From Rhizophagus irregularis (Eukaryota > Glomeromycota > Glomeromycetes > Glomerales > Glomeraceae), in the NCBI RefSeq assembly GCF_026210795.1, contig NC_089431.1, positions 5,766,001-5,830,000 on the forward strand: a DNA stretch of 64,000 bases, given 5' to 3'. Both the position numbers and the translations under genes were made by a program. The notes under the pieces were generated by a model, which made no database searches, was not told the origin of the DNA, and worked only from the letters and a program-made list of their open reading frames with translations. Shown piece by piece: positions 1 to 64,000 of the stretch (position 1 is its first letter; every line of letters starts with the position of its first letter).

Positions 1-3000
1 ATGAGAAATTTTTCACATGAGGATATTAAAAGGAATATGCAGAGTTTGGGAATGTCCGAAATGAAATCAGAATTACTTAATAAACTCAAGGAAGATCAGA
101 AGAAAAGGTCCGCGAAATATTTAAAAAGACAAGTACGCGTAATTGAAGCTCCCTCAAATAAAGAAAAAAATCAATGGATGGTACGTTTTCAAAAACAGAA
201 AGATGATGAAGCGCGTTTGATGCCAAATGTGAGCCTTTTCTACAAGAAGATATTATCTTTAAATTATACCGCAAGTAGCGAATTACCGCCAAAGTCTTGC
301 TTAAGTAATTATAAATCGATTCCAAATACATTTTTATCAGTCGAACATTATGTGCAAATTTTTGAGCCGTTTCTTATTTTGGAATGTTGGCAGAATTTGG
401 TAAATTCAAAAGAAAAAGCGAATAATGAAGATCAGATGGACATTTTTATAGAAAACGTTTGTATGATCGATGATTTTATTGAGGTTTCGTTCAATTGTGA
501 ACAGCACAATAGGGGTCACTTTCTGGAAAGTGATCTGTTTCATATTCAGTACGAAGCTTCAGAGCAAGAATCTTTACAATATAATATTCAAAATTTGGTT
601 ATAGTTAAAAATAATAAATTATTACTTTACTTGAATGATTTTTCTCATGATGTTCGACGTTTTTTATTTCGAGACAGTAAATGGAAGGCATATCGAATTA
701 TGAGGTTAGTGATAATAAATTCATTTTTTTTCTTTTTCTAAACCATTTTTCTAAAAAAGATTTTTTATTCCTTCTTTTTTATCTCGAAGTTTAACGTCAG
801 TAACACGAGAATATGCAGCTTTAATTTCCATGTCGAAATTTTCACTAAAGAATCAAATTATTAACCCAAAAATTCCTATTACAACATCATCATCGTCTAC
901 TCAAAGACTCGAACATTACAAAAAGAATTTTCATGTTAATTATTTACAGGCAGAAATTATTGGGAAAATTCTAGACAACGATTGTGGTTTTTCATTAGTT
1001 AAAGGTCCACCAGGAACCGGAAAATCGGAAATGGTCGTTGGTTTAATTTCCGCTTTAAGAGAACATTCAGATGTTCAAGGAACGTGTCTCATTTGTGCGC
1101 CTAGTAATATAATTGTTAGTATACTGGTTAAGAAATTAAAGGCTGGAATATTTGATTCAGCAGGAAATCTTGTTAGAGTTAATATTGTATATTTGGGACT
1201 TTTAGGTTCTATCACAAATGATATGAGAGATGTGTCCTTAGATTTTTTAGCCGAAAAAATGATGTTGGAAGTAAGAGGAGGTTACGTAAAAGATTTTTCT
1301 TATTATAAAAGAAAAGTATTGGAAGGAGCACATATAATATGCTCCACATTGATTGAAAGTGGTCATGAAATATTGTCAACTTTAAATATTAATTTCAGCA
1401 CGCTCATAATTGATAATGTGACTCAGGCAACCGAGCTAAGTTCGCTAATACCTTTAAAATATAATCCAAAGCGTGTTGTATTAATTGGAGATCCAAATCA
1501 GTCGTCACCAACAGTCTTATCAAAAATAGCAAAGCAATTTTCTTATGATCAAAGTTTATTTACTCGCATACAAAAAAATTGTCCATCATCAATTAATACA
1601 CTAAAAATTCAATATAGAATGCATAAAGAAATAAGCAAATTTCCCAATCAATTTTTCTACGATTCACTTATTAAAAATGCCGATTATTTATTACAAAAGC
1701 GAAATCGACCATGGTATCGAAATCAATTCTTTTCGCCTTACAGATTTTTTAATGTCGAGAGAATAAGGAATGAAAAAAATAACTCCGAAGCAAAAATTAT
1801 TTCTCAAGCATGTAAGAGATTAATTAAGGATTTTTCTCAAGTAAATGTAAGCAAAATTTTTAATTGAGATCAATTTTACTTGTTTGATTTAATTAATTTA
1901 ATTCATTCAAAATGAAAAAGTTTGAAGGTCGAATTGGTATTATCATTCCGGATAAAGGTCAAAAAGTTGATTTTATAAAAGAACTTACGAATGATACATT
2001 TATTGAATTCGAAATCGATACACTGGTAAAACTTATTTTCTATTTGCAATATTATTTCTTTTTATATTATTTTATTTTTATTAATTGTATTATTTGTTAT
2101 AAATTAAGGATGCATTTCAAGGTCAAGAGAAAGATATCATAATATTATCATGTTTTTGCGCTATCGAAGGTAAGTATCATAATTTTATACCTAATAAATA
2201 ATACAGATATATTAATATTTAAATTCAATTTAACTTTTATAGAGAAAATTTCTGAATTTTTGAGAGATTCAAAAAGTTTGAATGTCGCTCTTACTCGTGC
2301 AAAAAGTTCTTTATGGATTTTTGGTTCAGCGAAAATTCTTGTGCAAAACGATGTCTGGAAAGCAGTAATTGAAGATGCTAAGGATCGTGGATGTTATACA
2401 GAGGTCAGTCTTAATATGATTTATTTATTAAACAATTTACATGAAAAAATGGACTTTAACCATTTAACTTTATTAGGCATTCAATAATATGTTTTCTGGG
2501 GTGGATAGTATAGCTGAAGATGACTCACTTATGTTAGAAGAGAATATAGAAAATGATAATGGACCAAATAACCGATCTATATCGTTACAATCGGGACTTC
2601 TAGTTCAATTTAACGATCCGATTCCACCAGAAGAATTTCCTTCACTTTCGCATTTTCGTTCACCTCATGTATATTATGAACGAAGGTCAGTCCATCAAAG
2701 GAGAAGTTTTTCCGGAAATCATCATCGAAGATATTCTCCAATTAAAGTTGATATTCGCGAACGTCTTTCGTTTAGTGGACATCGATATCATGATAAAAGA
2801 AGCGAATGTGACCCAAGTGATGAATGTTATTCGTTAGGACTATCACAATCATCAATAAGGGGGGATTATGATAATGATGAAAGAAATTTGAGATTACAAA
2901 TAAGTGAAACTAATATAAATAATGATTATAGCGAAGATTATGAACATTATGATGATGAAATGGTTATTGAACGTTCATCATCACCCGAAGAGGACTCTAA

Positions 3001-3139
3001 ACACAGAAAATTTAAAAACGAGAAAAAGACTCAAGTTTACCACGATTATGATAAAGATCGTAGTCCTCAAATTCATTTAGAATATTGTGATGGTCAAAAA
3101 AAATTATTATTGGAAAAGAAACGGTATACCGTTAGATGA
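1..3139 (+). CDS. SEN1: Sen1/senataxin-like SF1 RNA/DNA helicase, 5' partial
   Basis: Six exons fit in phase: <1-704, 790-1840, 1921-2025, 2109-2169, 2243-2403, 2477-3139. The first ATG of the window is probably internal, because the Sen1 pre-helicase region (LFYKKILSLNY, then PFLILECWQ) is already under way; the gene starts upstream. Helicase motifs in order are GPPGTGKSE (Walker A, 1004-1030), IIDNVTQATELSS (motif II, DN at 1412-1417), GDPNQSSPTV (motif III), QYRMHKEISKFP (motif IV), DAFQGQEKDIII (motif V) and NVALTRAKSSLW (motif VI). The tail from about 2477 is Ser/Asp/Arg-rich and low-complexity, as in Sen1. Known Sen1 proteins are nuclear helicases that unwind R-loops and terminate Pol II transcription. 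Motif II normally reads DExxQ; here the catalytic Glu is Asn and motif III has SS where LP is usual, so catalysis may be impaired. The other motifs and all splice phases are intact, so this looks like an expressed paralogue and not a relic. Confidence 0.88.
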
Positions 3140-3972
3140 TCATAAGAATAGAGAATCTTATTTTCGGAGTTTGGGAATAAGGCAATATTAACATATGGAA
3201 CATGAAAATATGGTTTACTCATAATACCTATTTTTACAGAAGGATCACTCACTACAGTAGATATTAAAATAGAAAGGGATCCAAATTAAGAAAAAGTAAC
3301 AAAATTTTAGGAAATAACAAATTATTTCTCACAATTAGATTAAAGAATAGGAATGTGGTTATTTTGTAATGAGAATTATTGGCTAGGAATCCTTTTACAC
3401 TACATGATAAATCAAAATAATAATAACTTTTCATTTTCTTTTAAGAAATCAAGAATAATGTCCAGGCATGAGTAGAAACGTAGAACACAAAAAAAAAAAA
3501 AAAAAATAGGTTAAAATCATGTTATTATAAATCATAATAACTGTTTCAGTTTATCCGTTTCAGAACAACCTTCAATAATTTTTATATCCCAAATTCTTGA
3601 ATGATTTAATGGGTAATTTACTTTAAATTTGAAACTAGACATTTTTCGGTAAATTTCTTTTAACATTTAAACCATATACTATTGGGAATGATTCACGTAA
3701 ACGGAATCAAAAATTATTAAATTATTTTAGATTATAATAAAGAAGGTAATTTTATCTGGAAGGATGACATTAAACATTTAGAAATTTTGAATTGCATCAA
3801 GAACTAGTTAGTATTGTAAGTGTGAAATTCGAGCATTCGTTAAAACCTGACAATGTTTATCAAGTGGCTTCCCAGAAATTACTACCGTGAACAATAGGCG
3901 TATATCCTTGTTTCGTTTCATTTTATTTTACTTTACTTTATTAACAATTAGAAGCTATCGTAATTAATATTC
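3140..3972. other. intergenic spacer, no gene seen
   Basis: AT-rich convergent spacer between the Sen1-like gene and the kinase-like gene on the other strand. It contains an A tract near 3490-3506 and no long reading frame or repeat that I can support. Confidence 0.6.
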
Positions 3973-5029
3973 CTATTCCTTATCCGATTCGCCAAATAAT
4001 TCAGCTAACCTATCACACCATTCTAATACGATACTTTCAAGTTTATTTATACTAGGTCTAACAGAAGGATCTTGAGCCCAACACATTTTAATCACTTCAT
4101 TATATATACTAGGAGCATTATCACTCAATCTTGGTCTTTCTCCTTGACAAATATTAACAGTTAAAATCATATCATGTTGTTTGTCTTTAAATGGAAATTC
4201 ACCTGTACTTAATTCACACATTACAATACCAACACTATAAATATCCGAAGCTTGAATGTATTCTTTACCTTTTAAAACCTCAGGTGCTAAGTAAGGTAGA
4301 ATACCATAAATTCCTTCTTTTTCATTTTTATTTCCAATAGGAGCCACAGGTCTTGTTAGACCGGATGTTGGAAGATAAGCGATTAATAATTTCCCTTCAT
4401 TATTTCTGGAAAGGAGAATGTTTTTACTGTGTATGTCTTTGTGCATAAAACCTTGTTCATGAATTGTTTTTAGATCACGGAGAAATGAGGAAAGAATCAA
4501 TAGTTTTTTGTTCCAATTGAGAGATGAAAAATTGCTGTCAAGATAATCATGTAAATCCCCTTCTTCCGCATATTTAATTATGGAAATATAATTATTCAAG
4601 TGATCTTTGGTAATTCCATAAATTGGCAAGAATTTATCAGGAGATTTATTATAGCAAATATAATGATATTGGACCTGTTAATAATAATAAATAAATAACA
4701 GATAATAATAATTAATAATAATTTAGTTACTGCGCCATTAATGAATATCTAAAATCACATACCTGATTTAAAATCGAAGATAATTCCTTTTCCCAATCAA
4801 TTATTTTAAGCACAACCATTAAAGGACCAACTCTTTTTTGTTTTTGTTTATCACCAATAATTGGACCATTAATCCATTTTGCGATACGAATATTTGAAAT
4901 TCCCCCACTTGCAAGAGATTTTATATTTTCAAATTGTTCGTAAGGTATCCATTCAAAATTTTGTGAATTTGATAAATTTTCTTGTATTTTAATAATAAAA
5001 TTATCAATAACTTCGTAACCTGAAGTCAT
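3973..5029 (-). CDS. TKL-like pseudokinase
   Basis: Two exons in phase 0: 5029-4763 and 4674-3973, giving 322 aa. The N-terminus has the linker SGYEVIDNF...FEWIPYEQF, which also opens the kinase domain of the gene at 11764. The glycine loop is ASGGIS (residues 40-45), not GxGxxG. The ATP Lys is kept (VVLK, K75), and the catalytic loop is intact (HKDIHSKN, D169, N174). The DFG/DLG metal-binding triplet is replaced by TSG (192-194) inside an altered stretch AYLPTSGLTRP, so the Mg-binding Asp is missing. The APE motif (LAPEVL) and DIYSVG are present. The loss of both the glycine loop and DFG, with an otherwise open frame and clean intron, argues for a pseudokinase with a binding or scaffold role, not a decayed gene. 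There is no membrane segment, so it is probably cytosolic. Confidence 0.85.
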
Positions 5030-5962
5030 TTTTAAAGGAAAAAGAAAAAATCATATATTTTATCTGTCAAGAAATTTTGAATTTTTTTTTTTCGGTATTT
5101 TTATATGAAAAAAAGTGATTTAGAAGAGATTTACGTGTCACACTCAAATTTTAAATCCATAATAAGACAAAATTTCATCGATCAAAACCATTTGCACAAC
5201 CAATTTATGTAATATTTATTCTAAAAAGAGAAATGAAATTTCGATTTTAGGAACATTGTTTCAAAAAAGTTAATTCTTTATATAAAATAATGAATTTTTT
5301 ATTATTATTAAAATACGGGAAAAATCAAATTAAGTATTATTCAAATACTATTCATTGTTTTCTTTCCATTAAAAAAAAAATATAATATAATCATTTAGCT
5401 AAATTCTTTAAAATTTTGATTTACTTTGATAAATAATGATCATGAAACACTTTTTTTTTTTTATGCTAATTATCTTAGCGCACATAAAATGACAAGTGAA
5501 ATTTGTGAAACTGTTACATTACAAAAGCAGGTTATCGACAAATAAAGCTTCATTTTTTTTTTTTACAATTGATAATCCAGATAACGAATTTTTTTTATTT
5601 TACTTTTTTTTTTTTTATATAATATTAGCTTTATTAAAATTACAAAGGAAAATTTCGGAGTTTTAAGAGTTTTACAAAAAAAAATGTTCTTTCATGTCTT
5701 AATGAATAATAAAATCACCTAAAAAAACTATTTTACAAAACAATGTACAAATCAAAGGAATTCCCTTTTTAAAAAATATTTTTTTTTTTTTTTCCAGCTC
5801 CTTTTATGTATTTTTTGCAGGAATTTTTTTTTTTAGTTCTAACATTCACTTAATTCGCTTTATAATTTCTTTCGAACTTTTAATCTTTTTATATATTAAT
5901 TTGTTCCGGCAACTCTATCAGAGATAGTTTTTTTTTATGTCGGAAGCAGCACGTGATGGAGA
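5030..5962. other. intergenic spacer with homopolymer tracts
   Basis: Very AT-rich stretch with many T and A runs of 8-14 bases. No coding potential seen. It holds the presumptive promoter of the pseudokinase next to 5029 and the 3' flank of the coiled-coil gene. Confidence 0.6.
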
Positions 5963-7936
5963 TCAATCCGTGGTCTCGTAATTAGTAGAGATTCCATCTC
6001 TCAAAACGCTAACGAGGCCGACAACAGGTCTTACATAAACTGCATACAAGACCGACGTGGCAATACTAGCAGATACGGTAATGGTGTTATATAATGGATT
6101 AACCACCAATGTACTTACAAGGGTGCCCTTCGAATAAATCTGTGGTGATTGTGATTGACTGGCTTGAATCAATGCCCCCTGTTGTGCTATAATTAGATTC
6201 TGATTCTCGCCCTGAGTTATTCTCAATCGAGAACCATCTCCATTTGTTAATAATAATTGTTGACTTCCCCCACTCCTGCAGAAATAAAAAAAAAGAGTTA
6301 ATTAAAGAAAGAAAAGAATGAAAGAAAAAATTCATGAAACTTGAAATATAAATCTTACGCACAACTGTCCCACAATAGATTTTAGATTAATTATTTCATC
6401 ATTTTGTCTATCAATCTTTGTTTCTAAACGTTTAATAGTTTCTTCAAACATTTTACTAACGCTTGTACCATCAACTTCGTCTTTTTGTACATTAACTTTC
6501 GATTCTAAACGTTGCATCGTTTCTGTCATACGTTTAGAAAGGTCAATTTGTTGTTGCATAATATGTTCCATTGAATTAAATTTAGTAATTTGAACATCTT
6601 TTTCGGCAACTTTAGCTTCAAGTTGCTCTTTAACATTATTCAAGGATTTATTAATTTCTTCAAGTTCCTGCAACTATAAAATATCATATGTAAATAATGG
6701 ATACTGTATGCACTCCATTCAAAAAAACGTAATTATTATAATGCTTACCGTTTTGGTGTTGTTACTATCACTTTGTTGTTCAATGGTATTTGTGATTGAG
6801 TTCGGCTTGATATTTTTAGTTGAAATAGTAAGAGGTACAGACTTTCCTTCATAAGGTTTCGATCCAATGATAGAATTAAAAGCATTATTCTGATCAACCT
6901 GATCTTCTTTTTCATCTTCAAATTCGAGCTTATTGGAATTATGAGTGATAAACTCGAATGGTGCAGATTGGGGTTCAATAGGTGTGACAATAAGTCGAGG
7001 GGTTATAGGAGTAGTAGGAGAACCGGAATTATATTCAGATTCATGTTTATTATTAACATTATTATTGGAAGAAATTTCTTGATCATCAAAGGAACTTTGT
7101 TGAGTGGATGAAATGGTCGATTGAACATCATCAACGGGGCTATCATCAGTACTTTTAATAGGTGAGAAATGATTATTAACATTATCAGTTCCGTTACCGA
7201 TTTGAGGGGATTCAACATTGTTATTGTCATTATTGTTATTATTATTATTATTATTACTATTTTTATTAATATCATTATTACTATTTTTATTACCATGAAC
7301 CTTTTTTGGACTTTTAATCATAGTTTCACCAGGTTCAAGAAAACTATTTTCAAATATATCTTGTGGTTTTGGAGATGATTTATTTTCAAAAAATTTACCA
7401 AGGTTAACACTGATACGTTTTACTTTTTTAGATGATTTGTCTTTCTCTAAATTTTCGGCGTTACTATTTTGTCTAGATTTTGTTCCCTTCTTTGAGGTAG
7501 TATCATTTTCAGGTTTTTCATCATCATCAGAAAAGAAAATGTAACCATGTCCATGTTTTGATGCATCACTATTAGATGAAGTACGAGAAGTAGGACGGAC
7601 CTGCTTTTCAACTGTATTATTACGTTTATTATTGTCCTTATCTTTATTAAAGATTCCCGATAGAGAACGAACCAAACCTTCAGAATGTTTTTCTTTTTCT
7701 TCTTTTTCTTTATCATCCTTTTTAGGATTGAACATACTTATAAAACTATTACGTTTCTTGCGCTTAGAAGAAGAAAGGTTTCTAACTTCTTTGTTATCCT
7801 CAAAATTGATTTTTTTTGACTCATCAACAAAAGAAGAAGCCGAAGAGGAATAATTATCCTTTGATGTTTCAGAAGAGTTATCAACATCTTCTTCATAAAC
7901 ATTATTATTATTAACATTAGTTTCGTAAGTTGCCAT
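5963..7936 (-). CDS. low-complexity coiled-coil protein, function unknown
   Basis: Three exons: 7936-6749, 6673-6363 (or to 6359) and 6275-5963. Residues 1-396 are low-complexity: Asn/Ser/Asp-rich, with basic patches (SSKRKKRNS, SKKVKRISVNLGKFFENK) and an Asn run. Exon 2 (MEHIMQQQIDLSKRM..., LESKV..., LETKIDRQNDEI) is a strong coiled coil of about 100 residues. The C-terminus from exon 3 is hydrophobic and Val-rich (TLVSTLVVNPLYNTITVS, then YAVYVRPVVGLVS) when the upstream donor is used. The start ATG at 7936 is the first in frame and is followed by MATYETNVNNNN. I do not recognise the family; a cytoskeletal or vesicle scaffold is only a guess. The donor of intron 2 is ambiguous: two GT sites 4 nt apart (GTGCGTAAG, 6362 and 6358) put exon 3 in different frames. 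Confidence 0.75.
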
Positions 7937-10637
7937 ACTTTTTTTTTATCTTAAAACAAAAACAATAGAAAAAAGAAAAAAAAAGAAAGAAAGAAAATGA
8001 GGATTTAACTCTTATTTTTATTATTTGTTATTTGTTATTTTGTTATTTATATTTTTTTTTTTTTTGGTTCAAAGAAAAAAAAGTCGGAGAAAGGGTGTAC
8101 TCTTTTTATAATAAATGTGGTTACGAAAAGTAACGAGAAAGTATGTTTTACCACATAATATAATTTAAATTTAAGTATATCGGATAAAATCAAATAAAGA
8201 AAAAAAAGATTCCAGCCACTAATTAAAATGGTTAAGATTTTCATTTAATATATATAATAAAGTAAAAATATATAAGTTAAGTACATGTCATGTAATATCC
8301 GAATGTGTAATTTTGTAAAACATTTTCTTTTATTGGCGGGAAATTGATCCACAATTTAAAATATGGCCGATATATGGAACGTGCATATAAATTATATAAA
8401 TTGTATAAATTGATGGTTATAAAGCACATAAACATTATACTCATTTGATATACATCAAAAAGTTTATTTTTTATATGTATGTATAATACATAATACAATC
8501 TTAGTTTAGCTAAAGAAAAAAAAAAATAATAAATGAAAAATAAAGATTATCAGATAAAATTTTTTTGAAACAAATATTCACAAATTAAGCTTAGTAAAAA
8601 AAAACATGTTTCAAAATTATTCTAAAATGAATAAAACCACGTAAATGTGAGGTTTTTTTTTTGAACAAAGAAATCTTTTTCTGGAATTATAAGGTAAGAA
8701 AAATTTATCCGGTTCGATTTTAGAAAAATAAAGTTGGTTTATAAAAAGATCTGAAAGAACGTGCGAGCGTTATCAATCAAAAATTATTATTTTTATGGCT
8801 GAGCATTGACCACTCCTTTCATTTTCACATTTTTTCACACTTACTCATATATTGTAAACTAGTCTTGTGACTTATTAAACTATAAGTGTGTGGGAAATAT
8901 AAAGTTCAATCAAGGGTTTACTATTAAAATTTTCCTTTTTCATTTCAAAACTTTTGTAAATCTTTTCTAAATTTGATTAGGAAAAATAAGGACTCATTGA
9001 AGTTTTCCTTGGAAAAGAACAAATCCGGCGTTAACATTGCAGATTACAAACATTTGGTTTTCATTCGATTGTTCTTTCATTTTCATATCTACCAAAATAT
9101 TTATTCTTGGATGACTGCTTAAATTTAAAAATTTTGAGGCGTAAAAAAAAAATAATAAATTCAATAATAAAGTTGCAACAATATCATGTGAAAAGTTGAT
9201 CAAAAAAAACTTGAAATTTGTTTGTGCGTAAAAAAATTTCATTAAGGACTTAATCTAATACATATCATATCATATATATCATAATCATATAAAGTAATAG
9301 ATGCTCGTGTGTGCATCATGTGGGCATTTGTACGCATCATCGCTGTGTGAAATGTTCCATATCATGCATCATCTAATGAATGAATTATCGAAATCTTTCG
9401 GTGATATCTATCTGCTTATATTTATTTATGTATGCGCCTAGAATCATAGAACTATCAAATGTACTTACTTGTATGCATATTCTTAATATGGGTTTTAGAT
9501 TGAAAATTTCGAAAATTATGGCTAATTTCTTAAAAAGTTGTGACAAGTATGATAACGAGTTTGCTTAATTTCGATATAAATGTATATATAGTATACATAT
9601 AAAATATACTGTATATATTATATATACATTCATAATATATATATACATGCATATATATATACTGTCAAAAATGACACAAAATTCTGGTATTCATTTTACC
9701 TGTTACACTTAAAAAAAAAAAATTCAGTATTATCCAGAATTTATTGTTTAAAATTCACATAATAAAAATAATGGAACTGCGTGTAATGTAAAATAACTAA
9801 ATTATGTAATTGTTATCTATCTGCGTACAAACAAAATTTTATTTCAAATCTTGGTTGTAATCCGGTTATACCCAGTTTTCGCATATGAAAAAGTTTGAAA
9901 AGTTTTATCACGTTATCGTACGATCTGCATATCACAAAATTCGGAATTTTGCGCAATTTCAGTAATTGTTATTAATAATCGGCATATCCAGGAAAAAAAA
10001 AAAATTGAACATAATCAGCATATATTGTCAAAAGTCATTATGATATCATTTCGTGATTATTTTAAAAAAGTGCATTATAATAATAATTTGAAGTTCGAGT
10101 GATTGATGATGTAAGAAAATTTAGTTTTTTATTTAAGCATCTCGATCATCTCGGCGGTGGATTCCGTACAGAAAAGTCATCATTGTTCACGTCACATACA
10201 TCACAATCTTTTTTATAGTATATTGATCGAATTGTACGACCTTCCTAAATATGACGCGATTTATCGCGTTTTCTGTATTGGTAAATGCCTATAAGCCTAT
10301 ATTCTAATAAATCTGGGGATATCATATTATATCACGTGTGACTGCATTTTTATCATGAGTATCAACAATGTAAACTTTACAACAATCAATTCAAAATAAT
10401 AGTGAAACGTTATCGACAAATGTGAACGCCTACAAAGAATGTTGTTAAGATCTACAATAATAGCAGATTCGACAATTCCTTGCAACATTATAATGGACTT
10501 ATTGAAAAAAGGAAGAATTTTACGAAGAATTTTACTCTGAACCTATCAAAGTTTATATTACGTAAATAAAAAAGTTTTTGTGCTTGCTTTTGAAATTTGA
10601 ATGTTTAATATTAATTTACATTCAGGAAGTGTAGATT
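7937..10637. other. long intergenic region
   Basis: No convincing gene. It contains the promoter side of the coiled-coil gene, an AT dinucleotide-rich palindromic stretch at about 9575-9660, and scattered short frames of 60-80 codons that look random. A short CATCATG/GCATCAT-rich patch lies at 9300-9375. Confidence 0.55.
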
Positions 10638-11015
10638 ATAACTGATTTACCACAAGGATTGCTATGTATATCATGTGGCCGAAGGCACATGTTAGAGTAG
10701 CATCCTAGTGTAAATCAGTTATCATTAAACATGATTGATAATAAAGTTATTGGATATGTATAACGTAAGCAACTGAGACCTTTTCATGTATTTTATTTAT
10801 TATTTTATGAATAAGTGATCAAAATTTTTGTATATCACTAACGCTAATTATAAAGTGACCAAAATTTGTGTATCGCTATTATAAAGTGATCAATAACATA
10901 CGTGAAAATTGTCCAGTGCTTACATAAGCATATACAATAGTCATGTTTATAATAACTAATCTAACATGTGGCCGAAGGCCACATGATATACATAGAAATC
11001 CTACAACAATTACTT
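10638..11015. repeat. foldback/inverted repeat pair with GGCC-GAA-GGCC hairpin
   Basis: 10638-10722 is a hairpin whose outer arms ATAACTGATTTA and TAAATCAGTTAT match perfectly. Its centre (about 10654-10697) recurs inverted at about 10962-11010. That second copy contains a perfect 21-bp hairpin, CATGTGGCC-GAA-GGCCACATG (10965-10985). The two copies bracket about 270 bp without coding potential. This is the architecture of a small non-autonomous foldback or MITE-like element; I saw no clear target duplication. Confidence 0.55.
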
Positions 11016-11763
11016 ATTTTCTTTATTTTCTATTATGAAATTACATTATTTAATCGGTATCCTTAAGAATTTATAAATTTCATAATGAAAAATATTTATA
11101 AGTATCAAACGTTTTGTACATTTGGATTTTTATTTATTTATTTTATGTCAAGCGGGCAAGTGAATATGTAGTACAATCAAAAAGAAAGTTATTAACTACC
11201 AAAAACAGTTGTCATCTAACAAAAAATCAGACCCTCGCTTGTAAAGAGATTTAGGGTGACCCAACTAGTGCCACCCTAAACCCACCCCGGACCACCTACA
11301 TCAGTAGGTTACATTTACTTGGAACTTTTTAATCTCTTAGATCTGATAGGATTAATTCATATCACGTGATATGGTTAAATGCAACTGTTATATTGTCAAG
11401 CTGGCCAGAAATTATGGAATTTAAAATGATACTCGGTGCCGAAAATTTCCGATTTCTTTTTTATTTGTTTGACTAAAATCATGAATTCAATAACAATACC
11501 TTAATTTGGAATAACGAAATAAATTTGTGTGAAACCGAAACAATCGGCTTAGTGGTCCCATAACCAAAATATTTGCTGTATTTTGATAATCAAATAAATT
11601 TAATAAATTTACAATGGAGAATCAGATCACATGATTATCCTTACGCTTTCGTTCAAATGTATTTATTTGGTAAATAAGTGTACCCTCTTTTATAAATTGA
11701 ATTCGTTTACCGTAAATTTTTCTTTCTTTTTTTTTAAAAAAAAAAAGATAAATCAAAATAAAA
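11016..11763. other. intergenic upstream region of membrane kinase
   Basis: No gene. A GC-richer patch at about 11220-11310 carries an imperfect inverted repeat around TTAGGGTGAC...GCCACCCTAA and looks like a short dispersed repeat dropped into AT-rich DNA. The last 100 bases hold T and A tracts just before the ATG. Confidence 0.5.
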
Positions 11764-14700
11764 ATGATATTAACTACACTAATTTTAATTTTTTTCCTTA
11801 AAAAAAAAGAAATGACATTAATTATTTTAAAAGAATTGCTAGAAGCTATTATATTTAATAAAGGATGGAAACTTGTTTTGGTTGCATTTTTTATTGCGTT
11901 TTTAGATAGTTGTGCATGGGTTTACACGGAAGATACTAATAATACACGATTTGATCTAATAGTTATAGTAATAGGGTTATCTTATATATTGTATACTGAA
12001 GCAGATAGAATGCGATTATCAAGACAAGAATTTCAATGGGTGATTTTGAGATTTTGTGATAAAAAACCTCATCAAGCGTATTCTTGCATATTTCTTTTCA
12101 TATTGTCAATATTATACTACAATATATATGTGAGCTCTATTATTCTTATTATATTATTTACATTTTTATCTGATTTCGCACCAAATAATTTACTCGGAAT
12201 TTCTGAATTTGGGTCAAAAATATTTAAAATTGTACATTATATTATTCCACCAATTATAATGGTGATTTTGTTTAAATTGTTTCTAGCAATATTAATGACT
12301 TCAAAATCGACTCTTGAGATATTATCTTCCGTTATCTATGAGGAATTAATGTTCTATTTAATGGGGTTTGCAATTCCATTTTTATTAATATTTTCAACGG
12401 TTAATTATCAGATGTTTGTTAATCATTACAACAAAAACCTTTCACTTTATACTTACTTTTTATTTTCGTTGAAAATGCAAAAATTGTATTGGTTGGTGGT
12501 GTTTGAAGTTTTAAGTATTTTACCACCAATATGCATTCATTGTGGTCATACGCGATCAGAGCGGAATTGGTGTCAAAATTGTGCAAAGAAATATTTTATT
12601 AATAATATATCAAAATGGACAAGCGGTCATGAAGTTATTGATAATTTAATTAAAGAATTTCAATTTAAAGCAAAAAATGAATTTGAATGTATAGAATGGA
12701 TTCCTTTTAATGAATTTGATATTATCAAAGAAATTGGTAAAGGAGGATTTGGTACAGTTTATTCCGCAACTTGGAAAAGTGGTCCTTTAACTATGTTAAA
12801 TGGAAATTTTGGAAGGATTAACAGATCCGGTCAACAAAAAGTTGCTATAAAAACTCTTGGTCGTTCAGATAATATTACAAAAGAATTTTTACATGAATTA
12901 GAAGCTCATATAAAATGTGCTACAACATATTCAAGCGATTTTTTTGCTGTACTTAGGTGTTATGGTTTAAGTCAAGATCCCGTCTCAGGATCGTATATGA
13001 TTGTAATAGATTTGGTAGAAAATGGAAGCTTAAATCAATATTTACAAAAAAAATTTTCAACTCTTAAATGGAATGAAGATAAATTAAGATTACTTGTAGA
13101 AATATCTAGTGGATTGAAAGTAGTTCATGAAGTAGATCTTGTGCATCATGATTTTCATACTGGCAATATTTTAATAGGAAAAGAGGGTACAGCCTATTTG
13201 GCAGATTTAGGACTAAGTCGTCCCGCTAATATACAATCATCTAAATCTGATGCTTTTGGTGTGTTACCGTTCGTTGCTCCTGAAGTCTTACGCGGAAATT
13301 CATATACTAAAGCTTCCGATATTTACAGTTTTGGAATGATCATGTGGGCGGTGTCTTCGGGTCAAAATCCTTTTTCACGTTATGAACTTAATAGTGATCT
13401 GGCATTAAGAATAGTAACGGAATGTGTAAGGCCACCTATTATTAAAGGAATTCCTAAAATCTATGTAGATTTAATGGTAAAATGTTGGGATCCTGATCCA
13501 TTAAAAAGACCTTCAGCTGCTGATTTAGAAAAAACATTTAGAAAATGGTATTTTAATGGGGAATTTTATGATAAATTTGCACAAGCTGATAAATTAAGTG
13601 TCGATTATATTACGAATATTATACAACGAAGTCAACCTATTTCTAGTTATAAAAGTCACAAAAGTTCAATTTGTCGGCGTAAGTTTGTAATAATAATACA
13701 TAATAATATGATGTTAGTTTATTGTTTTATTAAATGTAATTTTTTTTTTTAATTAATAGCATTAGATTATGACGTAAGTAATGTATTAGATTCAACGCAA
13801 CTAGGATTAGTTATAGATAATGAGATGCAAGGTAAATATTGGTATTCGAATTGTCCAAAGTGATCAAACAGCCTAAAATAAGTAACTATTATTTTTACAA
13901 ACATTAAAGGATCCAAACAATTAAATGAGATAAATTTAGGTAAAAGTATATTTAAAAAAAAATGTTTTTTTTAAAAAAATATTACTTTATATATTTGCTT
14001 ATGTTACATGAATCAACGCAACTAGAATTAGCTCTTGATAATAAAACTTCAGGTAAATTGTGCTTTAACTTTATTTTAAATATTAGATAAAAATCTGAAA
14101 TTATTTTATTATTCTAATTAGAAAATCAAGAAAGCCAATTTATTCATAGCTATAGCAAATTTGTTTCTAACAAATTTATTGAAGAAGCTGAAAAAAATAA
14201 TGGTAAAATTTATATAAAATCACCTTATTATTAGTATTTGATTATAATATTAACTTTTTTTTCTTGCATTAAAGAATCTAAAAAATCAAAGCAATTTGAT
14301 AAGACAAATTTTGGTAAGAATATATTTTAATGTGTTTAATTTCTTTGATATTGTTAATTTTATATACTAAATAATATATATATATTAAATCTAAAATTAC
14401 CAGAGTTAGGATTAGTTCTTAATAATAAAATATCAGGTAAATATACTTATTATTTTAATTATTTTAAATGAATAAAATCTGAGATTTTTTATTATATTTA
14501 TTTTTATAATAAATGATCAAAAAATCCAATCTATTAATAATAAATGTGTTTCTTATAAAGAAAATAAAAAAACAAATCAATTAAATAAGATGAATCCAGG
14601 TAAGATTTATATAAAAATAATTGATTTTTATTATTATTTAAAATATAATATAATTAATATTATAATATTATTTTATTTGCTTATTAAAGAATCTGAAAAG

Positions 14701-15972
14701 TTTGATGAAATAAATTTTAGTAAGAATATATTTTTAAAATGAATTTAATTTTCTTTAATCTTATTAGTTTTATATACTAAATAATATATATATATATATA
14801 TTATATTTAGAATCATCAGAATTAGAATTAGTTCTTAATGATGAAACAGGTAAAATATACTTTTATTTTGAATAAATAAAATCTGAGATTTTTTATTATA
14901 TTTTTATAATAAATAATCAAAAAAACTAATTATTAACAATAAATATATTTTTTATAAAGAGAATAATAAAAAAACAAACCCTTTAAATAAAATAAATTCA
15001 GGTAAGATTTACAGTCAAATCTTGATATAGCGAACCTTTAATATAGTGAATTTTTTAGACAATTATAATAAATTTCCTTTCACTATAATGAATTAACCAA
15101 TCAAATCTCTTAAAATCTTCACTATAGGGTTTGTTATAACAAGGGTTAACTATATATAAAAATAATTGATTTTTATTATTATTTAAAATATAATATATTA
15201 ATATAATTTTATTTTACTTATAAAAATATTTAAAGAATTAATGAAATAAATTTTGGTAAGAATATATTTTAAAATGAATTTAATTTTCTTTAATCTTATT
15301 AGTTTTATATACTAAATAATATATATATATATTATATTTAGAATCATCAGAATTAGAATTAGTTCTTAATAATGAAACAGGTAAAATATACTTTTATTTT
15401 AAATAAATAAAGATTTTTTATTATATTTTTATAATAAATAATCAAAAAAACTAATTTATTAATAATAAATATATTTTTTTATAAAGAAAATAATAAAAAA
15501 ACAAACCCTTTAAATAAAATAAATTCAGGTAAGATTTATATAAAAATAATTGATTTTTAAAATATAATATATTAATATAATTTTATTTACTTATAAAAAT
15601 ATTTAAAGAATTAAAAAAATTTGATGAAATAAATTTTGGTAAGAATATATTTTAAGAGTGAATTTATTTACCGCACCCTGCGTTACAACGCATCCTTCCT
15701 TTTTTGTAAATTGTTTATGTCGATCTTTAGTTTATACACCGCACCCCCCCTTAAAATGGCAAATGATAAACATACAAATATATATAAATTTGTAAGGCAG
15801 GGTGCGGTAAATACATTATTTCATATTTTAAAATGAATTTAATTTTCTTTAATCTTATTAGTTTTATATACTAAATAATATATATATATATATATTATAT
15901 TTAGAATCATCAGAATTAAAATTAGTTCTTAATGATAAAATATCAGATAAAATAAATTCTTGTTATATATAA
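11764..15972 (+). CDS. multi-pass membrane TKL-like kinase with micro-exon tail
   Basis: Exon 1 (11764-13678) encodes about 638 aa. Residues ~20-255 contain roughly six or seven hydrophobic helices, followed by a CxxC...CxxC zinc-ribbon-like patch (from C257). The SGHEVIDN...EWIPFNEF linker leads into the kinase: glycine loop GKGGFG (325-330), VAIK K363, catalytic loop HHDFHTGN with D463 (HHD instead of HRD), DLG D481, APE and DIYSFG present, so it should be active. Twelve or more short exons follow, all entering and leaving in phase 1: 13760-13831, 13910-13939, 14122-14202, 14275-14313, 14404-14436, 14561-14599, 14690-14719, 14811-14849, 14960-15001, 15342-15380, 15487-15528, 15609-15638, 15905-15972 (stop). 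That gives about 832 aa. Units at 14011-14052 (acceptor AG replaced by TG) and 15236-15255 (20 nt) appear broken. The topology suggests a membrane-anchored receptor-like or sensor kinase. The start could also be the ATG at 11812. Confidence 0.82.
15012..15150 (+). mobile_element. pogo/Tc1-like MITE (139 bp) in kinase intron
   Basis: The element begins CAGTCAAATCTTGATATAG and ends with an imperfect inverted copy (...ACAAGGGTTAAC). It is flanked by TA at 15010-15011 and 15151-15152. The equivalent intron of the next module (from 15529) is an empty site, which fixes the borders. CAGTnnAACC ends with TA duplication are typical of pogo-like Tc1/mariner elements. It has no coding capacity. Confidence 0.85.
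15656..15822. mobile_element. Mutator-type MITE (167 bp) in kinase intron
   Basis: The ends are imperfect inverted repeats of about 33 bp sharing TATTTACCGCACCCTGC. The flanks carry a perfect 9-bp direct duplication, ATATTTTAA, at 15647-15655 and 15823-15831. The same intron in sister modules (14720 and 15256 onward) has one copy of the 9-mer and no insert, so the insertion is proven by internal comparison. The 9-bp duplication and G-starting ends fit the Mutator superfamily. Confidence 0.85.
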
Positions 15973-16152
15973 AACTGAAATTAGATTAATTTTAATCTTT
16001 AAATAGTCAAAAATCAAATATCAAAATAAATTTAACTTTAATTCTTAAAAGTCAAAATAATTAAATTAAATATTAAATAATTATCTATAATTATTAAATT
16101 TTTAATAATAAAATTATTTTAATAATATTTAGTATCTAGTAATTAGAATTTA

Positions 16153-16279
16153 ATATCAACTTCACTATAAGACTATAGTAAAGATTTTTGATTGGTTAAT
16201 TCGTTATAGTGAGGGAAATTTATTATAATTATTTGAAAAATTCACTATATCAAGAGTTCACTATATCAAGGTTTGACTG
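16153..16279 (-). mobile_element. second pogo/Tc1-like MITE copy, inverted
   Basis: On the minus strand this reads CAGTCAAACCTTGATATAGTG at 16279 and runs parallel to the copy at 15012-15150, including the shared interior AACGAATTAACCAATCAAA. TA dinucleotides border it at about 16151-16152 and 16280-16281. The inner end is diverged, so the left border is approximate. Confidence 0.7.
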
Positions 16280-16599
16280 TAATCTATAATTCATTTGAAA
16301 ATTTCAATCAAGATAAATTAAATAGTAGTAAAATTGTATAAATAGCATTAATATTAAACACTCTATTTTTACTTAAATATTAGATTTGTTATTTCTTTAT
16401 TTATTACACTATAATTTACATTTATATTTACTATCTATATTAATAGAATTGAAAAATTTTTACATTCCATCCTATCTTATATAACTATATTTCATTCTAT
16501 AAGATTCATATTTTATTATTCCATTCTATTTTCTATAATTCCATTTATAATCACAGGTCGAATGAAAAAAAATCGGATTTTGACCCTTTTAAAATAGTT

Positions 16600-17235
16600 T
16601 TGCCGATATTAGCATATACATGCCGATTTTTCGCGTATTTATGTATAGATTTGCCCATTTATGCCGATTTTTAATAAAATCCGATACATCAGTCGGAAAT
16701 ACCAATTTTTAATGGCCGATCTTTGTTAATATTAAATTCGGATGTTGTTATTATTATATAGTATTGTCCGCTTTTCACATCGGAGGTTTGATATACAAAT
16801 CGGAATTTGCTCCTTTAAATATAGCCATGCCAATTTCAGTATAGCTTTCGATGAAATCCGATAATTCAGTCGGAAATATCAATTTTTAATGACCGATCTT
16901 TGTTAAATAAAACCGATATTAAATTCGGATGTTGTTATTATTATATAGTATTGTTCGCTTTTCATATCGCAGGTCTGATGTACAAATCGGAATTCGCTCC
17001 TTTAAATATAGCCACGCTAATTTCAGTATAGCTTTCGACGAAATCCGATAATTCAGTCGGAAATACCAATTTTTAATGACCGATCTTTGTTAAATAAAAC
17101 CGATATTAAATTCGGATGTCGTTATTATTATATAGTATTGTTCGCTTTTCATATCGCAGGTCTGATGTACAAATCGGAATTCGCTCCTTTAAATATAGCC
17201 ATGCCGATTACAGCATATCTTTGCCGATTTAAAGT
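16600..17235 (+). repeat. left subterminal tandem repeat (177/187 bp units)
   Basis: About three tandem copies of a unit containing GTCGGAAATA, GACCGATCTTTGTTAA, AAATTCGGATG, TATAGTATTG and CGGAATTCGCTCC. The GTCGGAAAT landmark falls at 16692, 16869 and 17056, giving 177- then 187-bp spacing; the first copy lacks 10 bp. The unit is rich in CCGAT/ATCGG words, which are shared with the right end of the element. Subterminal repeats of this kind bind the transposase or accessory protein in plant CACTA elements; that role here is inferred. Confidence 0.8.
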
Positions 17236-17721
17236 ATAATACTGTCGCGGTAATACTGCAGACTTAATAATTTTAATATATATATATATACACTAATGTA
17301 CCGACTTCATAACAATGAAAATTCGGATAGAGAAGAAAAAAAGGAAGCATTGGAAAATAAGTGAATTAAACCTTCACGATATACTTAAAGATAATAAACT
17401 TAGACTTAGGTATGAAAATTAAGTTAAGCTTCTTAACTTAACAAATGGAAATATACTTATACCATATAGGAAAAAGAGAACATAATTATTTAAAAAAAAA
17501 TTATTTTGATTTTTTTTTTATTATTATTATTATTATCAGGTAAGTTGGAGCGCGAACGTAATAAGTTTCTCGGATTTTTTAGAGCTTGATTTTCCGCTGA
17601 AATTAACAAAAGATATGTTAATGAAATAATATGAAATAATAGGACAAAGATATTTTTAAGTAATAAGGAAGATACTTACATCGTAATTTGCGTATTTGCC
17701 GGTGAAGAGTAGAAATTGATT
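17236..17721. other. spacer inside the CACTA-like element
   Basis: AT-rich, no supported gene. It includes a short TA repeat near 17277-17290 and a possible splice-like stretch near 17540. The 3' end of the small coiled-coil gene lies to its right. Confidence 0.45.
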
Positions 17722-18293
17722 CTACTTCAAGGTTCTCCAGCTCCTCAACCCTATCTTCTGCGTCCGCCCCAGTGCATTAATAGTCCTTTGCGAGCATTTT
17801 GAGTCTTGTAGTGCATTAGTAGTCCTTCGACGAGCATTTTGGAGCTCTTGTATCTTGGTTTGCGAAGCATCTAATGCTTTTTTCGTTGCTTTTAACTCCG
17901 CAAGGCATGTTCCCAGGCCTCTGTTATAACAATCGACATTCACTGAGCAATAAAAAAATACATATACAGTATATAAAAATAATGGGTGGTTAGCAAAAGC
18001 TAAGTGAATAAGTCGATAGTCCTTGGAAGCATTCTTCAGGATTGTTCCATTTAAGAACCGAGACTGCCCTGGAGGTACAAGACCTCGTCTCTTCAGGTGA
18101 CCCATCTAAGAACCGGACAGCTCTGGAGTATAAAACTCCGTCTACAGGCGACTCCATTAGAGAAATACAACCATGAACCTTGCGTACGATACCCACTTTT
18201 CAAAAATTTTACGGTCGTCATACGCTTCGCTTTGAGCGTCTTAAAACGCTCCTTAGATTTTTTCTGCGAGGTTGTGGAACGGCGAGAACCCAT
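17722..18293 (-). CDS. small basic coiled-coil protein of the element (model uncertain)
   Basis: The ATG at 18293 opens a very basic N-terminus (MGSRRSTTSQKKSKERFK then TLKAKRM). The frame of 17722-18105 ends in a coiled coil (CLAELKATKKALDASQTKIQ then ELQNARRR). The two parts are in different frames and must be joined by splicing, or by a frameshift, somewhere in 17935-18200; I could not fix the junction. The same layout, a basic MG-K/R-rich start followed by a coiled coil, is seen in the gene at 25343-25759 near the other side of the transposase, so the two may be paralogues. The internal part contains two similar ~27-bp segments (CTCCAG...GGTTCTTA.ATGG). Function unknown; a DNA-binding accessory factor is a guess. 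Confidence 0.4.
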
Positions 18294-18554
18294 AATGGCG
18301 TTAATAAAATATAATTGATGAAAAGACAAAAATTATTGAGCGAAAGTAAAGGGCATGGAATGATGAAAGGTAGATTTTATATAATAAAAATACGCGTCCT
18401 GAAAAACGCGAACAAGCTGATGAAAATACACGTGAATTTTAGAATAATTATTTTTAGAATAAGGAGAATAGCAACTTTAAATTAGTAATATATTATTTTG
18501 AGATTTGAGCCGATTTTTAATAACGTTATTCAAATTTATAGAAAATTCATTTTA

Positions 18555-18800
18555 TTAAAATGTTATTTTTTTATTTAAAGGAATAACTGCCATATAATTT
18601 TTTATCTTTCTCACTTCAACATTAAATTACATGTAATAATACATTATATATTGGTATTATACTATCTCTATCCATAATTCTATATTACATGATTTTATGT
18701 CGTTATATACTTGACAATAAAATCTTATCTTGAGAATCATGAATCGGTTTATACCATTTAACTAGTGCAAGTAATTATTTAAATAGACCTGTCCCTTAAG
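18555..18800 (-). pseudogene. relic of Tnp2 transposase C-terminus
   Basis: This stretch aligns by eye with 21690-21930, the 3' end of the transposase gene. Shared landmarks in the same order are TTTTTTTATTTAAAGGAAT, CCATAATTCTATATTACATG, ATTTTATGTC, CTTGACAA and TACCATTTAACTAGTGC. Small deletions and substitutions destroy the frame. It shows that a second, diverged transposase copy was once in or beside this element. Confidence 0.75.
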
Positions 18801-19441
18801 GTCTATAGGTCCGGAATGTCTAAAAATTTGCAAATCACATGAATTTTCACTCTGGACCCACAATGGTTAGTATTTACGAGTGATAGTTTAGCCGTTTCCA
18901 AACTGATACATACGCCCAATTGCAACAATCATGATTAAAAAAAATACTTTTGTCAATTGATTGGTTACTATAAAATCGCCTTATATTGTTCGACATTCCA
19001 ATTGTCGAAAACGGCAATAATCGTAGTATAATTATTTGTTAATATTTCACGTGAACAAACAAATCAATAATTATTTATATAAAACTTTCTCCATCCCTTT
19101 ATCGAATTTTAGAACGATGGTTGATTGATTGTTTTGTTAAGTAAATTTCATTTTACGATTTTTAATAGTGATATATACATGATAATTAATTAAGTGATAT
19201 CGATGGTATCAATTTTTAGTTTAATTTTAATAGTGATATACACATGATAATTAATTTAGTGATATCGATGATATTAATTTAATTAAGTGATATCGATGAT
19301 ATTAATTTTTAATTAAGAGATAACGATTATGATATTATTTTAATGATGTAAGTAATGGTTAAATAGGTGACTTTTCACCTTTCTTTTCGGTTCAATCTTG
19401 TTTCTTTACATTATTAAAATGAAAAAAAAATAAATTGACGC
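18801..19441. other. spacer with GATATCGATGATAT repeats
   Basis: No gene. From about 19165 to 19330 several diverged direct repeats of AATTAAGTGATATCGATGATATTAATTTTT occur in tandem (never more than partly conserved). This lies just upstream of the RS-rich accessory gene and may belong to its promoter. Confidence 0.5.
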
Positions 19442-21514
19442 TTATTCCTATTTCACGTAGCGAATCACATCCTCGTTCTCCTTCTCAGGGTCCGCTCTCA
19501 GCAATATCATCAATCTCCTTCCTCTCACTCCCATCGACGTCGACGTCGACATCATTCTCGTTCTCTCCCCTCCCCTCCCTCCCTCCTCACTCGTCGACGT
19601 CGACGTCGACATCATTCTCGTTCTCGACACCATTATGATTCTCTCCTCCTCCTCTCCCTCCTCACTCGTCGACGTCGACGTCGACATCATTCTCGTTCTC
19701 GACACCATTATCATTCTCTCTCCTCCTCCTCCTCCTCTCACTCTCGTCGACGTCGACATCATTATCATTCTCGTTCTTCCAATTCTCATTCTCAACAATC
19801 CTCTCTCCCCTCTAGGGGGAGATCGTTAACAAAAAGTATTATTATTTATATTTTTATTGAAATTATATTTAATATGACCTGTACTAATTACTTGTAAAAT
19901 AATAGGAAATTTGCCGGATTTATCGGAAGGTGGTTATATATATATATTATTATCAAATCAATTAAAAATATAATAAATTTATAATATTTTATTAACTTCT
20001 GATAGGTGGACAACAGCAACATCATCAAGAAGAGCAATCTTCGCAATCTTTTAGGTGAGGACCCATTCATATCATCGCTTCATCAACTTCGCGCTTCTTT
20101 GCATAACTGTTTTTCCTATTATAAAATTATTAAATCAAGAAATTCAAGAACTAAAAAGCGCGGTATCACAATTGTCTAGTCGACTGGAGGCTTTGACAGG
20201 CAGTAACTCCAGCCATTCTAGTGATAAGACGATCGCGAGTATAACAACAAGTGTTAATCGAAGTCTATCACCCGTAATAAGCAGAAATAAAGGAAAAAAA
20301 CTATCACCAATGACTCCAGGCTTTAAAAAACACTTCGTGTAAGTTACACCTCTATTATAAAATATTTATCTTTTATAATCTTTAATCATATTCATTATTA
20401 TTTTAAATAGGATGAAGTTGTTCAAATCATTAATAATTTAGGTTCCAGAATTTCGTTTGATGTTTCACAAACGTTTAGTGACCAGAAGAAATCAATAAAC
20501 AAAAAACTTTTACCAGCGGTAAAAGCGGCAATGAATCCATCGATTGAAGTATACGATACCGAGATTGTTAATGTAATCAAACAGCTTCATAAGTCTCGCC
20601 GAGATATCTGGAAAATAACCCAGGATGGCAAATTAGATACGCACAGTAGACGTCAACATATGACTTCTCGGCGAGACCAAGTACGAAATTTAATAAAATG
20701 CAAAATTTGTCAATTATTTCTAATTGTCTATGCAATCAATTAACATTATTAATTAACTATTAATTAACTTTTTAACAGAAAATGACGCGACGTAAACGCG
20801 GTTTACAACACATGATTAACACAAAAGACAAGGTTTTAAATGACTGCAAACCTCAAGAAATTACCTGGGACGAGTACATGAAAGATTGTGAAAAAATTGT
20901 AGTGATCTCGGAACTTCATTCCGATGAGTGGTCATCGGAAGATGAAAATCTTGCCAACAATGAAAAAAATCTAGAGAAAAGACCAGAACGTTTAGATAAA
21001 TCGAATTCTGTAATCAAAATACATGAAAAAAAATGGAAATCTACGAGAGTATGTAAAGTTATTTCTTTATCAATATAACATTTATAAATAATATTTTTTT
21101 TTTAATTAGATTAGGAGAATTCTAAGTAGGGCGGATGAAATCGGGGAGAGTATTGGAACTGGTCTAATCCGTATGCGTCATCGTTTAGATAATGTCATCG
21201 ATAATAAAAGTAGACCGACAGAAATAATGCCAGACTGGTGGATTTCTTCCACCTGGGCGCCAGTTAGCGAAGACAGCGAAGACAGCGAAGACAGCAATGA
21301 AAGTCATAATGAAGGTGGTGATAATAATGATGACAATAATAATAATGATGACAATAATAATAATGATGACAATAATAATAATGATGACAATAATAATAAT
21401 GATGACAATAATGATGAGGATGACAATAATAACAATAGTGGCAATAATAATAACAACGAATTCGATGACAACAACAACAACAACAACGATAATAACCCTT
21501 TAGTAGTTTTATAA
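19442..21514 (+). CDS. RS-rich/acidic accessory protein of the CACTA-like element, copy A
   Basis: Recognised through its paralogue at 27154-29227. Exon 1 (about 19442-19835) is Arg/Ser/His-rich in the frame ending PSRGRSLTKS; it holds four blocks of CGTCGACGTCGACATCATTC. Then come 19906-19929, 20006-20054, a part with NQEIQELKSAV to 20336, and three solid exons: 20411-20680 (270 nt, DEVVQI...SRRDQ), 20779-21048 (270 nt, KMTRRKRGLQHMIN..., ELHSDEW) and 21110-21514 (IRRILSRADEIG..., PDWWISSTW, then a D/N-rich acidic tail). No good ATG exists for exon 1 and I found no acceptor for the NQEIQEL exon, so the 5' half may be damaged. The gene is convergent with the transposase 164 bp away. By position it resembles the TnpA partner of plant CACTA elements; no sequence similarity is claimed. 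Confidence 0.7.
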
Positions 21515-21677
21515 ATATAATATATGTAACAATAATATAATAATAATATAATAAAAATATGATATATCCTTTAATAAAAAAAATTAGTTATAATTTAATC
21601 AAATACAAATGTTATATAATTCAAATTCGTCATTCCGATTTACATATAAACAATTTTATATAAGATTCATTTGTTTT

Positions 21678-24600
21678 TTAAAACGAAATTTTTTTATTTA
21701 AAGGAATCACGGCCATATATTCTTTTATCTTTCTCGTTCCAATATTAAAATCACATTTTATAAATTTTCCTAATATATGATGTACCGGTATAATACTATC
21801 TCGACTCATATCATAAAACCCATTTGTCCATAATTCTATATTACATGATTTTATGTCATCGTCTACTTGACAAAAATATCTTGTCCTATGATCTTGGGCC
21901 GGCCTGTACCATTTAACTAGTGCTAGCGAATGAGTTAATGATGATGAATTTTTTAAATAAATAGTATGTTCAAAATAAAATTGAACTTGACCGGGGTATG
22001 TGTCTATAGTTCCATCTTCCTGCTCAAAACGAGCTAATATGTATGATGATTTCTCATGACGAGCTGCCTGAATGGAACCAAATATATCCGCCCCAATTCT
22101 TATTCTACCGTATTGTATAATTTTGGAAATTACAACAATATCGTTATTTGGACCCGTTATAGAATAAATGGGGACGAAATGTTCTTCATACAAACTATTA
22201 TAAAACTCAACCAGTAAGTCCAAGACGCGGTTTGGGAGAAATGTTTCTTGGCGCGGTTTCATTAGCAACCCAGGAAAACGTTCTGTTCCATAAGCCGATT
22301 CATTTTCGATAAGTGAAAGCCTCAGAAAATTTTGATACTCATCACTTGTAAAATCGTCAAGTGCAGCCAAGCTTCCTGCAGATTTTCTAGGCTTTATAAT
22401 GTCCAAAGTGGTGTTTAATATATTGCTATCGCAATTTGTGAGGTAATAGTTTAAAAAGGAACTTTCAACCATTATTTTTAATAGCTCTGGTTCAATGTTA
22501 CGTTTGCTATTTTTATACGATCCTATGTTCTTAAGAAATAAATTGGTCAATCTGTATAAATTAAAAAAAAACAATACGATTTTCAAATCGGCGAAATTAA
22601 TATATCATACCTAGAATTCCGTTCATTCGTTCGAAGCTAAAACACCAAAATGAGGATAAAGGTCCATAATCTAAAGCGCATTCACATATGTGAAGGCATA
22701 AATGAAGATTTGGGCTTATTTTTTTTTGTCCGTATTTTTTTTCAATTAATTTATTCATTTCGAGTAGTTTTGTAAATGCTTCGTTTAGATCACTTTTTTG
22801 TAGTTCCCGATTTGTTAAAATTTTACAGGAACGTACGAAATAAGCAAGAATTTTTCGATCGATCTCTCCCAAGAGATTCCATGTGATAGGTATTGCAAAA
22901 ATTAGAACAAACGTCTTCCACATGTCCGCCGTAAAATTTGAAAAGCCGTCGCCAGTGGCTATTCTAACGGGACGGCGACCGAGGTCACTTGGAAATTTTA
23001 TCAAGTCGGCTCGCTCTTGCATTATTTTGAGCTTTTCATTATTTAATATACCTTCGTCGATCCAGAGCTTCATTACAATTCACTTTGCTACCCCGAGAAA
23101 GAGGCAGTGCATGGGATCAACTACGCAAAAGCGCACAGAATTAAAATAAGGTAATTGGTATACTTCCGACCAACGAACATGATACTGTGAGACATGAGCC
23201 TTACGCGATTCTTCGGTTGCACATTTCTTCCATTCACGTGCCTTCTCCCTTATTAAATTAATATCTCTCTCAACAAACCAGTCGTCAATGTCTTCAAACC
23301 CACCAAAATTGGGTTGATTATTTACCAAGTTTGCTGATTTATAGCATCGATAACATGCGATTCGAGCTGATATAAAACCACATAATTTTCGAGTCGCAGG
23401 AACGTCACTAGCACAACCTATTATCGCGCCATGGATAAAACGACCGTTGTTATATTCGTAGGTTTTTATATGATACCCTTCCCATAACCGATTCAGCTGA
23501 TTTATGATGGGGTATAAGTAATTGTTGATTTCATGTTTCTTTGGCTCTTTAGGACCGGGTATAACTGCTAGTGTGAGAATATTGTAGGGCTTGAAACGTT
23601 CGCTTCGGGGTAAGTTACAAATAACGGCATATATTACACCGACAGAATATTGGGAATTTATATAGGGTTGAAACCAATCCATGTTTAGCATTAATCCGAT
23701 ATGAGTTTCGGCGTATTCTTTTTTGAAGAATGGTTCTCCTTTGCCATCTTCAAAACTCATCCAAATCCTCCCATCATAAATGTCAAATAAGGCTTCAGTT
23801 TCGTTTTCCCTTTCTGCCCACTTTCGACATGTCACCTCAAAATCTTTGCGACCGAAAAATAGGGTTAGTTGGCGCCTAATGTTAACTAATGGAAATGTCA
23901 TTATCGGACGGATAATTGGATTATTTCCACCATCTTTATTACTGTCTATTTTTTTGACTAGAGGGTTATTACATTTTTGTCGAAATCTTTCTATGCTATG
24001 ATTCGGGTAGTTTATAAAACTACATGTTGGTACTTCGGTTGTGTTTGATATTTCATTTATGTCATACAATTTGTGACATTTATTACATGCGGCATATTTG
24101 ATAATATTCGTTGATATTCCCAATATTTTTTTGGCTACGTACAGGGAGGAAGGAAAAGATGAAAATTTATTTTCATCTACCGTTAAAAGAAAAAACCTTA
24201 GAAATTTAAATAAAGAATCTATTGAAACATTAGGAAGCTTATATCTTTGTTGATATTGTAATATCCATAAGATAATCCAGGTATAATTATCATTGTTGAT
24301 ATTAGGAAGTTTTGGTTCACCATCGTCAAAATCTTTTGACGCAAAATTGACTTCTTCCTCATCATCATCTTCAAAATCTTCAGAGTCTCTATATTCTTCA
24401 TCGCTTTCAAAATCTCCAAAATTACTGTCTTCGTCATCATCTTCAAAATCGCTAGAAACACCATCTTCGTCATCATCTTCAAACCTTTCAGAATCTCTAT
24501 TTTCGTCGTCATAGTCTTCAAAATCTCTATCTTGATCATCATTCATATCTCTTCCGTTATCCGGTAATAAATTTTCAAGAACGTGATCAGATATTTTCCC

Positions 24601-24942
24601 TTTCTTTGTGAATTTATGTTTTGCCGATTCATGTATAGGTATCATCTCGAGTAAAGGTTCGCATTCCATTGCATTATTATCGTCAGTATATTGTCCAACA
24701 TCAGAAGGCCCAGCCTCTTGATAATCATCACCAAAATTATTAGATGGATTAGCATTAGAAGGCTCAGCTTCTTGATAATTGTTACTAAAATTATTATTCG
24801 CATAAGATATATTATATTTTAACCCATGTTTAGTTTTCGTTCTTGGGTCCACTAACTTGCCATTACATTCTTTACAAAAGCAGTATACTTTAGTTCTTAT
24901 TCTTGTTCTATTAGATTTGGCAACAGCTCGAGGGTTAGACAT
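21678..24942 (-). pseudogene. Tnp2-type CACTA transposase with one in-frame stop
   Basis: Two exons: 24942-22611 and 22522-21678, joined in phase 1 so that the product reads ERMNGILG/SYKNSKRNIE. The length is about 1,058 codons. Hallmarks of the fungal Tnp2/DUF4218 family are visible: MDWFQPYINSQYSVG, NLPRSERFK, VIPGPKEPKKHE, SDVPATRKLCGF with a CYRC pair, VDPMHCLFLGVAK, LWIDEGIL, GDGFSNFTADMWK, LHLCLHICECALDYGP and SFWCFSFERMNGILG. The N-terminus has a CxxC motif (CFCKECNG) and a long Asp/Glu repeat region (residues ~150-235). The only break is TGA at 23080-23082, where relatives are expected to have Trp just after LGVAK. The product would be the nuclear DDE-type transposase acting on CACTA ends. 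Because everything else is open, the loss is recent. Confidence 0.85.
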
Positions 24943-25342
24943 TTTTTTATCTAGAAAATTTTTTTGAAAATTTTTTTTTATATAGGAAATTTTTTTGAAA
25001 AATTTTTTTATCTAGGAAATTTTTTGAGATCCTGAATTAATATTAAAAGTTAATTTCTGATTCACAAAAAGCCGCTAGATACTTATTAAAGTGAAACAAT
25101 CAGCCACATTTTTTTAATTTGTATTAATTATAATATTACAAATATTTACTCAAAATCTTTTGGGATTTTAACCAATTTATATATATATGATTGGAAAATA
25201 CCACCTGACAGGCACTTTTGCGCCTCTCCCACCCCCTAAAATATAGCATAATGAATGTTATTAGCCATTTTTAGCAATAATACATGCTTTATTCATCGAA
25301 TTATAAATTCTGAGATTAGCCAGAAAGATTATTTTCGCAAAA
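24943..25342. other. divergent promoter region inside the element
   Basis: Lies between the start of the transposase (-) and of the small coiled-coil gene (+). T-rich direct repeats (AAATTTTTTTGAAAAATTTT-like) occupy 24950-25025. No coding sequence seen. Confidence 0.5.
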
Positions 25343-25759
25343 ATGGGCAAACCATCGTTGAATTCTCGCAAATCCTCGCGAAATCGCAAAAAAAATAGAA
25401 GAGAGCGAATGCTAAAGGAATTAAAGGGGTAGGATAAGGAAGTTGCCGATTTGCAAGTCCAGTTGCTGGACTTTAAAAAAGTTGTGTACGATTCGGGAAA
25501 GAAATTACTTAATAAGTTGGAGAAAAGTTCCCGTGAAAACAATAATTTGGTGGAGTGGTTAAAAATATACGACGAAAAAATAAAAGACTATGAAAAAGAA
25601 ATTTATGATTTAAATTTACGATTATATTTTTCGCAACAACATCAACAAACGCAGCCGCAACAACAATCGCAACAACAATCGCAACAACAATCGCAACAAC
25701 AATCGCAATCACCTACATTTAGCAGCTTATCAGAATACTTCAAATTTCACAAGTCATGA
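25343..25759 (+). pseudogene. small basic coiled-coil protein with in-frame TAG
   Basis: The ATG at 25343 opens MGKPSLNSRKSSRNRKKNRR, a very basic segment, then ERMLKELKG and a TAG at 25430-25432. The same frame continues DKEVADLQVQLLDFKKVV..., a coiled coil of about 75 residues, then a Gln-rich repeat (QQQSQQQSQ) and a short tail ending at 25759. The stop is best read as CAG to TAG, since the frame is otherwise continuous and of consistent character on both sides. Layout resembles the gene at 17722-18293. Function unknown; basic head plus coiled coil suggests a dimeric nucleic-acid binder encoded by the element. Confidence 0.6.
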
Positions 25760-27153
25760 TTAATCAATTATATTTCATTTTTTCATTTTTTAATTTGAAA
25801 ATTCCTTTATATTTTGTAAATATGATGTTTTTTTTTGGCTATTAAACCAGCTTCTTTTTCATAATATAAGATAAGATAATATTAATACCTTTAAAATCGA
25901 TTTAAAATGTCATAAATTTTGTATAAATCTAATAGTAATTAATCATCATACTGCATGTAACAAGTATCTCAACGAACGATTTGTCCATCAGCGCCGAATG
26001 ATCGTGATAAACTTGCATCTATCATTTTAGTAGTAATACATATGAACTATAATTTAAACAAAAAGTCAGTCTAGTATGGGGATCATCCTCCCTATCGACA
26101 TGGGGAACATCTCCCTGTAGATGTTATTCATGTACGCAGGCAGAATGGAACTCAGAACTTTATTACATCAACGATGTTATTAGTGGTTAAATTTATGCGC
26201 TGTTTTTTTAATCAAGTTTCATAAAGAATGAAAAAAAAAATTTTGGCGATTTTGTATGTTATCTAGTTGAAAGATTTTATATTATTTTTTATTAAAAATT
26301 AATTGATTGAGTTATTTTTAATCAAAATATCAAAATCACGTATAAAAGTATAAAAAGTTATTCTTTTATTGCCCAATAAGTACTAATTTTCTGCCTTGGG
26401 CGCAGTTTGTTACTACACGTGACTGGATGACGCATAAGTGTCACGCGCCAGATGCATAAATCCTACAAAATCGGAGGTGCCAATCATGATATATTTGTGT
26501 ATGTTTACCACGCTTTCTTCGACGATATTTATATCGCTTTTTTTCGTTCACATCACAGTTCGAAATATTTCCTCTCTCTTTTCGTTCACATCACAGTTCG
26601 AAAATATTTCTCTCTTTTCGTTCACATCACAGTTTCGAAAATATTTTCTATCGCTTTTTGCGTTCACATCACGGTTTCAAAAATATTTCCTATTGCTTTT
26701 TCGTCACGTATCGCTATTTCGTCGCGTCACAGATTTCCTACCGGAAAAACACAAAAATATTTCCTATTGCTTTTTCGTCACGTATCGCTATAAATTTCCT
26801 ACCAGAAAAACACAAAAATATTTCCTATTGCTTTTTCGTCACGTATCGCTATTTCGTCGCGTCACAGATTTCCTACCGGAAAAACAAACTTCCGTAAGTA
26901 ATTAATTTAATTAAGTTTAATGATATTAATTGATTATTAATATATTTAATTGATGGATAGCGATGTAGTATAAATTTATTGATATGTGATAACGAAGTTA
27001 ATAATTTATTTTATGTTTATTTTGATTAGGCAATTACGCGTTAAATGATAGGATGATTCAAAATATGTATATAAAGTGCCTTTTTATCTCTTGTCCGATC
27101 TTTAATAATAAATACCATAATGAAAAGATTTAAATTTTTACAAATTTCTCGGG
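25760..27153. repeat. spacer with CpG-rich short tandem repeats
   Basis: No gene supported. At 26530-26670 four diverged copies of CGTTCACATCACAGTTCG occur every ~35-55 bp. From 26690 to 26890 a ~75-bp unit (TTTCCTATTGCTTTTTCGTC ... TTTCCTACCGG) is repeated about 2.5 times. These repeats are much richer in CpG than their surroundings and sit just upstream of accessory gene copy B, so a regulatory role is possible. Reading frames across them are repeat artefacts. Confidence 0.6.
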
Positions 27154-29227
27154 ATGCATAGGAACCTCAATACTAGATCTCAACAAAAAGAATCAGATTC
27201 CCGTTCTCACTCACATCGTTCTCATCAATGATCCCATTCACGTTGTTCCCATCGTCGTTCTCACTCACGTCGTTCTCATCAACGATCCCATTCACGTCGT
27301 TCCCATCGTCGTTCTCACTCACGTCGTTCACATCGTCATTCTCATTCACGTCGTTCCCATTATCGTTCCCAACCTCGTAGTCGTAGTCATTCCCAATCTC
27401 GTAGTCGTAGTTATTCCCAATCTCGTAGTCGTAGTCGTAGTCGTTCCCAATCTCGTAGTCACCGATTACGACAACAACATATCTCTCCATCCCATTCTAG
27501 TTCCCCTATCCGTTCACGTCGACATCATCGATCACATAAATCACAATCTAGATCCCACAGTTCTAACCATCATCGATCCTATTATGAAGTATCTGATTCT
27601 AATGATCAATTTACCACTCTCTCATCCAAAGATTCATCACCACAAAATAGAGGGAGATCATTAACAAAAAGTAATATTATTTAAATTAGTCTTAATTACA
27701 TTTCAAAACATATACCGATTTAACATAATTATTATAGGAACACTTACAAATCAATCTTCGATATTGCAAAATCAACCTTCCTCTTCAATTACTCCGGCTC
27801 TAAATAGCGGTATTATTTCCCTCACGCTCCTATTCTGACTTACATGTAAAAAAAAAATTTCAAAATGAATTATATTAAATACTGACTTATAATAGGTGGC
27901 ATTGAAAACCAAGAAATTCAAGAATTAAGAAATGTAATCTTAAATCTCACACAACGCTTAAATAACCTAACCGAAAAAAATGCTAGTCATGAAGAACCTT
28001 TAGTTAATCGTCCCAATAGAAGCTTATCGCCTATTCTTATTAGAGAACAGAAACGTGAGCTGCCACTCATGTCAAGTAATTATAAGAAGACACTTCACGT
28101 AAATATACATTTTTATTAAAATTTATCTTTATTAAATTAAATATTTGATCATTTAATGACTGTTTTATTAAATAGGATGAAGTAGTCCATATTCTCAATA
28201 ATCTTAATCAGTCGCTTCAATTCGACCTATCAAAGACGTACAGTGAACAAAAAAAAACAATAGAAAGAAAACTTTTGCCAGCAGTAAAATCGGCCATGAA
28301 TCCTTCTATTGTAGCATATGATATAGAGATAGTAAGAATCATAAAACAATTGCATAAATCTCGCCGAGAGATTTGGAAACTGCAAAAAGAGGGTAAAATG
28401 CCGGAATATACCAAAAGACAACACATGATATCCAGAAGGGATCAGGTATAAAATTCATTATTTAATAATAAAAACATATACAATTAATTAATTTTTTAAT
28501 TTACTCTTCAATAGAAGATGTCCCGGCGCAGAAGAGGATTGCAGCACATGATATCGACACGAGACAAACTTTTGACTGAATGCCAACCTCGTAACTTAAA
28601 ATGGGAAGAATTTATCAAAGATTGTATAAAGGCGACTAATACTTCAGACATACACTCGGACGAATGGTCCACAGAAGACGAGGAATTAGCAAACAAAGAA
28701 CGCAGTAAAAATACAAGATCAGGTCGATTAATTAACAATAATTCAGTAATAAAGATTTACGACAAGAAGTGGCGGTCGTCGGGAGTATGCGAAGTCGTGA
28801 TGTTATTAATGAATATAACATTTATGCTTAATAAATTATAAATTTTTATTAGATTCAAAAAATTCTACATCGATCGGAAGAAATTGGTATTAGCATCGGA
28901 TCTGGTTTAAGTCGTCCACGTTACCGCTCAGATGAAAATTTTGACAAAAAAAGCAAACCAAAGGAGAACATTCCCAGTTGGTGGATTTCGTCAAGCTGGG
29001 TTGCACAAGAATCCGACGAAGATGGTGATGAAGAGGATAATAGTGACGATGATAACAATGACGATAACAATGACGACAATAACGACAAAGATAAAAACAA
29101 TGCTAGTAACGATAAAAACGACAATAACGTTAACGATGATAATAACGATAAGAATGATGACGATAAGAATGATGACGATAAGAAAACCGATAATAATGAT
29201 TATATTTTTATCGATGACAGGCGATGA
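27154..29227 (+). pseudogene. RS-rich/acidic accessory protein, copy B, with in-frame TGA
   Basis: Six exons fit: 27154-27670, 27738-27809, 27896-28098, 28176-28445, 28515-28784, 28853-29227. Exon 1 is an RS domain (SRSHSHRSHQ, then many SHSRRSH and SRSRS repeats) ending NRGRSLTKS. Exon 3 has a short coiled coil (NQEIQELRNVILNLTQRLNN). Exons 4 and 5 are each exactly 270 nt as in copy A (DEVVHILNNLNQSL...SRRDQ; KMSRRRRGLQHMIS...SDEW). Exon 6 has PSWWISSSWVAQESDEDG and a D/N/K acidic tail. Codon 26 is TGA (27229-27231) where the repeat has CGA elsewhere, so the first exon is interrupted. RS-plus-acidic architecture with a basic RR-rich core suggests nuclear, nucleic-acid-associated function; no known family was recognised. 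Confidence 0.72.
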
Positions 29228-29507
29228 AAAGGATGATCCATTTCGACTAGTGGTTCCAAAAGAAATTATTAGGAGATCAACTACTAAAAAACGTTCTCTT
29301 TTAAAAAGTGAAAGAAAATAGTAAGATGATTATAGCACATAGTAATAATAAATATAGCAAGAATATAATAATAAATATATCATAAACTGCAAAATAAAAA
29401 AACGTATATTACAATGTGTTCATATAAATTAAAATCGGTCAATAATAGAAAAAAACGGGTAATGATGAATTACGAAAAAATCAAAAATAGAAAGATTCTG
29501 GCTTACT
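29228..29507. other. 3' flank of accessory gene copy B
   Basis: Short AT-rich spacer. A second frame across the gene end (FRLVVPKEIIRRSTTKKRS) stays open to 29321 and could be the ancestral C-terminus if the acidic repeat has slipped by one base; not resolvable here. Confidence 0.35.
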
Positions 29508-29843
29508 CGAAATAAAAACAGGCATAGATTATTTTAAGTATTGCTCTTACTGATCTATGAATCGGCATTTCTATTCAAATCTATTTGTGATCGAAATAAA
29601 AACAGGCATAGATTATTTTAAGTATTGTTCTTACTGATCTATGAATCGGCATTCCTTTTCAAATCTATTTGTGATCGAAATAAAAACAGGCATATGTTAT
29701 TTTAAGTATTGCTCTTACCGATCTATGAATCGGCATTCCTTTTCAAAACTATTTGTGATCGAAATAAAAACAGGCATATGTTATTTTAAGTATTGTTCTT
29801 ACTGATCTATATATCGGCATTTCTATTTGTGAGAATGGCATGA
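29508..29843 (+). repeat. right subterminal tandem repeat, four 84-bp copies
   Basis: The phrase CGAAATAAAAACAGGCATA recurs at 29508, 29592, 29676 and 29760, exactly 84 bp apart. Each unit contains a GATCTATGAATCGGCATT core. Further single ATCGGCA/GTCCGATT words continue to the element end at 30316, in both orientations. Confidence 0.9.
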
Positions 29844-30316
29844 TTATCGCAGTCCGATTTTGGATGATTACTGCATGAATCTGCATGGTAGTGTAAGTCT
29901 GTTGTGCCAATTTATAAATCGGCACTTATTTTTTGAAAAATTATTATACGAATCGGTACAATAGGCAGTCCGATTTGGGAGATTATTGAAGAATCGGCAG
30001 GTAATATAAAATGTTTGTTGTTCTGATTTAAAAATCGGCACTTCTATATGTTATGAATCAGCATGTTTATTTTCATGCCGGCAGTCTGATTGTGATGATA
30101 TTTTGTAAATTTATTTACAAGTCGGCAGTCCGATTATTGTTTGAATCGGCATGATGGTTTAAAATGCGGCATTCCTATTTTTTGTCATTAAAAAGAGGAA
30201 TTTCTATTTTTAGCAATTCGCGCCATAAAATCGGCTGAATAAAGCCACGAATCAGACAAATACAGCCAAAAATCGGCAGTCCGATATTTGACCGATTTTT
30301 ACTTATTTGACGTGTG

Positions 30317-30779
30317 AATCTATATCCTATATATCTTTTATCTTTCATATTCTATTATATATTTCATTAATTTGATTTTTTTATTGTTGAAAAAAATTTT
30401 TTTATTATAAAAAAATGTAATATTATTGTGAATTTTTATTTTTTCAAATAATGTAATTAATGTAAATCTATGATTTAAAATAATGTAATACTAATGTAAT
30501 ACTATATGATAAATAAGCCTATTTTTTTTGATTTGTCTTCTTTTTTTTTGCATAAAGTTACAAAAATAAAAAAAAATGGATAGCTCTTATTACTATAAAT
30601 ATTAAATTTATTATTTTGAATTTTATTATTGTAAATCATTTGGAATAATATGTTTTCAACTTTTTATTATATAAAATAAAAATTTTACTTTGAATAAAGA
30701 TAAAAATTAAAAAACTAATAAAAGTTAGTATTTTAATATATATTTTACATTTGTGTGGCTATAAATTTATAAATTAATA
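30317..30779. other. AT-rich flank, no gene
   Basis: Begins with the AAT duplication of the CACTA-like element. Extremely AT-rich, with no open frames of note. Confidence 0.5.
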
Positions 30780-32210
30780 TAATTTTATATAGGTTCAAAA
30801 AACTTTGATATAACTGTCTTTTTTATAAGATTTGTTTTAAGTTTAGAATTAAAAGACTTTAATATATCTGAATATCCTTTATTAACTCAATCTGTAGAAT
30901 TAGTTGTTGTTTCATATTTTAGTTCTTCAGTTAAAATATCACTGAATATTATATAAAAGAGCATAAAAGACAAAAAAGTTTTATTATTAATCGGTATTAA
31001 GTTAAATATAGCAAAACACAGTTATTTAATACTACTAATTGAATTATAAGAAAAAGAACATTTATTTGCGAGTATACTGAAAAATATAAGCCTAAAAAGT
31101 TAAAATTAATTGACTAATAATGCAACAAAAAATTAAAAAAATAGATAGCAAATGGTATATTAATTTAAGTAAATTAGAAAGTAATAATTTTATATGTATT
31201 ACTTTTATACAATTTGAATATAATCATAAACTACTTACTGATAATATAAGATTTGCTGCAAAATTTTGAATATTTAATTTTCTTATTCAAGATTTATTAA
31301 ATGCCATTCAAAAGATTAAATACAAAAAACAGATTTTTGGTTCAAATGTATTTATCTTATTAAAATTTCTTTTCAAATAATAAAAGGAAGAGTCAATAAT
31401 ATTTGTACAGTTATTAATTAATATTAATAGTAATGACAGATTGTGTAGTATATTTTGGATAATGGCAAATCAAATTAATTTATAGTTTCATTACTTAGCA
31501 GATGTTATTTTAGTAATTTTACATGATAATACTTTAAAAACTAATAAGTATTAGTTATTTACTAATCTACTAATAATATATAAATACTTTTTTTTTTTTA
31601 TTTATATAAAAATAGTATATAAATACAATTATTTATTGTTTTTATTTATATTAGTTAATAATAATAGAAAATTACATTTGGAAGCTTAAGCTTTTTTTAA
31701 ATAATAAAATACAGAAAAGTTATGAATAGGATTTACAACAGATATTAGATATAACAGAATCTGAACTAAAGGTTATTTTAATTAATATAGATCCAGCCAT
31801 AAACATTGCATATAAGAAAATATCTATCATATCTATTGTATTTGATATATATCTTAAAATTTGCTCAAATAATTTAAAGTTATAAACTTTAATTAATTTA
31901 TTCATAATTTCTGAAAAATATGAAACTCATTATGTGTAAACATTTTTGAGCAATGATTTCAATCTTTATTGAAAAATTTTTCTAATAGTAATGAGTATTT
32001 CAATTGTATAATCAATGTGGCATTCTTGAACACATACATTTATAAACTAAATATTTATAGCTGAAATGCAATCAACACAACATATTGAATCAATTAATGC
32101 AATTATTTATAAAACTATTTCTTCTAATTTAACTATAGCTGACGTAATTGAAGCTTTAGATTTTCAAATACAAAAAGAATTAATAAATAAAGATTTTTTA
32201 ATATAAAAAT
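30780..32210 (+). pseudogene. decayed MULE/FAR1-like transposase relic
   Basis: Fragments in one strand recall a FAR1-type MULE. Around 31110-31270 the fragments read KKIDSKWYINLSKLESNNFI, then FEYNHKLLTDNIRFAAKF, where EYNH would match the EHNH of FAR1 domains. Around 32060-32200 MQSTQHIESINAIIYKTISS then DVIEALDFQIQKELINK matches the conserved region where MULE transposases read TQR-ESIN. Stops and frame breaks are frequent and GC content is extremely low, as expected after long decay by C-to-T change. Boundaries are approximate. Confidence 0.6.
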
Positions 32211-33055
32211 TTAAATTAACAACATTTCATTGACTATTTATTATAAATAATTTCTTTAATACTATTAATAGTGCAATCAAAAAATACTTTTCACCATAAA
32301 TTCTATAAATAAATATATAAATCAGTATTTTATTTATAAATGTAAATAGACTTTTGAATTTATTAATAATTAATTGGTAAGAAATGATTAGTTTAGTGAA
32401 ATTAGAATAAGGAATTAGTTTAAAATTAGGAGTTAGAGTTAGGGTTATGTTAGAATTAGAGTTAAAATTAAAGTTAGAATTAAGGTTATAGATTAGAATT
32501 AAGATAAGAGTTTTTTAATTGAATTTATTATTATATTTATTTTAGAATCAGAATGAATTTAATGAATATAATGTTAAATCTAATAATAATTAAATAGTAA
32601 GATATATTTAATATATTTTGTATTTATGTTTAAAATTTTCTTGATGTATTTTATACATCTTAGAATATGGGTAATAAATAAAAAGAAAATTATAATTTTT
32701 GGCAAATATATTTAAAGACATTAATTAGTTCTATTTCAAGAGAATAATCAAAGATGTATAGTAAGTTATTTCTTATATGGTACTAACTTCATACTAATAT
32801 ATTTTAATCTTTAATAATGAAACTTATTTATATATATATTTATTATTAGTTTCACATGGAATTGTATGTCACCATTATTTTAAATTAATAATTAAGAAAT
32901 GAAAATTCAAATACTTTATTTCATATAATATTAATGTCAATATAAAAATGGTAAATAGTTTTTTTTTAAACTTATCCAGTTCTAACAGTTTTTAAAAGTT
33001 TTTTGAAAAGTAATAAAGCTATACATCCAAATTTTTATTATGTTACAGAATTAGT
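32211..33055. other. AT-rich gene-free stretch
   Basis: No gene. A diverged hexamer-like run of TTAGGGTTATG/TTAGAATTAGAGTTAAAATT words occurs at 32420-32510 (superficially telomere-like but irregular). Confidence 0.45.
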
Positions 33056-33243
33056 TAAAGATCAAAATATGGCAAAATTTGGGTTTAATTCAATCAGTCA
33101 ATTTAGAATTATATAGGTTTTTATAGGTTTTTATGACAAAAGTTTTAAGACTGCAGTCTTTAAGCTAATTTGATCTCTGCTGGTCTTAGAAAAAATAAGA
33201 TAAAGGCCAAATTTTGCCACTTTTTAGTCTTTAGCCAATTCTG
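33056..33243. mobile_element. MITE-like inverted-repeat element (188 bp)
   Basis: Inverted repeats of about 37 bp share CAGAATT.G.TAAAGA and TGGCAAAATTTGG at the left end and their complement at the right end. The interior contains AAGACTGCAGTCTT, a 14-bp palindrome. No clear duplication was found, so the family is undetermined. Confidence 0.6.
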
Positions 33244-33679
33244 CTATATTACAAAAAATTGAGTGTGTAGCCTTGTTATTTTTTTGAAAAATTTTTAAAG
33301 ACTGAAAAAGATCAAAAGACCATTTTTCATTTTTATACCAACAGAATAACTTTAAGGCAATATCTAAAATTATATTAACTCTATTTTTAATGAACCATTT
33401 ATTAATACATTATCTAAAAATTTAAATTAAATTCAAGTTAATAATATTTAGAAATCTAATTCCATTTTAAGGTATCATAATAACATTTAGATTTAATAAT
33501 ATATACAAAAAAAAAATTGAATATGATTAACTTATAAAACATTTTAAATAAGCTTTAAATCATTTATTGAAAAATAATAACCCAAAAAATTTGGATAATA
33601 TTTTATTAGCTTATATTCATAAAAAAGAATAAAAGTACAAGAATAGTTACAATTAAAAAAGAAAAAATACCATTCTTAA

Positions 33680-34523
33680 TAGAGTTCCAAACAGGTTGAC
33701 CAAATTCAGGTAACCTGACAGGTTGACCTGAATTTATCAGGTCAGGTTTAGCAATTGCAATTCAGTATCAGTTCAGGTTGTAATATCAATATAACCTGAA
33801 TGACCTGTTGACCTGAAACTATGATTTTATATAATATAAGTGATGGTATTATATTCACTTTTTATATTAATTTTATATAATAAAAGTGAGTTGTGATATT
33901 AGGATTCACTTTTTTATATTGATTTTATATATAAAAAGTGAATTGCGATATCGGGATTCACTTTTTTATATTGATTTTATATATAAAAAGTGAATTGCAG
34001 TATCAGAATTCACTTTTTTTATATTGATTTTATATAAAAAAAGCTAATTGCAATATTGCGATTCACCTTTTTATATTTTAATATAAAAAAGTGAATCGCA
34101 ATATTTTCAAAAAAAATGTATTGCATCATTTTTTTTTTGATATTTTAATAAAAAACCTGAAAATTTCCAGGTTTCAGTTCAGGTTAGGTCAAACAGATAA
34201 CCTAACACTGGTAAAAAAATGGTCTATCCTACACATATCCTATACATATCTTACATATATCGGGTACTCAAAATGTAGAAAATCATACACAAATAATACA
34301 CATATCATACACATATCGGGTACTTATATATATAGTATACCTATCAGGTACCTGATATATGTATGATATATATATTAGTACCCGATATGTGTATGATATA
34401 TGTATTATTTGTGTATGATTTTCTACATTTTAAGTACCCAATATGTGTAAGATATGTGTAGGATAAATCATTTTTTTACCAGTGTAATATAACCTGACCT
34501 AACCTGACCCATTTAGAACTCTA
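33680..34523. mobile_element. non-autonomous hAT element with nested MITE
   Basis: The left end is TAGAGTTCCAAACAGG and the right end inverted is TAGAGTTCTAAATGGG. A perfect 8-bp duplication, ATTCTTAA, flanks it (33672-33679 and 34524-34531), which is diagnostic of hAT-type insertion. Words of the type AGGTTGACCTGAA recur near both ends as subterminal repeats. The middle (33840-34100) holds about five palindromic TCACTTTTTTATAT...ATATAAAAAGTGA units of ~63 bp. No transposase is encoded. The element is split by a 279-bp MITE. Confidence 0.85.
34206..34484. mobile_element. CACTA-type MITE (279 bp) nested in the hAT element
   Basis: The ends are CACTGGTAAAAAAATG and its inverted copy CATTTTTTTACCAGTG. 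The flanks carry a TAA/TAA 3-bp duplication. The two halves are near-complementary over most of their length (CACATATC, GGGTACTCAAAATGTAGAAA and their complements), so the whole unit can fold into one long hairpin. No coding capacity. Confidence 0.82.
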
Positions 34524-34531
34524 ATTCTTAA

Positions 34532-35096
34532 TAATAATATAAATTTGGATAATAAAATAAAGTTATCTAATAAGTATATCAATAAAGTATCAAGGTAAAA
34601 GTAAATCTAATACTATAAAAAAAATAAAGTGAATTAAAAAAAAATGTATATGAGATAAATGGTAATATAAATGATAATAGTAATATTATTAATAAATGTA
34701 CTTTTAAATATTTTAATAAAAGGAATAGCTAATTTGTATACTATATCAACTTTAATTGTATTTATAAAAAATTATATGTAAAATTTTAATAAAGTATTAT
34801 ATGGTATTACATGATAATAGATCATATGATCATATACAGACCCCTATACTAAATTACTGGATTTCATAAAATTTACTTAATAATACAGTCAAACCTCTAT
34901 GTACCGATCCCTGGTGTACTGATAATTTCCTGTATTGATAAATTTTCATTGTCCCATTTCACATATAATAAAAAAACTGCGTTGTATTGATATTGTATAT
35001 AATTTCGCGATGTAACGTATACTGATACTTTTTCTTGGCTCCTTTATAATAACATTTATCAGGCATTTACTAATTGGTGATTTATGTTAGTACAAC
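34532..35096. other. spacer with pogo-like end fragment
   Basis: At 34885 the sequence CAGTCAAACCTCTATGTACC resembles a pogo/Tigger terminal repeat and is preceded by TA. No matching right end was found before 35097, so it is probably a truncated element interrupted by the hAT element. No gene. Confidence 0.5.
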
Positions 35097-38000
35097 TAGG
35101 GATGTGGACGGTTCCATCGGTTCCGTTCCAGTTCTGCTGAGCGGTGAAACTGGCTCCGAGCTCAGTTTCATGGAACGGCTCTAGTCGGTTTGAGTATGTT
35201 CGAGTCGGCTCAAGTCGGTTAAATTTGATCTATAATTAATGACGATCCAATCATCTACATTCGTTACTAATTTAGTAATAGCCTTAAAAATATTGCCAAT
35301 TTAATTGGTTTTTTAAAGTTGCACACTTTGTTTAAATAAACGCAACTGAAAATAAAAAAATTATTGTAATTTCGGTAATCGCCTCTTTTTCTTATGCCAA
35401 ATAAATCAAGACACTTATTATTTACTATTATATATTTGGCTAACTTTATATATTTATTTATTAAAATGTTTTTTTTTTGACATCAGTGAAAAATAACGAA
35501 ATTTGAGTTAGTGGCATTGTAAAGTAAAGTAAAAAAAAACCGAATAACAGCTAGGCTAACTGGCTAAGTAAAAAAAAATTATTATTTGACTAGCTTATTA
35601 TTAATCCAACTTTTCATACACAGACAAACTCTTGCAGTTTCCGGCAATAAACGATTCCGGGTTTTAGTGATTGTATTTCCAGCTACCGAAAATGCTTGTT
35701 CCGACGCAACGCTCATTGCTTGAATACAAAGAAAATCTCGCGCAATGTTACATAATACCGGGAATTCGTTAGAATGCGCTTGCCACCATGTTAGAGGATC
35801 GGTCCCCTCATCAATTGGTAGTTGAAGATACCGATTCAATTCTTCAAATTCTACTGCTGGAATTACTGGAGAAATTTCGTCGCTGGTTTGGTCAATTTCT
35901 TCATTTATTTGTTGCAATCGTGCAAAATACTGGCGTGTACTATTAGGAGCATATTGTTTTGTATTCGTAAGTAAGGACCATTCTTTATATGTATTGTATG
36001 TGTCTTGAATATGTTGGAGAGCACTTAGTCTTGACTCATCCGAGAATATTGTAAGTTTATTTTGAGGGTCCAGAATTGCAGAAGTAATCGAAGATTTATC
36101 CATAATCATCCAATATTGTCTTATTTTCCGGTGTATCAAAGTTGCCATTTCACGTTGCGTAAAGGTCTCATTTTCCATATTTTTTGTTAGATGTGCCTGG
36201 ATTCCCGAAAAAATAAAGCGAGTCTCACCCATCGTTGAATAAGATGATGCCGACAAATATTTGGTAGCTTTTTCTAGGGGTTCAAGAAGCAAGAGCGTAT
36301 CCTATTTAAAAATAAGTAATATTAATTTTTTTTTAAAAAAAAATTGGTGCATTATTTTTTTTTTAATAATATTAAATTTTCTAAAATTTAATAGAAATTA
36401 TTTACTTTGATAGCAATCCAATCGTCATCATTTGGGTAAAAAGCATGAATTGATCAATTATCAGCTACTAGTAAAACTAGTGCTGGTTCAAGTACCTCCA
36501 AACGCCTCAACATATAATAGGTAGAGTTCCAGCGTGTCTCTACATCAATAATAGGTTTAAGGTACTTAATTTCTTTTAAGTTGCACAAGAGGCGAAGATT
36601 ATCACATAGACAGGTCGAATTTTTAATGCTATTCATTAGTTTACGAGCCTTTTTAATGGAATCGTTAACTAGTTTTAGTCCCTCTTTCACACCTAAGTTT
36701 AGGACGTGTGCAGCGCACCGGTAGTGAGAAAAAATCATGGATGAAAACCCATCATCCATATCTAAAGCAATCTCTCTCCCGCAAACTATCATAGCAGATT
36801 CATTATCTGTTGTGAGCGCGACGATTTTATTGGAAATATTGAACTCCTCCAAAGTTCGCATTATTTCTCTTGCCATATTTGCTCCAGAATGGCTAACTGT
36901 AAAAGGGACGATATCAAGAAGAAAATTCTGGAGTTTCCAATTGGAATCCACATAATGTATAGTGAGTCCTAAAAACGCCTCCTGATTTATGGTAGACGTC
37001 CACATATCTGCCGTTAACGCGAATTTTCCTTTGATTTTATGGAGTTCGTTGATAACTGCGTCTCTTCGGTTTGTAAATGTAGCGATTATTAAGTCTATTT
37101 AAATAGAAAGAAAATTAGATGTTATTATGTGAGTTTTAAAAAGTTTTTTAAAATAAATTACCTTTTGCCTTATGTCTATCAGGAATAATATATCGCGGGC
37201 AGAAAAAATTGATGAACATTTTAAAATAATGGTTTTCAACAACCGTGAATGGCTGAAGGTCACAGATCAACCAATCAGTAAGGTATTTATCGTGAATTTG
37301 TTGTTCTTCTTCATCAAAAGGATCTCTTTTTTCAATTACAACGTATTTTTTCTTAGGTACACTTAAACTATGTTTATTAAGATACTTTCGCAAAGTACTA
37401 ATGCTCGTTGTTATTCTGTATCTATTGGAACATATTTTGCAAATATTATAGCCTGGAGCATATGACGGATTTTTATCAAAGTATTGCCATACAGCACTTC
37501 CTAACGTAGTTGTTATATCCGAAGCGTCAGTATCTGATCCTATATTCATACATGACAACTGGCTAGCTGTCTCATCAAGGTCTAAAACATCTTCCCACTC
37601 TTCATCAAACTCTTCATCATCAAGCACTAAATCTTTTTGGTCGGGAACAAATTCTTCGTCACTTAATGACATTCCGAGATGAGAGTGGATTTTTTTAAGT
37701 AATCTTTTTAGATTATCAGTATTTATTTATTACAGATTATTTTTTAGGCAAATCATCATATTGATAGGGACGATTATGTTAATTTCATAGTATATGGGAT
37801 CAAATACAAGTTTCTTAACCGATTAATTATTATTTCAACTTAAAGGAACAATCAAAATTTCCTATTTTGTATATTTATAATTATCGTAAATTTCCCGTTT
37901 AATTCAAACATTTTTCAGTTCTTTGATTATTGGTGAATTTTTTCGTATGGTGTTTTAAAAAATAATCGTAAGAATTAGAAAACTTTTGCCTTTTAGCATC

Positions 38001-38350
38001 TAACCAATGTAAAATATATTTGATCTTTGACGAATAATTGAAATGGTTATATTATTTGTCTTTTTATTATTTAACTGAAAAAAAAAATTAAAAAAAATCA
38101 ATGACGTAATTATGATATAATATTTATATTATGACGTATTTCTGAAAAATAATATCATCCATTTTTGATTTCAGCCAATTGGCGTAACAACAAACGACCA
38201 TTATAATATTATATATAATTATAAACCGAACCGAACTGCTCGAGTCAAACGGTTCAGTTCTAGAGAACCGGAACCAGTTCTCGGTTCTGGCTCAGTTCTC
38301 AGTTCGGAACCGTGCTCGAGCTGCTCATTTGTGGAACTTCCCCATCCCTA
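35097..38350 (-). mobile_element. hAT transposon, near-complete (3.25 kb)
   Basis: The left end TAGGGATGTGGACGGTTCC and the inverted right end TAGGGATGGGGAAGTTCC bracket the transposase gene. CGGTTC/GAACCG words occur repeatedly just inside both ends as subterminal repeats. No 8-bp duplication is seen: the right flank begins directly inside a CACTA-like foldback, so one border may have been rearranged. Confidence 0.75.
35582..37672 (-). pseudogene. hAT (ZBED-type) transposase with one in-frame stop
   Basis: Three exons: 37672-37162, 37094-36406, 36301-35582, about 639 codons. The N-terminus is acidic, then a degraded BED-like zinc finger (VWQYFDKN...CKICSNRYR...LRKYLNKH). The RNase H-like core shows LTADMWTS (first Asp), LTTDNESAM (second Asp), CAAHVLNLGV and WNSTYYML. 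The C-terminal dimerisation region has WWQAHSNEFPVL..IARDFL and VASEQAFSVAGN (catalytic Glu). A TGA at 36454-36456 interrupts exon 2, after which SIHAFYPNDDDWIAIK continues in the same frame and splices cleanly. Either the element is dead by a single mutation or this codon is read through. hAT transposases cut and paste with 8-bp duplications. Confidence 0.85.
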
Positions 38351-38811
38351 CCGATTGGTACCTGATTGGCATTTTCGCCAAATACCGTCACCAATCAGGC
38401 AGTTTGCTAACTTTTGATCCAGTGATCAGAAAAGAATGAAATATAGCTCGTTGGAATCGTCTTAACATGACGAATCTAATGGTAGTAAAATCGCATCTCT
38501 AGGATTAATAGTTAATAAAAAATTAAATAAAATATAAATGATACATTTTTATTTTTATATTTTACTTAATTTCTCATCAAGTATTAATCCTAGAAATGAG
38601 ATTTTACTACCATTAGATTTGTCATGTTGAGACGATTCCAATGAGCTATATTTCACCTTTTCTGATTACTGGATCAAAAGTTAGCAAACTGCCTGATTGG
38701 TGATGATATTTGGTGAAATTGCCAATCAGGCACCAATCGGTCACCAATCAGGCACCAATTAGCTACCTGATTGGTGACCGATTGGTGCCTGATTTTTCAC
38801 TTTTTGACCTG
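38351..38811. mobile_element. truncated CACTA-like foldback element
   Basis: The right end read inward from 38811 is CACAGGTCAAAAAGTGAAAA, close to the ends of the 16552-30316 element. Two arms of about 165 bp, 38351-38515 and 38579-38740, are inverted copies with ~85-90% identity by eye (sharing CAGTTTGCTAACTTTTGATC and TTTTACTACCATTAGATT). They are separated by an AT-rich loop. The left terminal repeat is missing, replaced by the hAT element. Confidence 0.72.
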
Positions 38812-41145
38812 TGTAAGTTTTGAAAAAAAAATTCAAAACTTTATAAAAAAAAACGTTTTCTAACATTTTTTTTTATATTTTATATAGGAAATCAGCTCTT
38901 ATTTGGATACCGATTTCCAAAGGTAAGTTTCGAAACAAAAGTTTCAAAACTTTAAAAAATGTTTTTTAATATTAAAAATGTTTTTTTTTTTACTTTTGTA
39001 TAGGAAATCGGCTCTAATGTGAACGCCAATATTCCAGATAAGTTTCGCATTTTCGAAACTTCTTTGAAAAAAATGTTTAACGTTTTTTTTTTAATATTAT
39101 TGTAGGGTTACCGTAAAGTTTCAATTTTTTGAAACTTTTTGACAAAAATTAATAAAAAACGTTTAATTTAACATTTTTTATTATATTTTATTATTTTTTT
39201 TTGCAGGGAAATCGGCTCCAATGTGGATACCGGAATCCCACAGGTAGAGTTTCGATTTTTCAAAACTTTTTGAAAAATATTAATAAAAAATGTTTAATTT
39301 AACGTTTTTTATTATATTTTATTAAATTTTTTGCAGGGAAATCAGCTCCAATTTGGATACCAGAATCCCGCAGGTAAAGTTTTGATTTTTCGAAACTTTT
39401 TGAAAAATATTAATAAAAAACGTTTAACTTAACATTTTTTATTATTTTTATTAATTTTTTTGCAGGAAAATCGGCTCCAATTTGGATACCAGAATCCCGC
39501 AGGTAAAGTTTTGATTTTTTGAAACTTTTTGAAAAATATTAATAAAAAACGTTTAATTTAATGTTTTTTTTATTATTTTATTAAATTTTTTGCAGGGAAA
39601 TCAGCTCCAATTTGGATACCGGAATCCCGCAGGTAAAGTTTCGATTTTTCGAAACTTTTTGAAAAATATTAATAAAAAACGTTTAATTTAACGTTTTTTT
39701 TATTATTTTATTAAATTTTTTGCAGGAAATTAGCTTCAATTTGGATACCGAAATCCCGCAGGTAAAGTTTCGATTTTTCAAAACTTTTTGAAAAATATTA
39801 ATAAAAAACGTTTAATTTAATGTTTTTTTTATTATTTTATTAAATTTTTTGCAAGGAAATCAGCTCCAATTTGGATACCGGAATCCCGCAGGTAAAGTTT
39901 TGATTTTTCAAAACTTTTTGAAAAATATTAATAAAAAACATTTAACTTAGCGTTTTTTATTATTTTTATTAATTTTTTTGCAGGGAAATTGGCTCCAATT
40001 TGGATACCGGAATCTCGCAGGTAAAGTTTCAAATTTTATTTGAAACTTTAAAAAAAAATGTTAATTTTTAACATTTTTTTGTTTTTTTTTGCAGGGAAAT
40101 CGGCTCTGACGTGGATACCAAATTCCAGGTAAGTTTCAAAACAAATTTTCGAAACTTTAATTTAAAAAAAAACCATTAACTTTTTTTTCCCTTTTGTATC
40201 CTCGGTTAGGTTTCGGGATGAGTTCAACGTGGCATTTCGAAGGTAAAACTTCGAAAGATTTCATTAGTTTATCTAACGAATGTTACTAACATTTGTTCTT
40301 AATTTTTGTAGGTCCAGAACACCAAAGTGCAGGTCTTGGACTCTATTTTGAAGGTAACTTCGAAATATTTTAATTTTTTTTTAATGAACGTTAGATAACG
40401 TTCATTTTTCTCATTTTTTTTTCTTTGAATAAATAATTCTCCTAATGAAACGTTTCTAATAATGTTTCATTTTTTATTTATAGGTGGCCAGTTCTTCGAT
40501 ATTTGGATGACACGTCAAAAGCTTAATGAGGAAGGTTATTTACTAGTTATTACTTTCAATTAATTCATTTAACGAAGCGTTTTTTACTAACGTTTCATTT
40601 ACTCTTTTTTTTTAGGTGCCCAGCCTTCGTGTCTATTAATAAGAGCATATGGAAATATTAATGGAAATATGGCCAGTTCTTTGGAATATTTGGATGTGCA
40701 AGATTCGGTATAGGTGTTATAGAAGTTTTTTTTTTGATTTATTTTAACGAAACGTTTACTGACGTTTCATTTTCTTCCATTTTTTTTAGAAGACATGAAG
40801 TATCACGATCCGAAACATAGATTTTTGGTTAGAATTCTTTTTAGATAGCTACCAATTCTTTGAATATCTTCAGATGTGGATTTTGGTAAGAAGGGATATT
40901 TAGATTATTTCTTTAGCAAAACAATTTCTAATGCTTTGTTTTTTCTTTTAGGTAACTTTTTGACTCTTTAGACGCAAGTTTCGGTTGGATATATAAGAAT
41001 GATGAATTTGAAACAATTTGCAGGTGAGTTTCAAAATGTCAATTGTTGGTGAGTTTTTTGCTTAATTTTTTATTAATTCTTTTTGTTTTTTATTCTTTAG
41101 GTTAAAAATAGCGAATTTAGAATGATTTATTATAGGTATTAATAT
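38812..41145 (+). repeat. tandem array of exon-like 34-37 nt units with hairpin introns
   Basis: Units follow the pattern T-rich tract, GCAG acceptor, GGAAATCGGCTCCAATTTGG plus 17 nt ending CGCAG, then GTAAAG donor. Full units: 39207-39243, 39337-39373, 39466-39502, 39596-39632, 39726-39761, 39856-39891, 39984-40020, with diverged ones at 38888-38922, 39004-39037 (donor GT changed to AT), 39106-39112 (truncated) and 40095-40128. The core period is about 130 bp. Longer exon-like units flanked by AG/GT follow: 40210-40242, 40312-40353, 40484-40534, 40616-40707. Each core intron carries two potential hairpins, AGTTTCGA/TCGAAACT just after the donor and AAAAAACGTT/AACGTTTTTT further in. I cannot assign a protein: it may be a spliced non-coding transcript or a degenerate multi-exon gene. 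Confidence 0.7.
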
Positions 41146-41177
41146 AGCATAGGTGTGTTTTAGATTAGAAAGGTAGA

Positions 41178-41720
41178 AGGACCCAGAAATATATATATAG
41201 GGGTCAGGTGGCGAAAAATTTTTTTACTATGAGCTGTACGCAGAGACTTTTAATATGAGTAGTACGCATAATTGACACCTGATATTGAAAATCCTGCAAA
41301 AATACGCAAATAAAATTTCAAACATTAAGTTATTAATTATTTTATCATGGCTTCTATATTATTTATAAAAACTAAATACTAATGTGAAAAAATAGAATTT
41401 ACCATTTTTTTAATAATATTTTTCTAAAATTTCACTTTTTAACCCTTAGAAATTTCTTTCAATTAATACTAAATATTACAATGTGGTTAGTACATACAGT
41501 AAATATATTATATATATAAGATTAGTCAAATTTAGGCCAAAAATACGCAAACTAATTTTTTACATATAAAAATTTTGATAAAAAATACGCAATCTTGATG
41601 ACCTAACTATAGATGAAAAATTCTAAAATTGTACGCAAATCAAAACTTTACTCCGTCTAATTCCACTATGATGGCGACGCATCTGTGTACCCTACCCCTG
41701 TATATATATTTCTGGGTCCT
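41178..41720. mobile_element. 543-bp MITE with 26-bp inverted repeats
   Basis: The ends begin AGGACCCAGAAATATATATA and match over about 26 bp with one difference. A perfect 8-bp duplication AAGGTAGA flanks it (41170-41177 and 41721-41728). The 8-bp duplication fits hAT-type insertion. No coding capacity; the interior contains repeated TACGCA words. Confidence 0.85.
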
Positions 41721-41728
41721 AAGGTAGA

Positions 41729-42257
41729 CATTAATTAAAGAATATATATTAAATGTAATTTTTAATAACAATGTAATTTAAAATGTCTAATAAAATTGAA
41801 TTAAATTAAAACTAAATTTGGAAAAATCATCCACATTCAATCTAAAATTTAGACAAAATTCAGACAAAATTCGAAAAAAATCATTTAAAATTTGCCGTAA
41901 TTCAGATAAAATTCATCACAATTGGTTAAACAATTCAGATTAAATTCAGAAAAAATTATCTAAAATTTGCCATAATTCAGACAAAATTCTTCACAATTAG
42001 TTAAAACAATTCAGAAAAAATTATCTAAAATTTGCCATAATTTAGACAAAATTCATCACAATTAGTTAAACAATTCAGATTAAAATTACTAAACAATTCA
42101 GAATAAAAAATAGATTCAATTCGGACATTCTGATCAGCATTGATCGGCCTGCCAATCGGAACTTTTTTTGGGTTGATAATTTGGCCATCTTTATCACCAA
42201 ATTCAACCTAAAATCGGACATCCGATTTCTAGCTGATTTGGACTATTTCGACCAGTG
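41729..42257. repeat. diverged tandem repeat ending in a CACTG terminus
   Basis: 41820-42110 holds about four diverged copies of a unit with AATTCAGACAAAATTC, ATCACAATTAGTTAAACAAT and AAAATTTGCCATAATT. The last 150 bp contain ATCGG/CCGAT words. The segment ends at 42257 with an inward sequence CACTGGTCGAAATAGTCC, resembling a CACTA-type end. No partner end was found, so it is probably a solo end. Confidence 0.55.
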
Positions 42258-42301
42258 ATACTCTACAGTTTTACTTACAAGAGGCTGGAACTTGTTATTG
42301 A

Positions 42302-44048
42302 TCACCAAATATCATCTTCACGATAGGCTTTGAGGAAGTTTAGGGTCGACTCGTTTGCAAAGGCATCCATTGCGAGTATATGCTGGGCCGTTTTTAGTAC
42401 GTCATGCATCACACTCTCAGATTCTCGTGCATTTACACCACTACTCATTTGGCGATGAATTGCATTAGCTTCATCTAAAATAGCTACAATCGGACGGGCT
42501 AAAAACTCTATACGAGAAAGACTCAACCTGGACTATAATAATATCCCACTTATCTACAGATAAATTCCATTCGTCTTGATAATTACAGATTCTGAGCTCA
42601 GCTAATTTAAGATCATTAATTTTACCCAGTGATTCATTACTAAGAGTTTTTCGGTAAGAAATCCAGAGAATGCAGGGCAAATTAGCTTTACTCCTGGCTA
42701 AGGAATGGAGATGTTTTCTTAAACCTTTTGTTTTTCCTGTTATTATAGGGGAACGAATCAGAGTTGTACTAGGCACTTCATTCAAGAAATCGGGATAAGC
42801 TTCTGGGAAATCTTCCATCTCCTTTACATTAATAACTCCTCCAGATAGTTCAGAAAGTGGGTATGGATTTGATATGGCATTGGCCATTCTATCAACAATC
42901 TTTTGTTTAGGTCTTTCTTTCGGCTTGATTATATCTGATGCTCCCTTAAATACCAATCCTCTATGATCAGGTTTATATTGTTTTTGCCAATAGCATTTGA
43001 GTATAAAGCATCCATCTCTCAGAAGAAAGCCATATAACTGATCTCTTTCGTGACAGATATCGCAAATAGGACACGCTTCATATGACTTCGCTTGAAAGTT
43101 GATAAATCCCTTTTTAATGCTACCGATCTCAAGCCATCCAAATTTTGCCGTAACTTGACTAGCTCCTTTGCTCAAAGCAGTTTCATTTTTGATAGGTTGG
43201 AATTCATCCTTTTCTGGCTTTTCAGAAGAAAAGGTTCGGGGCCAGATTTCAGAATAATTGGATTTAGGCTGAACTAAATAATTTTCTAGCTTGCAATATC
43301 CTTGTTTAACTGAAGATAATACAGGTCTTTTAACTCTATCCTCTTTTGCTGATCCAAGGAGGCGGTGACTAAAGTGAGATTTATAGAGTCCAACATCAAT
43401 AAACTCTGAGTATGGCTTCCCAACCCTATCAGCGACTTTTTCTACAAAACCCCTAAGGTCTCTGTAATCAATAAAATGGGTATAAGGATACACGATATGC
43501 CAGCTACATTTATATAATACTGACGCTAATCCAAAAAATGCCATCATAGAATTCCAAGAGTGTGGCTTGCACATTAATTTCAATTCTGAAATATATTCAC
43601 TTTCTTTTTTAAAACCACAATCATTTATAATTATATTTTCGTTATCAAAAACCTCATTTCAATAGATAATATCCTGTTCAAAAATTGATTGCTGCAAATA
43701 AAATAGTGCATGCGTCATCAATTCAATTATTGTGGCTAATCGTAATTGAAGATTAAAATTTTCATTCCCAAATACAATTAAAGATGCGCTGTTGAAAAAA
43801 CAATTTCCATCTGGTGACGATTTTATACAGATATAATCTTCATATCTTTCTGGAAGCAATTTCATTGCTTCATGGTCTTGATTGTCTTCATTCCATTTTT
43901 CGTTAATAAAATTATTATTTATATTGGGCAATATACTAGTAGTATCAAACTGAACACCATAATTAATTACTTCACTGAGCATTATATTATCTTTACTGAG
44001 AAAATCAAAGATGGAATATAAAATATCTGCGGCAGTAGAAGAATTCAT
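42302..44048 (-). pseudogene. OTU-domain / primase-helicase chimera, broken
   Basis: The reading starts at 44048. The first 130 codons include SPDGNCFFNSASLI, the DGNC nucleophile motif of OTU cysteine proteases. A TGA at 43659-43661 interrupts the frame, which then continues (NEVFDNENIII...). From about 43510 it changes character to an archaeo-eukaryotic-primase-like segment (SWHIVYPYTHFIDYRDLR, LYKSHFSHRLLGSAK), then a helicase-like segment (RSPIITGKTKGLRKHL as degraded Walker A; AILDEANAIHRQMSSG as Walker B). A frameshift near 42515-42525 separates the last two parts. Proteins annotated as replication origin-binding with this primase-helicase region are, from memory, abundant in Rhizophagus and look virus- or transposon-derived; the OTU part seems to have been joined by deletion. 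Non-functional as it stands. Confidence 0.72.
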
Positions 44049-45569
44049 TTTAAATGATATACAGTATTCTAAGAGAATATCTGAAATTTGTTTATTTAAT
44101 TTTTTCGTCTCAAATAATTCTCACGAAAGTCAGGATTTATTTATTAATATATTTTTCCCGAATATTTTACAGTAGTATAATTAAGCTTTATTTGATTTGT
44201 AAACAATGGATAAAATCGTTAAATTTGTTATTTTAACATGCTTCAAAATATTAAAAAAGTTAATTTGTCATTTCATTTTCGTCATATCTCCCTAAAATTC
44301 CTAAAATATCATTATCTTTTCTCACGATCTATCTTTTGAGTGATTAAATTATCAAATTACTTGCATTAATAATAGTGTAACAAAAAAAATTCAATTGAAA
44401 AAAAAATTATTTTTTTTTAATCGTTTTCTTATTACATATAATATCAGATTCTTATAAAATAACTGACAGTGATCTGCGTCTTTCTCGTTATTATATAATA
44501 TACAGTATTTTTTATGAAATATTTGATAAAAATTTTTAGGTCTAACATGTTATAGTTAAAAAGGGGTAAATTTTTGAAGTGTAAGAATTCGGAATATTCT
44601 TTCTGAAAAATACACGATTATGGTTTAAGCACAAGCCACAGATCAGCCTAAAAGGGTAATTCTCAGTGGCGAATTTTTTTTATCTTCGGAAGTGTAGAAT
44701 TCCGAAAAATTCGGATTTTTTTTTCGGGAAAATACTTGATTATTTAAATAGTAAATTTCAATATGATAATTTCTAATAATTATTCTCTTTTTGTAAGTCA
44801 ATTAAAAAATAAAATTTTGTTGTAATTGGATATAATCTATATGTCCAATCAAAAATTTGGACTTGGATTGGACAATATCCAATAGTCCAATAGTTCAAAT
44901 AATTATCACTGGTCACAAGAGTTTAAAAAACTCTGTGTACTTCCATTTTTTTATCTATTAAATATACACTTTTTGCGTAGGACTCTTCATAATCTTGTTA
45001 TATTTATTATTCTACTGAAATAACTTTTCGTACAATAATTTGAAATAATAAACCCAATCTTCATATCTTTTATTAAATCAAGAAACTTTAAACTTTGATA
45101 AGTTTGAAATCATCTTTTTCAATACATGGATATTTTTGTCAATAATTTTGTGACAGATTTCTCTTATCCATATGTTTTTTTTTTGCTGTTTTTTCTGTTT
45201 TTTTTCACCTTAGTAAGATATAGTAAATATTACAAAAAAAGCACAAAACGTAATCTAGTGTGACGCTTAAATTTTGATTGGCATAATCTTGTGTAATATG
45301 ATTTAACAACTGTACTAAAAACTTTAACGATGAATCTGTTGATTTGCTTACTTCGATATTGAGTCAAGAGGTGAGTTAGTTTGATATCGATCCCGCTGAA
45401 ATATGTATTTGAAATCGATCTATATGATTTTTATCTTAGGCCTGGGGGTAACCTATCTTATAAGTAAGTGGGGTCCTATTGTTTCAGGAAGAATTCTGAT
45501 TAATTTTTCTAAAATTGAAATATTAATATGTTTTAATATTATTAAAATTTTGGGACGCTTACAATAAGC
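44049..45569. other. intergenic region, no gene
   Basis: AT-rich. Short diverged direct repeats sharing GAATTC.GAA.ATTC lie at 44580-44620 and 44690-44730, and GTCCAAT words cluster at 44840-44900. No reading frame supported. Confidence 0.5.
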
Positions 45570-45747
45570 CAAGACGCGTGCTACAACTTATAACACAGTA
45601 CAAGAAGGGTCAAAAAAGGAAAGTGATTGGTTTATTAATAATGCAACTAGTGAAAATGAATCTGTATACGATGAATTTATCAAATTTAAATCAGTATCTT
45701 CTTCATTCAGTACAATCTTGAGTAAAAAAAGTCCGTTAGATATGTGA
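45570..45747 (+). pseudogene. possible stranded 3' exon fragment
   Basis: After a candidate acceptor (AATAAG near 45567-45572) an open stretch reads KTRATTYNTVQEGSKKESDW, then INNATSENESVYDEFIKFKS, and stops at about 45745. Its amino-acid composition is coding-like, yet no upstream exons are visible. It could be a broken gene end; the family is unknown. Confidence 0.3.
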
Positions 45748-46087
45748 AAAATAAAATCGTAATCACGTGACTGCGAAATTGACACGATACTGCGCTACAA
45801 ATATTCTCTATTGAAAATAATTAATAATTCTTTGAACTTTATATATTGCGGAACAGGAGTTTGCAAATAATTGTTCCTGTCACAATTCGTCATGCCGGGG
45901 AATTCGCTATAATGTTCCTGTTGCTTTCAGTTAACTTTAATAATAAGAATATGATGGATTTATTTAATAATTGTTATTCGTGTGATAAATTTGAAATAAA
46001 ATATAACTATAATGATAAAATGAAATTTAAAAAATAAGGTATGAATAAAATATAGTTATAATAAAAGCTCTAAACTTTTCATTCTGT

Positions 46088-47866
46088 CTATTTGTCAGCA
46101 CTTTCACTACTATCATCATCTAAATCTAGCCCACTTAAAAGACGTTTGATTTCATACTTATGCTTTCTAGTTAATTCTATAGGCTCTAATTTTAAAATAA
46201 TTTTATTATTTAAAAATAAAAATTTTATAATCCGATTCATAAAGTCTTCCCTATTAAAGTATTTAAAGTCATCATTAGCTGTATATCTATATATTTTTTT
46301 GAAATTAAAATATTTCATATCATTTCTTAAATATCTTCTATAAATTTTCTTCTTAATAATTTTCATAGCAAGTTTTATTATCTCGTCATCGTTTTGTGTA
46401 TGATATTTTTTATAATCTTTCACATCTTTATCGTTGCTATATTTAGGATTTTTAAATTTTAAAGCCATTAAATAAGCTTTCATTAATGTTTCGTTCTCGG
46501 TATTTTCAACAAAATATTTTAAAATCTTATCATCAGTTGGTACCTTTTCCCAATCTTCGATTAATGCACCACCACTTATTTCTTTATCACCATGATTTTT
46601 GCCATTTCCATTACTACTTTTTTCATTTGTTTTTAATTTTCCGGAAATCTTGTTGATTAATTCATCTATATTGATATCTTCATGATTTTTGCCATTTCTT
46701 GTTTCTAATTTTTCAATTAATTCAATAAGTCTTCCAGCAAGTATCGCGGAAATTTTTATATTTTCTTCATCATTCATTTTATTTTTCATTAAATATTTTT
46801 TAATCTTCCTACATAAATATTCATCATCTTTAATCTCAATCTCTTTACAAGAACAAGTTCGGGTAACTTTATTTTGTAAATCTTTTATTAAATATTTCTT
46901 GATTTCATCATCGGTTTCTTCATATTTCAGAAGTTTCAGAACTAGATTCAAAACGAGCTTTGCTTCAACTTCCGTTCCAAAAAATGTCACGTCATCATTT
47001 TCTGTATTATATTTTCCAAAATAAGTTTCATAATCATCCTTTTCTATTAAATAAGTTCTCTTCAATAGCCTATAATAAATTGCTAATGGAATGAAAAGAA
47101 TTAAAATAGGAATCGATATAAATTTAATAGGAATATTATTAAGATTAATAATTTTTTCATAGAGTTTTACACAATAAGATAAGACTATATTGATGACCCA
47201 GACTATCCCAATCGCAATTATGTTTATAGCCAAAAAATAATCAGCATATCGCCAAGAAGAATCGATCAAATTTGTGCTTAATAAAATTGAGATGATCGCC
47301 AAAATGATGACATACAAAGACATTAGAATAGAGAAACCTATACCAAATTTCTTTTCTAGATAAATAAGATAATTGATACGTCTTAAAAAGCTTTCATAGT
47401 TTTTGTGTCTTTCAATAGGTAATTCCTTAAATTCATCTTTAGGTATCTTCATCAATGTGGGTATAGTTTCATCGGTTTTATCAATTATTATTTGTAACAA
47501 ATTTGTAGAGTTATTTTTACTTAATTTGAATTTCTCCATAAAGGACCTTACGAGTACCAGAACTCCACTGATACCTGTTAAGCTTGGCAACGTAATTTTC
47601 AAAATCTTGTTAGTGTTATTATATTTTGCGAGAAGAAATAAACATACTCCAATAAATATAGTGATAATGGCGATCGAAAGATGTGTTATCATTAAATTCG
47701 TCCGTCTTGCTAAATTTGTTTCTGCTTTGTTCCATTCTTCCTTCATACTCAGAAGAACAAAAAGTTTTTTTCTATCTTCTTTTTTATAACCATAAACTTC
47801 TTTGGTTTTATCCTCAGTCTTATTATTTTTGTCCTCTTTGGTCTTATTTTCTTTGTCCTCAGTCAT
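46088..47866 (-). CDS. multi-pass membrane protein, 592 aa, unknown family
   Basis: A single uninterrupted exon. After a charged N-terminus (TEDKENKTKEDKNNK) come hydrophobic segments at about residues 58-82 (MITHLSIAIITIFIGVCLFL), 92-110, 178-205 (FSILMSLYVIILAIISILLS), 213-240 and 250-268. The long C-terminal half (residues ~270-592) is hydrophilic, charged and predicted helical. The paired helices near the N-terminus preceded by ETNLARRTN recall SLATT-type two-helix membrane modules, but the resemblance is weak and I do not claim it. The lack of introns is unusual among the genes here. The gene lies alone between long spacers; a 75-bp tandem repeat begins about 135 bp upstream of its ATG. 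Confidence 0.7.
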   Translation of the reverse strand: MTEDKENKTKEDKNNKTEDKTKEVYGYKKEDRKKLFVLLSMKEEWNKAETNLARRTNLMITHLSIAIITIFIGVCLFLLAKYNNTNKILKITLPSLTGISGVLVLVRSFMEKFKLSKNNSTNLLQIIIDKTDETIPTLMKIPKDEFKELPIERHKNYESFLRRINYLIYLEKKFGIGFSILMSLYVIILAIISILLSTNLIDSSWRYADYFLAINIIAIGIVWVINIVLSYCVKLYEKIINLNNIPIKFISIPILILFIPLAIYYRLLKRTYLIEKDDYETYFGKYNTENDDVTFFGTEVEAKLVLNLVLKLLKYEETDDEIKKYLIKDLQNKVTRTCSCKEIEIKDDEYLCRKIKKYLMKNKMNDEENIKISAILAGRLIELIEKLETRNGKNHEDINIDELINKISGKLKTNEKSSNGNGKNHGDKEISGGALIEDWEKVPTDDKILKYFVENTENETLMKAYLMALKFKNPKYSNDKDVKDYKKYHTQNDDEIIKLAMKIIKKKIYRRYLRNDMKYFNFKKIYRYTANDDFKYFNREDFMNRIIKFLFLNNKIILKLEPIELTRKHKYEIKRLLSGLDLDDDSSESADK

Positions 47867-47999
47867 ATCGATAAATTTTTTTTCTAAACTCGTAAGCGTA
47901 ACCAGAATTCTAAAATTACAATTTAAAAAAAAAATAAAAAAAAATTTTTTTATTTTAGAAAAAGAGAAGAATAAATTTAATTTTTGTTATAAAAAGAAA

Positions 48000-48475
48000 A
48001 AGTTTCATTATCTTCCACAAAAAAAGCAATTTGATGCAAAATATGCATTAAGAAGGCAATTTATTATAGAAAAAAATTTCATTAAGAAAAGGCAATTTAT
48101 TATAGAAAAAAATTTCATTATTTTCCACAAAAAAAGCAATTTGATGCCAAAATATACATTAAGAAAGGCAATTTATTATAGAAAAAAATTTCATTATTTT
48201 CCACAAAAAAAGCAATTTGATGCAAAATATACATTAAGAAAGGCAATTTATTATAGAAAAAAATTTCATTATTTTCCACAAAAAAAGCAATTTGATGCAA
48301 AATATGCATTAAGAAAGGCAATTATTTTAGAAAAAAATTTCATTATTTTCCACAAAAAAAGCAATTGGCGCAAAAATATTCATTAAGAAAGGCAATTATT
48401 TTAGAAAAAAATTTCATTATTTTCCACAAAAAAAGCAATTGGCGCAAAAATATGCTTTAAGAAAAGACAATTATT
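48000..48475. repeat. 75-bp tandem repeat upstream of membrane protein gene
   Basis: Six to seven copies of a unit with TTTCATTATTTTCCACAAAA, AAGCAATTTGATGCAAAATA and CATTAAGAAAGGCAATT. The CCACAAAA landmark is at 48015, 48125, 48201, 48276, 48350 and 48424; after the first interval (one partial extra unit) spacing is 74-76 bp. Because the unit is near 25 codons, it keeps a plus-strand frame open, but that frame begins antisense to the membrane gene and looks incidental. Confidence 0.85.
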
Positions 48476-50545
48476 TTTAATTGAATGCGATTTCAGTGGC
48501 CCCGTTTATTTACCTAAGCATAAAAAAAGTGTCATATTAAATATATTAAGTGACTTTTCGCTTTATTTAAATTATCAGTTCAGGAAGATGAATTTATTTA
48601 TTTTATTTCTTAAAGAGTGGTTATCGAGATCAATCGTATGTACAAAAAAAGACAAAGATTCTCGATATTCATCCCAGCGCAGGACCTCACCCTTCGATGG
48701 AACTATTTTAGCAGTAAGACTACGCTACTGAGAAAATTAACGGGCTAAAAAATGAAAAAACAACCCTAAAAAAAAAGAAAAAATTAGATAGGATCCGTAT
48801 TTTGCTTTCGACCAAAGGCCGCCACTTGTCAATACTGTTAGAACTTAGAAGTGGAATGATTCACACTATTCTAAATTGTTTAAAATTGAACTAACAATCT
48901 TCTTTTAAATAATCTTTTTTGTAAATTCTAGAAATGAAGGGTAAAGTTACTTTGTGACTTTATAAGTTTATTAAGATAAATCATCTTCCAAGAAATGTCA
49001 TCAGCTAAATTTAATCTTTACCATTTCTACTTACGATGTATTTTTTAGACAAAATGAATAAATAACAACGGTATATAATTGTACTTTCAATATAAATCCA
49101 CAGTCGGATAATTTAACGGAAATTGGCCGAATAATTTGTACTAGGAAAGAAATTCATAAACTTATCTGATCCAAGAATTACTACCATTTCAAAACCACAG
49201 TATATAAAATTACATTATATATGGTTAACTGAACAATATTAATGACAAATTTAGTTGGACTTTTACATATAACATAATACTGTATAGGGGGGTGCGTTGC
49301 TACGCACCTACGTATAAAATTTAAACCCATTTATATTAAACTCTTCTCGTCTATTGTTCTATCATACAATATTTAACAATTTCTTAATCGATTTCGGGTT
49401 CTTATATACCTTTATCGCTTTATGTATAATATTTATGTTCCATATATGACAAATTGTCGCGCCTTGCAACAATCGAGATAACAACCTGCTAAATGATGTT
49501 TAAACGAGAAATATATCATTCGTATATTGAAAATTTACAATAATAAGAAATGCTACTAATAAAAGAAATTTTAATAATTGAATATTGAGCTTTTTGATCC
49601 AGGTTGTGAGTTATCATATTTTTGACTCACCACTTAGAAATGAACAAGATAAAGACGGGAATAAAAATGACTTATTTAATTTTTTAGAAATTGGTATGAA
49701 AGTCATCGTCCATACTATAATCAAACGTCGGCAATCGTTGAAAAAAACTTCCTAAAATGCCTTGAAAAGAATAACCAATCACTACTAAATTTATGGTTTA
49801 TTATGTGAACGCAAAAAAAAATCCCCCTTTTTTTATTTGAAATGTTATAAAATCAGAAATCGTCCTTGCTAATCAAGTTATGAATGACATCAATGTTTTT
49901 TTTCAAGTTTGATAATACCTAGCCACATTTAATTATTATAAAAATTGATGCCACGCAATTGATTTTAAATTATGTATTTTTAAAAAAATTACAAAATATA
50001 TTTCAGAATAAAATATTGAACGTGGTTAATTCGTTAAAATTACACGTAATTAATATTCAAATGGGCTTTGTCGAAATTTGATGTCCGATAACATAATTGT
50101 AATTGGCCATTTAATAATTATTCAACTTTTATATTAGATGTGGCTTTTGGCAAAGTAAAATGAGTTGCAAGCCAGTTAAGCCACGATTAGGGTAGTAATG
50201 TAATCTAACGAATCGTGGCCAATTTATTTTTCAGCCTATAGTCGATCTTGTTAATCTAGGCAATACTCGGCTGAATTAAGTAAGCCATCAGCAAGCCTTC
50301 TTATAGGCTTAAATGGCTTTGATAAAAAATTAAACGTTTTTGATGTTTAAATCGACACGAAATAATTGAACATAGGCGTTTCGAATATCCAATATGTTTC
50401 CTTTACGAATTGAACGAGGACAAAGTTTTCAAAAAGTAAATAATTCTCGTTGAGAATAATTGATAATTTTTTCACAAAGAAAAGAGGCTTTGAATTAAAA
50501 AAAAAAAAGTTTTCTTTTTTGATTTGAAGTAAATCTTGAATGAAC
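48476..50545. other. intergenic region with short hairpins
   Basis: No gene. A perfect hairpin GGTGCGT-TGCT-ACGCACC lies at about 49291-49308 and a GCCACGATT...AATCGTGGC inverted repeat at about 50190-50220. These may be ends of small repeats. The rest is AT-rich and featureless. Confidence 0.5.
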
Positions 50546-50669
50546 CATATTATATAAAAAAAGCTATATAAACACGGTCTTCCTTCCTAGTTAAATCTTC
50601 ACTTCACTGAAGAAATAATAATAAAAAAATATCTTCCTTTAATAGTGGATTATTTTTTTTTTTTTCAAA
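50546..50669 (+). promoter_or_regulatory. core promoter and 5' UTR of secreted protein gene
   Basis: A TATA-like word CTATATAAACAC at about 50565-50576 lies about 95-105 bases upstream of the ATG at 50670. It is followed by a CT-rich stretch (GGTCTTCCTTCC, CTTCACTTCACTG) typical of fungal transcription start regions. Confidence 0.45.
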
Positions 50670-51350
50670 ATGAAGTTCGTTTATATTTGTTTCCTTAGCA
50701 CCTATATTATTGCTCTCTTCTTCAACATAGCTATATTTGCTCATCCTCATTGCGTCAGTACTATTACTGAGATAAAAACTATAACCCATCGTCCAAGAAC
50801 TACTACAACTATCACAAGGGTAATAATTATTAAAAATATTTTTTTTTTGTTTAATTGATGATTATTCATTTTCTTTCTCTTTTTTTTTATTTCAAAGAAA
50901 GTTACTACTACATCTGCTACAGTTAAAACTTCAACTACCTTCTACACCATAACTAATGCTTGTAAAAAACCTACCCCCACACCACCACCACCAGCTAAAA
51001 TTAAAACGGCACCGACACCTCCTCCTAAAGTTCCTGTTGCCATCGCTAAGATCAGCAAGGCCCCTCCTAAAGCTCCAACTCCAACAGCTAAAGCTAAAGT
51101 AGCTACAGTAGCTAAAGTAGCTGCTAAAGCTAAAGTAGCTACAGAAGCTAAAGTATCTGCTAAAGTAGCTACAGTAGCTAAAGTTCATTATGCTAAGACT
51201 GGTACGACGGCTAAAGTCATAAAAATTAAAACCGTAAAAAAGGTCACTATCCATAAAACAATTCAATCTGCTCCTAAAATAGTACACGTTAAAACAGTAC
51301 AAATTAAAACAGTTAAATCAGTTCATAAATCAAGTAGTGGTGGTTATTAG
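50670..51350 (+). CDS. small secreted Ala/Lys/Val-rich repeat protein
   Basis: Two exons in phase 0: 50670-50819 and 50898-51350, giving 200 aa. Residues 1-26 form a clear signal peptide (hydrophobic core STYIIALFFNIAIF, cleavage near FAHP). The mature part has a Thr-rich segment (THRPRTTTTITR), a Pro-rich segment (PTPTPPPP), then repeats of AKVA/KVATVAK and a basic Val/Lys tail (KIKTVKKVTIHKT, VKTVQIKTVKS). One Cys pair only (C28, and the Cys of TNACKK). There are no enzyme motifs. The predicted protein is secreted, very basic and disordered; in an AM fungus it is a candidate effector or wall-associated protein, but that is inference. TATA box and CT-rich leader support a real, well-expressed gene. 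Confidence 0.78.
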
Positions 51351-53835
51351 ATAAATCATCAATTTTTGTAAATAGTTTTTCCTTGATCTTTTAGAATGTA
51401 AATAATTATTTTATTAAAAATCTTGTACATAAAAATAGTTTTTTTTTCCTTAGATTAGATTTATTTTTTACATTCTTAAGATATTTTTTTTGTGAATTCT
51501 TTCCATCTTTTTTTTCTGTATTAATATGTATAATTTCGAGATTTCATTTAAATTGTTTAATAAATTAACAATTGAATTCTTGTAAAATCTTTAAATCATT
51601 ATCTTGAAATGTGGTTTTATTTTGTGTCACAATAACATGATTAATTTCGAAATACGCATAAAGGGAACATGATATTCATACGAATAAACTCGATTATGAG
51701 GATATTAACTATATGATCCGGTTTCATTTGTCCGAAACGGTTGAAAGTTTTGAAAGTTTATGTTGTCCACCTTCCGTGATGCTCAATTTTTGAACGAAAA
51801 AAATGGATATTTCCTTGTGAATTTGTGTAACCACAGACAAATTATATTCATGTCATTTTTTCGTCAGCCAATAATAATTTCTTCGCCACAACGTTTTTGA
51901 CACAATCAGGTTTACGAGTAGTCACGACCGAAATTTGCGCTGGTAATTGATTTTTTTTTTTTCGCATAATTTGTCCCTGTCACCGCTGGTAAGTGTCTCC
52001 CAATAATTTACCTCTCGATCAAAAAATTTGCAGTAACAAAATATCGTTTAAGTCTGATCTCTTTTTTCCGCATCCTAAAAACACAAAAGTTCCTGAAAAT
52101 ATTTGAGTTTCGTGATCCCATCCTGTGGTGGCTTCTCTTGGGACTTTCAAGCCTCAGATGCTTTGAAAGAAAACTTAAGGAAACAATTCACGAGAAAACA
52201 AAATTACTGATTTATTTAATTCTAGCAGAAGGAAAAACTCTCATTTCACAATTGTCTCAAGGAGAAATTGATAGCTCTCATGGTAATCAAATACTTAATG
52301 CCAGCAGATTTCTTTTTTTTTCAGTCCCCTATACTAATACTTTTTTTTTAAAAAAAAAAATTTTTAAAGAACTAGTTAATATCACGTGAGAAGAAAAAGC
52401 ATATGATCGGATTATCTGATCGATTTTTTTTTTTATATGATGGTTTAAAAAATCGTTTTCACAATAGAATTTTCAAATTCAAATTCTGAGTGATTCCATA
52501 TTATTAAATATAGAGCGCTTTTCTATAGAAATTGAATTGAAAGATAAGAGACTACTATATCGATAAAAAACGATAAAATTGTGAATTATAAAGACATTAA
52601 TTATTTTAATCAAGACTAAGTAACCGATTTCGTTCAACTTGATTAGAAGAAAAATACTCAAATTCGCGTTCTACAACGAAACGCAGAAAAACTTCAAGGT
52701 GACGTCGACTAAAAGCAAATTTTACATTTACGTTTACTAAAATCATCAAACAAGAATTACAAGAAAAAAATGATCGTACAATCAGAATCCCTAATAATAA
52801 TCAATTGATAATTTGATCCAGTTTTATGATAAAATAGCAAGTTACGTCATTATCAATAGAACCCATTCAAAATAACGATCAAGTGCATTCTTCAACGTAT
52901 TTTCAGCACATCAAATGGAGTTTATTAGAATATTACCATCTCAATCGAAATCAGAAACATTCAAAATAAACGAACGATTTCATATCGAAATCACCAAATA
53001 TACAAATAAACGTGACCTCCAAACCATTCTTCAAGAAAGTTAGCACAAACATTATCAATTCGAATAGGATAATTTCCAACCGTACATTCTATAAAGTCAA
53101 CAAATATTAACCGAAATGCCACAAATAGAAACAGCTCATTTAAACAAATCCATCAAACTGCTCCAGACCATACCATCTATAGCGATAATATATTTGCTTA
53201 TATGAATAAAGAAATAGCTGACCTCAAGGTTCTGAAAAAAGACAATGAAGAATCTAAAACAATCTGAAATTCATAAATAATGAATTAACATAAAACAAAA
53301 CCATCAATCTACAAAACAAGATATCGTAGCTATCAAAAATACCATAACAAACCACATCCTTCAAATTAACTCTACTAGACACCCTAGTTACAATTTTCCG
53401 CATAAAACTCGAACTATCACTAATCATCTTATCAAATTCCTCATAGAATTTCATCAACAAAAAAAATCAACATTATAAAAAATCGTAATCAACACATAAA
53501 TAAGGCATTTATCGTCTTTGGAGAAAATAACATAATCTTGTTCATTGTGATTAATATTTGTAGTCTCTAGATTTTAGTAAATATTAATATGGATTTACGC
53601 TTAAATTTTGATTTATTTATAAAAAATGATAGCAATAGATTTTTTTCACGCTATTTTTATAAATCGTATTTCAGCATTGTAAAAAATAAAGTTGAGAAAT
53701 TGATTTAATAATAATACTATGGTACTATTAGACTTATTTTCACGATCTGCTAAGTTCCGCCATCCCCGTTAGGATATTACCCTTACTAGTCTTGTAACTC
53801 GTTCTGAAATAAATAAAATGAATGAGTGAATTGTA
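51351..53835. other. intergenic region, possible decayed coding relic
   Basis: No supported gene. Between 52660 and 53270 short plus-strand stretches look coding-like (for example YMNKEIADLKVLKKDNEES) but are broken by many stops, consistent with an old coiled-coil gene relic. Homopolymer tracts are common around 51950 and 52310-52360. Confidence 0.4.
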
Positions 53836-54272
53836 TCATCTTTGTTGCCATACAGAATGCACACATCTATAGGACAGCATAACATACACGATAACCCGGT
53901 TCGACCGCACGCCATCACAAAACATAGTATGACCTATATATACAGGTAACACCAGACTCAATACGGTCGTTAAACCGCGAACTTTATCTGAAGTAACAAG
54001 TATAGCCATATCATATTTTGCCGTGAAACCACCAGATAAGAGTAGTTTCTCCCAATATTTCATGAAAACATGAGAGTAAGGTACATAACCTCTGCTTCTT
54101 AATGCAGATAAATATCTGGAGCCACGGAATGCATCTATGAAATACCAATGTAATATGTGACCCGGTGCAAGCACCCTGATAACATATCCAACAACTCAAC
54201 GAAACACTCATGCACTGTGACATTGATCTCTTCAAACTTCTTCTTTTGCGTACTTGAAGTGCTAGTTGACAT
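53836..54272 (-). pseudogene. hypothetical protein with apparent frameshift
   Basis: The ATG at 54272 opens MSTSTSSTQKKKFEEINVTV then HECFVELLDMLSG. Near 54175 the coding-like signal shifts by one frame into LAPGHILHWYFIDAFRGSRY ... and stays open for about 110 codons to 53836 (FMKYWEKLLLSGGFTAKYD, VYIGHTMFCDGV). The two parts have a natural composition and adjoin without a usable intron, so a one-base change is the simplest reading. I do not recognise the family. No transmembrane or catalytic motif stands out. Confidence 0.4.
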
Positions 54273-54753
54273 TTTGAATTTTGGAATTTTAGAAACTTAA
54301 ATTTAAGATAAAATGGAATCGATACTTTTTATACTTAAATATTTAGCTTTTCTAGGAGCTGTAATGTCTTTTATTACATCAAGACCATTTAAAAATATAT
54401 TTGGATATATGAATTATTATTATGAAAAATCATTTAAGTCTATGAAATTGCATACACAAATTATCTGAATCATCACTTCAACTGTATCGTAATTGTATAT
54501 TTTTCAATTGCCGTTATCTTTCATCTCTTAGAATTTCATTAATTTAACTCGTTATTTGACATTTTTATTTTGACATTTTTACTTACATTATGATTAATCT
54601 TGAGGGTCGTTTTCATTATTTACATAAAATAAAATATAATAAAATATCAAAGACACATTTCTTTATTAATCAGTATTTATATGTTAATTTGTCATAAACA
54701 TAATAGTAAGTTATTGAACATGAATAATTTAATAAAATATAACTATTTCTCAA

Positions 54754-56698
54754 TTATTGTTTTTTAGGACCTATTCCAAAAGCAAATAGAAAAGCTAAAA
54801 TTAATAAAACAGACATACAATACCAAATTAAATGTGGGGAAGTCTTAACGAATATAGAATATAATCCATCAAATATAGGAGGAACAACTATACGAAGGAT
54901 TGAATCTATTACACTTATTGCACCTAATAATCGACCTATTTGAGACGGAGGAATTAAATTTGTCTGTAATGATTTTATTGCTGGTGTGGTTATTATACCT
55001 AATGCTGCTATTACAGTTGCTGTATTAAAATAATTTAAAAGATAATAAATTAGGATTAAATTATCTAAGAGTTAAACAAAATAATACATAATTGTTTTAA
55101 TTACCTCCGGTGAATACTGAACCAGTTGTTGCAAAACCATACATAATATGAGCCAATGTGTCAATTAAAAATATTATTCTAATAACCCAGACTTCGAAAA
55201 TTAATTCTTTTTTCATTTGTTCATCATCGTCATCCTTACATTCATTGCTATCATTAACATTGTTATCGTTAATATTCTCATCATTAACAACAATTCTTTC
55301 TCCTCTTTTCTCTTCCGTTTCTGTAATAAAATTATTGTCACCGTTATCATTCTGCCTATTATTATTTCTACCTTTTATAATTAGTTTTTCGAATTTTGTA
55401 AATAATGCAAGAATTGGTTTTTTGAATTTTACTATTGCAGGGTATATAATAAATAAAACAACCACTTTTGTTGCACCCATCATAAATACGAAATACCCTT
55501 GTTGTAATAATGACCATTTAAATACTAATGATGTATATAATACGAATACACCTGTAAAAGCCATTATAGAAGCTGATAATAAAGTATAACAAGCTGCCAA
55601 CATTAATGATGAATATTTGGTTGCAAAAGTAATAGGAATTTTATCATCATCATTTTGTTGTTGCGGGGGACGGAATACTAACAATGCTCCGAGTATTCTG
55701 TAAAGAAAAGAATGGATCCATGATTTTTGTCTTGATCTTATTTCTTGTTGACGTTTTAAATTTGATGCTAATTTTTCTTTTGATAAAGATTCAGGTAATA
55801 TAAAAATATAAAATAAAAATAACATAATATAAACTACAAGTATAACATAATTTACTGAGAGTAAATTATCTGTTACTTTTACTAGCCATGCTCCTATTAT
55901 TGGTCCTACTGCGAATCCTGCGAACATTGCTCCTTGTACCCATCCAAATACCACGCTCCTATTGAAAATCAAATTTATTAGGAAAATTAAGAAAAATAAT
56001 TTGATGACATAATGAATAACGTGCGTGTTTACCTTCTTGTTGGATGAGTACAATCAGTTGCGTATGCGTAACTTGCTTCAGACAATGCATAAAATCCGCC
56101 AGTTAATCCATCAATTAATGGTCCTATCAAGTAGCAATATATTCCAAATGTTTCTAAAAAGTTAGAAACAAATATTAAAACTAATGTGCTTAGGATTGTC
56201 CCTCCGCTTGATATTAATAAAGTCCTTTTTCGTCCTTTCCTATCTGATAATGTTCCAAGTGGCCCAAGAACAAATATAGCTAAATGATTAAATGAACCAA
56301 TTAATTAATCATTCATTTGAAAGAAGAAAGTACAATTTAGATCGAGGATCATTTTATTTACCTGGAATAGCGGTGCATAGATTTGTAGCCGCAAGAAATT
56401 TAGAAGTTACGGATTGTACATCAGGATTATTACATAAATTATCAGGACTTATTGGTTCAAGCGAAAAAGAAACTCCGGGGATATGTTTTTTAGAATAATA
56501 ATTATGACAAACTGCTTTTAGGTAAAGTTGTACTCCTGTTGCTACTGTTAATCCACCAGTTATCGCTATGATTATAAACATTGGTAATAACCAATACGCT
56601 GAAGCTGTTCTATACCAAGGTTTTTTATCAGTTGAAGAAGATGAAAGAGGTAAATGAGTTTCAACTTCAACATTATCAAAACTAGGTCGCGTATCCAT
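54754..56698 (-). CDS. MFS transporter
   Basis: Four exons with consistent phases: 56698-56362, 56279-56033, 55958-55105, 55019-54754, giving 567 aa. The start is the second in-frame Met region, MDTRPSFDNVEVE; the upstream frame lacks support. TM1 is YWLLPMFIIIAITGGLTVAT. The loop 2-3 signature LGPLGTLSDRKGRKR (MFS motif A) spans the exon 2 start, and WVQGAMFAGFAVGPIIGAWL fits the TM5 signature. A cytosolic central loop with LPESLSKEKL and a variable acidic Asn-rich insert (KGRNNNRQNDNGDNN...DDDDEQMKKE) separates further helices. The last exon encodes the final helices (WYCMSVLLILAFLFAFGIGP). It is a 12-helix-type proton-coupled permease of the plasma or vacuolar membrane; the substrate cannot be told from sequence alone. 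Confidence 0.85.
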
Positions 56699-58335
56699 CT
56701 TATAGTTGATTATTCGTACTTGTATTTTTGAGTAAATGAGAAACAAATAAAATGAAATTATTTATACCTTGAGGATAAAAAACCAGGGTCCTTTTTTTTA
56801 AAAAAATTCTGACTTTTTGGACCTAATTATTTTATTTTAAAAGATAAGCTTATTCTATAAAAGTCAAATCTCCGTTTTAAAATTTTCACACGTAAACGTA
56901 AAAAAGTATACGCGAAAAAAAAAATAAACAAAGTTGAGGTAATTTTGTTTTTTTTGGAAATGAGATGGACGCTCAATTCCGTTATCACTTAGTAAGAAAT
57001 TTTTTTTTTTTTGGAGTTAAAATCTTAGTTACACAGAATCGATTTGAAATTTCGGAAAAAACGAGGATTGGCGTGAGAATTAAAGAGTGACACAAATCTT
57101 TATCTATGAAGAATAAGAAAGGAAAATTTTTAGTTCACATTACTTAATAAAAATTTGTTTTTTTCACCCAATTATTCCATATTTCGGATCATTACTTTAG
57201 CATATCTAAAAAAAAGCACTGATGATCACCCTGATTACACTTGATTATCGGTAAAGTTCGGATAGAGTGTCAAACTGTGGTTCGATTTTACCTGGCGATC
57301 ATCCGATCTTCCGGAGATAAAGTGGTGTTTTTGTAAAAGATGTACAGATAGATGTACAATACAAAAAATTTTTTTAAAAAAATGATTTAATAATTTATTT
57401 TAATAATGATCTATTACAATTAATACATTTTGCGAAATAAATAAATAAAAAAAAAAAATAAAATAAAATAAAATAAAAAAATCCTTTTTTTCTAATTCAA
57501 ACATTTACTGATATAAGAAAATGCATCCCAAAACATATTTTATACTAAAAAAAAAATACAAATATATATATATATATATTTTTTCCATAAACATATAAAT
57601 ATAATCAAGTTAAAAAGAAAATAATTAATTACAAAAGCTTTCGCAAATACCGAACCTGCGGCTCTCATAAACAAAAGCAAAAAAAGAAACGAAAAAGTAT
57701 ATATATTTATATATGACATGATGTTAATAATAATAAAATAAAATAAGATAAAATAAAATAAAAAAAAACATATAGATAAACAAATATGTATTATATAATG
57801 TATAAGATGTGTGTGAAGTAAAAGAAAAAATGTACCCTCCTACAACTATAAGTAGAAAATTTGAATACAAAGAGTCCCATCAAATATTCAAATGACCCAC
57901 ATTAAAAGCGAGCATGTAGTTTTATATTTTATATATATGAAGAATAAAAAAAAGCATAATCTTGAATTCAAAAAATAGATTTGTAGGTTTTGTTCAGCAA
58001 CTTCGATAAAAGAGAGCTCCATAATCCCACAAAAAAAATTGTTACCCAATTATATTCTCTACTCTATCCAAAAAATTAAAAGAGTATTTTGTTGCAGAAC
58101 AACTTTGGTATTTGCTATAAAAATAAATATATATATATAAGAAAAAGTGTTTTTTTGGTTTACTATATAATAAAGTCTTTTTTTTTTTTGATACAATGCA
58201 TATTAGAGACGAAAGTTAATACATCGTCCATGATTTTTGTGAAAAATGATAAGGTAATTCAGAGAAAATGTTTATAACAAATAATAGTCCTTCAAATAAT
58301 AACTGTTCTTGGATATTCTTTTTTTTTTTCATTAA
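56699..58335. other. intergenic region between MFS and YTH genes
   Basis: Promoter side of the MFS gene and 3' region of the YTH gene. Contains A/T homopolymers, an AAAATAAAATAAAAT run at 57450-57480 and TA repeats at about 57560 and 58125. No coding sequence supported. Confidence 0.55.
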
Positions 58336-61300
58336 TTATTCTGATTCTTCATTTTGACTACCAGCGCTATCATTCCCACTTCCACCGTTCAAATTAATGT
58401 TCGTGTTATTTGGACTGCTTTCAGTTATTGGCGGTGGCAAATTAGCATAAGGGTTTGTAGTTACCACACCTGGACTTGTTGGTCCAACTAATGGTGCAAT
58501 CCCGTCTTTCCTCATTTCAACTTGTCGCTTATCATAAAACTCAAAATCATCCAATATTGACGTTTTACTGCGATATTCGTAAAATATCTTCAACATCTCA
58601 CGGCCAGGTTCCGGATATAATTCCTGAGTATCACGACTATTAGTAACTGGTTTATTCTCGTTGTTTCTATAAGCAATAATAATATAATAACGAATTAATG
58701 TAAGAAGAAAGAAAGAAAGAAATAAATAAATAAATGGTAGTAATAGAAATAATACTTACACTACTCTTATGTGTCTTAATTGACCATTAGGAATATCTTT
58801 TACAAAAATCCATTTGACTTTAAAAACACCTTTCCATTTGTCTTGAGCCCAAACACTACTGCTGGTGGTGTAATCAACAGGAGTAAGCATTTGTGCCATA
58901 CCACAAAAATGACCACTGTATATTGTCAATAATAATGATTACGGTATCGTTAATTCATTTCATACCATCAATAATTATGATTCATAAATTAGTATGTGCT
59001 TACCTAGCATTGACACTGAAGAATAAATAAATCGGTCCTTTATCAGCACTTTCACGAAAGGCTTTATCTAAGCGTCGATTTCCAATTTCAGTGCTTGCCC
59101 AAATATCATACTATTATTAAATAACAAATTTTGTAGTCCGTTGCAACAATAATCATTTGCGATAATATCACTATAACTTAGTATTAATAATTTCAAACCT
59201 TTAAAGATTTGTGGACATCATCTTCAGTATATGACTTAATAACAAAATATCTTGCCTAATTTAATAATATTTTAAATAATTAATTAATATATTGGAAAAA
59301 AAAGAAAAAATGTCTTGAAAATAAAGATGATCTTACATGATTTGGTTTACAGTTAAATATCTTGGGGTTATATCCCCTAGCCGAGACCCATGATGACATA
59401 TCTTTCTTTACCCCTGGTGTGGTCGGAATAGGGAGAGGACCTAAACCATTTGGAGTTGGAAGGCCTGCGTTCGGTGTAACAAAAAGGTTGCTCATACCAT
59501 TACCTGAAGGTGTTCCAACAATCTTTGCTTTACCAGGCCACGCACCAGTAGGTGCAGACATCGGCCTAGACGCATAAGTTGAAGTTGGTGATACTGCAGA
59601 TGATGGTGAAATTGCAGCACTACAAGCTCCAACTGCTGTACCAAGTACTTCTGGTGAAGTATTTACGGGAGGTGGTTTAGGGGCAGTTTTGGCAATAGCG
59701 GCCCAACTTAATTGGGATTTTTGCTTGGGGACTGAAGATCCTGATACTTGAACCGCAGAAAGATCCGGTGATGTCACTTTACCTACGTCATTACCATTCG
59801 CATTACCTATACTAATATTGTTCAATGAAGTTGTTAAATCAGCAATTGAATGATTGCTCATAGCATTTCCTGACATATCCTCTCTTAATAAAATATTTTG
59901 ATTCGCATTAACGCTTGCTAAGGTTGGAGAAATAAGACCATAATGTTCAATATTTCTATCAGCATTAAGCGGTGGAGAAGTAATTATACTTCCAGATCTC
60001 GGTGACGTTGGACTACGATAACCTTCTAACCCAGGAGGGGCAGATAAAATTGGTGTTTGAAGACCACGAATGTCTAATTTTAACCCAAAGTCCTTATTCT
60101 CTTTATATTTCCCTGTATCACGTTGTGATGGTATGATATCATCATTACTAGAATCATATAATGCCATGCTTCCACTAATACCATCATCGGAATCCCTATT
60201 TCCATCTAAACGTCGACGTTGAGAACCCTCTGAAGCTACAGATGTACTCCAAGACGGAAGACGAAATGGTGAAGAATTATCTGATTGCGTTTGTTTTTGC
60301 TTTTGTTTAAGTTGTTGAATAAGTTGCTGTTGTTGTTGCAATTTTTGCTGCATTTGTATGTGAAGTTGTTGTTGTTGATGCGATTGTTGAGATTGTTGTT
60401 GCTGTTGTGATTGAGATTGAGATTGTTGTTGTTGCTGCTGCTGTTGTTGTTGTTGTTGTTGTTGTTGTAAAGCGTTACCGAATGACCTAAAAATTTGTGG
60501 TTGTGGATAATAACTAGTTGGAGAAGATGGTGTTACAACATTCGAAGATGTAGTTGGTTCATAATAATCTAAAGGACCTCCCAATCCGTGCTCAAATTTT
60601 GCATGACTATTGTCATCTTGAATAAGGCCATTGCCTTGAACATTATTTACACTAGATGATCTTTTAATGTTTGTCCCGAACAACCCACCATTATAACCTG
60701 TATATTGATCATTATTTTGCTGCATTTGAGATGAGAAGTTATTGTTCAATGCATGTACAGATGAAAAATTAGCTAAACTTTGAGAGATTGACGGTATCCA
60801 AGGTGAAGCCGTAGCATTAGGAGTGTAAACACTGTTATTGAGTTCGCTTTGTGATGGCAATGTTGCAGATCGCAAAGGCTTATAAACAATGGATTCCTTT
60901 GATAAAAACAAACGAAATTAAATGTTATTTCATATCTATAAAAAAAAAAAATTTATTCCCGTAAAGTATTTAAATAGATATTAAATATTCTTCAAAATCA
61001 TTTATGATGAACTAATATTTTTTTTTCTTTTTTCCTTTTTTTGTCGCATTTTAACGAACCTTTGGCGAATCTTCAAGTCCGGGAGTCCGCATCGCTTTCT
61101 CCCAATCATGATCATCTTTTTCGGATAATGTATACGAATTTTTAATAAAAGCAGACTCAAAATAAGAATTATCATAATTTCCTGTATAAAAAAATGATTC
61201 GTTTTGATTTGATTAAAATTAATTGATCTAATCATAATAATGTTTTTTCATTAATCAAATGAACTTAATTGAAACCTTTCCCATACCTCCAAAACCAGAA

Positions 61301-61914
61301 TTATTTTTATTAGCTCGTGGAGAAGGTGAAGTTGCAAGAAATGAACTACCATAGGTATTATATAAATTTTGATAATCTTCACCACCATGGACACTTTGAG
61401 GTATTACTGAAATACTATTACTACGACCAAACCCTGAACCTACTGGAATAGGAGCATTATCTGAGGCGTGATTAAAAGGAGTTCTATTGTTGTTATTATA
61501 ATCACCACCACCAGGATTCCCTGATACACCGTTATTTAAATTATTAAACCCAGGTGGCATTTTTACTGGGGAAAATTGTCCAAGATTTGAGAAACCAGTC
61601 AGCACACCCAAATCAGTTTTTATATTAGAATTCATGATTCTTTGTTGATGACCAGTAACAAAAGCTTCGTTACCAAAACTATGTACGTTGTTCCCACTTG
61701 AATTTGAAGCAATAACTCCACTTCCCGAAGAACCACGATTTATTGATTCCCAATCTTTTTCAGATGTTTTATATGTCTGACTACCATTTACATCCGTTTT
61801 TTGTGAAGACTGTCGCACGTCGTTTAGGGGTAGATTAATTGAATGTTCCATGTGTGGTACTCCTTGCAACCCGGGCGAATTTGAATTAGTGGGTTGTCGA
61901 TGTTCGTTAGCCAT
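58336..61914 (-). CDS. YTHDF-like m6A-RNA reader
   Basis: Seven exons in consistent phase: 61914-61287, 61181-61060, 60896-59337, 59255-59199, 59110-59004, 58915-58760, 58666-58336, giving 986 aa. The first ~750 residues are disordered, Ser/Asn/Gln-rich, with a Gln tract (about 17 Q) followed by more QS/QQ repeats near 60310-60470. The C-terminal YTH domain begins [18 protein letters not shown] and continues [79 protein letters not shown]. The three Trp residues of the m6A cage (in DIWAS, SSVWAQ and DKWKG) are all present, so binding of N6-methyladenosine in RNA is expected. YTHDF/Pho92-type proteins act mostly in the cytoplasm on mRNA decay and translation. A short acidic Asn/Gly-rich tail follows. 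The exon 1 donor is GTATGG at 61286, chosen because it preserves frame into [12 protein letters not shown]. Confidence 0.92.
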
Positions 61915-63299
61915 AACTAAGCACTAAAGTATCAAGTATATACTAGTTATTATACGGACCTTATCATTTCTCACTGCGTCCACTGAAGTTGAGCCGACTG
62001 CGGGATAAACTAGAACTAGCCAATCAAAAAATAGCTAATGTCATCATTTTAAAACTAAATTTTTTTTTTTTTGATACACGTGAAATGAGAAATTTAAAAT
62101 CATTTTTAAAAGTTTTTTTTTTGCAAAATAATTTAATAATTTTACGATTATGCGATATTAAAGTAGCAAGAAAGTTTTTTTTTACGAAAATTAATTGCTG
62201 TAAGTAAAAAATTTTTAGACCCTCTCCTATCAAGATAAAATAGGATTCCAAACAGAAGTTATAATTGATCGGCAGCCAAAAAAAAAATAATTACACATGG
62301 TCCGTCTATTAAAGAAAGTTGGCTCAATAAAAGAACTTTCAAGGTCATAATAATTTTGTTATTATTTCCACAATAAAATAAATAATAATTACTTTTGATC
62401 TATTTCAAAAATTAATATAATTGGTAAAGTAAATTTTATACATATTTGATTTACTCAAGTTTTTTTATTACTAATACATATAGCACTTTTAAATAACTAA
62501 TAAACCTATAAAATATCATAATATATTAAAAAATTTGAAATAGATCATTTATTTCTTTTAAACAATGTCATTTTTCAATATACAGTATATGTACTTATTT
62601 ATAATACTACCATTCTAAAATAACCACGATAACCACGTGAGCATAAATATGTCCATATTTCGGTCGGAAAGGAATAAAACTCCAGTTGGTTAGGAATAAT
62701 CGTCGTATCAAGTTCAGATAAAGTTAGGCAACACATGGCGCTAATACGCTAATATAATTTTATTGAGTTGTACAATTGATTGTTCTTGATTCAACATCGA
62801 TAGCATATAAAAAAAAATTCTGTTTGAAAGATAACTTTTATAATATAAATAAATAGATTTTAATAAATAAATAGATTTTAAAAATATTTTTCTGTCCCAA
62901 GTTGTCAACGTTTTATCTTTCAATCTAACAATAATACTCATGTTTTCAACACTTACTTCCTTCATACATCACTTTTTTGAATTTCCAAAAAAGCTAATCG
63001 TATTACAAAATGTTTGCTGTCGATCCAATGGTGACATTTTGGTACTACATATTTATATACTAGGCGCAAGTTGAATTTTCAATTCATCTTATACTTTTTT
63101 CTCGTTATGAGCATTATTTCTAAATTTTTGTATATAAAGTTCCCTTTTGGCAGTTTCTGAAGTTGTATAGTTCCAATGTCATTTTAAGTGTAAAATATAA
63201 AAAGTTATTGTTTTTTTTTTTATTAAGAAACTGAATTTTCCTTTTGAAACCCGAAAATAAAAGTCGCCTTTACTTTTTATATATACGTTTCTTTCCTTG
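61915..63299. other. divergent intergenic promoter region
   Basis: Separates the YTH gene (-) and the CNNM-like gene (+). It holds T tracts at 62060 and 62115 and a short AT repeat near 62850. A TATA-like word TTTATATATACG occurs at about 63275-63286, just before the downstream ATG. No gene seen. Confidence 0.5.
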
Positions 63300-63940
63300 A
63301 TGTCAAAATTATCATATAGATTCTTTCACACTATCACAATATTTGCTTCCATTCTACATTCACTACACGGTCTTCCGACAGATGTTTCAATACCGCATAA
63401 TAAATATGATCAAATTCCTTTAACAGATGAAGAATTTGGATGGAAATTAGGTGTGATTGTAGTTTTGGTGATGTTAGGTGGAATCTTTGCTGGTACGTTA
63501 TTATATACAATGATTTCATTCTTTAACTTAATTATTAAATATTTGTTTAAACATGAGTTAAACTTTTTTTTTTTGATCTTCAAAGGTCTTACAATTGGAC
63601 TTATGGGCTTAGATGAGACTAATTTACAAGTATTGATGGTAGCAGGTGAATATGATGAAAGGAGACACGCTAAAAAAGTAATGCATCTTTTGCAAAAAGG
63701 AAAACATTGGGTATTGGTCACTTTATTACTTTCAAATGTGATCGTAAATGAGACTTTACCGATCATCTTTGATTCTGTGTTTGGTGGTGGATGGCCTGCT
63801 GTATTATTATCTACTGCATTGATCGTTATTTTTGGAGAGTATGTATAACTCGTATATTTATAATATAAATATTTATATATAATCTATTAATTCTCAATTT
63901 AATTAACTTTTTTTTTTTATTTAAAGAATTATTCCACAAG
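63300..63940 (+). CDS. CNNM/Mam3-like membrane protein, 3' partial
   Basis: Three exons are visible: 63300-63492, 63586-63838 and a 14-nt exon 63927-63940, phases 1, 2, 1. The gene continues beyond 64000. Residues 1-25 form a signal peptide ([19 protein letters not shown]). A first helix, [18 protein letters not shown], leads into the DUF21/CNNM transmembrane domain: [75 protein letters not shown]. The last motif is split over the 14-nt exon and is strongly conserved in the family. Yeast Mam3 and animal CNNM proteins influence Mg/Mn handling at vacuolar or plasma membranes; downstream CBS domains are expected outside the window. The start ATG is the first in frame and gives the signal peptide. 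Confidence 0.88.
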
Positions 63941-64000
63941 GTACTATATATGTTTAAAAAATTTCATATATACATTTATATACGAAATATCTGAATTTTT

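Follow-up and report, generated by a model that had tools for sequence, protein, structure and literature searches.

The Tnp2 transposases of Rhizophagus irregularis are accompanied by an accessory gene family of their own, which is linked to most Tnp2 matches scored in this genome and is not peculiar to a single element. We encountered it in a window of 64,000 nucleotides, i.e. the whole stretch of DNA analysed here, which contains a defective copy of an autonomous-type CACTA (EnSpm) family with two paralogous accessory genes, A and B (Table 1).

Table 1. Features of the CACTA/EnSpm-type element, in window coordinates
Feature	Position	Strand	Remarks
Left target-site duplication AAT	16549..16551		
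Whole CACTA/EnSpm-type element	16552..30316		13,765 bp; based on family copies, target-site duplications and empty sites
Left terminal inverted repeat	16552..16576	+	CACAGGTCGAATGA...; 20/25 match to right end
Left subterminal ATCGG/CCGAT array	16572..17228		includes 187-bp tandem repeats (16729-17222)
Small ORF, initially a "coiled-coil gene"	17722..18105	-	only in family copies; status doubtful
Remnant resembling transposase gene 3' end	18543..18768	-	upstream of accessory A
Accessory paralog A	19419..21514	+	core exons 20411-20680, 20779-21048; tail exon 21110-21514; 17 genomic copies
Tnp2 transposase (Transposase_21, PF02992)	21678..24942	-	start MSNPR...; in-frame TGA 23080-23082 in this copy
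Small basic ORF with Q-rich tail	25343..25759	+	codon 30 is TAG in this copy
Accessory paralog B	27154..29227	+	head-to-head with Tnp2; 17 genomic copies
Paralog B, predicted exons	27154-27670, 27738-27809, 27896-28098, 28176-28445, 28515-28784, 28853-29227	+	
Right subterminal ATCGG/CCGAT array	29434..30296		includes 84-bp tandem repeats (29507-29827)
Right terminal inverted repeat	30292..30316	-	based on comparison with left end
Right target-site duplication AAT	30317..30319		

The initial annotation, made from the letters alone, had described a CACTA-like transposon with similar inverted ends and AAT on both outer flanks, and it had named the finding that would speak against this, namely that no other locus has both ends around the same genes. 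In the R. irregularis genome, 17 copies combine both ends with Tnp2 and accessory paralogs A and B. A perfect 3-bp target-site duplication flanks 15 of these 17, and for three other family copies and a diverged sister element we found empty sites that span the junction. The family copies, duplications and empty sites sought in the genome were thus all recovered, and they bear out the borders to the base; a chance assembly of the element parts is ruled out by the same evidence. The terminal 25-mers CACAGGTCGAATGAAAAAAAATCGG and CACACGTCAAATAAGTAAAAATCGG agree at 20 of 25 positions, as had been claimed, and none of 20,000 random 25-mer pairs reached at least 20. Membership in CACTA/EnSpm (CMC) is borne out by the 3-bp duplication, Tnp2 (PF02992), the subterminal arrays and the CAC...GTG inverted ends, which read CACAG/CACAC in the window element and CACTG at each end of the L075 element. 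The literal terminus of the window element is CACAG and not CACTA. The duplication is ATA in the sister, TTG in L075 and imperfect (TTC/TTA) in L076. Apparently, the window's family is young. A search of a plasmid collection gave no match, and an Rfam scan of the window gave no family at or above its threshold.

Short elements roughly 2-3.5 kb long, each with related ends and a target duplication of its own, are present as well and are probably non-autonomous relatives. At 13 loci (L056-L068) a relative of the right end abuts one common flank, with the last bases missing in three of them. For four of the 13, the site of a left end CACAGGTCAAAT located 2-3 kb away was inspected; all four share a common left outer flank, and three have ATA at both junctions, whereas in the fourth (L058/L082) the right junction string searched for was not found. 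The inspected loci are probably one nested, presumably non-autonomous insertion that was amplified inside another repeat.

The assignment of Tnp2 in the initial annotation is borne out by a Transposase_21 (tnp2) profile match within 23080-25011 of the minus strand (E 2.3e-14; 53.6 bits versus a cut-off of 28.6). In alignment A4, which was checked for the motifs named in PMC12730594, D390, D513, C530 and C533 are invariant, the catalytic residues being assigned by eye, and the rows that extend far enough show N(L/I)HLxLH and ER(M/L)NG. The in-frame TGA of the window copy is missing at the same site in C11 and C8, the two family copies compared. A remnant upstream of accessory A resembles a transposase 3' end: 18551-18626 is 84% identical to 21674-21749 over 76 bp, and the remnant is 68% identical to the Tnp2 3' end of the sister. 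Because of this remnant, it may be suggested that a whole Tnp2/accessory unit was duplicated and that the first transposase was later lost.

A and B are two old paralogs, with about 58-59% identity (58% across 235 core residues). They had been described as a multi-exon pair with RS head, basic core and acidic tail, and the composition agrees: exon 1 of B has 41 RS/SR in 172 residues with a net charge of +37, the core carries +13 in B and +7 in A, and the tail -20 and -26, respectively. The first of the two genes begins not at 19442 but at the ATG at 19419, as read from C8. The window copy itself is defective: besides the transposase stop, B exon 1 has a TGA at codon 26 that is not at that site in C11 and C8, and A exon 1 is broken, its reading frame not being open from its ATG. 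C11 and C8 have stops of their own, one each in B exon 1 and, in C8, two more in A exon 1. The RS head is pronounced in the window family and the sister and less so in L075 (9 RS/SR per 109 residues); in L076 it is not evident, and RS richness is therefore not shared by the whole family. The core of A, B, the sister and L075 is under purifying selection (pS 0.71-0.87 versus pN 0.24-0.49); dS is saturated in five of six accessory pairs and for Tnp2, and only B versus sister yields a ratio, 0.14. Since the accessory tree does not settle how the clades of A, B, the sister and R. clarus branch (9 of its 21 inner branches are left open, and L075 and L076 form long branches), the A/B split is dated only by the pairwise identity.

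When the window family and the sister are left aside, a homologous accessory exon lies no more than 8 kb from 111 of 132 Tnp2 matches, compared with a mean of 4.2 and a maximum of 12 in 1000 random shifts, which move positions within contigs only. These 132 are what is left of the best 150 of 532 candidates once the top 18, namely the sister and the 17 window-family copies, have been taken off. The accessory set, compiled by hand, consists of the matches listed for four accessory queries and one further row, from which we removed window-family rows, cross-list repeats and any additional fragment of a gene already represented; two of the queries come from L077 and L078, opened for having no match, and both loci are counted among the 111. 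When L077, L078 and L085 were opened as loci then without a listed accessory, a profile found one in all three, with E-values that refer to the ORFs of the few loci supplied and not to the genome; L085 is the sole one opened of the 21 unlinked Tnp2 loci. At the linked loci the accessory is head-to-head with Tnp2 in 108 of 111 cases and on the opposite strand in 110, and A and B of the window likewise lie opposite to Tnp2. Compared with the first row of alignment A2, the accessories of the linked lineages have 23-62% identity. Conversely, 92 of 167 out-of-family matches of the first two accessory queries have no Tnp2 (from the best 150 of 532) within 8 kb. Both this count and the sister element, in which Tnp2 and accessory share one strand, weigh against the explanation that we favour below.

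A Pfam scan of 45 accessory proteins gave no credible match among the 10 families listed at E 0.1, and no plant CACTA second-protein family (TnpA/TNP1) is among those 10. The search of solved structures returned nothing below E 1.3, and neither search recognised a DNA-binding domain. SR splicing proteins carry an RRM besides the RS domain; the accessory has the RS head, but no RRM appeared in the Pfam scans. All named relatives outside the genome are Glomeromycotina among the matches listed (7989 candidates scored), a list that is not exhaustive because two Diversispora proteins of the query itself are absent from it. Repetitive relatives are annotated only as hypothetical or uncharacterized. 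Of the earlier description of the accessory gene, its standing as an unclassified family is thus upheld, novelty in print being judged on the open PMC literature, whereas the gene is not special to the window element.

The two small basic coiled-coil genes of the initial annotation fared poorly. ORF 25343-25759 has the TAG at codon 30 in two of three copies read, ORF 17722..18105 matches no Pfam family above cut-off, and for neither did the sister or L075-L078 yield a credible relative (one 17-residue match, E 0.49). The sister carries one extra ORF, which is unrelated. By contrast, the claimed ATCGG/CCGAT arrays are genuine: the two outer 700 bp of the window element contain 34 such motifs, compared with a shuffle mean of 3.9 and maximum of 9, and an excess is present in all five elements (four families) counted (34, 25, 11, 15 and 11; shuffle means 2.1-3.9, maxima 7-9).

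From these sequence features we consider it moderately probable that the accessory is a TnpA-like partner, encoded by its own gene, which would bind the subterminal repeats and be required by the element. Since most of the relatives tested carry this gene head-to-head with the transposase, its product probably serves the elements as a second protein and is not a passenger, and by analogy a TnpA-like role is plausible; its supposed convergent origin would rest on the absence of detectable similarity. The accessory might dimerise via its coiled coil and bind the ATCGG arrays of the left and right end with its basic core, so that the ends would meet each other and Tnp2; perhaps it would also protect the CpG-bearing arrays against methylation, while RS head and acidic tail may serve nuclear targeting and multivalent contacts. 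Tentatively, and with rather less confidence, we propose a lineage-specific transposition or anti-silencing partner in Glomeromycotina CACTA elements, a new family head-to-head with Tnp2 and co-inherited with it across deep divergence that would read a shared ATCGG code, A and B possibly acting as a pair (e.g. heterodimer or activator/antagonist). Tnp2 rather than the accessory could be the reader of ATCGG, which counts against our favoured explanation.

An accessory that binds the CpG-bearing arrays chiefly in order to erase or prevent DNA methylation, in the manner of VANC, and is dispensable for cut-and-paste seems unlikely. In the C8 copy, 57 of 106 private C>T/G>A changes fall at CpG, which makes up 1026 of 4454 C+G sites; R. 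irregularis transposable elements carry mCG (PMC8647823), VANC binds short arrayed motifs (PMC5735166) and maize TnpA acts on a methylated promoter (PMC1636069). The constant association with Tnp2, however, is explained no better in this way than by a transposition partner. Control over how the multi-intron transcripts of the element itself are spliced or exported would suit the RS heads of B, A (C8) and the sister and the many predicted introns of the accessory genes, yet we regard it as quite improbable, as the Pfam scans show no RNA-binding domain and the RS head, unlike the conserved core exons, fades in distant relatives. That one or both paralogs limit transposition is very unlikely: the Spm Suppressor function is assigned to TnpA (PMC2613891), and A and B could be an activator and its antagonist, but most lineages scored would hardly keep a pure repressor. 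A captured gene without a role for the element can be nearly discounted. The window element does hold two accessory copies, and the sister's unrelated ORF suggests that cargo occurs; against this stand the linkage (111/132) and fixed orientation across lineages with such divergent accessories, and the purifying selection on the core.

Among known systems, maize En/Spm likewise has a Tnp2-type transposase, CAC inverted ends, a 3-bp duplication, subterminal arrays and two element-coded proteins. Its TnpA and TnpD, however, come from one alternatively spliced unit (PMC2613891), whereas the accessory has a gene of its own that mostly points away from Tnp2 and, judged from the strands, would share no transcription unit with it. 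SmTRC1 and other animal and fungal CACTA elements also encode Transposase_21, and for SmTRC1 a TnpA-like second protein without detectable relatives in other animal or fungal elements was proposed, there through alternative splicing (PMC1636069) instead of two genes. Fungal EnSpm/Plavaka elements share CAC..GTG ends, the 3-bp duplication and an extra gene, but this gene encodes a TET/JBP dioxygenase (PMC12730594); "rhizophagus" and "glomero" are absent from the main text of that paper. VANC of Arabidopsis VANDAL is an element-coded protein with short-motif arrays in non-coding parts (PMC5735166), but it belongs to another kind of transposon, and the accessory, compared by Pfam only, gave no credible matches. 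Our results suggest a function class for repetitive genes that are now only hypothetical or uncharacterized. The second proteins of plant CACTA elements such as Tam1 and Tgmt* (TNP1-like) share little or no sequence similarity (PMC2613891), and therefore co-evolution of Tnp2 with its DNA-binding partner has been hard to see. In this other host kingdom, in contrast, one homologous partner family can be traced across many lineages next to Tnp2, at 111 loci within the same genome, with the end sequences at hand, so that co-evolution of transposase, partner and subterminal code becomes directly testable.

Both ends of the window element, its transposase and the two accessory genes recur together in the R. 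irregularis genome, and the proposal of the initial annotation that it is a real transposon is thereby upheld. The window itself corresponds to C3:5766001-5830000. In a search of 146.7 Mb in 32 contigs, the element's first 169 bp, its last 357 bp and 301 bp taken from accessory B all matched at one common set of 17 places (identity 91-100%); the B piece also found paralog A there (72-74%), and Tnp2 was present at all 17. At one additional place, on C23, a 5′ end is 95% identical and the 3′ end, A and B are unmatched. Three more places have 5′ ends at 80-83% identity, among them the sister, a diverged full-length element of the sort that the annotation suggested looking for. Weaker left-end relatives are found at C1:396127 (83%) and C3:2271905 (80%), the latter spanning just 86 bp, and an 82-bp stretch of the right-end part is 80-81% alike at nine places, including C9:1407918, C16:3004515 and C7:737591.

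The family copies measure about 13.3-16.7 kb, with a single exception. The expected 3-bp duplications are perfect in 15 of the 17, with 13 different triplets; the flanks are unlike in C24:2428778+ (GTG/AAT) and C12:4212660+ (ATG/TAA). The former lies tail to tail with the longest copy, about 150 bp apart. Empty sites, likewise anticipated, were sought by joining the flanks across 14 family insertions and that of the sister. All 40 matches that were scored, out of 598 candidates, cross a junction, over 119-120 bp at 98-100% identity, and they represent three family copies (C3:867660, 15 matches; C3:751219, 19; C14:2729713, 5) and the sister (1). The host sequence of the C14 copy reads like a retroelement integrase. 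Since the C11 and C8 copies are, gaps excluded, 99.5% and 98.5% identical to the window copy, the family is taken to be young.

Coordinates of features in the window and of related elements
Feature	Position	Strand	Remarks
AAA_11/AAA_12 helicase-like frame, two protein-kinase frames, MFS transporter piece	window 755-1867, 3973-4677, 11752-13752, 55097-56053		around the element
Tnp2-3′-end-like piece	window 18543-18768		upstream of A, oriented as true Tnp2
TGA in Tnp2	window 23080-23082		no stop at that site in C11, C8 copies
hAT-type transposase pieces	window 35582-37726	minus	dimerisation region, RNase-H-like part, BED finger
Tandem repeat	window 39113-40037		130 bp, about seven copies
Family copy, unlike flanks	C24:2428778-2442081	plus	first of tail-to-tail pair
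Family copy	C24:2442232-2466893	minus	second of pair, 24.7 kb
Sister element	C2:1250015-1262923		12,909 bp, TSD ATA
Open frame in sister	L069:3178-4467	minus	430 residues; no Pfam family reached its cut-off
L075 element	C2:883173-889656		6,484 bp, ends CACTGGTCAAATGA/CACTGGTCGAATGA, TSD TTG
3.5-kb element	C2:982349-985867		ends CACTGGTC, four similar pairs

Some genomic copies keep an unbroken Tnp2 frame of 812 residues. In the window copy, exon 1 of B contains a TGA at a site without a stop in C11 and C8, and the frame of A exon 1 is closed when read from its ATG. B exon 1 has its own stop in C11 and its own in C8, and A exon 1 of C8 has two. Among eight examined loci B exon 1 was located at five (lengths 517, 529, 559, 583 and 583, all leaving the same frame), and at three of these five it is stop-free.

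While the initial annotation read the element correctly overall, the stronger result lies outside its borders: the accessory, a putative partner gene, goes with most scored Tnp2 loci of R. irregularis. From the best 150 of 532 Tnp2 candidates, 132 remained after exclusion of the window family and the sister, and accessory exons were gathered with four queries (B, L076, L077 and L078 types). With the first two, an accessory exon lay no more than 8 kb from 75 of the 132 (2.4 on average and at most 10 in the control); with all four, this was so for 111 of 132 (mean 4.2, maximum 12 in 1000 random shifts). In 108 of the 111 the accessory lies on the Tnp2 5′ side and opposite strand, in two on the 3′ side and opposite strand, and in one on the 5′ side and same strand; the sister is an orientation exception, its two genes sharing one strand. 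L077 and L078, Tnp2 loci first scored as empty, carry an accessory (profile E 1.5e-16 and 2.2e-10; 6.6e-11 and 2e-10), as does L085 (2.6e-9 and 6.9e-5), the one locus opened of the last 21 unlinked ones, in all three cases on the expected side and strand. Viewed in reverse with the first two queries, a listed Tnp2 lies within 8 kb of 75 of 167 accessory matches outside the family; the other 92 do not imply independence, because most Tnp2 candidates were unscored.

The accessory matches no known family and has so far been seen only in Glomeromycotina. A Pfam scan of 45 members gave no credible match: the lowest E was 0.0024, and the hits were spread among 10 unrelated families. A search with the B core returned 25 proteins and a profile search at least 87; among the matches listed, every relative with an organism name is from Rhizophagus or Diversispora. 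The Tnp2 relatives P0098-P0122, from short contigs, are 73-87% identical to the window transposase; P0101, one of them, has been assigned to a gammaproteobacterial bin, apparently through mis-binning. In comparisons of A, B, the sister and L075, pN (0.24-0.49) is well under the saturated pS (0.71-0.87), and the amino acids are therefore conserved; Tnp2 is slower (window versus sister pN 0.17). The sister has one accessory region with a stop-free, RS-rich first exon, and its additional open frame is possibly cargo.

Over 235 core residues, identity between A and B is 58%; the core of the sister reaches 59% with B and 58% with A. As A and B are as distant from each other as from the sister's gene, and the accessory tree leaves the order of the three unsettled, the pair is old. 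The Tnp2-like piece upstream of A is what a tandemly duplicated, divergent Tnp2/accessory unit would leave after transposase loss.

Arrays of ATCGG/CCGAT are found at the ends of all elements counted. The number of such words in the two outer 700-bp stretches, with the shuffle maximum in brackets, is 34 for the window copy (9), 25 for C8 (8), 11 for the sister (8), 15 for L075 (7) and 11 for L076 (7); the whole window has 112 versus 69 expected. The word includes a CpG. Of the C>T/G>A changes private to C8, 106 in all, 57 are at CpG, which fits the mCG reported on R. irregularis TEs in PMC8647823. L076 has ends CACTGGTCGAAAT and incompletely matching flanks (TTC/TTA). The genome contains the pattern CACWGGTCRAAT 235 times, versus 11 for its reverse. 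The 100 places that were listed include 21 neighbour pairs 1-20 kb apart; in 14 of these the two members point towards each other, and two lengths recur, about 3.5 kb (five) and 6.44-6.48 kb (five). One 3.5-kb pair whose ends were read has TSD TGC and ATCGGG/CCCGAT close to both ends. The 3.5-kb elements are probably related to the L075 family and non-autonomous. Elsewhere, a dispersed repeat (L056-L068; left ends L079-L082) has a CACTA insertion of about 2-3 kb nested in it, which is probably non-autonomous. Because the four nested copies read on the left have the same left outer flank, this composite was probably amplified after insertion.

Tnp2 in our alignment (A4) shows the C(2)C and H(3)H motifs described for EnSpm transposases in PMC12730594, and would cut at CAC...GTG. 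The accessory has a conserved basic core, an acidic tail and, judged by eye, a probable coiled coil. With the arrays and the recurrent pairing with Tnp2, these features lead us to take it as a putative TnpA-like partner; the main rival would be an anti-silencing role, which might also be a second task of the same protein. A two-protein CACTA element is of a known kind, and the novel part is the accessory family, whose function we infer. In plants, according to PMC2613891 and PMC1636069, the transposase needs the help of a second protein, which attaches to the subterminal repeats. On paper the R. irregularis accessory offers the features that this role would call for: its probable coiled coil, basic core and acidic tail, arrays that it could bind, and a transposase with which it stays.
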